Positions 1 to 40,027 of a DNA stretch of 40,027 nucleotides are shown here, one piece after another (positions within the stretch are counted from its first letter, which is position 1; each line of letters opens with the position of its first letter). Origin of the DNA: a virus. The translations under genes and the position numbers were made by a program. The stretch spans positions 1 through 40,027 of IMG/VR virus record IMGVR_UViG_3300049024_000119. One strand, 5' to 3'. The notes under the pieces were generated by a model. That model did no database searches, had not been told where the DNA came from, and worked only from the letters and a program-made list of their open reading frames with translations.

Positions 1-609
1 GTTCAGCTCATCCTGCGCATCCTCGGCCAGTTCCTCGGCGGTCTTGGGCTTGGGGGCTGGTGGCGGCGGTGCGTTCTTCTTGCCGCGCTTCTGGGGCGAG
101 TCCGGGCTGAACATGTCCAGCCAGCTCTTCTGGCTGGTGCCGCTGACGTAGTCGAAGAGCATGAGCTGCTTGGCATCGAATCCCTCGGGTAGCTCATCGG
201 TAGGCGCCGTCACCAGCTGGGGCAGCGGCATCGCCTTGGCCACCTTGGCCCCCACGATCTCGGCGTACTTGTCAGCGATGGATTCCGTGACGTGCAGGAA
301 GCGGTAGGCCGTGGCCTTTTTCACGGTCGGCGCGTAGGTCTCCAGCCACTTCGTCAGGGTGATTGGATCCTCTGATTCGGGAGTAAGTCCACGCGTGGAC
401 TTACTTTTGGCAGCAGGCCCCTTCTTGGTCAGTTCTGGGTGCCTTTCGCGGAGCTGCATCATCATCGCGCCGAAGATGACGACCTCCTTCATGCCTCCGG
501 TGGCGCGCTCATACTGCGCGGTGAGCTGCTGGCCCATCAGCGTGTTATCCGTGGTCGGGACAGTGAGGGCGGTGCTGGTGGCAGGGGCTGTTTTTTTGAT
601 GGTGCTCAT
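1..609 (-). CDS. Hypothetical phage early protein, 3' end off the window
   Basis: The frame opens at an ATG at 609 (MSTIKKTAPATST) and stays open to base 1, so at least 203 residues are present and the C-terminus is missing. The middle (about 40-160) looks like a folded helical protein, including FGAMMMQLRERHPEL and WLETYAPTVKKATAYRFLHV. The latter loosely recalls the DUF3102-type phage proteins that carry a degenerate helix-turn-helix, but I do not recognise the family firmly. The visible end is Lys/Pro/Ala rich and probably disordered. The start overlaps the stop of the upstream gene by ATGA, so it is translationally coupled to the leftward operon. A perfect 24-bp palindrome lies inside the coding sequence. 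Confidence 0.75.
   Translation of the reverse strand, partial: MSTIKKTAPATSTALTVPTTDNTLMGQQLTAQYERATGGMKEVVIFGAMMMQLRERHPELTKKGPAAKSKSTRGLTPESEDPITLTKWLETYAPTVKKATAYRFLHVTESIADKYAEIVGAKVAKAMPLPQLVTAPTDELPEGFDAKQLMLFDYVSGTSQKSWLDMFSPDSPQKRGKKNAPPPPAPKPKTAEELAEDAQDELN
382..405. repeat. Perfect 24-bp palindrome inside a coding region
   Basis: The half-site AGTAAGTCCACG is followed directly by its exact reverse complement with no spacer. It encodes the residues SKSTRGLT of the leftward gene. It could be an operator, a protein-binding site or a cruciform-forming site. No second copy was noticed in the window. There is no long T-tract on either side, so it is not a convincing terminator. Confidence 0.8.
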
Positions 610-860
610 GACGGGGAAAGTGGGTTGGTGTGGAGGCCTTTCAGGGCGGGGGTGAAGTCGATGCCCAGTTCGCGGGCCAGATCTTCACGGGTGGTGGAGA
701 TGAGGCGGTAGGCCCAGGCTCTGGCTTCCTCGCGGGTGGTCTGCTTGCTGGTGCGCTGCCTGCCACCGCGCAGCTTCACCGCGATGTAGCGCGTGCTCTT
801 GCGCACGATGAGGCGGTAGGGCTTGGATCGGCGGATCCTGCGTGGCTTCACCGTGCTCAT
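606..860 (-). CDS. Small basic protein, possible integrase-arm-like fold
   Basis: This 84-residue protein is very basic at its N-terminus (MSTVKPRRIRRSKPYRLIVR). The next stretch, YIAVKLRGGRQRTSKQTTREEARAWA, has the strand-strand-helix pattern of the N-terminal DNA-binding (AP2/arm-type) domain of tyrosine integrases. No catalytic domain follows, so if related it is a free-standing DNA-binding module. It overlaps both the Gam-like gene upstream and the next gene downstream by ATGA, which supports real translation. A function in DNA binding is inferred only; it is otherwise a hypothetical early phage protein. Confidence 0.7.
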   Translation of the reverse strand: MSTVKPRRIRRSKPYRLIVRKSTRYIAVKLRGGRQRTSKQTTREEARAWAYRLISTTREDLARELGIDFTPALKGLHTNPLSPS

Positions 861-1378
861 GCATCTGCGGTCTCCACCTCCGGGGTTTTGAGTGGCTTGA
901 TGCTCAGTTTCTCGCTGCGCTCCTTGTTAATGCCGTGGCCGGTGAACCAGGCACTGAAGCGCTTCCAGTTCTTCTTCACAAAACCCTTGTCCAGGCTCGG
1001 CTCAGCGATGCGCAGGCAGGCCATGGCGCTCATGCGGTCGGCATCAGAGGCGGTCTCATCATCCGCCATGGCCATGAGGCTGGCGGTGGTGGCCTCCTCA
1101 TCTTCACAGGTCACGGTCTCGCTGCTGCGGTAGGCGATGACGTGCGTGTCCAGGCTCAGCGTCTTGCCTGCCCCCAGGATCGTGGCGCGGTGGGTTTCGA
1201 TGTCTGCCTTGATCTCGGCCTCCATGAGATCACGCTCACTGATCAGCGGGCCGATGATCTTGGCGGCAGCGGCTTGAATCGCGGTCACCTGGGCCTTCAT
1301 GTCGGCTTTGGCGATGGCAATGAGGTCTTCTTTGCGGGCCAGTTTGGCCAGGCGGTTTCGGAGTTCGTTGATGTCCAT
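857..1378 (-). CDS. gam: Mu Gam-like host-nuclease inhibitor
   Basis: The 173-residue product starts at MDINELRNRLAKLARKED. The frame is open further upstream, but that extension is Cys/Arg/Pro rich and overlaps another gene. The sequence follows the Mu Gam plan: a long N-terminal helix (residues 1-60), a central strand region (TLSLDTHVIAYRSSETVTCE), and a C-terminal helix with LDKGFVKKNWKRFSAW. Gam proteins bind DNA double-strand ends as dimers and shield transposing phage DNA from exonucleases; they resemble Ku. The length matches the family (about 170). This is the main clue that the prophage replicates by transposition. It is coupled to the next gene by ATGA. Confidence 0.88.
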   Translation of the reverse strand: MDINELRNRLAKLARKEDLIAIAKADMKAQVTAIQAAAAKIIGPLISERDLMEAEIKADIETHRATILGAGKTLSLDTHVIAYRSSETVTCEDEEATTASLMAMADDETASDADRMSAMACLRIAEPSLDKGFVKKNWKRFSAWFTGHGINKERSEKLSIKPLKTPEVETADA

Positions 1379-1379
1379 A

Positions 1380-1634
1380 TCAGGTCCAGGGGATGAGGTA
1401 GCTGGAGGCCACGCGCACGGCCTCCTGGGTGGGTTCGATGACGAGGAACGAGTACCCGCTGAACGTGTCCTCGTAGTGCAGCACCATGCGCGTGCCGTTG
1501 GTGATCTCGCGGGTTTGGGGCAGGGCTGGGTTGCCGCTGGTGTCGCCGTCCAGGCAGCGCTCCTTGCAGCAGTGCACACGCATCGCCACGCGGCAGGTGT
1601 AGTGATTGCCTTTGATCAGTTCGGTGGCGCTCAT
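1380..1634 (-). CDS. Hypothetical small Cys-containing early protein
   Basis: The 84-residue product begins MSATELIKGNHYTCRVAMRVHCCKERC. I chose this ATG because it overlaps the upstream stop by ATGA; the open frame extends further but into another gene. Cysteines at C14, C22, C23 and C27 near the N-terminus could bind a metal. The remainder is predicted beta-rich (MVLHYEDTFSGYSFLVIEP), suggesting a small barrel. No family recognised. The stop lies one base before the Gam-like start, so the two are probably co-translated. Confidence 0.65.
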   Translation of the reverse strand: MSATELIKGNHYTCRVAMRVHCCKERCLDGDTSGNPALPQTREITNGTRMVLHYEDTFSGYSFLVIEPTQEAVRVASSYLIPWT

Positions 1635-1879
1635 GGGTTCTGGGCGGTGAGGTTGAGCGCCAGGGCAAACAGCCAGGCCGCGAGTTGAATGACAGCCAGG
1701 GCGATGCAAAGGCCGCGCACGATCCATTTGCGCTGATGGTTAGGCAGCGCGGGCCAGTCAGAGGGCGGGGGCAGTGTGTCTGCCTCACGCTGGCGGCGTT
1801 CTGCGATGCGCTGGCAGATGCGGTGCATGCCTGGCACATCGTCCGTCACCATGGGGATGGTCTGGGGCAGGTTCATCAC
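1631..1879 (-). CDS. Small single-pass membrane protein
   Basis: The 82-residue product has a charged, soluble N-terminal part (RICQRIAERRQREAD) and one hydrophobic helix near the C-terminus, about residues 54-77 (IVRGLCIALAVIQLAAWLFALAL). Two adjacent ATG codons begin the frame (1879 or 1876); the second coincides with the stop of the upstream gene. Position and ATGA overlaps on both sides place it firmly in the leftward operon. Function unknown. It is one of several one-helix proteins encoded by this prophage. Confidence 0.68.
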   Translation of the reverse strand: MMNLPQTIPMVTDDVPGMHRICQRIAERRQREADTLPPPSDWPALPNHQRKWIVRGLCIALAVIQLAAWLFALALNLTAQNP

Positions 1880-2067
1880 GCAGCCTCCTTGTTGAGGTTG
1901 CTCGTTGCGGCCTGCATGGCTGCCACGGTGGAGGTGGCAAAGTCGCTGCTGCTGGGGCGGGGCGCGATGTGCAGGCCGCGCTCGCGGAGGCTCAGGAGGT
2001 TTTCCACCATGACGCTGAGCAGGCGTCCTGGAGCGGGGTGGTTTCGGGGCGTGTCGGATGTCTTCAT
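1876..2067 (-). CDS. Hypothetical 63-residue early protein
   Basis: A short protein beginning MKTSDTPRNHPAPGRLLSVM. Residues 15-31 (RLLSVMVENLLSLRERG) form an amphipathic helix; the C-terminus is Ser/Ala/Thr rich. It overlaps the next gene by ATGA, the strongest support that it is translated. The stop of the upstream HTH gene is 24 bases away. No family recognised. Confidence 0.6.
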   Translation of the reverse strand: MKTSDTPRNHPAPGRLLSVMVENLLSLRERGLHIAPRPSSSDFATSTVAAMQAATSNLNKEAA

Positions 2068-2091
2068 GGTCGTGGGGTATCGCTTTGTTGG

Positions 2092-2493
2092 TTAGGCGAA
2101 GAGGAGCGGATGATCCGCATAGGGGTCTGGGGTAGGGCGTTTGGGGCGTGCCTTTCGGAGTTCATTGATGTCCACCACGTTGGCGGGCAGCGGTGCGGCG
2201 GGCGGCTGGGCTTTGGGCAGGTACTGCGGGCAGCGCTCGGCGATGGCGGACAGCAGCGCGGTCTTGTCCCCGGTGGTGATGCGCAGGAGGTAGTTCACCA
2301 CGGCCTGGCGTGACACACGCAGCCGGCCATGCTCGCCCGTGCCACCCGCGTCGTAGCGTTTGGCCTCCAGGTTGCCCTTGCGGATCATCCTGCGCACAGA
2401 GCGCTCTCTCACGTCCAGGACATACTCCACCTGATTGGTCGTCAGGTCGTCATTGCCTGGGATGGAGCAGAGCCGTGTGATGTCAGGATCCAT
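2092..2493 (-). CDS. Helix-turn-helix (excisionase/MerR-type) DNA-binding protein
   Basis: The 133-residue product contains LTTNQVEYVLDVRERSVRRM followed by IRKGNLEAKRYDAGGTGEHG and RLRVSRQAVVNYLLR, about residues 17-70. That is the winged-helix pattern of excisionase/HTH_17 proteins: recognition helix, wing, then a helix after an R-V-S-R turn. The C-terminal 50 residues are Pro/Lys rich and probably disordered. Such proteins act as excisionases or as transcriptional regulators of phage early genes. Which applies here is not decided by the sequence. The stop is followed by CCAACAAAGC, a sequence also found after the stop at 3252. Confidence 0.72.
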   Translation of the reverse strand: MDPDITRLCSIPGNDDLTTNQVEYVLDVRERSVRRMIRKGNLEAKRYDAGGTGEHGRLRVSRQAVVNYLLRITTGDKTALLSAIAERCPQYLPKAQPPAAPLPANVVDINELRKARPKRPTPDPYADHPLLFA

Positions 2494-2570
2494 GAGCGTG
2501 GGTGCGTGGAGGGTTCGCGGGTCTTAGTTCGCGGTTGACGCCTGGGCGGTGGGTCCGCCAGACTCCTGGC

Positions 2571-2936
2571 ATGACCTGGTCTCAACTTTCGAATGTGCTG
2601 GAGAAGCTGGTGCGGCTTCACTCCGCGCAGTGGCAGTGCAAGGTGCCTCCGGCTGGTAGCCCCATCGCGCCAGATCTTGAGCTAGCTGTTGACGCATGGT
2701 CCCTAGGTCTGGCCCGGAACCTGATGATGGAGGAGACCCCGCCTCCAGAGGTGGCACCGTGGCTGCTGTTGCGCCTCCTGAGCGCGCAGGCCCTGGCTCA
2801 CTCTCTGGCATTGGCTGGAGATGCAGACTGCCCTTCACTCGATCCGAGTACAATGCAGCAGCTCCTGATCCCTGAGTGGCATGGGGCGCTGAAGCACCGC
2901 TGGCATCTGCTGGAGATTCCCCTGTGGCTGCAATGA
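2571..2936 (+). CDS. Hypothetical gene nested antisense in the leftward operon
   Basis: The 121-residue product starts MTWSQLSNVLEKLVRLHSAQ and has an ordinary amphipathic, helix-rich composition. By hand count about 69% of third codon positions are G or C. The competing minus-strand frame has its third positions on this frame's second positions, which are only about half G/C, and its product is a Ser/Ala/Pro/Gly-rich string. I therefore prefer the plus-strand reading, although it points against its neighbours. No Shine-Dalgarno sequence is seen and no family is recognised. It could be an accessory gene expressed in the lysogen. Confidence 0.5.
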   Translation: MTWSQLSNVLEKLVRLHSAQWQCKVPPAGSPIAPDLELAVDAWSLGLARNLMMEETPPPEVAPWLLLRLLSAQALAHSLALAGDADCPSLDPSTMQQLLIPEWHGALKHRWHLLEIPLWLQ

Positions 2937-2957
2937 TAAGGTGCGTGGTACTCATGA

Positions 2958-3209
2958 TCAGATCGGCAGGTAGAGGCTGAAGGGGCAGGCGCATTGGCCA
3001 CGGGCCAGACGGCCCAGCAGCTCGCGCATCTGCCTGCGGTAGGTGTCCAGCCAGAAGAGGCGATGCCGCTGCCACTGCGTGGCCTCGGCCAGGTATTCCG
3101 TGCGCAGCATCGGGCCGCGATTCCGCAGGGCCAGGTGCATGGCGCCGCTGACAATCGCGGCAGCCTCCAGATAGCGGAGCAGGCAGTCAGTGATGGGATG
3201 GGGCTTCAT
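2958..3209 (-). CDS. Hypothetical 83-residue early protein
   Basis: A compact, helix-rich protein: MKPHPITDCLLRYLEAAAIV, then RNRGPMLRTEYLAEATQWQR and LDTYRRQMRELLGRLARGQC, ending in CACPFSLYLPI. The C-x-C near the end is noticeable but isolated. It lies just downstream of the RHH gene in the leftward unit, separated by a short hairpin-containing spacer. No family recognised. Confidence 0.6.
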   Translation of the reverse strand: MKPHPITDCLLRYLEAAAIVSGAMHLALRNRGPMLRTEYLAEATQWQRHRLFWLDTYRRQMRELLGRLARGQCACPFSLYLPI

Positions 3210-3220
3210 GGCTCAGTGTC

Positions 3221-3233
3221 CGCCGTCACGGCG
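3221..3233 (-). other. Short GC hairpin between RHH gene and next early gene
   Basis: CGCCG-TCA-CGGCG forms a tight stem-loop in a GC-rich 42-bp spacer after the RHH stop codon. It has no T-tract, so it may be an mRNA-stability or attenuation element, or chance in GC-rich DNA. Confidence 0.3.
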
Positions 3234-3251
3234 CGGCGGCGGCTTTGTTGG

Positions 3252-3455
3252 TTAGGCCACTAGATGCGGGACGACGATCCCCATGCGTTCCAGCTTTTCG
3301 CGGATGGCGATGCGAACCAGTTTTGACCGGTCACTATCCAGGTTGGTGATCGCGGTATTGATCGGGGCTTCCCAGGATTTGGGGATGGGGACGGAGACCA
3401 CTGCGCTCTTGCGGCGCGGGCAGGCTCCCCTGCGTTGTGTTTTTTCTTGGGCCAT
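3252..3455 (-). CDS. Ribbon-helix-helix DNA-binding protein (leftward)
   Basis: The 67-residue product has a basic N-terminal tail (TQRRGACPRRKSA). The ribbon strand VVSVPIPKSW is followed by two helices, APINTAITNLDS and DRSKLVRIAIREKLERMGI. This is the CopG/Arc-type RHH fold, in which a dimer inserts the strand pair into the major groove. The C-terminal signature R-x-A-I-x-E-K-L-x-x-M-G-I is shared with the divergently transcribed protein at 3561, so the two are paralogues. As first gene of the leftward unit, next to repeated operator-like sites, it is a good candidate for an autoregulating early repressor. Direct evidence of repression is absent. Confidence 0.78.
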   Translation of the reverse strand: MAQEKTQRRGACPRRKSAVVSVPIPKSWEAPINTAITNLDSDRSKLVRIAIREKLERMGIVVPHLVA

Positions 3456-3560
3456 GTGAATGAGTATTACTGAGTATTACACCCGTCAACACCCAGACTT
3501 GATTTTTTTTGCGGGTGTAATACACCTGGACAGCTCCCCCAAGCCCGATCCCCCCTTTGC
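3456..3560. promoter_or_regulatory. Divergent control region between the two RHH genes
   Basis: This 105-bp AT-richer spacer separates the leftward and rightward units. TGAGTATTAC is duplicated exactly in tandem (3461-3470, 3471-3480). GTATTACACCC at 3474-3484 is repeated in inverted orientation as GGGTGTAATAC at 3513-3523, with about 28 bp including a T8 run between the arms. RHH dimers usually bind short tandem or inverted sites, so these are likely operators. On the minus strand TTGACG (3489-3484) is followed by the TAATACT repeats, a plausible promoter for the leftward unit. On the plus strand TGTAAT (3516-3521) is a possible -10. Confidence 0.72.
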
Positions 3561-3887
3561 ATGCCCGGCAACCGTGACCCAGACCAGACTATAATGACCG
3601 TCAGCCTCTCTAAGGGGCTGCTGAAGATTGTGGATACCCGGCGAAAAGTGAACCGCGCTCAGTTCATTCGTGAGGCGATTGCGGAGAAGTTAGCTTCGAT
3701 GGGCATTGAGGTCCCTGGTGAAGTCATGGCCGTGCCTGATCGCGCCAAGCAAGGGCAGGATGACTTAGCACCCCCGGCCAATGGCGATGCGGGAAGCCAT
3801 AGCGTAAATGACAAGGATGCCAAGGCTCCTAAACTCCGCACCAGCATCAATTACGACAAGCCCAAGAGAACCAAGAAAAGGGCATAA
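3561..3887 (+). CDS. Ribbon-helix-helix DNA-binding protein (rightward)
   Basis: The 108-residue product begins MPGNRDPDQTIMTVSLSKGL. The RHH core is about residues 10-50: strand IMTVSLSKG, helix LLKIVDTRRKV, helix NRAQFIREAIAEKLASMGIEVP. A Lys/Asn/Asp-rich tail of about 55 residues ending KPKRTKKRA is basic and probably disordered. It could start instead at the internal ATG at 3594. It is a paralogue of the leftward RHH protein with the same M-G-I-x-V-P ending, and both flank a repeat-rich operator region. Opposing regulators of an early/late or lysis/lysogeny decision are a reasonable inference. Confidence 0.78.
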   Translation: MPGNRDPDQTIMTVSLSKGLLKIVDTRRKVNRAQFIREAIAEKLASMGIEVPGEVMAVPDRAKQGQDDLAPPANGDAGSHSVNDKDAKAPKLRTSINYDKPKRTKKRA

Positions 3888-3900
3888 CAAATCAACGATC

Positions 3901-4302
3901 ATGAAACTCCAAGGCATCGCTCTCATCGTCATCATTGCTGGCTTGGGCATCTGCGCAGCTGGACTCTGGCAGTCACACAGTCGCAAGCAGGATGCCGTGC
4001 TTCATGAACTGAAGGAGATCAACCGTGCGCGGGAGTGGCAGGAAGCTCAGGCAGAGCGCCAGCGTATCGCTCAAGCTGAAACAGATCGCGCGAATCTCAT
4101 TCGTAAACTGGAGTCGGATCGCCTCAAGGCCAAGCTCGATGCGGAGCGTCGCGAAGATGAGCTTCGTCAAAAGCTCGCTGAGAATTGGAAGTCAATGAAT
4201 GTGCCTGCGATGAGGGCTAAGGCAGAAGCTGACCTGGAGGCTGCGCGTGCCAGATCGGAGGCTGCGCTTGGCTTCACGGAAGATGAGAGCAAAGGCAACT
4301 GA
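3901..4302 (+). CDS. Membrane-anchored coiled-coil protein
   Basis: The 133-residue product starts MKLQGIALIVIIAGLGICAA, a single N-terminal membrane helix (residues 4-22). It continues as an almost uninterrupted charged coiled coil from about 35 to 120 (Glu/Arg/Ala/Lys heptads, for example REWQEAQAERQRIAQAE). This layout recalls inner-membrane spanins or other phage membrane-tethered rods, but the endolysin is three genes away and no outer-membrane partner is evident. It is co-directional with the RHH gene, 13 bases after its stop. Function unassigned. Confidence 0.7.
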   Translation: MKLQGIALIVIIAGLGICAAGLWQSHSRKQDAVLHELKEINRAREWQEAQAERQRIAQAETDRANLIRKLESDRLKAKLDAERREDELRQKLAENWKSMNVPAMRAKAEADLEAARARSEAALGFTEDESKGN

Positions 4303-4307
4303 CCTTT

Positions 4308-4478
4308 ATGCGCTTCTTCCGCATTCCTCCGCCTTTCCGCACAACACAGGGCAGACGGAAAGCTCCGCGAGATGAGTGGACGGTGTTCTCAGAAACCCTT
4401 GTACGCTGGGTCATGTGCCTGGGCGCGGCCTTCGCTCTTCTCACGCTGCTCTATGGGTGGGTGAGGAGCTGGTTTTGA
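4308..4478 (+). CDS. Small C-terminal-helix membrane protein (56 aa)
   Basis: This frame starts MRFFRIPPPFRTTQGRRKAP and has a basic, Pro-rich N-terminus. One hydrophobic helix lies near the C-terminus, about residues 35-51 (WVMCLGAAFALLTLLYGWV), and the protein ends RSWF. It starts 5 bases after the stop of the coiled-coil protein and is followed by a strong terminator, so it is the last gene of this first rightward unit. Size and topology would suit a holin-like or superinfection-exclusion peptide, but nothing specific supports either. Confidence 0.6.
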   Translation: MRFFRIPPPFRTTQGRRKAPRDEWTVFSETLVRWVMCLGAAFALLTLLYGWVRSWF

Positions 4479-4520
4479 GCCATGCACAGGGCAGGCAGGA
4501 TGCTTGCACCACCTTCCAAG

Positions 4521-4546
4521 GCCAGCCTTCACGGGCTGGCTTTTTT
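4521..4546 (+). terminator. Rho-independent terminator
   Basis: GCCAGCC-TTCACG-GGCTGGC forms a perfect 7-bp stem followed by T6. It closes the unit that began with the RHH gene at 3561 and isolates the downstream lysis and late genes, which must therefore have their own promoter. The 56-bp repeat element begins just after the T-tract. Confidence 0.88.
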
Positions 4547-4547
4547 G

Positions 4548-4603
4548 TGTCCATTGTGGCCGGTCCGGACCGGTGACGTTGTTGGTTAGGTGTGGTGAAG
4601 TGG
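4548..4603 (+). repeat. 56-bp palindromic element, copy 1 (candidate late promoter)
   Basis: It begins TGTCCATTGTGG, contains the perfect palindrome CCGGTCCGGACCGG at 4560-4573, and continues TGACG..TTGGTTAG..GTGGTGA. Copy 2 (11597) differs at 2 positions and copy 3 (21582) at about 6. This copy sits directly behind a terminator and ahead of the lysis/terminase block, where a new promoter is needed. Unlike copies 2 and 3, no start codon follows closely; the next gene begins at 4730. Confidence 0.85.
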
Positions 4604-4641
4604 TGGTGCTTCGTGAGAGGCGTTTGATGGTCATGGGTCGG

Positions 4642-4672
4642 CCTGCCGTCGCTGCGCAAGAGCGGCGGCAGG
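4642..4672 (+). other. Long leader hairpin before the 4730 gene
   Basis: CCTGCCGTCGCT pairs with AGCGGCGGCAGG (11 Watson-Crick pairs and one mismatch) around a 7-base loop. It is followed by TTTCCC, not a long T-tract, so it is a weak terminator at best. It could be an attenuator or 5'-leader structure between repeat copy 1 and the first gene of the block. Confidence 0.6.
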
Positions 4673-4729
4673 TTTCCCGGGGCCGCGATGCCTTGAGCGC
4701 TGTTCTCCACTCAACTCCACCACCCCATC

Positions 4730-5143
4730 ATGAAAGGCATCCTCGTGAAAAAGTTCGGCACCTTCCTCGGCCTCTGCGCCTTCATCGGCATCATCATCGG
4801 CTACACGTTCGTTCCTGCTTCCTGCCAGATCAGTCCTGAGCAGATGAAGCGGCTCCAGGCCATCACCGTCCCTGCCACCCAGCTCGGCCTCGCGGTCGCG
4901 CAGTCCCAGGGCTACATCACCCCTGGTGACCGCATCACCATCACCCAGGGGGTGGCCATCGTCACCTCGGACAAAACCCCGGAAGCCAAGCTCTTTGAGC
5001 TGACGGAGCTGGGCCTCAAGGAGGCGCTGAACAAAGGCCTCATCACCAACGGCAGTGTCATCACCCTGGACACCCCGGAGAAGGCCACCATCGCCCCGCC
5101 TGATCCGCTCCCCGCGTCTCCGCTGCTCCCGCAGCCTCAATAA
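4730..5143 (+). CDS. Exported or membrane-anchored protein of the lysis region
   Basis: The 137-residue product has a basic start (MKGILVKKFG), a hydrophobic stretch at 10-27 (TFLGLCAFIGIIIGYTFV) and then PASCQ, a weak lipobox-like site. Either an uncleaved anchor or a lipoprotein signal is possible. The mature part (residues 32-118) has a regular strand/helix pattern, with two similar phrases GYITPGDRITI and GLITNGSVITL that suggest a duplicated small motif. The tail is Pro rich. It is the first gene after repeat copy 1 and lies before the endolysin, so a lysis accessory role is plausible but unproven. Confidence 0.65.
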   Translation: MKGILVKKFGTFLGLCAFIGIIIGYTFVPASCQISPEQMKRLQAITVPATQLGLAVAQSQGYITPGDRITITQGVAIVTSDKTPEAKLFELTELGLKEALNKGLITNGSVITLDTPEKATIAPPDPLPASPLLPQPQ

Positions 5144-5403
5144 ATCCCCACGCCGACGATACTGGCAAAGCGGGCCTTGTGCCCGGCTGAGTGGCAGCGG
5201 CGGACTGCCTCGGGGGAATGCCACCTCATTTCAGGCATGACGCCTCGGAGAGACGAGCCCTCAAGATGGGTCTGGATGGTTTTTATTCCTTCAAGGCGGA
5301 CCCCTTTAAATGCCTACCAAGGAGTCGCGAATGCCCGCTGCGAGCAGGCATGACAGCCGGAGAGACGGCAGCCATCGCAAACCACCGTCAACGGCTCCCT
5401 CTT
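5144..5403 (+). other. Hairpin-rich 260-bp leader upstream of the endolysin
   Basis: No convincing gene was found. Two matching modules occur: CAGGCATGAC (5232-5241), then CTCG-GAGAGA-CGAG (5244-5257); and CAGGCATGAC (5345-5354), then GCCG-GAGAGA-CGGC (5356-5369). Both hairpins present the same GAGAGA loop on different stems, a covariation-like pattern. Another hairpin CGGGC-CTTGT-GCCCG lies near 5170. The region ends in a short decamer array (5374-5394). It may be a structured RNA leader or a remnant of inserted DNA. Confidence 0.5.
5374..5394 (+). repeat. Decamer array A
   Basis: Short member of the 10-bp-periodic family: ATCGCAAACC then ACCGTCAACGG. It is followed by CTCCCTCTT and the endolysin ATG at 5404, so it forms the immediate leader of that gene. 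Confidence 0.7.
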
Positions 5404-6021
5404 ATGAAACTCTGCATCGAAGTCGGTCACGGCATGTCTAACAAACGGTCAGGTGTCTATGACACCGGGGCGGTCTATGGCCCTCATGAGGAGGCATCCA
5501 TTGTCCTGCTCTGGGGACATGAGCTGCGCAAGGCCTGCGAGTATCTGGGCATGCCCTGCTTCATGACCCGCGTGCATCGCAATGATCCCACGCCGCTGGG
5601 CACACGCGTTGCACGGGCTGAGCAGGAAGGTTGCACGCACCTCATCAGCCTGCATGTCAATGATGCGGATGCGCCTGGGGCCAATGGTTTCGAGACCCTT
5701 TACCGTACCCCTCACAGCGAAGTGTTTGCCGAAAGTCTGCATCATCTGATGAGCACCCTGAACCTGCGTGATCGCGGGGTGAAGCTGCGCCCGGATCTGG
5801 CGGTGCTCACTTCCAAGTCCATGCCCTCGGCGCTCCTGGAGCTGGGCTTCATCCGCTCGGCCTCTGACATGCGCGTGGTCACAGATCCGACCATCATGCA
5901 GCGCCACTGCGCCAAGATCGCCACCTACCTGGCCGGTCTCAGTGCTCCTGCCAGGTCTGCGCCTGAGCCTGCCGCTCATGGCTGCACCTGCCCCTGCACC
6001 TGTGGCAAGCGGCCTAACTAA
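5404..6021 (+). CDS. Endolysin: N-acetylmuramoyl-L-alanine amidase (Amidase_3)
   Basis: The 205-residue product starts MKLCIEVGHGMSNKRSGVYD, with the first zinc ligand H9 on the first strand as in the family. The other expected residues are present: E29/E30 in GPHEEAS, H84 in LISLHVND and catalytic E146 in SALLELGFI. It cleaves the amide bond between MurNAc and L-Ala in peptidoglycan, releasing phage at the end of the lytic cycle. The frame is open upstream, but this ATG follows array A and places the first strand correctly. After the catalytic domain comes an unusual tail, HGCTCPCTCGKRPN, with four closely spaced cysteines. No signal peptide is present, so a holin is needed. Confidence 0.9.
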   Translation: MKLCIEVGHGMSNKRSGVYDTGAVYGPHEEASIVLLWGHELRKACEYLGMPCFMTRVHRNDPTPLGTRVARAEQEGCTHLISLHVNDADAPGANGFETLYRTPHSEVFAESLHHLMSTLNLRDRGVKLRPDLAVLTSKSMPSALLELGFIRSASDMRVVTDPTIMQRHCAKIATYLAGLSAPARSAPEPAAHGCTCPCTCGKRPN

Positions 6022-6035
6022 ACACTCGTCAACGG
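6019..6035 (+). repeat. Decamer array B (short)
   Basis: AACACTCGTCAACGG overlaps the end of the endolysin gene and is followed by CTCCCTCTCCCCC and the next ATG at 6049. Its right end, GTCAACGGCTCCCTC, is identical to that of array A. Confidence 0.6.
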
Positions 6036-6048
6036 CTCCCTCTCCCCC

Positions 6049-6402
6049 ATGCCCGCCACCCTCTACAACTTCACCCTCTATCGCGGCGTGACCTTTGCCG
6101 GTCTGCGTCTCATGGCGGTGGATGCCACCGGCAGCGCTGTGGCCCTCAATGGGGGCACCACGGCCCTGCTCCAGGCACGCAAGGCAGCGGGCAAGGCACT
6201 GGCCTTTGAGCTGCCAGTGAACCTCGGTGAGGCGGTGGGCGAAATCCTCATTCCGGAAGTCTCCGCGACCACCACGGCGGCGCTGAGTCGCGGCGAGTTC
6301 GAGTACGACCTCATCCTCATCAGTGCGGATGAGAAACCCTGGCCACCCATCCTGCGCGGCGTCATCAAGGTGGAGGACATCATCAGCCAGCCATCCTCAT
6401 GA
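6049..6402 (+). CDS. Phage baseplate/fibre-associated protein, BppU-N-like fold
   Basis: The 117-residue product follows a common phage pattern: an N-terminal strand NFTLYRGVTF, then LRLMAVDATGSAVALNGGTT with ALLQARKAAGK, a stretch giving ILIPEVSATTTAALSRGEFE, and YDLILISADE...ILRGVIKVED. This strand-rich plan matches small proteins placed before tail fibres that resemble the BppU upper-baseplate N-terminal domain. It may connect the fibre to the tail or aid its assembly. It has a pyrimidine leader and no Shine-Dalgarno sequence. Its stop overlaps the next mini-gene by ATGA. Confidence 0.65.
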   Translation: MPATLYNFTLYRGVTFAGLRLMAVDATGSAVALNGGTTALLQARKAAGKALAFELPVNLGEAVGEILIPEVSATTTAALSRGEFEYDLILISADEKPWPPILRGVIKVEDIISQPSS

Positions 6403-6479
6403 ACGCCATCCTTCTCGGTCTCGCTGTCTCTCTGCTGGTGGGCTTGGTGCTCACCTTCGCCACCCACTGGAAACGCTGA
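6399..6479 (+). CDS. 26-residue transmembrane peptide
   Basis: The frame encodes MNAILLGLAVSLLVGLVLTF followed by ATHWKR: one membrane helix with a positive C-terminal end. The start overlaps the upstream stop (ATGA), which argues for translation. It lies between the endolysin block and the tail fibre; a minimal holin or regulatory peptide is possible but speculative. Confidence 0.45.
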   Translation: MNAILLGLAVSLLVGLVLTFATHWKR

Positions 6480-6483
6480 TCTC

Positions 6484-6564
6484 ATGCCTGCCATCCATCA
6501 CCTCATCATCTCGGACCTGAGCAGCCCTGGCATCGTCCGTGTCATCGTCACCTCTCTTCCATGA
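6484..6564 (+). CDS. 26-residue mini-ORF coupled to the tail fibre gene
   Basis: The frame encodes MPAIHHLIISDLSSPGIVRV then IVTSLP. Its stop overlaps the tail-fibre ATG at 6561 (ATGA), and it begins 4 bases after the transmembrane peptide. It may serve mainly to couple translation. It looks like one or two beta strands and no function is suggested. Confidence 0.35.
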   Translation: MPAIHHLIISDLSSPGIVRVIVTSLP

Positions 6565-7925
6565 AACACGTTCTCGCTCTCCTTTCCGCCTTTCTTCTGA
6601 CGCTGCCTGTGGCCGCGCAGAATGTGGGTGACTTCATCCTCCATGAAAAGATCGCCACCACGGGCCAGGTCACACCCCGCTACTTGCCCAAGGGTGCCAG
6701 CACGCTCTGGGGCACGAATGCCAGCTCCCTGCCCATCCCCATCACGCTGGGCAGTGGTCTGAGCCTGAACCTCACCACCAAGGTGCTCAGTGCCACCGGC
6801 AGCGGTGGCACCTGGGGCAGCATCACTGGCACCCTGAGCGCGCAGACAGATCTGAATGATGCCCTGGCTCTCAAGGCACCGCTGGCATCCCCCACCTTCA
6901 CCGGCACGGTCACGATTCCATCCGGCGCCAGCATCAGCGGGTACCTCACCACCGCGTCTGCGGCGAGCACCTACCTGACCAGCGCCACGGCGGCGAGCAC
7001 CTATCTGACGATCTCCACCGCTGCCAGCACCTATCTCACGCCCACGGGCAACGGCTCCGGCCTCACCTCGCTGAATGCCTCCAGCCTCAGCAGTGGCACG
7101 GTCAATGATGCGCGGCTCTCCGCCAACGTCAGCCTGCTAGGCTCCAGCATTGATCTTGCGAGCGAGGTCACGGGCAACCTGCCTGTGAGCAGGTTGAACT
7201 CCGGCACCTCGGCCAGCTCCTCCACCTATTGGCGCGGGGATGGCACCTGGGCCACTCCTGCGGGCGGCAGCAGCATCAGCACCCCCAAGGTGGTTTACGT
7301 CGAGTCCAACGGCAATGACGGCACGGGCGTGGTCGGAGATCCCAGCAAGCCCTTTGCCACGGGCACAGCGGCCTACAATGCCGGGCAGGCAGGGTCTGCG
7401 CCCTTCGCTCTCTCCTTTGGAGCAGGCAGCTTCACGGTCTACATCAATGAGCCTCCTTACCTCAGCTCCATTCAGGGCCGGGGTGATGGAGTCACCACGG
7501 TGAATCTCTATGCTAATGGGCAGAACAGCGTGGATGAGAATGCAGGCGCGGGCATTGATCTGGATCTGAAGCTGCTGCACCTCACGATCGTTGTGCAGTC
7601 GAACGGTGGCGAGGCCTCCGGCTCCAGCGGTGCGGGGGGTAATGGTGGCACTGTCATCCTTCGTGGCCTGGCCTATGTGGATGTCAGCGCCACGGGTGGC
7701 AATGGTCTGAGCGGCGGCGCTACAGGTGGCACTGTCTATCTGCATGGACCTCTCAGGCTTGCGGGGGTCAACGTCAATGGCGCCAGCGCCAATGGCAGCC
7801 TCTTCGCGGATGGCTGTGACCTCCGTGATGTCTTCTTCAGTGGCACGGCCACCGTGGGCCGGTGCAGCTACACGACCGCCAACTTCACCATCTCGAACGA
7901 TAAAGGAGGGAACGCAGCCTACTGA
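6561..7925 (+). CDS. Tail fibre-like protein with an N-terminal signal peptide
   Basis: The 454-residue product begins MKHVLALLSAFLLTLPVAAQ, a textbook Sec signal peptide. The next part is Gly/Ser/Thr rich and typical of phage fibres: DLNDALALKAPLASPTFTGT, then three copies of an A-S-T-Y-L-T repeat (about residues 133-160), then a G-N-G-S-G-L-T-S-L-N-A-S-S-L turn and YWRGDGTWATP. The C-terminal half (from about 240, VVYVESNGNDGTGVVGDPSK) looks like a right-handed beta-helix start. Receptor binding is the expected role. A signal peptide on a virion fibre is odd; either the start is misjudged or the protein is exported. Confidence 0.75.
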   Translation: MKHVLALLSAFLLTLPVAAQNVGDFILHEKIATTGQVTPRYLPKGASTLWGTNASSLPIPITLGSGLSLNLTTKVLSATGSGGTWGSITGTLSAQTDLNDALALKAPLASPTFTGTVTIPSGASISGYLTTASAASTYLTSATAASTYLTISTAASTYLTPTGNGSGLTSLNASSLSSGTVNDARLSANVSLLGSSIDLASEVTGNLPVSRLNSGTSASSSTYWRGDGTWATPAGGSSISTPKVVYVESNGNDGTGVVGDPSKPFATGTAAYNAGQAGSAPFALSFGAGSFTVYINEPPYLSSIQGRGDGVTTVNLYANGQNSVDENAGAGIDLDLKLLHLTIVVQSNGGEASGSSGAGGNGGTVILRGLAYVDVSATGGNGLSGGATGGTVYLHGPLRLAGVNVNGASANGSLFADGCDLRDVFFSGTATVGRCSYTTANFTISNDKGGNAAY

Positions 7926-7926
7926 C

Positions 7927-8169
7927 ATGAGCGCACCATCATCCATCTCTCTTACCCCCAAGACCTTCCTGGAACGGCTCACCATGGCTGAGGTGGTCGG
8001 TGTGATGACCTCCACGATCCCGGAGATCATCTACTTCCGCACCATGTTCTGTGTGAGTGAGCGCATCGTGTCCACGGATCCGCTGCTGCCGGTGGGCATG
8101 CAGATGCTGGTCACGCACGGCCTGCTCACTGATGAGCGCCGGGCGCAGATCATGTCCTACGCCGCCTAA
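7927..8169 (+). CDS. Small conserved phage protein following the tail fibre
   Basis: The 80-residue product (MSAPSSISLTPKTFLERLTM) has the pattern of a family often found after phage tail fibres: an N-terminal helix F-L-x-R-L-T/S, a middle helix ending in a residue-poor stretch, then VSTDPLLPVGMQMLVTHGLL and TDERRAQIM. The last part matches the usual D-x-x-x-x-x-G-V-x-x-L-x-x-x-G-L-I ending. The family has no firm biochemical role; a tail or fibre assembly role is inferred from position. One base separates it from the fibre gene. Confidence 0.6.
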   Translation: MSAPSSISLTPKTFLERLTMAEVVGVMTSTIPEIIYFRTMFCVSERIVSTDPLLPVGMQMLVTHGLLTDERRAQIMSYAA

Positions 8170-8183
8170 CCACGTTTTCTCCC

Positions 8184-8753
8184 ATGCTCCTCCTCCTTGC
8201 CCAGTCTGCCCAGGACATATCCAGTGTGCCTGCGGATGATGTGAAAAGTTTCTTCATCATGCTGGCCTTCGTGCTCGGCCTGGCGGCGCTCGGGGGTGGT
8301 GGCTACATCCTTGGCAAACGCGGCACGAAAGCGGATCCGATCCATGTGCATCAGCCAGTGAAAGTGGATGCCACCACGCGTGCCGCTGCGGAGCATGCCC
8401 ATCAGTCGGAGCTGGATGAGCTGCGGGCCTTGTTTGAAAACGAGCGCCAGGCAAACATGGAAGAACACAAGAGCCACCGCGCTGCTCTTGCGGCGATGCT
8501 GCAACAGATCACGGACAAAGGAAACAGTCGCGAGCTGAACATCATCAACGCCATCAATGAGGCTAAAGACTCCATCACCGCTGCCACGCTGAAGGAACTG
8601 AAAGACATCCATAACCGCATCAATCCTCTCGCTGAAAAAGTGGGCGAGCACAGCAAGGCCATCGAAGGCCTGGGTGCGCAGCTCAAGAACCTCTGGGAGA
8701 TCGTCAGAGATGCCCTGCGCGATGCCCTCCACTTCAAGAAAGCCAGATCATGA
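8184..8753 (+). CDS. Membrane-anchored coiled-coil protein
   Basis: The 189-residue product has a hydrophobic start (MLLLLAQSAQDISSVPADDV) and a clear membrane helix at about 22-45 (FFIMLAFVLGLAALGGGGYIL). A long helical, charged region follows (55-185), including HQSELDELRALFENERQANM and LKELKDIHNRINPLAEKVGE. It ends in a basic K-K-A-R-S. Position next to lysis and terminase genes and its topology suggest a holin/spanin-like membrane protein, but no diagnostic motif is present. It is coupled by ATGA to the next gene. Confidence 0.62.
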   Translation: MLLLLAQSAQDISSVPADDVKSFFIMLAFVLGLAALGGGGYILGKRGTKADPIHVHQPVKVDATTRAAAEHAHQSELDELRALFENERQANMEEHKSHRAALAAMLQQITDKGNSRELNIINAINEAKDSITAATLKELKDIHNRINPLAEKVGEHSKAIEGLGAQLKNLWEIVRDALRDALHFKKARS

Positions 8754-9001
8754 CCTCCGCCTCCATCGCCCTTCGTCCCCTCGTTCTCGAAATCATGCAG
8801 ATGGCCCCGTCTCGCAAATGGTCCGAGGCAGCCATCGTCACCCAGGTGCACACGCAGGATCCTTCCGCCCGCGCTATTGATGTGATGTCTGCGATGAACT
8901 TCCTGCATGGTGAAGCTCTGGTGAAGACGGCTCACAACCGCATGATGCAGTGTGACACCTGGGAGCTGACTGAAACCGGCAAGGCCTACCGCTTCCCATG
9001 A
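8750..9001 (+). CDS. Small winged-helix-like protein before the terminase
   Basis: The 83-residue product (MTSASIALRPLVLEIMQMAP) has helix-helix-strand character: SRKWSEAAIVTQVHTQDPSA, ARAIDVMSAMNFLHGEALVK and a C-terminal strand pair TWELTETGKAYRF. The ending resembles the wing of small replication or transcription regulators. It is linked by ATGA to genes on both sides, just before the terminase pair, a position where Mu-like phages carry small uncharacterised proteins. Confidence 0.6.
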   Translation: MTSASIALRPLVLEIMQMAPSRKWSEAAIVTQVHTQDPSARAIDVMSAMNFLHGEALVKTAHNRMMQCDTWELTETGKAYRFP

Positions 9002-9594
9002 TCCGCAAGCCCCATCCATCTTCCGTGCTCAAGACGCTGTCTGATGAAGATCAGGCCGCGCTCTTTGAGTTCATGAGTGATTCCAAGAAGACGCTGGCAG
9101 ATGGCGTGGCGTGGCTCTTCAGCAACAATGGTGTGCGCACCAGTGACAGCAGCCTCAGCGAGTGGCGCCAGTGGTACAAGATGAAGACTGACATCGAGGC
9201 CTGGAATGCCGACAGCGAGGCTCTGAAAGAGATGCTCAGCACGGAGACGGAGATTGATCAGAACCTCATCCCCAAGATTGCGGAGGCGGTCTTCATCTCG
9301 CGCGCGGCGAAGACGGGTGATGCCAAGATGTTTGCCACCGTGGCCAGCATCATCCAGCGGCACAAGGAGCTGGAGTCCAACCAGCAGTCCCATGCGGACA
9401 AGATGCAGCTCGAAGACAAGAAACTGGCCCGCAAAGACCGCGCCCTAACCCAGGCTGAAAAGAAGATCGCTCAGCAGGAGCGCAAGCTCCTCATCCTGGA
9501 GGCCAAGGAACGTGATGCCACGGCGGTGCTCAGTGCCACGGACATGAGTGAGGAGGAGAAGGTCAACAAGATGCGCACCATCTTCGGACGCTGA
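8998..9594 (+). CDS. Small terminase subunit, Mu gp27-like (DUF3486)
   Basis: The 198-residue product starts MIRKPHPSSVLKTLSDEDQA. An N-terminal helix-turn-helix part (residues 10-60: FEFMSDSKKTLADGVAWLFS, RTSDSSLSEWRQWYKM) matches DUF3486 proteins, which choose and hold phage DNA for packaging. A middle helical part and a strongly charged C-terminal coiled coil (about 125-175, LEDKKLARKDRALTQAEKKI) would mediate oligomerisation. It directly precedes the large subunit, the usual order in Mu-like phages. It is somewhat longer than common DUF3486 members because of the coiled coil. Confidence 0.78.
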   Translation: MIRKPHPSSVLKTLSDEDQAALFEFMSDSKKTLADGVAWLFSNNGVRTSDSSLSEWRQWYKMKTDIEAWNADSEALKEMLSTETEIDQNLIPKIAEAVFISRAAKTGDAKMFATVASIIQRHKELESNQQSHADKMQLEDKKLARKDRALTQAEKKIAQQERKLLILEAKERDATAVLSATDMSEEEKVNKMRTIFGR

Positions 9595-9598
9595 TGCC

Positions 9599-11221
9599 AT
9601 GCCCAAACAAACACCACTCCAAAAGGACGCCATCGAACAGATTGCCGAGAAGGCACGCGCCCAGAAGGCAGCTCTTTCGCGCCAGGCTGAGGAGCTGATG
9701 CAGCTGGTGAGCGCAGCAGCAGATCGTTCCAGCAATCCTCTGCACAAGTGTGATCTCGAAACACTGCGTCAGCGCTGTGAGCAGCATGTGCTGGGAGTGA
9801 ATGTGAACGGCTGGGTGAATCCGTTCCCCAGCACCAACCCCAAGAGCCAGCTGCTGCAGTATCAGCATGAGTACTGGCATGATGACTCCAGGTTTAAGGC
9901 CTGGCTCGCATCACGCCAGGTCGGCAAGGATTTCAGCAGCGAGGGCGAGAGCGCCGAGGACTGCATCATGAATCCATCCCATCGGTGGATGATCGCCGCG
10001 CCATCGGAGCGGCAGAGCCTGGACTCGCTGGAGCAGCAGAAGATGTGGGCAGAGGCCTTTGGTCTGATTGTGGATGACTACCAGGAGGAGCGGGAAGGCG
10101 GGCAGAGTGAGACCTTGCTGAAGGCTGCCGAGATCAAGTACCACAACAAGTCATCCGCCGTGGCTGTGCCTGGCAGGCCTGACACCGTGCGTGGCAAGAG
10201 CGCCAGCATCCTGCTCACAGAGTTTGATTTCTTTGAGCAGCCCCAGCTCACCTGGCGTGCCTTGCTGCCATCCATCACCAACTCTCTGCGCGGCGGTGAA
10301 AAGAAGATCCGCACGGTGTCCACACCGAACGGCAAGGGCCGCATGATGGACAAGTTCTTCAATGAGGAGCCCAAGGGCAAGATGGTCTGGAGCAAGCACC
10401 TCACCACCATCTATCATGCGGTGCTGATGGGTCTGCCGGTGGACATTGAGGAAATCCGCTCCGCCATGGATGATGAGGAGGGCTGGGCACAGGAGTTCGA
10501 GTGTCAGTTCCTGGACGGCTCCAACGTCCTGCTGCCTTATGAGGTCATCCAGCTCGCGGAGTCCATGGATGCTACCGAGAGCTGGTCTCTGGATGACGCG
10601 GGCGGCTCGCATCCCATCTATGTAGGTATTGACTTCGGACGCACGAATGACCCGACCGTCTGCTGGACTCTGCAAAAGGTGGGTGACATCCTGTGGACAC
10701 GCGAGGTGCTGGTGCTGAAGGGGGTATCCACCCCAGATCAAGAGCGCATCCTGCATCAGCGCATCAGCCGCGCACGCCGCGTGTGCTTCGACTACACAGG
10801 CCCCGGCATCGGACTCGGAGACTATCTGGTGAAAGAGCATAAGGAGTGGGACCCCTCGGCGCACAAGCTGGGCAAGATCCAGCTCTGCACCTTCACCGTG
10901 GATTTTAAGCGCGCCATCTTTCCGCGTCTCCGCCGTCACTTTGAGGCCCCCACCCGGCTGCGCATCCCCATCAGCCGCGAGATCCGTGAGGACCTGCATC
11001 AGATGCAGCAGATCATCACGAATGGCACCTACAACTACGCATCACCCAGGACCAAGAGCGGCCACAGTGACCGCTGCACGGCCCTTGCGCTGGCGCTGCA
11101 TGCGGTGGAGGATGCCAAGGCAGACTTCGCATGGTCACCGATCCCGCGCCGGACAGACAGCACGGCGGCGGGGGGTGTCGGCGGTGCCTTGAAACGGGTG
11201 AAAAAGGCCCTCGGGCTGTGA
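9599..11221 (+). CDS. Large terminase subunit, Mu gp28-like
   Basis: The 540-residue product starts at the ATG at 9599, four bases after the small-subunit stop. The ATPase part has an adenine-binding region near LLQYQHEYW (85-93), a Walker A-like SRQVGKD (105-111), and a Walker B-like ILLTEFD (204-210). A coupling motif STPNGKG follows (241-247). The RNase H-like nuclease part carries YVGIDFGRTNDP (D345), RVCFDYTGPGIG (D398) and HSDRCTALALAL (D491). It is the motor and nuclease that packages phage DNA into the prohead. The length fits the gp28 class. Confidence 0.92.
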   Translation: MPKQTPLQKDAIEQIAEKARAQKAALSRQAEELMQLVSAAADRSSNPLHKCDLETLRQRCEQHVLGVNVNGWVNPFPSTNPKSQLLQYQHEYWHDDSRFKAWLASRQVGKDFSSEGESAEDCIMNPSHRWMIAAPSERQSLDSLEQQKMWAEAFGLIVDDYQEEREGGQSETLLKAAEIKYHNKSSAVAVPGRPDTVRGKSASILLTEFDFFEQPQLTWRALLPSITNSLRGGEKKIRTVSTPNGKGRMMDKFFNEEPKGKMVWSKHLTTIYHAVLMGLPVDIEEIRSAMDDEEGWAQEFECQFLDGSNVLLPYEVIQLAESMDATESWSLDDAGGSHPIYVGIDFGRTNDPTVCWTLQKVGDILWTREVLVLKGVSTPDQERILHQRISRARRVCFDYTGPGIGLGDYLVKEHKEWDPSAHKLGKIQLCTFTVDFKRAIFPRLRRHFEAPTRLRIPISREIREDLHQMQQIITNGTYNYASPRTKSGHSDRCTALALALHAVEDAKADFAWSPIPRRTDSTAAGGVGGALKRVKKALGL

Positions 11222-11596
11222 TTTCCCGGAAACGCGATTTAAGGCCGGTCTGAGGGGGCGGGATGGCTCGGAGTAGCTCTCACCCCCCTATCCCCACCCC
11301 AAAAACCGTGCAAATGGCGTGCAAAACGGCGGCGGACCGGGCCCGGGGTGCCGAAATCGGGTCTGGGGGCCGGAGTGGTCCGGGATCGGGATCGGTGGCC
11401 AGGGTGTCGTGGCCTGCCATTTTTGCATGGCAAATGCATGGTTCGCCAAAGACCCTGGAGACGTTTGTACACACCCCCCGCTACCCTGACCCTCATTGAC
11501 CGCCTTGACCGTGTCTCATCGCTCCCGCTGCTGACAAACCACCGCCAACAACGGCAAACCATCGCCAGCCATCGCCAACGGTTCCCCTCTTTTCTC
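11222..11596. other. Long non-coding interval between terminase and portal genes
   Basis: No convincing gene was found. The interval holds C-runs, the palindrome CCGGGCCCGG near 11340, a CGGGATCGGGATCGG repeat near 11385, and overlapping inverted repeats around 11417-11442 built from TGCCAT, ATGGCA and GCAAATGC. It ends with decamer array C. In Mu-like genomes these two genes are usually adjacent, so the gap is notable. It could contain a terminator for the terminase unit, a protein-binding site or an inserted fragment. Confidence 0.5.
11531..11581 (+). repeat. Decamer array C
   Basis: Five 10-bp units in register: CTGACAAACC, ACCGCCAACA, ACGGCAAACC, ATCGCCAGCC, ATCGCCAACG. The array is followed by GTTCCCCTC and then directly by the 56-bp element (copy 2), so the two repeat families are stacked here. 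Confidence 0.82.
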
Positions 11597-11652
11597 TGTC
11601 CATTGTGGCCGGTCCGGACCGGTGACGATGTTGGTTAGGCGTGGTGAAGTGG
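11597..11652 (+). repeat. 56-bp palindromic element, copy 2 (candidate late promoter)
   Basis: It is nearly identical to copy 1 (2 differences), with the perfect CCGGTCCGGACCGG palindrome at 11609-11622. It ends in GTGGTGAAGTGG, 6 bases before the TTG proposed as the portal start. This spacing closely matches copy 3 and its ATG, which suggests that the element supplies the promoter and possibly the ribosome-binding region of the first gene of the block. Confidence 0.88.
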
Positions 11653-11658
11653 GGCGTC

Positions 11659-13185
11659 TTGAAAACCGGCGCATCCATCTTCTCACCTGCCCACCTTCGC
11701 TACCTCAAAGCGGTGCGTGGCACCATGCTGCGCAACCTCTCTGGCGAGTATCTGGCCACGGCGCTGGACGGCTTTGAGTCGGGCAATCTCCGCGCCGCTG
11801 CCCAGCTCTGGCAGAGCATGTGCCAGCGGGATGATGTGATCAGCAGCGTGAAGGCCAAGCGCGAGAAAACGGTGAGCCGTCGTGACTGGCAGGTGCTCAC
11901 CAGTGATAACAGTGGCGAGGCCAAACGCCAGGCCAAGGTGCTGGAGGAGTTCTGGAACAATGTGGATGTGGTGAACGCCTTTGATCGCAACCAGCGCGGC
12001 GGCTTTGCCCTGCTGGTCCGGCAGATGATGGAGGCGGTGTCCTTTAAGTACGCCGTGCATCATCTGGTGTGGAAGCCCTCGGCCTCGCAGCTCGGCTGCA
12101 CCTTTGAGTATGTGCCGCTGCATTTCTTTGAGAACCTCACCGGCTCCCTGCGCTTCTGCCCCACGGGCATGGATTATGAGGGCGTGGAGATGAAGCCTGA
12201 AGAGTGGCTGGTGACCTGTGGTGACGGCCTCATGATCGCCGGAAGCATCGGCTACTTCTGCAAGCGCAATGCCCTGGCAGACTGGATGGCCTTCAGTGAC
12301 AAGTTTGGCATGCCGGGCATCCTGGCACGCACCTCGCAGGGTAAGGACACGCCGGGCGGCATTGCCATGGCCGAGGCGGCGGAAAGCTTTGGCCAGGACT
12401 GGACGGCCATTCTGTTTGGCGATGACGGCAGCGGCAAGATCGAGCTGATCACGCCGAGCGGTGGTGCCAGCACGTTGCCCATGCCTGGGCTGATTGAACG
12501 TGTGGACCGCAGGCTGGCTGCGCTGTGGCGCGGCGCGGATCTCAGCAGCATGAGCAGCAGCAAGGGCGAGGGCACCGGAGCCAGCGTGCAGAGCGGCGAG
12601 ACAGATATCCTGGACCAGGATGACGCGCTCATGATCAGCGAGCGGCTCAATGAGATTGATGAGCAGGTGCTGCGCTGGTGGTTCGGCCCCAAGGTCAAGG
12701 TGCGCGCCTACATCCGCCTCATCGCTCCGCAGAGTGAAGATCAGAAGCTGCTGCTCACAGCGGTGGAAACCCTGGTCAAGCTCGGCGCTCCCGTGGCCGT
12801 CAGTGATGTGCTGGAGCGTTTCGGCTTCCCGACCCCCAAGGCAGGTGAGCCGCTGCTGGGTGAGGTCCAGAAGCAAGACGCGGAGACGCGGAGGCTGGCA
12901 GACGCGGAGACGCAGCCCCAGCTCAATGCAGCCATGGATGAAGATCAGTTCCTTCTCGCTGCCGGTCGTCTGCTGGCCCAGGCCTCGCGTGAGGACCGCC
13001 AGAACCTCGTGGATGACCTCCGCAGCATCCTGAGCGCGCCAGAGTCCACCCAGCTCAATGCGCTGGCATCCTTCATTGAGCGCCTGCCTGAAAACATCAG
13101 CCAGGACACTGCCCAGGTCCGTGCCTGGGAAGTCCTTTTCGCCACCGCCATCGCCAATGGCTGGGCATCCGCATCACCAACCTAA
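11659..13185 (+). CDS. Portal protein, Mu gp29-like (DUF935)
   Basis: The frame can be read from GTG at 11641, but that start lies inside repeat copy 2. The TTG at 11659 has the same spacing to the element as the ATG behind copy 3, so I prefer it (508 residues). DUF935 features: MCQRDDVISSVKAKREKTVS followed by RRDWQV; RQMMEAVSFKYAVHHLVWKP; FEYVPLHFFE; and the loading-domain segment DWMAFSDKFGMPGILARTSQ with GKDTPGG. A long C-terminal helix region is usual. It forms the ring at one head vertex through which DNA passes. It is the first gene of the head block. Confidence 0.88.
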   Translation: MKTGASIFSPAHLRYLKAVRGTMLRNLSGEYLATALDGFESGNLRAAAQLWQSMCQRDDVISSVKAKREKTVSRRDWQVLTSDNSGEAKRQAKVLEEFWNNVDVVNAFDRNQRGGFALLVRQMMEAVSFKYAVHHLVWKPSASQLGCTFEYVPLHFFENLTGSLRFCPTGMDYEGVEMKPEEWLVTCGDGLMIAGSIGYFCKRNALADWMAFSDKFGMPGILARTSQGKDTPGGIAMAEAAESFGQDWTAILFGDDGSGKIELITPSGGASTLPMPGLIERVDRRLAALWRGADLSSMSSSKGEGTGASVQSGETDILDQDDALMISERLNEIDEQVLRWWFGPKVKVRAYIRLIAPQSEDQKLLLTAVETLVKLGAPVAVSDVLERFGFPTPKAGEPLLGEVQKQDAETRRLADAETQPQLNAAMDEDQFLLAAGRLLAQASREDRQNLVDDLRSILSAPESTQLNALASFIERLPENISQDTAQVRAWEVLFATAIANGWASASPT

Positions 13186-13198
13186 CCAACATCACGTC

Positions 13199-14596
13199 AT
13201 GACATCTGATCAAGCCATCATCCTTCTCGCCTTTCTCCTTGGAGGCCCTCTCCTCTTTCTAGTCATCATCTTCGTTTTGCCTTCTTTCGTTAAGGACGTT
13301 GAGAAGGAGCTGAATAAGCCACACTGCGACCGCCGAACCCGCATCAATGCCAAGGCTCCTGAGCATCCCATGATGTTCGCGCCAGGGGTGAGCCTTCAGC
13401 TCAATGCGGACGGCACCTTGCCGGAGTGGATCCAGATCGCCCCGTTTGGCGAGCACCCCACACGCGACAAGCGGGCGGTGCAGCGCTTCAATGCGGAGGC
13501 AGCAGATCAGGTCATCTCCTGGTTTAACTTCTGGCCGCGCCGCATCGCCCGGCTCGCCAATCTCAACGCCATCAAGGTCTGGGTGGGGCACCCTGACTTC
13601 GCGCCGACTGAATGGCCTGAGCGCATTGACCTGGGCAGCGTGGTGGAGCTGAAGGCGGACGACAAAGGTCTGAATGCCCGCATTGAATGGAACGCGGATG
13701 CCATGGCGCATGTGACCAAGAACAAGTTCCCATCCGTGGCCTGGGACTGCGATGTCATCAGTGATGGCGTGGAAGTGCCAGCCATGCTGTGGAGCGTGGG
13801 CATGACCAACCGGCCGAACATCAAGAGTGTTCACCCCGTCATCAATGCAGCCGGTGAGATGGACGGCGAGGAGATGGATGCGGAAGATCCTCAAGAGGAG
13901 TCCGCGCCAGAGTCCGCCCCTGCCACCAACCTCATGGCCAAGGTCAAGGCTCTGCTCATCCAGGCCGGTCTGGTCAAGGAGTCGGACTCGGATGATGCAC
14001 TCCTCAGCGGCGTCAGCAGCATGATCAGCTCCATCGTCTGGAAGCGCGAGGAAGAAGCCCGCCGCAAGACGGAGCTGGAGACCATCCGCACCGCGCTGAA
14101 TGCCGTGGCAGATGTGGCGGACGCGCCTGATACCGCGCTGCCGGAAATGCTCATCACCCAGCTCAATGCCACCGTGAGTGAGCGTGCCACGCTGACGGAG
14201 CGCATCAATGCTCTCACCACGGATCTTGCCCATGAACGTGCCGAGCGCATCAACGCCATCGTGGAGCGCGCCCTGGAGACGGGCCGCATCAACAAGGCGG
14301 GTGAGGAAGCTCTGCGCACGCAGCTCAATGCGGATCTGACCAAGGGTCTGGAAGAGATGCTTGCACGGCCCGTGCAGCTCAACACCAAGCCCCTCAGCAT
14401 CGGCAGCTGCAAGCCTGCCATCATGGAGGCGGCGGAGCGTGCCACGCGGCTCAATGCCTGGCTGGATGACTACCAGCAGAAGAACCAGTGCGACCGCCAG
14501 GCTGCCTGGACAGCCAGTGAAGCTGACCCGCAGATGAAGAGCATCCATGAGGCCATGAAGGCCGCTGACCAGGCCCGCACCGCCAGCGTCGAGTAA
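13199..14596 (+). CDS. Mu I-like head maturation protease/scaffold with N-terminal membrane helix
   Basis: The 465-residue product begins MTSDQAIILLAFLLGGPLLF and has a membrane helix at 8-31, which is not expected for this family. The protease part (about 65-225) matches Mu-like I proteins: LPEWIQIAPFGEHP, IKVWVGHPDFAP, GLNARIEWNADAMAHV, FPSVAWDCDV and MLWSVGMTNRPNIKS. A long acidic, helical C-terminal part (230-465) serves as scaffold in relatives. The protein would direct prohead assembly and be cleaved during maturation. An internal ATG-ATG at 13370 would remove the membrane helix. Confidence 0.85.
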   Translation: MTSDQAIILLAFLLGGPLLFLVIIFVLPSFVKDVEKELNKPHCDRRTRINAKAPEHPMMFAPGVSLQLNADGTLPEWIQIAPFGEHPTRDKRAVQRFNAEAADQVISWFNFWPRRIARLANLNAIKVWVGHPDFAPTEWPERIDLGSVVELKADDKGLNARIEWNADAMAHVTKNKFPSVAWDCDVISDGVEVPAMLWSVGMTNRPNIKSVHPVINAAGEMDGEEMDAEDPQEESAPESAPATNLMAKVKALLIQAGLVKESDSDDALLSGVSSMISSIVWKREEEARRKTELETIRTALNAVADVADAPDTALPEMLITQLNATVSERATLTERINALTTDLAHERAERINAIVERALETGRINKAGEEALRTQLNADLTKGLEEMLARPVQLNTKPLSIGSCKPAIMEAAERATRLNAWLDDYQQKNQCDRQAAWTASEADPQMKSIHEAMKAADQARTASVE

Positions 14597-14641
14597 TCAC
14601 CGCCACAAGGCACATCCACCAACACCAACGCACCCACCATC

Positions 14642-15061
14642 ATGGCAAACAAAACCAATGCCCAATTGCAGCAAGAGTTGAATGACGCTCTTGCCAAGAT
14701 CCTCGCTCTTGAGTCATCCGACAATGCCACGCTGCTTGCGCAGATCGCGGAGCTGAATGGCAAGTATACCACACTGGAGACGACCCATAACAGGATGGTC
14801 ACAGAGCATGAGTCTCTGAAGGTCCGCCTTTCAGAAACGGAAGCTCGCAAGGCTGAACTGGAGCGCGTGATCTCGGGCTTGCAGTCGCAGACATCCAACG
14901 TCGCCGAGCTGAAACCAGAGATCCCGCTCTCCGAAGATGAAGCGTTGATACGCGAGAAGATCCGCGCCGGTCTCGCACGGTCCCAGGCCATCGAGGTCAT
15001 CGCCAACCAAAAGGCCGAGGACGAAGCTGCTAAGAAGGCTGACGACCAAGCCAGCGCCTGA
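14642..15061 (+). CDS. Coiled-coil protein of the head block
   Basis: The 139-residue product starts MANKTNAQLQQELNDALAKI and is a long coiled coil to about residue 90. A conserved-looking C-terminal segment follows, LSEDEALIREKIRAGLARSQ then AIEVIANQKAEDEA. A similar segment occurs in small proteins of other Mu-like phages. A scaffold accessory role between the protease and the decoration protein is plausible from position. It has a short A/C-rich leader and no clear Shine-Dalgarno sequence. Confidence 0.65.
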   Translation: MANKTNAQLQQELNDALAKILALESSDNATLLAQIAELNGKYTTLETTHNRMVTEHESLKVRLSETEARKAELERVISGLQSQTSNVAELKPEIPLSEDEALIREKIRAGLARSQAIEVIANQKAEDEAAKKADDQASA

Positions 15062-15141
15062 CACGCGAACCCTTTGCCCCAAGGCATCCCGCTTTGAGGC
15101 AGTCCAAGAAACCAGAAACACACACCCCACTACCCACCCCA

Positions 15142-15774
15142 ATGAAAAGTATGAACCTGATCCTGGGCTGCCTCATCCTCGCAGCTCTTCTCCTGCCGCT
15201 GGCTTTGCTGGCCTGGCAGTCCCTGCCATCCCTCCCCTCGCTGCGCAGCCTGCGCCGTGCATGCGGTCTGCATGTCGGCCTGATGCGCCTCAATGCGCTC
15301 ACGGACGGCACCCATGCCACGGGCCGCATCGGCCATCTGCTGGCGGATGCCGCGCTCACCACGCGCTATCTGCTGGTGAAGTCCGGCAGTGATGCCAGTC
15401 ACTTCGCCGCCTGCGGAGCGGGTGATAAACCACTCGGCATCTGCATGGATGAACCCTCTGCCGCTGAAGAGCCTGCCACGGTCCAGTTCCTCGGGGCTGT
15501 GCCTGGCACGGTGCTCATGGTCGGCAGTGAGGCCATCGCAGCCGGCGCGGATGTCTTCACCGCTGCCTCGGGCAAGGTGCAGGATGAGCCTGCTTCTGTG
15601 GGGACTTACTACCGCGTGGGCCGCGCTGTCACGGCCTGCACCGGAGACGGCCTGACCTTTGAGGTGGTGCCCTGCCTGCCTCAGCTCACCAAGGTCATCG
15701 CCAATGCCTCCACCCTGGCCCAGACGCAGGCCGCCATGGTGAACAGCGCCACCGTCATCGTGCTCGGCTCCTGA
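15142..15774 (+). CDS. Capsid decoration-like protein (DUF2190-like) with N-terminal membrane segment
   Basis: I start it at the ATG at 15142 (MKSMNLILGCLILAALLLPL); an upstream TTG at 15094 is also open. Residues 4-25 are strongly hydrophobic. From about 65 on it follows the DUF2190/capsid-cement pattern: RYLLVKSGSDASHFAACGAG, DKPLGICMDEPSA, VQFLGAVPGT, ADVFTAASGKVQDEPASVGT and YYRVGRAVTACTGDGLTFEV. Such proteins stabilise the expanded head. The hydrophobic leader is unexpected; a start at the ATG at 15283 would remove it. It lies just before the major capsid gene, as usual for this role. Confidence 0.7.
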   Translation: MKSMNLILGCLILAALLLPLALLAWQSLPSLPSLRSLRRACGLHVGLMRLNALTDGTHATGRIGHLLADAALTTRYLLVKSGSDASHFAACGAGDKPLGICMDEPSAAEEPATVQFLGAVPGTVLMVGSEAIAAGADVFTAASGKVQDEPASVGTYYRVGRAVTACTGDGLTFEVVPCLPQLTKVIANASTLAQTQAAMVNSATVIVLGS

Positions 15775-15832
15775 GCCTGATCATTCCTAGCAACCGCGAA
15801 CTAACAACAGCGAACCAAGAATACTCATCGAA

Positions 15833-16867
15833 ATGAAAATCAACAAGCAGGCCCGCGCGGCCCTCATGCGCAGAAACCTTCACGCCCTCATCAATGCGGC
15901 GGATGCTGCCACCCTGAACTATGCCCCGTCTTACTCTGGCGCCCATCGCCATGGCGAGATCACGGAGTTGAACGCGGATCTTCTCACCGAAGGCACCTAC
16001 CGTGAAGCCCTGACCACCTATGCCGTGGGTTACCCCGGTGTGGACTTCAGCGCGGATCTGGAAGCCCTGGCCCCGGCTGTGCAGGTGGCAAATCGCTTCG
16101 ATTACAAAGCCTGGGACAATGCCGAGGTCTTCTACTCCGAGCTGAGTGATGACCTCCGCTCTCCCGGTGGTGACTTCAAGTCCGTGGAGTACACGAACGA
16201 GGAGATCAGCGCCAAGACCGCCAACCGTGGACTCATGGTCTGCGTGGATCGTGATCAGGTGAAGGGCATGCCGAACTGGGAGCAGCAGTACACCCGCATG
16301 CTACTCACCCGTCTGCGTCTGAACCAGCTCCGCCGTGCCATCACCCTGCTCTCCGCCGCCGCCACCAACGCGGACAAGACCTGGGACACCAGCGCTGGCA
16401 AGGATCCGGATCAGGATGTGATGACTGACATCGTCACTGCCCACACGGCAGCTGGTGTGCGCCCCAACCGCGTGGCCTATGGCCCCACGGCCTGGAGCAA
16501 GCGCGTGCTGGCTCATCGTGCGCAGAACACCGCAGGCGGCTTTGCCAGCGCAGGCATGACCGCTCAGCAGGTGGCCCAGTTCCTCGGGGTCGAGCAGGCG
16601 CTCATCTGCGAGGCACGCTACTCCACCAGCAGCAGTGCCAAGTCCGCCGTCCTGGCAAACCTGGTGCTGATGTACAATGCCCTCAGCGGTGCCACCGTGG
16701 AGGATCCAAGCAACATCAAGCGCTTCTGGAGTCCGTGTGACAACGGCCTGGAGCTGATGGTGCACCAGTGGGAGATCGGTCCCAAGAAGATGTGCATCGC
16801 CGTGGAGCTGTATGAGCTGATGAAGATCACCAGCACCCTCGGAATCCGCAAGCAGACCATCAGCTAA
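15833..16867 (+). CDS. Major capsid protein (HK97-fold, Mu-like)
   Basis: The 344-residue product (MKINKQARAALMRRNLHALI) lies after protease and decoration genes, the fixed place of the capsid gene. Features fit: a helical N-terminal arm with no delta-domain (normal when the scaffold is separate), an E-loop-like stretch around YSELSDDLRSPGGDFKSVEY, the spine helix NWEQQYTRMLLTRLRLNQLR, the A-domain stretch ALICEARYSTSSSA, and a C-terminal strand region. It forms the icosahedral shell. A strong hairpin follows the gene, which may stabilise or limit its transcript. Confidence 0.82.
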   Translation: MKINKQARAALMRRNLHALINAADAATLNYAPSYSGAHRHGEITELNADLLTEGTYREALTTYAVGYPGVDFSADLEALAPAVQVANRFDYKAWDNAEVFYSELSDDLRSPGGDFKSVEYTNEEISAKTANRGLMVCVDRDQVKGMPNWEQQYTRMLLTRLRLNQLRRAITLLSAAATNADKTWDTSAGKDPDQDVMTDIVTAHTAAGVRPNRVAYGPTAWSKRVLAHRAQNTAGGFASAGMTAQQVAQFLGVEQALICEARYSTSSSAKSAVLANLVLMYNALSGATVEDPSNIKRFWSPCDNGLELMVHQWEIGPKKMCIAVELYELMKITSTLGIRKQTIS

Positions 16868-16898
16868 GGCACGCCGCTGTTAGCTGCGCGTTCAAACC

Positions 16899-16927
16899 CT
16901 GCGCATCGCCCCCGTGGCGGTGCGCAG
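16899..16927 (+). terminator. Strong hairpin after the capsid gene
   Basis: CTGCGCATCGCC pairs with GGCGGTGCGCAG as a 12-bp stem with one G-T wobble around the loop CCCGT. Only TCTTG follows, so it is not a classical intrinsic terminator. It may act as a partial terminator or as a 3' stabiliser of capsid mRNA. Confidence 0.55.
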
Positions 16928-16959
16928 TCTTGAGCGAAGCCAGACCCGGAGGCCAAGCC

Positions 16960-17003
16960 GTTGACGGTCGTTTGCCGTTGTTGACGATTGTTTGCGGTGG
17001 TTT
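16960..17003 (-). repeat. Decamer array D (inverted orientation)
   Basis: Four exact 10-bp units on the plus strand: TTGACGGTCG, TTTGCCGTTG, TTGACGATTG, TTTGCGGTGG. They are the reverse complement of the units in arrays C, E, F and H. It is the only array in this orientation and lies upstream of the gene at 17026, whose other side has forward array E. Confidence 0.85.
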
Positions 17004-17025
17004 CCCAAACCCAAAGACCACGACC

Positions 17026-17568
17026 ATGAAACCCACCCAAGGCAGAACCGTTCTCTATATCCTTTCTGAAGACGATGTGCGCAGCATCGAAACCCAGCGC
17101 CAGGCACTCATTGATTTGATGGGTGGACTCATCAAGCGAGAGCAGATTGGCATGCCGGTCAAAGCGGGGGGCATCCTGCCAATGATCATCACCCACGTTG
17201 AATCTGCCGAGCTTGTGAACGGCAAGGTCATCTTGGATGGAACAGACCAGCACTGGGTAGTCTCCAGCCAGCTCGATAGCACCAAGCGTGGTGCTGGCAC
17301 CTGGCACTGGCCTGAAGTGGCAAAGCCTGCTTCTGATTACGTCAGCAAGTGCTGGGAGCAGGTGCAAGCCGTCACGCCAAGGCGGCATCCCATCCATGAC
17401 ACTGAGACGCTTGCAGGCATCCTGCATGATGCGCACGCTGGCGCCACGATGCATGCTGATGTGAAGGCTATTCTGCTGTGGCAAGGTAAGGTCCGGAAGT
17501 CTGAGTACATCAACGAGTGTCAAGCATGGCGTCATGTGGCCACCATTGCGGCTAAAGCGCTCTCCTGA
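17026..17568 (+). CDS. Hypothetical protein inserted in the head block
   Basis: The 180-residue product begins MKPTQGRTVLYILSEDDVRS. It has a mixed alpha/beta pattern with LPMIITHVESAELVNGKVIL, DGTDQHWVVSSQL and AGILHDAHAGATMHADVKAI. No family recognised. It is not part of the standard Mu-like head set and sits between capsid and DUF1320 genes, bracketed by decamer arrays in opposite orientations (D and E). This suggests an accessory (moron) gene gained separately. Confidence 0.68.
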   Translation: MKPTQGRTVLYILSEDDVRSIETQRQALIDLMGGLIKREQIGMPVKAGGILPMIITHVESAELVNGKVILDGTDQHWVVSSQLDSTKRGAGTWHWPEVAKPASDYVSKCWEQVQAVTPRRHPIHDTETLAGILHDAHAGATMHADVKAILLWQGKVRKSEYINECQAWRHVATIAAKALS

Positions 17569-17580
17569 ACAGCCTTCAGT

Positions 17581-17625
17581 GAAACCACTGTAAACCACCG
17601 TCAACCATTGCCAGCAACCGCCAAC
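17581..17625 (+). repeat. Decamer array E
   Basis: Units GAAACCACTG, TAAACCACCG, TCAACCATTG, CCAGCAACCG, then CCAAC. The array is followed by TTTCCCCTCCGCC and the ATG at 17639, so it forms the leader of the DUF1320-like gene. Confidence 0.85.
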
Positions 17626-17638
17626 TTTCCCCTCCGCC

Positions 17639-18109
17639 ATGCCCTGGATCACTCCCACTCTCGAACAATGCCAGCAGCGCATCACGGGCGCGGAATGGCA
17701 GTCCCTGCATCGTGCGGCCACACTGGCCGGGCAGGATGGCGAGCAGATGGCCCAGGATGTCATCACGAACATCGTCACGCGGATCCGTGGTCGCGTGGCA
17801 GCCAGGCCGGAGAACCAGCTCGGCGCCGAGGGCACCATCCCGGATGAGCTGATGACCTGCTTCCTGGCGCTGTGGGTCTACGACTTCATCACGCGTCTGC
17901 CGAACATGCGCACGCTGCTGGATGACCGTCGCCTCGAAGCCTGGAAGACCGCTGAGAGCGAGCTGCGCCATGTGGCCGAGGGCAAGATCAAGATCGTCCA
18001 GCCCATCACCCCCGCCGCCCCCGAACTGCAGGCCACTGCAGGCACCGTGCAAGTCCTCAGCAAAACCACCCGCCGCGTCACCCGTGATGGTGTCAGCGGC
18101 CTCTTTTGA
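17639..18109 (+). CDS. Head-tail connector-type protein, Mu gp36-like (DUF1320)
   Basis: The 156-residue product (MPWITPTLEQCQQRITGAEW) has the helical DUF1320 plan: an N-terminal helix pair, EQMAQDVITNIVTRIRGRVA in place of the usual D-x-x-I-D-x-Y-L, PDELMTCFLALWVYDFITRL, then DRRLEAWKTAESELRHVAEG and KIKI. Proteins of this class form the ring below the portal. Its place after the capsid gene supports the call. The C-terminal 35 residues are Pro/Thr/Ser rich. It ends 4 bases before the next start. Confidence 0.75.
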   Translation: MPWITPTLEQCQQRITGAEWQSLHRAATLAGQDGEQMAQDVITNIVTRIRGRVAARPENQLGAEGTIPDELMTCFLALWVYDFITRLPNMRTLLDDRRLEAWKTAESELRHVAEGKIKIVQPITPAAPELQATAGTVQVLSKTTRRVTRDGVSGLF

Positions 18110-18113
18110 TTTT

Positions 18114-18681
18114 ATGCGCGAAGTGGCTGCTCTCTATGTTCGCTCAGATTCAGTTTATAAGCTGATGCCTGGGGTGGATTGTTGGGATGCTGAGAGAGAT
18201 GCGAGACAATATGATGGTCCGGCTCCTGTGGTAGCTCATCCTCCGTGCCGGCTTTGGGGCCGTCTGACACACTTCTCAAAAGCAGACCCCTCTGAACGTG
18301 AACTGGCTCATCACGCGGTGCAGCGGGCCCGGCTTTTTGGCGGCGTCGTGGAGCATCCTGCATATTCACGTTTGTGGGCCGTGATGGGGTTGCCATTGCC
18401 TGGGGAAACCAGGGATTCATGGGGGGGGGGTGAGCATTGCGCTCAATCAATTTGCATTTGGTCATCAGTGCTTGAAGCCCACATGGCTTTACATTGTTGG
18501 ATGTGCCGAACTTCCGACACTGCCTGTGGAAATGGGCAAACCCGAATACTGCATTGCACGGTCCCGGGGATCAAAGCTGCTGCATGTCACAAAAGCAAAG
18601 CGCGAACATACGCCTCCCGCCTTCGCTGCATGGTTGGTCGAAACTGCACGCCGCTGCTTCTCTTCTGACAAACAATCGTAA
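18114..18681 (+). pseudogene. Conserved phage HPPC-motif protein, split at a G10 tract
   Basis: The first frame gives MREVAALYVRSDSVYKLMPG, VDCWDAERDARQYDGPAPVV, AHPPCRLWGRLTHFSKADPS, then VVEHPAYSRLWAVMGLPLPG and DSWGGG. The rest of the family pattern, LNQFAFGHQCLKPTWLYIVG and KAKREHTPPAFAAWLVETAR, lies in the +1 frame starting in the G-tract at 18421-18430. With nine Gs the protein would be continuous (188 residues). The family is common in phages but its function is not established; HPPC recalls the P-P-C/P-P-Y loop of DNA methyltransferases, a weak hint. Codon use is more AT-rich than in its neighbours, suggesting recent acquisition. The C-terminus S-D-K-Q-S and the stop lie in array F. 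Confidence 0.8.
18421..18430 (+). repeat. G10 homopolymer tract
   Basis: Ten consecutive G residues in coding sequence, between GATTCAT and TGAGC. It is the longest mononucleotide run I saw. It is exactly where the reading frame of the HPPC-motif gene must change by +1. Confidence 0.95.
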
Positions 18682-18715
18682 ACCACCGTCAACCACCGCA
18701 AACAACTGTCAACGG
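18670..18715 (+). repeat. Decamer array F
   Basis: Units AACAATCGTA, AACCACCGTC, AACCACCGCA, AACAACTGTC, then AACGG, followed by CTCCTTCCTCCCC and the GTG start at 18729. The stop codon of the upstream gene lies inside the first unit. Confidence 0.9.
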
Positions 18716-18728
18716 CTCCTTCCTCCCC

Positions 18729-19733
18729 GTGCCCCTCATCCTCCCAGAACCCTACGGCAACACGGCCAGCGATGCCTTCCGCTTCGCTCAGGCCCGTGGT
18801 GTGCTGCCGACCTGGATGGGCACGGCGGAGCTGGCGGATCTGGAGGCACGTCTCACAGAGCGCGCGGTGTTCTCCGCACGCACCACGAACGCGGTCTACC
18901 TGGAAGGTCTGAAGGAACGCATTCAGCGGCTCATCGCGGATGGTTATGAGGGCGACCAGGCACAGCTTCGTCTGGAGCTGAAGAGCCTGCTGGCGGAGCT
19001 GGGCTATGATCCCATCAATGGCTTTCCCGGTGATGCCAAGCTCGGCATCCCGGCAGCGCAGCCAGGCTCACTCCAGGATCTGAGCAGTGATAGGCGCATC
19101 AACCTCATCCTGGATACACAGATCGAGCTGATCGGTGGCAAGGGCCAGCAGCAGCGCGGGCTGGATCCAGCGGCCCTGGATCTGTTCCCGGCCTGGGAGC
19201 TGGTGCGGGTGAAGAAAGCCCGTGTGCCACGCGACTGGAACAAGCGCTGGGAGATCGCGGGCGGTCGCATCATCAAGGATGCAGATGGCAAGAGGCGGCT
19301 CATCGCCCACAAGCGGGATGAGGTGTGGAGCGTGCTCGGAGACCGCAGCCTCTTCAAGGATGCCCTGGGGGTGTCGCATCCACCGTTTGCCTTCAGCAGC
19401 GGCATGGCCTGGGAGGCCATTGAAACTAGTGAATGGGAGGAGCTGAAGCGGCTCAACCAGATCACCTCCGAACCTGCCACCACGGCCCTGCCTGCGAATG
19501 TGGTGCAGATGCCCGCCGCGCAGATCAGTACCTCCGGCCTGAGCCGCGAGTCTCTGACCAGGCTGAGCGCCACGCTGAAGAATGCCGAGGCCAAGGGCGG
19601 CATGCTCACGCTCAAGAGTGTCATCGGCACCGCGCCGCCACCGCCGCCGCCTTCACGTCTGCGCCGGCTGAATGCAGCCTCTCTGCTGGATCAGCTGGAA
19701 TGCATGACTCTGGTGATGAACCTCCACGCCTAA
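18729..19733 (+). CDS. Minor head protein, Mu F-like
   Basis: The 334-residue product starts at GTG (MPLILPEPYGNTASDAFRFA). The central segment matches the F/SPP1 gp7 minor head family: SSDRRINLILDTQIELIGGK, FPAWELVRVKKARVPRDWNK, RWEIAGGRIIKDADGKRRLI, AHKRDEVWSVLGDRSLFKDA and LGVSHPPFAFSSGMAWEAI. Relatives bind the portal inside the head and are needed for DNA entry or ejection. The C-terminal part is helical with a polyproline run (TAPPPPPPS). The start follows array F and a pyrimidine tract, with no Shine-Dalgarno sequence. Confidence 0.8.
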   Translation: MPLILPEPYGNTASDAFRFAQARGVLPTWMGTAELADLEARLTERAVFSARTTNAVYLEGLKERIQRLIADGYEGDQAQLRLELKSLLAELGYDPINGFPGDAKLGIPAAQPGSLQDLSSDRRINLILDTQIELIGGKGQQQRGLDPAALDLFPAWELVRVKKARVPRDWNKRWEIAGGRIIKDADGKRRLIAHKRDEVWSVLGDRSLFKDALGVSHPPFAFSSGMAWEAIETSEWEELKRLNQITSEPATTALPANVVQMPAAQISTSGLSRESLTRLSATLKNAEAKGGMLTLKSVIGTAPPPPPPSRLRRLNAASLLDQLECMTLVMNLHA

Positions 19734-19737
19734 CAAG

Positions 19738-20334
19738 ATGAGTGTGACCATCAGCATCAAGGCCACCGACCAGGCCACACCTGTGCTGGCGCATCTGCAT
19801 CGTGAGCTGACGGATCGCACGGGCCTCAATAAGTATCTGGCGGCCACGGCTGAGGCTGGCACGCGCATGCACATCCGCAGCGCGGCAGAGCAGCGCCACA
19901 GCACTGCGCAGAGGCTCGGCTCATCCCCCACCGGCTATCTCGCCAAGCGGGCCAATCTAGTGGAGGCGAAAGGCACGGCAGAGGGCGCGGTGATCACGGT
20001 CACTGGCGCCATCTTCAAGCGGGTGTTTGGTCCCGTCACCATCAAGGCCTCAGCAGGCAAGATGCTGACCATCCCCATGCGTGCGGAGGCCCACGGCAAA
20101 CGGGCGCGCGAGTTCAATGACCTCTTCATCTTTGTGTCCAAGCAGGGCCGTGCCTTCCTGGCCCGCCAGGCCGCGCCAGGTCGGCTGCACTTCCTCTTCC
20201 TGCTCAAGGCCGTCGTGACCCTGCCCCAGGATCGCGGCCTGCTGCCCAGTGATGAGCAGTTCGCCCAGATGGGCGAGATCTCCGCCCGCGCCTACCTCCG
20301 CAAACAACTGCGTGATGCAGGCCTGCCTCAGTAA
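19738..20334 (+). CDS. Phage virion morphogenesis protein, Mu G-like
   Basis: The 198-residue product begins MSVTISIKATDQATPVLAHL, the typical start of the Mu G/tail-completion family. The family's conserved R-F-x-x-x-x-D-P-x-G-x-x-W is replaced by RSAAEQRHSTAQRLGSSPTG. The remainder has strands GAVITVTGAIFKRVFGPVTI and ARAFLARQAAPGRLHFLFLL-like segments, then a C-terminal helix ISARAYLRKQLRDAG. It is expected at the head-tail junction. It starts 4 bases after the F-like gene, the same gene order as in Mu relatives. Confidence 0.7.
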   Translation: MSVTISIKATDQATPVLAHLHRELTDRTGLNKYLAATAEAGTRMHIRSAAEQRHSTAQRLGSSPTGYLAKRANLVEAKGTAEGAVITVTGAIFKRVFGPVTIKASAGKMLTIPMRAEAHGKRAREFNDLFIFVSKQGRAFLARQAAPGRLHFLFLLKAVVTLPQDRGLLPSDEQFAQMGEISARAYLRKQLRDAGLPQ

Positions 20335-20410
20335 CCACCGCCCACCGTCCTGCCTCTCCCTATTAGCGTCTCATTAGCGTCCCATCAGCGGTTAAAATCT
20401 CCTCTCTGTC

Positions 20411-20695
20411 ATGAAGATCTCCGAAATCAAACGCCGCCTCGGCATCGCCTTTCACTGGCAGTGGCGCACGGGAGTACTCCTCAAGGAGTTGGTGTCTTTT
20501 TGGGAAGCTATTGAGGCTCTGCTTTTTTCTCTCGGTGGTATCGTCGCCGCTCTTCTCTTCATTCTGCTTCATCCTTTCGCTGTGCTCTGGCGATTCACCT
20601 TCGGCATGGTCTGGCTCGCGCTCTTCAGCAAGTCGGACGTGATGAGCAAACTGGAGGCAGCCATGCCTAACAAGCCCTCAGACAAACCACTGTAA
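20411..20695 (+). CDS. Small membrane protein between head and tail genes
   Basis: The 94-residue product begins MKISEIKRRLGIAFHWQWRT. It has one long or two short hydrophobic segments (about 38-75: LLFSLGGIVAALLFILLHPF, AVLWRFTFGMVWLALF) and a hydrophilic end, KLEAAMPNKPSDKPL. Its last codons and stop lie inside decamer array G and read S-D-K-P-L, parallel to the S-D-K-Q-S end of the HPPC-motif gene. Upstream there is a near-repeat ATTAGCGTCTC/ATTAGCGTCCC. Function unknown. Confidence 0.62.
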   Translation: MKISEIKRRLGIAFHWQWRTGVLLKELVSFWEAIEALLFSLGGIVAALLFILLHPFAVLWRFTFGMVWLALFSKSDVMSKLEAAMPNKPSDKPL

Positions 20696-20732
20696 ACCAC
20701 CGTCAACGGCACAGCCCTAAACCACCGCAAAC
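20683..20732 (+). repeat. Decamer array G
   Basis: CAAACCACTG, TAAACCACCG, TCAACGG, then after 8 bases TAAACCACCGCAAAC, then TTCCCCCTC and the ATG at 20742. The stop codon of the membrane protein gene lies in the array. Confidence 0.82.
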
Positions 20733-20741
20733 TTCCCCCTC

Positions 20742-21494
20742 ATGACCACCGATCTCATCCAGCAGCTTCAAGACGATGTCTGGGGCATCCTCAGCAATGA
20801 TGCCGCGTTCCGTCACATCCCGGTGTACCGCAGCCGCACGCCGCTGGACAAGGATGCGGATGGCAATCCCATCGTGGGGCAGACGCAGATGATTGAGGAG
20901 CAGATTGAGCAATCACTCGGAGGCCTGGCGCTGAAGGATGGCAAGTGTGGCATCGTGGCCATCGTCATGCTGCCGGATGCGAAGCCTGAGAGCGTGGAGT
21001 CTCGCGGCCCCTCCCTGGAGCTGACAGCCATTGTGCGCATCATTGAGGACCGCCTCTTCAATGAAGGCCCCACAGGCACGGGCATCACCACCACGCAGCT
21101 CGGGCTGCACATCGTCCAGGTGCTGCATCAGCGCAGTCTGCGGCAGTGCTACACGCTGCGTCCCAGCGCGGCCAACATGCTGGAAGAAATCTCCCTGCCA
21201 GGGGACCGCAAGGCTCATGAGGTGAAGCTCATCCTGAGCCGTGGCATGGAGCGTCTGGCGAAGCCTGCGCGGCCAGCCGTGACGGTGGACACTCGCGTGA
21301 TGACCGCCACATGCACCGAAGCCCTGGCAGAGATCTGGTGGAGTCATGATGGCTCCTGGCCTGGTCCGGCGAATCCACAGTCCTGGAAGTACGATCTGCC
21401 CGTGACTCTGGAGGCGGGGATCACCAGCGTGCGAGTCGTGGCCTATGCACCGGCCATGCAGCCGAGTGATGACACGGTGGCGGAGGTGGTTTGA
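20742..21494 (+). CDS. Tail terminator candidate with C-terminal beta-sandwich
   Basis: The 250-residue product starts MTTDLIQQLQDDVWGILSND. Residues 1-180 resemble small tail-terminator/gp37-type proteins: IPVYRSRTPLDKDADGNPIV, LKDGKCGIVAIVMLPDAKPE and PSLELTAIVRIIEDRLFNEG. The C-terminal 65 residues (PAVTVDTRVMTATCTEALAE, IWWSHDGSWPGPANPQSW, TSVRVVAYAPAMQPSDDT) look like a chitobiase-C/FN3-type sandwich, a fold often appended to virion surface proteins. Last gene of the head block, before repeat copy 3. Confidence 0.62.
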   Translation: MTTDLIQQLQDDVWGILSNDAAFRHIPVYRSRTPLDKDADGNPIVGQTQMIEEQIEQSLGGLALKDGKCGIVAIVMLPDAKPESVESRGPSLELTAIVRIIEDRLFNEGPTGTGITTTQLGLHIVQVLHQRSLRQCYTLRPSAANMLEEISLPGDRKAHEVKLILSRGMERLAKPARPAVTVDTRVMTATCTEALAEIWWSHDGSWPGPANPQSWKYDLPVTLEAGITSVRVVAYAPAMQPSDDTVAEVV

Positions 21495-21520
21495 TATGAC
21501 CCTTGTGATGGGTCGGCTTG

Positions 21521-21568
21521 GCAAACAACCGTCAACCACCGTCAACCACAGCAAACAACCGTCAACGG
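21521..21568 (+). repeat. Decamer array H
   Basis: Units GCAAACAACC, GTCAACCACC, GTCAACCACA, GCAAACAACC, GTCAACGG. It lies 13 bases upstream of the 56-bp element copy 3, repeating the array-then-element arrangement seen at 11531-11652. Confidence 0.88.
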
Positions 21569-21581
21569 TATGGTGAAGGCG

Positions 21582-21637
21582 TGTCCATTGTGGCCGGTTC
21601 GGACCGGTGACGTTATTGGTTAGCCGTGGTGAGATGG
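21582..21637 (+). repeat. 56-bp palindromic element, copy 3 (candidate late promoter)
   Basis: It begins TGTCCATTGTGG; the palindrome is imperfect here (CCGGTTCGGACCGG, 21594-21607). It ends GTGGTGAGATGG, 7 bases before the ATG of the tail tube gene at 21645. About 6 differences from copy 1. It marks the start of the tail block. Confidence 0.87.
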
Positions 21638-21644
21638 GGCTGTC

Positions 21645-22598
21645 ATGAGCACACGCACCCAGATCACCAAAACTCCCGGCAAGGTCGTCTTTGATCCGAC
21701 CGGCACACCTGTCACCCTTTACTCGTCCAGCGGCATTTCATGCGACCTGCAGGAGACCATGGTGGAGCTGCCGGATGTGCGGTTCGGCGCCAGTGAGCAG
21801 ATCGTCACGGGCCGCATGGTGGAGATCAAATTCACCCCCACGCAGTTCACCGCCGCTGCCCTGGTGAAACTCTTCACGCATGGCGCGGTGCGCATGGGTG
21901 GCAGCATCGTGGGTGCCACCGACAAACTGGTGGACGTGCGCACGGTGGATGGTGTGCAGCGCCGCATTGCCTGCGCCTACATCCATCAGGAGCCTGCGGT
22001 GCGCTGCAAGACCGGCCAGACCATTCTTGGTGAGGTCGTCATCCGTGGCATCGTGGGCATCGGCGCGGACAGCTCCCTGCTCAGCACCTACTGGAGCAAG
22101 AGCAGCGTGGCCTGGAGTGATGCGGGCTGGGATCCTGATGACGAGATCACGCCCGGCTGGGAGTTCTCCTGGCCCACCGGCAGCGCCACGGCCTGGGATG
22201 ACATCGACACAGCGGACGGTGTGACCATCACGCCGAAGAGTGGCCTCACCGAGGACGTCAGCAACCGCAACGGCCTCATCAATGTGACGATCCAGAAGTA
22301 TGGCGTGGAGATCGCCGCGAAGACGCTGAACATCAGCGAGGACCTGGTACTTGCCGCGCTCTACAATGACCTGCCGCTCGGTGCCAAGAAAACCGGCCTG
22401 GGCCGTGATCTGAAGCTGAATGCCACCACCGGGGATGCCTTCATTCGCTGCTACAACGCAGTGCTGCAACCCACCAGCCTCACCTACAATGCCACTGACA
22501 CGGTGGTGGGTGATTTGAAGTGGATGACCAGTCCGCTCGTCACCAGTGGCGTGAAGGGTCCGCATCTTCTGGTGACCACCACCGACCCGGATGCATGA
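21645..22598 (+). CDS. Major tail tube protein (siphovirus type)
   Basis: The 317-residue product (MSTRTQITKTPGKVVFDPTG) is beta-rich and fits the tail-tube position: first gene of the tail block, followed by two small chaperone-position genes. Typical features include an N-terminal strand pair with TPVTLYSSSGISCDLQETMV, a loop, VRFGASEQIVTGRMVEIKFT, RRIACAYIHQEPAVRCKTGQ and NVTIQKYGVEIAAKTLNISE. No sheath gene is seen, so the tail is probably long and non-contractile. The ATG overlaps nothing and follows the candidate late promoter directly. Confidence 0.75.
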   Translation: MSTRTQITKTPGKVVFDPTGTPVTLYSSSGISCDLQETMVELPDVRFGASEQIVTGRMVEIKFTPTQFTAAALVKLFTHGAVRMGGSIVGATDKLVDVRTVDGVQRRIACAYIHQEPAVRCKTGQTILGEVVIRGIVGIGADSSLLSTYWSKSSVAWSDAGWDPDDEITPGWEFSWPTGSATAWDDIDTADGVTITPKSGLTEDVSNRNGLINVTIQKYGVEIAAKTLNISEDLVLAALYNDLPLGAKKTGLGRDLKLNATTGDAFIRCYNAVLQPTSLTYNATDTVVGDLKWMTSPLVTSGVKGPHLLVTTTDPDA

Positions 22599-22762
22599 GC
22601 CTGACCTCCGACCGGCAGCCTCCCCCGGATCTGACGGACCTGCGCGGCTTCCATGACTGGTTCGGTAGCGTGCAGGAGGTCGAGACCTGGGAGGCGCTGA
22701 TGAACGAATGCGAAGCGAAACGCCAAGCCCCTGAGAACCATGAAAGTCTTCCCCACGCATGA
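22595..22762 (+). CDS. Small protein in tail-chaperone position (55 aa)
   Basis: The frame encodes MSLTSDRQPPPDLTDLRGFH, then DWFGSVQEVETWEALMNECE. Its start overlaps the tail-tube stop (ATGA), and its end overlaps the next gene by 23 bases in a different frame. It has the acidic, helical character of tail assembly chaperones, but the length is short. Confidence 0.6.
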   Translation: MSLTSDRQPPPDLTDLRGFHDWFGSVQEVETWEALMNECEAKRQAPENHESLPHA

Positions 22763-23105
22763 GATGATTGACACGCCGGAGGCGGGCGCCGTGGCGCTGC
22801 TGACGGCCATCATCTTCCAAAGCATGGAAGACATCCGCGCCCATCTCTGCCCTGGGGATGGTCATCAGTGGGCAAGGCGTGAGAGGTCGGATAGCAAGAC
22901 CTCTCTTATCGAGAAGCAGTGTGAGCAGCGGCGGCGTGCCGTGTTTGCACAGGAGGCCGCACACATGCTCCAGTATCACTCAGAAGGCCTCTTCAGCACC
23001 CTGCGCATGTGCGGGGTGCCCATCACCAAGGAGCGCGTCTTCCGCCAGCTCGCACGGCTGAAGCCCGCGCCCGCCCAGTCCAACCTCATTGAGGCCGCGT
23101 CATGA
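22740..23105 (+). CDS. Second protein in tail-chaperone position
   Basis: The 121-residue product begins MKVFPTHEMIDTPEAGAVAL and is mostly helical: LLTAIIFQSMEDIRAHLCPG, LIEKQCEQRRRAVFAQEAAH and CGVPITKERVFRQLARLKPA. In siphophages this place is held by tail assembly chaperones that coat the tape measure. Here it has its own ATG rather than a clear slippery site. Its stop overlaps the next start (ATGA). Confidence 0.6.
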   Translation: MKVFPTHEMIDTPEAGAVALLTAIIFQSMEDIRAHLCPGDGHQWARRERSDSKTSLIEKQCEQRRRAVFAQEAAHMLQYHSEGLFSTLRMCGVPITKERVFRQLARLKPAPAQSNLIEAAS

Positions 23106-24277
23106 GTGACAAGCCCAAGACACGCACCCAACGCCGCCGTGAGCAGCGTGCCAGCAAGCAGGCGACACGCGATGCCACACGCCGCGAGGAGCGCGCGAAT
23201 CGCCGAGGATCCACGCATACCGTGGGCCGCGTGCTGGATCCAACGGAGCGTACTCAACGCCGCCAGGCCACCTCCCAGCGCCGGGCTGAGGCCAAGGCAG
23301 CCAGGGCGGAAGATCGCAAGGCACGCGGTGGCGTGGCAGGCCGTGATGGCCTCTACAACAATAACAGCCCTGCCAGCCAGGCGCGTGGTCGTGCTGACCG
23401 GCGCGCCGCGAAGGATCGCCAGAGCCAGGCTGCACGCACCAATGGCAGAGGTGAAGGTCTCTACGGTGGCCAGAGCGAAGCGGGCAAAGCGCGTGACCAG
23501 GCGGTCCGCAAAGCTGCCTCTGACAAGCAGAGACAGGCTGCACGCACCAACGGCAGAGGTGAAGGTCTCTACGGTGGCCAGAGCGAGTCTGACAAGGCCC
23601 GTGGCCGCGCTGACCAGAAAGCCGCTGCTGACCGGCAGAGCCAGGCTGCACGCACCAACGGCAGAGATGAAGGTCTCTATGGCGGGCAGAGCGAGTCTAA
23701 CCAAGCCCGTGGCCGTGCCGATCAACGGGCCGCCAGGGATGCCAGCAACCAAGCCAAGCGTGATGTCACCAGCCCGCAGTATCAGGCTGAGCAGGCACGC
23801 AAAAAGCAGGAGGCTGAGGCGAAGCGCCAGCAGGCCCAGGCCAGAGCACTGCAGCTGGCTGAGCAAGCCCGGCAGGCCCGCGCCCGCATGGAGCGTCTGA
23901 GCGGCAAGGAAAAGCGTGCGGCCCGTGCTGAAGCTGATCGTCTGGATCTGGAGGCCAGGCAGGCCCGCCGTGCTGCGGAAGACGCAGGCCGTGATTCACG
24001 CCAGGCCAGAGGCCCTGAGCAGGATCATCTCTACAGCGGCCAGTCCGAGGCGGAGAGGTCGCACAACAGCGCCCGCGAAAAGCGCGAGGTCAGACAAGAT
24101 CATCTCTATGAGCGCCAGGTAAAGGCTGCCGTGCTCATGCCTGAGACGGGCAACCGGACAACCACCGCGCCGGTCTCATCACCACCCGTGGTGACCTCTT
24201 CTGCATCCACCATGCAGCGCACCTGCACAGCCCAGGCCTGGGACGAAACCGAAAGCAATTTAGCCCTCATCGCATGA
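23102..24277 (+). CDS. Highly charged 36-residue-repeat protein with GLYGGQSE motifs
   Basis: The 391-residue product starts MSDKPKTRTQRRREQRASKQ and is very rich in Arg, Ala, Gln and Glu. Three close repeats of 36 residues have the form QAARTNGRGEGLYGGQSE followed by about 18 charged residues; a degenerate unit precedes them (GRDGLYNNNSPASQ). Later variants are DHLYSGQSEAERS and DHLYERQVKA. Between them is a Lys/Arg/Ala/Gln coiled coil (about 220-300). It lies between the chaperone-position genes and the tape measure. It may be a nucleic-acid- or protein-binding virion component; no family is recognised. Confidence 0.72.
   Translation: MSDKPKTRTQRRREQRASKQATRDATRREERANRRGSTHTVGRVLDPTERTQRRQATSQRRAEAKAARAEDRKARGGVAGRDGLYNNNSPASQARGRADRRAAKDRQSQAARTNGRGEGLYGGQSEAGKARDQAVRKAASDKQRQAARTNGRGEGLYGGQSESDKARGRADQKAAADRQSQAARTNGRDEGLYGGQSESNQARGRADQRAARDASNQAKRDVTSPQYQAEQARKKQEAEAKRQQAQARALQLAEQARQARARMERLSGKEKRAARAEADRLDLEARQARRAAEDAGRDSRQARGPEQDHLYSGQSEAERSHNSAREKREVRQDHLYERQVKAAVLMPETGNRTTTAPVSSPPVVTSSASTMQRTCTAQAWDETESNLALIA
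23426..23749 (+). repeat. Three 108-bp coding tandem repeats
   Basis: Units begin CAGGCTGCACGCACCAA at 23426, 23534 and 23642, an exact 108-bp period (36 codons). The first half of each unit is almost identical at DNA level; the second half is diverged. High DNA identity suggests recent duplication or gene conversion. Confidence 0.88.
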
Positions 24278-25254
24278 GACTACGACTCCACACCTCCGAC
24301 CGCGCTCCCTACTGGATCATTGGCAACCCGGCTCTCAATGAACGCACGGAGATGGGCACGTCCATGCGTGAGCGTGTGCAGGTCACGCGCAACCAGCAGA
24401 TCCTCAGCGGTGCTGAGTGGGAGGGCATCCTGGGTATTGACCGCAGGAATCAGCGCGTGGTGCTGTCTGCGGATGTGCGCCGCGAGTTCGCGGATGAGAT
24501 GGCCCGCATGGACTTCATCACCAGTCTGGCCGCGCTGAATGAATCAGATCAAGAGCACCGCTGGGAGGGGGATGTCTGGCTCCGCATCGACAAGCCAGGC
24601 ACCAACGAGTTCCGCGAGTGGCTGATGAAGGATTCCGTCATCGGCATCACCGGCACGGAGATGCAGGGCACGGTGGGGCTTGTCATCTCCTATGCGGTGA
24701 GCCTCGGCGGTTTCACAGGCGAGACACGCTCAGGCGAGAGCGAAAGCCTCCTGCTCATCGGCTCTGATCCTGATTCGTTAGGCGTCACCTTGAGCGTGGC
24801 CACGCTGGATGCGCTAATGTCTCCTTTCACTCCATCTGACACGGAGTACTTCCGGTTCGTCATCAGTGGCACGCAGACCAATGGTGACGGCTACGGCACG
24901 GAGTCGAAGCTGTATCCTGCCGGTGGCAGTACGCCGGCTGATCCTGATGCCTTTGAGCTGCCGCTGTCCACCTGCCTGCCGGATGCGCTGGATTACATGC
25001 TGCCCACGGTGATCCTGCCTGGCGTGGTGACGGCGGACGTGACCGGTGGTGACCTGACTGTCACCGCGCCTTATCCCGGCCCGCTTAGCTCCCTCTATGT
25101 GGAGATTTACCGCAACTGGCTGGATGAGGAGGAGAACCCCCAGGAGGAACTGACCTTCAGCCAGGCTCTGGATGTCATCCAGGGCACGGATTACCGCATC
25201 ATCGGCACCACGGGGAGTACCGACTACCAGCTCACCGGCCTCTACGAAACCTGA
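24274..25254 (+). CDS. Hypothetical tail protein
   Basis: The 326-residue product begins MRLRLHTSDRAPYWIIGNPA and is beta-rich and acidic. Segments include QRVVLSADVRREFADEMARM, HRWEGDVWLRIDKPGTNEFR, GTVGLVISYAVSLGGFTGET and TEYFRFVISGTQTNGDGYGT. It starts with an ATGA overlap after the repeat protein and precedes the beta-rich small protein and the tape measure. A tail-tip or tube-associated role is inferred from position only. Confidence 0.62.
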   Translation: MRLRLHTSDRAPYWIIGNPALNERTEMGTSMRERVQVTRNQQILSGAEWEGILGIDRRNQRVVLSADVRREFADEMARMDFITSLAALNESDQEHRWEGDVWLRIDKPGTNEFREWLMKDSVIGITGTEMQGTVGLVISYAVSLGGFTGETRSGESESLLLIGSDPDSLGVTLSVATLDALMSPFTPSDTEYFRFVISGTQTNGDGYGTESKLYPAGGSTPADPDAFELPLSTCLPDALDYMLPTVILPGVVTADVTGGDLTVTAPYPGPLSSLYVEIYRNWLDEEENPQEELTFSQALDVIQGTDYRIIGTTGSTDYQLTGLYET

Positions 25255-25288
25255 CCGCGAAACAAACCCCCAACCTCCCTGATTCCTC

Positions 25289-25717
25289 ATGCCTACCTCC
25301 GCAGAAAAAAACATCTCTGAATTCGATTCCTCCACGGCAGACGGCTACCTGGTCGGTCATGCCGATGGCGTGACCAAGCTCTTTGATACGCGCGATTTCT
25401 CACGCAACCGCAGCGTGATCAAGACCATCACGGGCAACTACACGCTCATTGACAGTGACGAGGGCAAGGTCCTCATCCACACGGACAGCAGCGGCTGCAC
25501 GATCACCATCCCGGATGATCTCACGCTGACCGCCTGGCCGGTGGGCGGTGTGCTGAATGTGATGCGCAATGGCAGCGGTGTGCTGACCTTTGCCGCTGGC
25601 TCCGGTGCGACCCTCAAGACAGCCGGACGCGCCAAGGCCCGTGTCAGCGGCAGCATGGTGCAGCTCATGAAAACAGCCGCGAATACCTGGGTCATGTGGG
25701 GCGACACGACCGCGTGA
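25289..25717 (+). CDS. Small beta-rich tail protein
   Basis: The 142-residue product (MPTSAEKNISEFDSSTADGY) carries a C-terminal domain pattern common in phage fibre and tip proteins: ITGNYTLIDSDEGKVLIHTD, CTITIPDDLTLTAWPVGGVL, NVMRNGSGVLTFAAGSGATL and MKTAANTWVMWGD. The pattern is repeated strands ending in a Trp-Gly-Asp. It probably decorates the tail or its tip. The leader is CCAACCTCCCTGATTCCTC, pyrimidine rich and without a Shine-Dalgarno sequence. Confidence 0.65.
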   Translation: MPTSAEKNISEFDSSTADGYLVGHADGVTKLFDTRDFSRNRSVIKTITGNYTLIDSDEGKVLIHTDSSGCTITIPDDLTLTAWPVGGVLNVMRNGSGVLTFAAGSGATLKTAGRAKARVSGSMVQLMKTAANTWVMWGDTTA

Positions 25718-25755
25718 TCCTGACCACGCTTTGACCCCTTGACCCTCTGACCTCC

Positions 25756-27339
25756 ATGGCCGCCGAACCTAAAATCGAAGTCCAGATCAAGACCACCGCT
25801 GACACGTCGGGGGTCGAGAAGCAGACCGCTGCGGTGAAGCAGGCGGCAGCGGCCATGAACCCCTGGATCACCGCCAGCCGGGGCATGGTGGGTGTGCAGC
25901 AGCAGGTGGTGCGCACGCTGAATGATGTGGAGCGTGAGCTGCGCGAGACTACGCAGGCCATGCGCGCCATCGCGGTGGATAGCGATGCCTTCACCCAGGC
26001 CCGCAGCAAGGTGGAGTCATTGAATCAGGAGATCAAAAGCCTGAAGCAGGGCAAGGATGCCGTGACGCGCAGCGGTGCCAACTTCGGTCAGGCCATGCTG
26101 CAAAGCTCACGCGGCATCCAGGATCTCGCGGCGGCTGGCATCCCTGGCATCGTGAACAACCTGGAAGGCATGGCCACCGCTCTGGGCCTGACCGCAGGTG
26201 CCGCTGGTGGCATCACGCTGGTGGCCGTGGCTGTGGATCTGCTGGTGCGCAACTGGGACAAGATCAAGACCGCCTTTGGTGAGCCGGACAAGGTGAAGGC
26301 GTTTTGGAGCGCCATCACACCGGATGAGGCACAGGCCACACGGATGAAGGATATGGCCACGGCTCAGGAGCGCATTGCTGATGCCATAGAGAGAGCCACT
26401 GCGGCGCGCATCAAAGGCATTGAGAGCCAGCAGCAAGAGGTCAAGAATCTGGAGGAGATGGCTAAGAACTGGGAATGGGTCAAACCTGCTGACCAGCTGC
26501 CTTCTCTTGATCCTGCCAAGCCCAGTGAAAAAGCTGTGGCCGCTGCCACTGAGCAGGCAAAAGCTGAGGAGAATTTTGCGGGCAAGGATGCTCAGTTCCA
26601 GGTGGCAGATGCGAACTACAAAAAGCAGAAGAAGCTGATTGATGACATGAATGCTTTAGCGTCCGCTCAGGACAGACTAAAGCTCGCCAACGAGGCTGAC
26701 TTGAAGGAGATCACAAGCATCACGGCAAACATTCATGACCCGGTTGCTGCCGGTCTCGCCGCGCCCAAGATCCAAGAGATCCGGGACCGTATGGCCAAAC
26801 GCGCTCAAGAGCAGCGTCAAAGCATGGAGCAGGTCCCTGGTCTCACGGACGGTCTGACCGGTGACCCTGAAAAGGATAGGGTAAGTCTCGAAGACTTTGC
26901 GAAAAAGCAGCGTGATGAACTGGCTCGTTTGGAGGGCGCTCGTTACTCTGCTGCTCAGGAATCTGACGCAGCCCGTGGTGAGATGACCACCGCTCAACAA
27001 GCGACGCGTGACCGCGTGCGTATTGACCAGGACAAAGCAGCTTCAGATGCTTTGCAAGCCACGGGTCTTCCACCCGCTCCAGGTCAGTTTGCGGGCGCTG
27101 ACGCAGCCTTGGGCGTGACAGAGGCCATGCAGCGAATTGAGCAGGCCCGCCTTCAGAATACGCAGGCTGTCCAGACCCTCACGAATGTCACTGAATCGGT
27201 CGCTCGTGATGCCGGTGAAACGCAGCAAAGGCTGGCGCTGGCCATGAACATCGTAGCCATGGCATTCCGCAAGATGAGTGGTGATCTCGATACCGTCACC
27301 AACGAGTTCCGCACTTACCAGGAGGTGAACCGTCGATGA
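25756..27339 (+). CDS. Tail tape measure protein
   Basis: The 527-residue product begins MAAEPKIEVQIKTTADTSGV, the usual start of tape measure proteins, followed by coiled coil (ELRETTQAMRAIAVDSDAFT). A Gly/Ala-rich hydrophobic stretch at about 138-172 (NNLEGMATALGLTAGAAGGI, TLVAVAVDLLVRNW) is typical and may insert in the host membrane at ejection. Long charged helices fill the rest. The length sets the tail length; at the usual 0.15 nm per residue it would be about 80 nm. It overlaps the hub gene start (ATGA). Confidence 0.8.
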   Translation: MAAEPKIEVQIKTTADTSGVEKQTAAVKQAAAAMNPWITASRGMVGVQQQVVRTLNDVERELRETTQAMRAIAVDSDAFTQARSKVESLNQEIKSLKQGKDAVTRSGANFGQAMLQSSRGIQDLAAAGIPGIVNNLEGMATALGLTAGAAGGITLVAVAVDLLVRNWDKIKTAFGEPDKVKAFWSAITPDEAQATRMKDMATAQERIADAIERATAARIKGIESQQQEVKNLEEMAKNWEWVKPADQLPSLDPAKPSEKAVAAATEQAKAEENFAGKDAQFQVADANYKKQKKLIDDMNALASAQDRLKLANEADLKEITSITANIHDPVAAGLAAPKIQEIRDRMAKRAQEQRQSMEQVPGLTDGLTGDPEKDRVSLEDFAKKQRDELARLEGARYSAAQESDAARGEMTTAQQATRDRVRIDQDKAASDALQATGLPPAPGQFAGADAALGVTEAMQRIEQARLQNTQAVQTLTNVTESVARDAGETQQRLALAMNIVAMAFRKMSGDLDTVTNEFRTYQEVNRR

Positions 27340-28916
27340 GCCTTTTGACCCTCAAAATCAATGGTGCGGATGCGGCTGAATTGCGCAGCCTGCGCATGAG
27401 CTTTCAGGGCATGAAACTGGCGAACATGCAGCCTGACAGTCTCTCTCTGAGATGGGACCGGAGGCGCGCCGCAGAAGTGTGCCCCATCGTCTACAATGAC
27501 ACGGTGGAAGTCTTCCGGGGCGGGCGCCGTCTCTTCTATGGCCGCGCCCGTCCAGGGGTGATCACCTCGGACGGCCAGAGCATCGACATCATCGGCCCGT
27601 GGTCTCACCTGGATGAACAGCTCTATCACCTGAGTCTCTGGTATGCGAGTTATGGTGAGCCAGAGGGCAAGCGGCTGGGTGATACGTTCACCGTCACTCT
27701 GCCTGCTGGCACGCAGATCTGGATCGGCGGTGTGGGCGGCTGGTATACGCTGCCGTATGATCACGAGATCACCTGGACGGTGACCACGCGGGCGTCCTAC
27801 GCTGGCTATCCAGCCACGACGGGTGAGCTGGACGTGAACATGCTCTGGGCCTCGCGCTGCTGGCTCTTCAAACCGCTCTTCACCGCTGAGCAGTTTTACC
27901 GGACCATCCAGGATGAGTGGACGCGCGTGATGGACTATGTGGCGCACACGCATGACCCGGCCATCTTTGACCTCGGCACGGTGCAGCTCGGCAAGGCGCT
28001 GGGGCCGCGCACACGCACGGTGGCAGATCAGCCCGTGAGCGATGTTTTGCGCCAGGTGCTGGCCATGAAACCGGATGCGGCGGTGTGGTGGGACTACGGC
28101 ACCACGGGCCTGCCAACGATCAATGCACGCGTGGCCAGCCTGGAGACTCCCTTGGAGCTGACGATCGGCGAAAGGGCTGTCCAGAACTATTCACTGAAGG
28201 TGGCCGATGAGCTGGTGCCCACGGGGGTGATTATTCGGTGGGAATCTGAGCTGGGGAACAGTGATGAAACCGGCCTGGGCCGCCCCTATCTGGCGGACTT
28301 CTTCCCCGGCTCCATTCACCTGCCAGCATGCAGCTACAGCAACGGCTCCACGACGCTGACCACCCTGAGCACGGCGGGCCTGGAAGTGGGCATGCGGCTC
28401 ACCGGCCTGTACCTGCCCAACGGGGTGGAGATCACCGCCATCACCAGCCCCACCACGGCCACGATGAGTGTGGCGCCCTCAACCGCGCCGACCAGTCCCT
28501 ACGATGACATCCGCGTTGTAGCCCGCAAAGCCACCGGGGCGGCGAGCTATCAGCCGGGCGTGATCCTGCACACCATCTCCGAGGGCACGACCTACATTGC
28601 CCCCGGCCTGGCCAAGGAGGTTTACGACAGTCTGGCCGTCCGCCGCGCCCAGGGGTCTCTGACCGTCCTGGACCGTGATTTCTCCCTGGGGCTGCGCCCT
28701 GGCCGGGTGATCACCCTGGGGGGTGACCCTGCGCTGGTTGGTGTCCAGCTCTGGGTGCAGAGCGTGAGCTGGAACCCTGGCGATGGCCTGGCCCGGCTCA
28801 CCGTGGGCTACCCCGCCCACCTCCAGCTCCGCGACCGCGCCGACCTCAAGGGCTGGTTCAAATACACCTTCACCGGCGTCTTTGGCGAGGTGAACACCTG
28901 GATCGTGCCTCAGTGA
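27336..28916 (+). CDS. Tail hub / baseplate (tail-tip) protein
   Basis: The 526-residue product starts MSLLTLKINGADAAELRSLR. The N-terminal part has the hub pattern: SLSLRWDRRRAAEVCPIVYN, DTVEVFRGGRRLFYGRARPG and QSIDIIGPWSHLDEQLYHL, as in gp27/late-control-D-like and Tal-type proteins. A middle part contains VSDVLRQVLAMKPDAAVWWD, and the C-terminal part VLDRDFSLGLRPGRVITLGG with LWVQSVSWNPGDGLARLTVG. It closes the tail tube and connects it to fibres. It has a good Shine-Dalgarno sequence (AGGAGGTG), unlike many neighbours. Last recognisable phage gene. Confidence 0.78.
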   Translation: MSLLTLKINGADAAELRSLRMSFQGMKLANMQPDSLSLRWDRRRAAEVCPIVYNDTVEVFRGGRRLFYGRARPGVITSDGQSIDIIGPWSHLDEQLYHLSLWYASYGEPEGKRLGDTFTVTLPAGTQIWIGGVGGWYTLPYDHEITWTVTTRASYAGYPATTGELDVNMLWASRCWLFKPLFTAEQFYRTIQDEWTRVMDYVAHTHDPAIFDLGTVQLGKALGPRTRTVADQPVSDVLRQVLAMKPDAAVWWDYGTTGLPTINARVASLETPLELTIGERAVQNYSLKVADELVPTGVIIRWESELGNSDETGLGRPYLADFFPGSIHLPACSYSNGSTTLTTLSTAGLEVGMRLTGLYLPNGVEITAITSPTTATMSVAPSTAPTSPYDDIRVVARKATGAASYQPGVILHTISEGTTYIAPGLAKEVYDSLAVRRAQGSLTVLDRDFSLGLRPGRVITLGGDPALVGVQLWVQSVSWNPGDGLARLTVGYPAHLQLRDRADLKGWFKYTFTGVFGEVNTWIVPQ

Positions 28917-29218
28917 TGAGCTGCACGGACCGTGCATGACGCTTGCAACTCCCGCCATCCTGCACACCCCTCCTGCTCAAACCTCTGTCATTTTTGCTCA
29001 AACCTCACGGCGCTTACCTCTTACCTCTATCAGAAGAGTGTTAAGGTATTTTCTTGATCTGAGCTTCAAATAAACTGTTCATATGAGTTAGTCCTAGGCT
29101 TTTCGTGCAGATCTGCTTCTGAAAAAAGTGAGGGAAAAGCGACCCACAAGAACATACAACAATCAAATGTTATGGTTTTTATTGAATTATCTAATGAATG
29201 TGAGTTATTTGTAAAAGT
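28917..29218. other. Prophage/host boundary and AT-rich promoter region
   Basis: No gene seen. At the left is a hairpin TGCACGG-A-CCGTGCA (28922-28936). TGCTCAAACCTC occurs twice with a 21-bp period (28974, 28995). From about 29030 the sequence becomes much more AT-rich than anything else in the window. TTGAAT with a TTATTT 17 bases later lies just before the ATG at 29219, a possible promoter. The right end of the prophage probably falls here, but no attachment duplication can be shown because the left end is outside the window. Confidence 0.55.
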
Positions 29219-32200
29219 ATGTTCAGCATCCTCTCACAAACCACTAAAGCCTCGGGTCCGGGCGCTCCATGCGCACCTCGTCGGCACTGCCTGATGTTGG
29301 GGCTCGCTCTAGTGGCACTGGTTACCATGCCCACGCGCAGCTGGGCGGCGAACATCATCCATGAGTTCTATGTGCCGCTGCCAGAATCTCAGGTGAAATC
29401 CGCCCTGGTGTCCATTGAGCCAGCCTCGGGCATCGTGGGAAACACAATCGAGTCCGTCATCTCCATCGTTGCCACCGGAGCTGGCTCCATCATTCACTAT
29501 GACCAGTGGGAAGACGGCTACGAGGTGGACCTGAACAACCCTGTGCAGCCCTCCACCCAGATCTGGGGGGATGGGAACAATGCCAACGGCATCCCCCCCG
29601 GCTATGCGAACGATCCTGCCACCCTGACCTCCGGTTCCGTGATCGTGCTGCGCAACCAGATCCCCCTGCCGCGCAATCCAGCGAACCACTTTTACGATGG
29701 CCGCGACCGCTTTGGCGGCACGAAGGCCCTCGTCGTCTCCCGCGCCAGCTGGGCCACCACGCCGGGGACGGTGCTTTGCGGCTCGAATGAAGTGCCCGCC
29801 ACCATGGACTACGGCACTCAGTACATCGCCCCCGTGGGGGATGATGTCAGCGCCAGCTCCATGTTTGAGTTCGTGGGCCTGTTTGTGATGGCTCGGGATG
29901 ACGCCACCTCTGTCACCGTGGATGCGGACGGTCCCGGCGCGGGCGCCTCCACCACCCTCACCCTGAACCGCGGCGAGTCCTATCTCCTGAACGGCGGCAT
30001 CAAGAAAGGCGCCACCGTGGCTGCCACCAAGCCAGTGCAGGCGCAGCTGGTGACCGGGGACATCGGTGCCCGCTATGAGAGCCGCCGTTTCACCCTGTAT
30101 CCTCGGGACCAGTGGAGTGACGTGACTTACTCGCCCGTGGGCACTGCGGCAAACGGCCACCAGGCCTATGCCTTCATTTACAACCCGAATGCCGCATCCC
30201 TAACCATCAATGTGACAACTGCCGTTGGCGCCGCGAGCTTTTCCGTCGCCGCGAACGGTGTGACCCAGTATCAGATTCCGCAGAACTCGGGAGCCAGGTT
30301 TGTCAGCTCAAATGGAGCGGACTTCTTCGGTGTGGTGGCAGTGGGCGCCAACCCGAGCTCCAACAATGTGCATGACTGGGGATTCTCCATGGTGCCCTCG
30401 GACAACCTCACCACCGAGGCGGTGGTGGGCTGGGGACCTGGAAGCGAGAACCTCACTCAAAACGGCAGCCCGGTCTGGGTCACCCCCACCTCCGCCACGC
30501 GTGTGTATGTGGACTACAATGGTGACAAGGCAGGCTCGCTGACCGATCCAAAGGGCAACAAGTACGACGCGCACCTGGACATCAGCACCATGGAGTCACG
30601 CCGGGTCAGTGATCCTGACAAAGACCAGACGGCCATGCGCCTGTACACGCTGGATGGTGTGACCATCACGGCCGCCTGGGGTCAGGATCCTGCCGTCGCC
30701 GGTCCTGCCCTGCCCTACCTGGACTGCGGCACCACGGTGCTGCCCTTTCCAGTGCCGACACTCATCAAGTCCTTCACCATCGCCATCGATGCAGGAAGCC
30801 CCGGCCTGACCATTGGCGACACCGTCGAATACCGCATCGATGTGGACAACAAAGGCCTGCTGCCTCTTGGCAACCTGCTCGTGCTCGACCCGCTGAACGC
30901 CTCCCTGACCTACGTCGCAGGCAGCACAAAGCGTGATGGCACCACCATCCCAGACGGCAGCACAGGCACGCTCTTCCCTTTGGATGAAAGCGGCTACACG
31001 ATCCCGATCATCCTGCGCGGGGGCACGACCACTTTCACTTACCGTTGCACGGTCAACGCCGCAGGTTCGATTGCCAACACCGTGAGCAACTCGAACTACA
31101 ATCTCGTGTCCACGGCCAACGTGGTGGTTCCGCCGCCGGCAGGCGCCACTCCTTGCGGCGCGCAGTTCACCAACAACACAGGCACCACGCAGTCATCCTA
31201 CACAGCGGGTGCCCTCATCTATGCCACGATGACAGATCCTGATGCCAACAACACAGCATCTGTGGAAAGCATCACCGTGGTGGTGCGCAATACAACGAAT
31301 GGCGATGCGGAGTTCGTCACATTGGTCGAGACCACCGCGACCAGCGGCATCTTCCGCAACACCACCGGCCTAACCACTTCCACGACCACGGGCTCCTCGC
31401 AGATGGACGGAACGCTGCTCGTCGCGCCTGGGAACAGCCTTTCCTTCATCTACACCGATCCGGAGTTCAATGAGACCTGCACTGGCAGTGCGGTGATCGC
31501 CGTGCCGACTCAGAACAAGTTCCTCTATCTCAGTGATCCGGGCCAGGCGCTGGACCGCGTGGATCCCGCGGCAACTGCCGACAACAGCACCTCCAGCAGC
31601 ACGGCGCAGACACCTGGTGCGGCCACCATTGCCGTCGATGCCACCTCCACTGGCAGTTCTGTCAATTCCACCAACGTAACCTTCACTCATATCACAGGCA
31701 GCGGGAGCAACCGCCTCATGCTCGTGGGCATCTCCTATGAGGATGACAACAACCCGGGACTCACCATCACCAATGTGACTTATGCGGGACAACCGCTCAC
31801 TTTTGTCGGACGGCAGGCCTCCCCACAGGAGGTGGCCTGCGAAGTCTGGCGCCTCATCAATCCTCCAAGCGGATCGGCCAGCATCGTCGTCACAGCCAGT
31901 GGTCTCGATGGCACCTCAGACAGCATTTTCGCGGGTGCGATCACGTACACGGGAGTGCATCAGACGGCACCGCTCGGGACCATGACTTTCGGCGCTGGGA
32001 CTGGCACCACTGGATCCGCCACAGTCTCCTCGGCTGCCAATGAGCTCGTCTTTGGCCTGCTGGCGCTGGATGACGGGCGCACCGCCACCAACACCGCAGG
32101 CCAGACGGAGCGCTGGAACGGCCGCACGGAGACAGGCGATGATGGCGTGCGCGCTGCTGCAGCGACGAAGGTCGGAACGGCCTCCACCACCTTGTCATGG

Positions 32201-35200
32201 ACTCTGGTGAATGATGCGTGGTCTGCCTGCGCCGTGCCCATCAAGCCGGCACCTTCGCCAGTAACGGCCACCTTTACCCAGGCACCCACCTTTGCCTCCA
32301 CCTTCACCATGCCAGTCGGGGCCACACCGGTGGTGACAGCTTACTACAATGTCACCAGCGGCACCATGCCTGCCTCGCCAGCCATCACCGCCACGCTGAA
32401 GCGCGGTGCCAGCATCGTCGCCACCAGCACCTCGACGACAGCATCGGCCGCCACCGGCGCAGGTTTCTTCACCTTCAACTTTGGCGCGTTGGCTGGCACC
32501 GTGACCTATGCCGCCGGCGAGACCTTCACCTTGGACATCACCACGTCGCAGGCCGGTGTGACCTACGCCATTCAATACGACAGCGCTGCCGCACCTTCCA
32601 AGATCACGCTGCCAACCACGACAGTCATCGATGTCAATTCCCTCGGCGTGTATGATGCGCCCTACCCTGCCGGCAACCTCATCACAGGCCTGACCAGCGG
32701 CACGACCGTCTACATCCGCAGCACGGCCAGCGATCCCTTCGGCCATGCAGACATCACCAGCATGGGACTGGCCATCACGGGCCCTGGCGGCAGCGGCAAT
32801 GTCAGCACCACGCTGAATGGGGCGAATGTGGTCAACACCACGACGGGCACGAAGACCTATGAGTATGCCTGGGCTGTGGGCGCCACGACCGGCACCTACA
32901 ACATCGCCGTGACGGCGAACGAAGGCACGGAAGGCATCACCGCCACACGCGCCACCACGGTGAACGTGACCATGCTTGACCTCGGAACACCGAGCACCAC
33001 GGAGTTCACCACCGGTGTGAACGGCCCGGGCACACCGACTTACTCAGGCGGCGAGACCGTCTGCGTGCGTGTCACGGATTTGGATCAAAACACCAATGCC
33101 ACCGTGGCTGAGACGGTGACTGTCACCATCACCACCGCGAGCGGTGACAGTGAGCTGGTCACTCTCACGGAGACCGGCGTGAACACCGGCATCTTCACCG
33201 GTTCCATCCCCTCCAGCACCACCCTGGGTGCCGGAACGAACAGCGGCACCCTGCGCGCTGTCCTCGGCGAGCTGCTCACAGTGACTTATGTGGATCCGAC
33301 CGACGCCCTGGACACGAGCAACGACACCGCCACGATCCCAAATGTGGCGCCAGCAGTCTCCGTGAAGAAGACACTGGTCATCCCAGCGGACGGCATCGCC
33401 GTGATCGGTGAGGCTTTGCAATACACCGTGCAGGTCGCCAACACCGGCAACACAACGCTCAGCACCATCGCGCTGACAGACACCTTCCCGGCGGCAAACC
33501 TGGCCTTTGTCTCGGCCAGCCTCACACCTAGCTCCACAGGCAGCGGAACCGTGAGCTGGACGAATGTCGGGCCGCTCACTTCCGGCCAGAGCATCACCCT
33601 CACGCTAAACTTCGCCGCCCTCACCGCAGGTGCGACCGTCACCAACACGGCCAGTGCCAACGCAGGCGGTAGTGTGACCGGCAGCAGTTTCGCCAATGTG
33701 ACCCTCACACGTCCGGCGCACATCGTGACCAAGACATTGATCAGCCCGACTCCAGGCCCGGCCAACATCGGAGACAACGTGGTCTTCCGCATTTCGGTGC
33801 AGAACACCGGCACCACGGCCATCACCACTCTGCCGCTCGAGGACACTTTCTCCGGCGCGGACTTCAGCTTTGTCTCTGCCACGACCACTCCTGACGCGAC
33901 CGGCAATGGCGCCCTGCTCTGGAACGACATCACTGGCTCAGGCAGCCTCGCCGCAGGCGCCACGGCCACCGCGATCGATGTGACCCTCCGGGCCCGGGGA
34001 GCCGCCGCCCCTGCGGTCAACAACGCCTCCGCCAGCTACAGCGTGGATGTGAATGGCGACTCCGTGCCGACGGCAAGCAGCAGCGCCACCATCACACTCC
34101 TCGCGGCGAAGATCACCGGTCGTGTCTACATTGACCCGGATCAGAGCGGCAGCTTCAACGCCGGTGACAGCGCTTTCAGCGGTGTGACGGTCAGCCTCTA
34201 CTCAGATCCGAATGCAGACGGCAACCCGGCGGATGGCACGCTCGCGGCCATCGCCACCACCGGCACGGACGGTCTCTACGAGTTCCCGAACCTCGCCACG
34301 GGAACCTACGTTGTCGTTGAGTCCCAACCGGCTGGCTACTCCAGCAGCGGAGACACCCAGGGTGCCAATGACAACCGCATCGCGCTCAACGTGAGCACGC
34401 TCACAACCTTCGCGGATAACAACTTCTTTGACTATCTCACACCCGCGGTGAGCTACGCCAGCATCTCCGGCAAGGTCTGGAATGATGCGAACGCCAGCGC
34501 CACGGTGACCGCCGGTGAAGTTGGCATCGAGAACGTGCAGGTCGACCTCATCGAAGATGCCAACAACAACGGCGTCGCTGATCCGGGCGAGGCGGTGGTG
34601 AGCTCCGCGCTCACGGCAGCCGATGGCACCTATGCCTTTGCAGGACTCAGCGCCGGAAACTATGTCGTGGTCGAGCGCGACCTCTTCGGCTGGTACTCCA
34701 CGGCAGACGCTGCCACGCCTAACAATAATATGACTCCCGTGGCTGCAGCTGCTGGCAGCACCACCACAGGACGTGATTTCCTGGACGTGCAGACAGGCAC
34801 CGTGGGTGGCAAGGTCTACCATGACGTGGACGGCAACGGCAGCTTTGGCGGCAGTGACACTGCTCTCGCAAACATTGATGTGATCATCACCGACACCTTT
34901 GGCGTGCCCCAGACGGTGGCGACCAATGCCACAGGTGACTGGACCGCGTCCGTGCCTCCGGGCACCACCAGCGTGAACGTGGACCAGGCAGATCCTCAGT
35001 TCATCGCTGTCTTCACCACAGGCTACCAGCAGACCGCCGGTACGGATCCTAGCAATGTCACCGCAGTCAGCAGTGTGAACACACCTGCAGGTGATGACGG
35101 CTTCCGTCGCCTTGGCAGCGTCACGGGAACGGTGCTCGCAGACACCAACAACGATGACGCAGGTGATGTGGGCATCAGTGGAGTCACGCTCACTCTCAAG

Positions 35201-35875
35201 GACAGCCTCGGCAACGACATCGACAGCAATCCTGGTCTCGCAGGCGTTCAGCCCACCACGACGACCACCAACCCCAGCGGTGTGTATGCTTTCGCCGGCC
35301 TGGTGCACGGCACCTATCAGGTCGTCGAAACTGACCCCTCAGGCTACTTCAGCATCACGACGAACACGGTCACCCCAGTCAACGTCGTCGCCGGATCCAC
35401 GACCAGCGGCATCAACTTCGTCGACGAGCAGGCCGGCAGCATCACGGGCTTTGTCCGTGCCGACACTGACAACAATGACTCAGGTGATGTGGGCATCGAA
35501 AGTGTCACGCTCACCCTCAAGGACAGCAGCGGCAATGATATCGACAGCAATGCGGGTCTCGCGGGCACACAACCCACCACCGCGACCACCAGCGGCAGCG
35601 GCGCCTACAGCTTCACCAATCTTCTTCCGGGAACCTATCAGGTCGTTGAGACCGACCTTGCGAGCTACTTCAGCGTCACGGCCAACACCGTGTCCTCCGT
35701 GGTGGTGAATGCCGGGCTTGTCACCAGCGGCATCAACTTCGTCGACGAGCAGGCAGGCAGCATCACGGGCTTTGTCCGTGCCGACACCGACAACTCCAAG
35801 ACAGCAGTGGCAATGACATCGATAGTGATCTGGGCACACCTGGAGTGCAGGCGACCACTACGACGACGAACGTGA
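29219..35875 (+). CDS. Giant secreted surface protein, N-terminal part (IgGFc-like, DUF11, SdrD_B)
   Basis: This frame encodes 2218 residues. A signal peptide spans about 1-43 (CLMLGLALVALVTMPTRSWA). Residues 44-510 resemble the IgGFc-binding-type N-terminal domain (ATKPVQAQLVTGDIGARYES). A DUF11-like domain follows (about 515-620), then a beta-domain with a diverged second copy near 1260 (AQFTNNTG, TEFTTGVNG), and a lectin-like part from about 800. Two more DUF11-like domains begin at 1381 (VKKTLVIP) and 1503 (VTKTLISP), and SdrD_B-like domains from 1633. From 1966 there are 107-residue repeats with Ca-binding-type acidic loops (ADTNNDDAGD). The frame ends in an out-of-frame tail (about 25 residues) because of a 43-bp deletion in the third repeat. 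It is probably an adhesin or sheath protein. Confidence 0.85.
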   Translation: MFSILSQTTKASGPGAPCAPRRHCLMLGLALVALVTMPTRSWAANIIHEFYVPLPESQVKSALVSIEPASGIVGNTIESVISIVATGAGSIIHYDQWEDGYEVDLNNPVQPSTQIWGDGNNANGIPPGYANDPATLTSGSVIVLRNQIPLPRNPANHFYDGRDRFGGTKALVVSRASWATTPGTVLCGSNEVPATMDYGTQYIAPVGDDVSASSMFEFVGLFVMARDDATSVTVDADGPGAGASTTLTLNRGESYLLNGGIKKGATVAATKPVQAQLVTGDIGARYESRRFTLYPRDQWSDVTYSPVGTAANGHQAYAFIYNPNAASLTINVTTAVGAASFSVAANGVTQYQIPQNSGARFVSSNGADFFGVVAVGANPSSNNVHDWGFSMVPSDNLTTEAVVGWGPGSENLTQNGSPVWVTPTSATRVYVDYNGDKAGSLTDPKGNKYDAHLDISTMESRRVSDPDKDQTAMRLYTLDGVTITAAWGQDPAVAGPALPYLDCGTTVLPFPVPTLIKSFTIAIDAGSPGLTIGDTVEYRIDVDNKGLLPLGNLLVLDPLNASLTYVAGSTKRDGTTIPDGSTGTLFPLDESGYTIPIILRGGTTTFTYRCTVNAAGSIANTVSNSNYNLVSTANVVVPPPAGATPCGAQFTNNTGTTQSSYTAGALIYATMTDPDANNTASVESITVVVRNTTNGDAEFVTLVETTATSGIFRNTTGLTTSTTTGSSQMDGTLLVAPGNSLSFIYTDPEFNETCTGSAVIAVPTQNKFLYLSDPGQALDRVDPAATADNSTSSSTAQTPGAATIAVDATSTGSSVNSTNVTFTHITGSGSNRLMLVGISYEDDNNPGLTITNVTYAGQPLTFVGRQASPQEVACEVWRLINPPSGSASIVVTASGLDGTSDSIFAGAITYTGVHQTAPLGTMTFGAGTGTTGSATVSSAANELVFGLLALDDGRTATNTAGQTERWNGRTETGDDGVRAAAATKVGTASTTLSWTLVNDAWSACAVPIKPAPSPVTATFTQAPTFASTFTMPVGATPVVTAYYNVTSGTMPASPAITATLKRGASIVATSTSTTASAATGAGFFTFNFGALAGTVTYAAGETFTLDITTSQAGVTYAIQYDSAAAPSKITLPTTTVIDVNSLGVYDAPYPAGNLITGLTSGTTVYIRSTASDPFGHADITSMGLAITGPGGSGNVSTTLNGANVVNTTTGTKTYEYAWAVGATTGTYNIAVTANEGTEGITATRATTVNVTMLDLGTPSTTEFTTGVNGPGTPTYSGGETVCVRVTDLDQNTNATVAETVTVTITTASGDSELVTLTETGVNTGIFTGSIPSSTTLGAGTNSGTLRAVLGELLTVTYVDPTDALDTSNDTATIPNVAPAVSVKKTLVIPADGIAVIGEALQYTVQVANTGNTTLSTIALTDTFPAANLAFVSASLTPSSTGSGTVSWTNVGPLTSGQSITLTLNFAALTAGATVTNTASANAGGSVTGSSFANVTLTRPAHIVTKTLISPTPGPANIGDNVVFRISVQNTGTTAITTLPLEDTFSGADFSFVSATTTPDATGNGALLWNDITGSGSLAAGATATAIDVTLRARGAAAPAVNNASASYSVDVNGDSVPTASSSATITLLAAKITGRVYIDPDQSGSFNAGDSAFSGVTVSLYSDPNADGNPADGTLAAIATTGTDGLYEFPNLATGTYVVVESQPAGYSSSGDTQGANDNRIALNVSTLTTFADNNFFDYLTPAVSYASISGKVWNDANASATVTAGEVGIENVQVDLIEDANNNGVADPGEAVVSSALTAADGTYAFAGLSAGNYVVVERDLFGWYSTADAATPNNNMTPVAAAAGSTTTGRDFLDVQTGTVGGKVYHDVDGNGSFGGSDTALANIDVIITDTFGVPQTVATNATGDWTASVPPGTTSVNVDQADPQFIAVFTTGYQQTAGTDPSNVTAVSSVNTPAGDDGFRRLGSVTGTVLADTNNDDAGDVGISGVTLTLKDSLGNDIDSNPGLAGVQPTTTTTNPSGVYAFAGLVHGTYQVVETDPSGYFSITTNTVTPVNVVAGSTTSGINFVDEQAGSITGFVRADTDNNDSGDVGIESVTLTLKDSSGNDIDSNAGLAGTQPTTATTSGSGAYSFTNLLPGTYQVVETDLASYFSVTANTVSSVVVNAGLVTSGINFVDEQAGSITGFVRADTDNSKTAVAMTSIVIWAHLECRRPLRRRT

Positions 35876-37956
35876 GCGGTGCCTACACTTTCGCCAACCT
35901 GGCCCCTGGCAGCTATCGTGTGGTGGAAACAGACCTCACTGGTTATCTCAGCATCACGCCGAACACGCTTGCTCCAGTGGCCGTGTCCGCAGGCGTCGTG
36001 ACCAGCGAAGTGAACTTTGTCGACGAGCAGAATGGCAGCATCAGCGGCACCGTGCTCGCTGATGCTGACAATGATGACATCGGCGATGATCCCATCAGCG
36101 GCGTGACCCTCACGCTGCAGGATGGCAATGGCGATGACATCGACAATGATCCTGTGACCATTGGCATCCAGCCGACCACAACGACGACCAGCGCCAGCGG
36201 TGAATACACCTTTGCTGGACTGCCTCCCGGCAGCTACCGCGTGGTTGAAACGGATCCTGCGGGTTACTTCAGCGTCTCTCCAAATATCGTCACTCCTGTG
36301 ATGGTCGCAGCGGGCACGGCCACCAATGATGTGAGCTTTGTGGATGAAGCGCCAGGCAGCATCACCGGCACTGTGCTGGCCGACCTGGACAACGATGACA
36401 TGGGTGACACCTCGATCAGTGGTGTCACGGTCACGCTGAAAGACAGCAGCGGCAATGACATCGACAGCGACCTCGTCACTGCCGGCATCCAGCCGACCAC
36501 AACGGCGACCAACGCCAGCGGAGAGTACACCTTCGCAGGTCTGGCCCCTGGCACCTACCGCGTCGTTGAGACCGACCTTTCTGGCTACTTCAGCGTGAGC
36601 TCGAATGTAATGTCTCCTGTCGTGGTCGTCGCAGGCATGGCGACCTCGGACGTGGATTTCGTCGATGAAGAGTCTGGCAGCATCACCGGCACCGTGCTGG
36701 CCGACACGGACAACGATGATGACGGAGATGATCCGATCAGCGGGGTCACCCTGACCCTGAAGGATGGCAATGGTGATGACATCGACAGCGACCCCATCAC
36801 CGCAGGCGTCCAGCCAACAACGACCACCACCAATTCAAGCGGCATCTACGTCTTCACAAACTTGGTCCCAGGCTCCTACCTCATCGTGGAAACTGATCTG
36901 GCCAGCTATTTGAGCGTCACGCCGAACACAGTGGGACCTGTCACTGTCGTTGCGGGAGCCACCACCATTGGCGCGGACTTTGTGGATGAGCAAACTTCCG
37001 GCATCACAGGCAGCGTGCTCGCAGACACGGACAATGACGACATTGGAGACGATCCGATCAGCGGGGTCACGCTGACTCTGAAGGACAGCAGTGGCAACGA
37101 CATCGACAGCGATCCGGCCACCGCCGGCATCCAGCCCACCACCACGACGACCAACGCCAGCGGTGTCTACACCTTCACCCAGTTGACCCCTGGCACGTAT
37201 CGTGTGGTGGAGACAGATCCGGCTGGTTATCTCAGCATCACGCCCAACACGATCACCCCTGTGGCGGCGGTCGCTGGAGCACTCACCACCAACATCAACT
37301 TCATCGACGAGCAGCCCGGTGGCATCACCGGGACCGTGCTCGCTGACGCGGACAATGATGATGATGGCGACGATCCGATCAGCGGCGTCACCGTCACTAT
37401 CAAGGATGGCAATGGCAACGACATCGACAGCGACCCGATCACCGCAGGCATCCAGCCCACCACGACCACCACAGACCTCAACGGCATCTACACCTTTGCC
37501 GATATCACCCCGGGCAGCTACCGCGTGGTGGAGACGGATCTGACTGGCTACTTCAGCGTCACTTCCAACGTGATGTCTGCTGACGTCGTGGCCGGCGCGA
37601 CGACCTCCGATGTCAATTTCGTGGACGAGGAAGCCGGAAGCATCAGCGGCACCGTGCTCGCCGACATCGACAATGACGACATCGGAGATAATCCGATCAG
37701 CGGGGTTACGCTGACCCTGAAGGACAGCAACGGCAATGACATCGACAGTGACGACGTGACCGCAGGTGTGCAGCCCACGAGCACCACGACCAATACCAGC
37801 GGTGCCTACAGCTTCACAGGCCTGCGTCCGGGTAGCTACCGCGTGGTGGAAACCGATCCAGCGGGCTATCTCAGTGTCACGCCAAACACGCTCAGTCCTG
37901 TGATGGTCAGCGCGGGCAATCCAGTGGCCGATGTGAACTTCATCGACGAGCAGTCC
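35114..37956 (+). repeat. 321-bp coding tandem repeats (SdrD_B-like, about nine units)
   Basis: Unit starts (G-S-I-T-G-T-V-L-A-D or similar) lie at 35114, 35435, 35756, 36034, 36355, 36676, 36997, 37318 and 37636. Spacing is 321 bp except the third unit (278 bp, so 43 bp missing) and the eighth (318 bp). Each unit has an acidic loop D-x-D-N-D-D-x-G-D-D-P, a K-D-x-x-G-N-D-I-D-S-D strand, T-G-I-Q-P-T-T-T-T-T, and Y-R-V-V-E-T-D. Repeated calcium-binding beta domains of this kind form rigid stalks. Confidence 0.92.
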
Positions 37957-40027
37957 GTCACCATCGGCAACCTTGTGTGGCATGACATCAACAATGACGG
38001 CTTCAAGGATGCAGGCGAGGCTGGCATCGACGGCGTGGTGGTGGAGCTGCTGACCAGCACGGGAGCCTCCATCGACAGCGATGCCCTCACCGCTGGCGTG
38101 CAGCCCACGACAAGCACCACCGCAGGTGGTGGCCTCTACAGTTTCACGAATGTCGCGCCGGGCCTCTATCGCCTGCGCATCGCCACACCGCCTGCGGCCT
38201 ATCCACTGTCCTCCGCGACCACCGCCGGCGGCCAGCAGAATGATCCGCAAGACGATCAGCAGGATGATGATGACAATGGCATTCAGTCCACGGCTTCCGC
38301 CGCCACGCTGAGCGCGGTCATAACCCTCACTTCTGGCGAAGTGGATGACACGATCGACTTCGGCTTCACCGCGCTCGCCGGCATGCGCACCATCAGCGGC
38401 CAGGTGCGTGATGACTATGACCTGGACGGCAGCCTGGGCGATAGCGACCAGCCTGTGCCTTCCGTGACCATCCGTCTCTTCGCGGACACGAATGACAATG
38501 GTGTCTATGATGATGGCATCGACCAGCTCATCCGTGAAACCACCACAGATGCGCTCGGCACCTATGCTTTCACCGGCCTGCCAGATGGAACCTATTTCAT
38601 CCAGGAGATCGACCCTCAAGGCGCCACCAGCACCACCGACACGCAGGGGAGCAATGACAATCTCATCCTGCTGATGCTGAGCGGCAGCGACAGCCTCGGC
38701 AACGACTTCCTGGATGCCGTGGATCCTGCCGGTTATGCCTATGACGTCGTCACGGGCCAGATCATCACGGGTGGCAGCATCTTTGTCAGCGGGCCTCCGG
38801 GCGCGGGCATCACCATCCTGCAGGACGGAAGCACCGGTCAGTACAGTTTCCTCACGGATGGCACGCCGGGCACCTACACGCTCAGCTACACACCGCCATC
38901 GGGCTACATCATCGACCCGGCGCGCCCGGTGGCAGGCATCAACTATGACCCCACCAGCCAGCCTGACCCGCATGCCCTCGGCTCGGGGGAGGACTTGATG
39001 ACTCCAGGCTACCTAACCAACTTCAGCGCAGCGGCGAATCCATACTACCTCAGCTTCGTGCTGGAGTCGGGTGATCCCTTCGTCATCAACAACAACATCC
39101 CGCTGCGGCTGAGCACTCCCCGCAAGTACGACTACTGGAAGAAGATCACCGGCAGCGGCCCCACCCCTGGCTCCAACGGCGATGGCGACTGCTACACCGA
39201 TCTGGTGGAGTATGCCCTGAACCTCAACCCAGGCACCGGCGTGCAGACATCCCCGGTCTTCCGTGGTGTGCGCAACACACTCACTGGCAGGCTGGATGTC
39301 TCCTTCAACCGCATCTCGGGAGGCCCGGATGATGTGACCTACGCTCTCATGGGCATCAGTGCGCTCTCGGCATCGCCATCTGGCTGGACCGCGCTATCCA
39401 TCATCCCGACCATCACCAGCAATGGCGATGGCACGGAGACGCTGACCTATGCGGATGTGGAGAGCGATCCATTCTTCACCGGGCAGCATCAGGGCTTTGT
39501 GAGGCTCCACCTGGAGCTGGATGAGAATGGTGACAACATCCCTGAGGCCAGCGCCAGCACGCCTGTGTTTGGCTGGACCCGCCGCACACTGAACACGGAG
39601 TGCGTCATGACCGGCCATCCGTATCTGAAGGACAAGAACTTCTGCGGCACCATCGATGCGGTCGTTGGCAGCACGCTGAACGTGGCCACGAGCGCCGGAG
39701 GCAGCAGCATCGTGGCGCAGTTCACTCCAGGCCGTGAGTACTTCGTGGAGATCTTCTCCGGTGACAATGCCGGCCACCGCTTTGAGATCAATGAAGCGGC
39801 CAGCACCGGCACCACCATCGCCCTGGTGCCAGGCCACCTGCGCAGCACGCAGACCAGCATCCCTGCCAGCCTCACCGGTGACAAGGCCGTGATCCGTGAG
39901 CATCACACGCTGAATGATCTCTTCCCGCGCACGCAGTTCACCGCCACGAACAATCCGTCTACCGGTGACCGTGTGCTGTTCTACGACCGCGTCGCCGGCA
40001 GCTTTAAAATCTACTGGCTGTATGCCA
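35800..40027 (+). pseudogene. Giant surface protein, C-terminal part in shifted frame, runs off window
   Basis: From 35800 the same protein continues in the frame one base back (DSSGNDIDSDLGTPGVQATT) and stays open to the window edge, more than 1400 codons. It holds the remaining 107-residue repeats to 37956, then two different SdrD_B-like domains (VTIGNLVWHDINNDGFKDAG; RTISGQVRDDYDLDGSLGDS). Next comes a segment with KKITGSGPTPGSNGDGDCYT typical of large verrucomicrobial exported proteins, and from about 39600 a TIGR02597-like region (GREYFVEIFSGDNAGHRFEI, LNDLFPRTQFTATNNPSTGD). It has no start of its own, so it is expressed only if the shift is bridged or is an assembly error. Confidence 0.82.

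Follow-up and report, generated by a model that had tools for sequence, protein, structure and literature searches.

How a Mu-like phage of the Verrucomicrobia might switch on its lysis, head and tail genes together is the question raised by the locus described here, in which nearly the same sequence stands at the head of three late gene blocks. Late regulation in Verrucomicrobia phages appears unstudied in the literature found, subscription literature lying outside that search. The window, by which we mean the whole stretch of DNA analysed (40,027 nucleotides), is an incomplete record, or phage fragment, in which Gam (PF07352), a Mu-type portal protein (Portal_Mu, PF06074), a Mu-like protease (PF10123), a terminase and a head protein were recognised, the three Pfam families marking it as a transposable Mu-like phage. 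Early genes run leftwards on the minus strand from about position 3455, and late genes occupy the plus strand.

A repeated element at the head of three late gene blocks

We confirmed three near-identical 56-nt elements in the window, all on the plus strand, at 4548-4603 (copy 1), 11597-11652 (copy 2) and 21582-21637 (copy 3). Copy 1 and copy 2 are alike at all but 2 of the 56 positions, and copy 3 differs from either at 6, in keeping with the common orientation and the 2 to 6 differences given in a preliminary description of this DNA. The element is confined to these copies within the window. Its 31-nt core, TGTCCATTGTGGCCGGTYCGGACCGGTGACG, has three matches in the record, and the reversed control pattern none; allowing 2 mismatches, a scan for the palindrome, which is imperfect in copy 3, returned 3 against 0.26 expected, a count reached in 0 of 100 shuffles; and the 3' stretch GTGGTGARRTGG occurs exactly three times, always inside a copy, against 0.05 expected. 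A sequence earlier taken as a feature of the element, TTGTTGGTTAG, proved not to be unique, exact copies also lying at 2085 and 3245, just after the stop codons of minus-strand genes. As a separate observation, TAACCAACA, which in the reverse sense is the TTGTTGGTTAG of the late element, follows the stop codons of three genes (2085-2095, 3245-3255 and 13182-13192).

The copies do head lysis/fibre/terminase, head and tail blocks, as had been proposed, the tail block being assigned by position only. Copy 1 comes right after an intrinsic terminator and starts about 180 nt before block 1, which includes a small membrane-type protein (4730-5143, plus strand), an N-acetylmuramoyl-L-alanine amidase, or endolysin (5404-6021, plus strand), a fibre-like protein and, as its last gene, the terminase large subunit (9623-11221, plus strand). 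Copies 2 and 3 each start about 60 nt before a gene, respectively the portal gene that opens block 2 (11659-13185, plus strand) and the putative tail gene, without Pfam or PHROGs hit, that opens block 3 at ATG 21645 (21645-22598, plus strand). From element start to first gene the distances are -183, -63 and -64 for copies 1, 2 and 3. The portal start had been placed at GTG 11641; TTG 11659 is more likely, because the homologues in the two closest relatives (below) also begin TTGAAA. The suggestion that the 3' half of the element carries translation signals fails at two of the copies, the gene after copy 1 starting 127 nt further on and the GTGGTGA of copy 3 being out of frame with the start codon.

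Other repeats are present in the window. Spacers rich in C and A, built of units of about 10 nt (AAACCACCGTC and so on), directly precede many late gene starts (5366-5401, 6007-6042, 11536-11588, 17574-17634, 18662-18722, 20666-20732 and 21515-21575), and other relatives have different short units (AACCGAG, CTTACAC, CTCAACT) in such places. Past the likely right end of the phage, at about 28.9-29.2 kb, a large protein with 321-bp repeats spans 29219-38120, a region that is probably host DNA; one step of its array measures 278 nt, 43 nt short, and shifts the frame near 35.8 kb. No Rfam families were found in the window.

Relatives with matched elements of their own

Brevifollis gellanilyticus and other verrucomicrobial genomes have relatives of the terminase, and a terminase alignment search of IMG/VR gave 57 loci, while a query with the single portal gave no matches there. 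Two of the relatives are similar enough to be compared gene by gene. One is a prophage in genome G035 (IMG/VR 2861701969), which represents one and the same phage with IMG/VR locus L028; its portal is 61% identical to that of the window. The other is IMG/VR locus L048, likewise a fragment, with a portal 74% identical. In G035 an AAA_22/TniB (MuB-like) gene adjoins a transposase-like gene without Pfam hit.

Each of these phages carries a set of its own. The G035 element, GCGGTAAAGGCGGSTAAGGCGGGGTG, has just three matches in the whole 6.7 Mb genome, all on the plus strand, and no matches in 67 other genomes of the family. One copy separates a terminator from the lysis block, one stands ahead of the portal gene, and the third heads the counterpart of window gene 20742, one gene earlier than copy 3 of the window; they are at or near L022 10435, L022 15425 and L023 3376. 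The L048 element is a third kind of sequence, bipartite in form (CCCC-N10-ATYSGGTCRGATG), and ATYSGGTCRGATG with at most one mismatch is found in L048 only at its three block heads. Distances to the first genes are -186, -60 and -59 in G035 and, from motif coordinates, about -180, -62 and -63 in L048. Matches between copies are far above shuffles in the window and in G035; in L048 copy 2 does not match copies 1 and 3 significantly in a simple ungapped comparison, and the motif that they share was read from those same copies. Between phages the elements are unrelated, with 5-18 of 45 positions alike, no -10 hexamer is common to all three, and the L048 copies show no conservation beyond the dyad on its downstream side. 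A check proposed beforehand, whether related prophages have the element before the same three genes, came out differently for place and for sequence: equivalent block heads are occupied in G035 and L048, and window-type sequence is found only in Brevifollis.

In that genus two loci keep a diverged window-type element before the lysis gene. One, the remnant L007, has terminator, element and lysis gene in the order of the window, with an element 85% identical to the window's and a next gene product only about 46% identical; in the other, a contig (L004), the element has diverged further, with the same internal spacing and the palindrome lost. The palindrome, which the preliminary description treated as the key feature, is degraded to CCGGTCCAGTCCGG in L007 and is absent from the G035 element as well; it is not what is conserved in the element. 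Exact and relaxed scans of IMG/VR found the window element in no other phage, and among 387 Verrucomicrobiales genomes, a set that leaves out the window's own host, there was one copy, in a Brevifollis prophage remnant, and one chance-level match. An element scattered mostly in host DNA, the outcome named beforehand as adverse to a phage function, was looked for in these genomes and not seen, and we reject a host interspersed repeat.

The pattern is present in three independent phage lineages only, and weak searches of more distant relatives detected no matched set. An automated search for block-head repeats in the 57 IMG/VR loci missed the window's own set, where crude gene calls covered the element, and since this positive control failed its negatives carry little weight; a scan upstream of portal genes recovered the window and G035 and missed L048. 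An otherwise dissimilar IMG/VR contig, L111, matches the G035 late element over 21 nt (L111 5733-5753). Two related Mu-like prophages in genome G047 (C1 6053001-6093000 and 7312001-7352000) have a palindrome, TGCAAGGNCCTTGCA, before the portal gene, with another like it some 17 kb downstream.

The elements as probable late promoters

Places, strand and spacing that stay fixed, combined with a matched sequence that differs from phage to phage, are the trace expected of a promoter set whose recognition factor changes. We infer both that the elements are promoters and that a phage protein recognises them: with a probability of roughly 0.7, they are the late promoters of this Mu-like verrucomicrobial phage, co-activated by a phage specificity factor as Mu late promoters are by C. 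It speaks for this reading that no sigma-70-like promoter (-35/-10, 9 of 12 matches) was found near 4548-4730, 11597-11659 or 21582-21645. The preliminary description had likewise proposed late promoters, and this part stands, carried by the matched block-head sets and by a conserved hairpin at the lysis block (below), whereas the palindrome as key and the translation signals of the 3' half have been given up. During lytic growth the phage would make its own specificity factor, which would turn on the three promoters together. The 5' part of the element (about 26-32 nt) would be the phage-specific recognition site, with transcription starting just downstream of it, near the GTGGTGARRTGG stretch, so that leaders of about 20-25 nt would precede the portal and tail genes, and a structured one of about 130 nt the lysis gene; factor and sites would change together between phages. 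More tentatively, and with odds that we place well below even, the late regulon may have been re-addressed as a unit, a factor outside the Mor/C family (perhaps an excisionase-like winged-HTH protein) and its three promoters being replaced together while position, strand, spacing and the structured lysis-leader RNA were kept.

Some features sit less easily with the promoter reading. The late promoters of Mu itself are not picked out as repeats by the test applied here, and near-identical copies of 56 bp exceed what an activator site usually needs. A phage-coded sigma-like factor or polymerase reading the elements directly would account for contiguous conservation over 26-40 nt, for the lack of a -10 shared between phages and for the bipartite form of the L048 motif. 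Neither protein was recognised among the scanned early genes of the window and G035, a search in which a small factor can be missed and the window is a fragment; we regard this alternative as unlikely, if the most serious of those considered.

A terminator-like hairpin and a predicted leader RNA at the lysis block

A terminator-like hairpin (4518-4543, plus strand), which would end the transcript of the upstream regulator, lies just before copy 1, and G035, L048 and Brevifollis L007 have equivalents ahead of their own copy 1. With a terminator in this place, the lysis block must be served by a promoter at that point. The interval from copy 1 to the first lysis-block gene holds a predicted leader hairpin (4632-4684, plus strand) whose structure is conserved in five loci, namely the window, G035, L048 and the two Brevifollis loci, being strong in all five (z of -6.2, -3.3, -3.0, -2.6 and -5.0). 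The stems differ in sequence, with two-sided changes in 11 of 20 consensus pairs; the product of the gene that follows is about 46% identical in Brevifollis and 38-41% identical in G035 and L048. A model of the hairpin found no further members at E < 0.1 among 62 loci, and nothing at copies 2 and 3. The conservation of this predicted structure downstream of copy 1 suggests that an RNA begins at or near copy 1, upstream of the hairpin. As to its role, control of lysis timing would be our guess.

The same arrangement bears on whether the elements might act in RNA, as processive antitermination sites of the nut or put kind at the block heads. As RNA the palindrome can fold into a short stem, kept as CCGG/CCGG in Brevifollis L007, and the L048 variants keep CATC/GATG with G-U pairs. 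However, copy 1 is just downstream of its terminator, where it would come too late for readthrough, the G035 element lacks any self-complementary stem, and no upstream promoter that would need such a site was seen, all of which makes antitermination improbable.

Early regulators and the candidate activator

No activator of the Mor/C family (PF08765) was detected in the window and L048, both fragments, or in G035; genome G047 has one sub-threshold match, outside its prophages. Only two early genes have a detectable G035 homologue, Gam and an excisionase-like winged-HTH protein of the early operon (2092-2493, minus strand). All three phages have kept the latter, at 36-39% identity, and its structure model, of moderate quality (pLDDT 73.5), weakly matches excisionase, BldC and MerR-type folds; on these grounds it is, weakly, the best candidate for the late specificity factor.

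Two RHH-like proteins, both with weak family scores, are encoded by the first gene of the early operon (3252-3455, minus strand) and by a divergent gene (3561-3887, plus strand) that is probably an immunity-type regulator. Between them are three GTATTAC/GTAATAC sites (3464-3523), the only ones in the window and a likely RHH operator; in place of this pair G035 has an HTH/S24 pair, while L048 has RHH. With their sites in the shared upstream region and an HTH/S24 pair in G035, the RHH proteins are more likely an immunity switch, and we consider them unlikely late activators. They could instead silence the late blocks in the lysogen, the elements being operators of an RHH or S24-type repressor, and it fits that the kind of regulator pair differs between window/L048 and G035 as the elements do. 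Yet the likely RHH operator, the GTATTAC sites, is unlike the late element, and we hold this reading to be as improbable as antitermination. Least credible of all are recombination linkers that play no part in regulation and whose likeness gene conversion maintains: location at module borders and near-identity within a phage would suit them, but linkers should be common to related phages, and here such phages differ in sequence where positions and distances agree, which is unlike the trace of shared linkers or host repeats.

Syntenic phages with the same promoter positions and different sequences give a clean route to the cognate factor, as the early gene that changes with the sites, and make a natural series in which to study how one regulator and its scattered sites evolve in step. 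For the Verrucomicrobia, a phylum in which genetic tools are scarce, the elements would also be a source of late promoters specific to a phage.

Comparison with known systems

Several late promoters of P2 and P4 share one dyad site for a phage-coded activator, Ogr or Delta. The window set resembles these in having several late promoters with one site and differs in the site itself: TGT-N12-ACA has 5 matches in the window, against a chance mean of 8.4, and none in the elements, so that a P2-type site was set aside. In the Pseudomonas Mu-like phages PaMx73 and H70 six promoters have been predicted (PMC4378225), at conserved genome positions of transposable phages as here, but by general software and not as a repeated matched set; a related phage, Frizzy, has no such three-copy set.

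About ten related phages (window 11309-11324; G035 15315; L048 11658; G047a 15320; L037 2659; L043 11618; L046 11513) have a second conserved motif outside genes, in the interval from terminase to portal, made of paired TTGCA/TGCAA with a spacing of about 8-11 bp. It is near the contig middle, at 0.50-0.53 of the contig in four of them. The central strong gyrase site of Mu (17879) shares its interval with a late promoter, before gene I at 18056 (PMC10052514).

In Mu the C protein switches on the lys, I and P late promoters (PMC4461284). Unlike Mu, the window has no detected Mor/C-family gene and no mom promoter was seen; its element is long and nearly identical between copies, whereas the Mu late promoters are indistinguishable from chance in the same test; and its head-block element precedes the portal gene, not the protease gene. 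The likeness is in the arrangement: as with Plys, PI and PP (and Pmom) of Mu, dispersed sites open the lysis, head and tail blocks of a transposable phage, one that shares with Mu its type of portal, protease and Gam.
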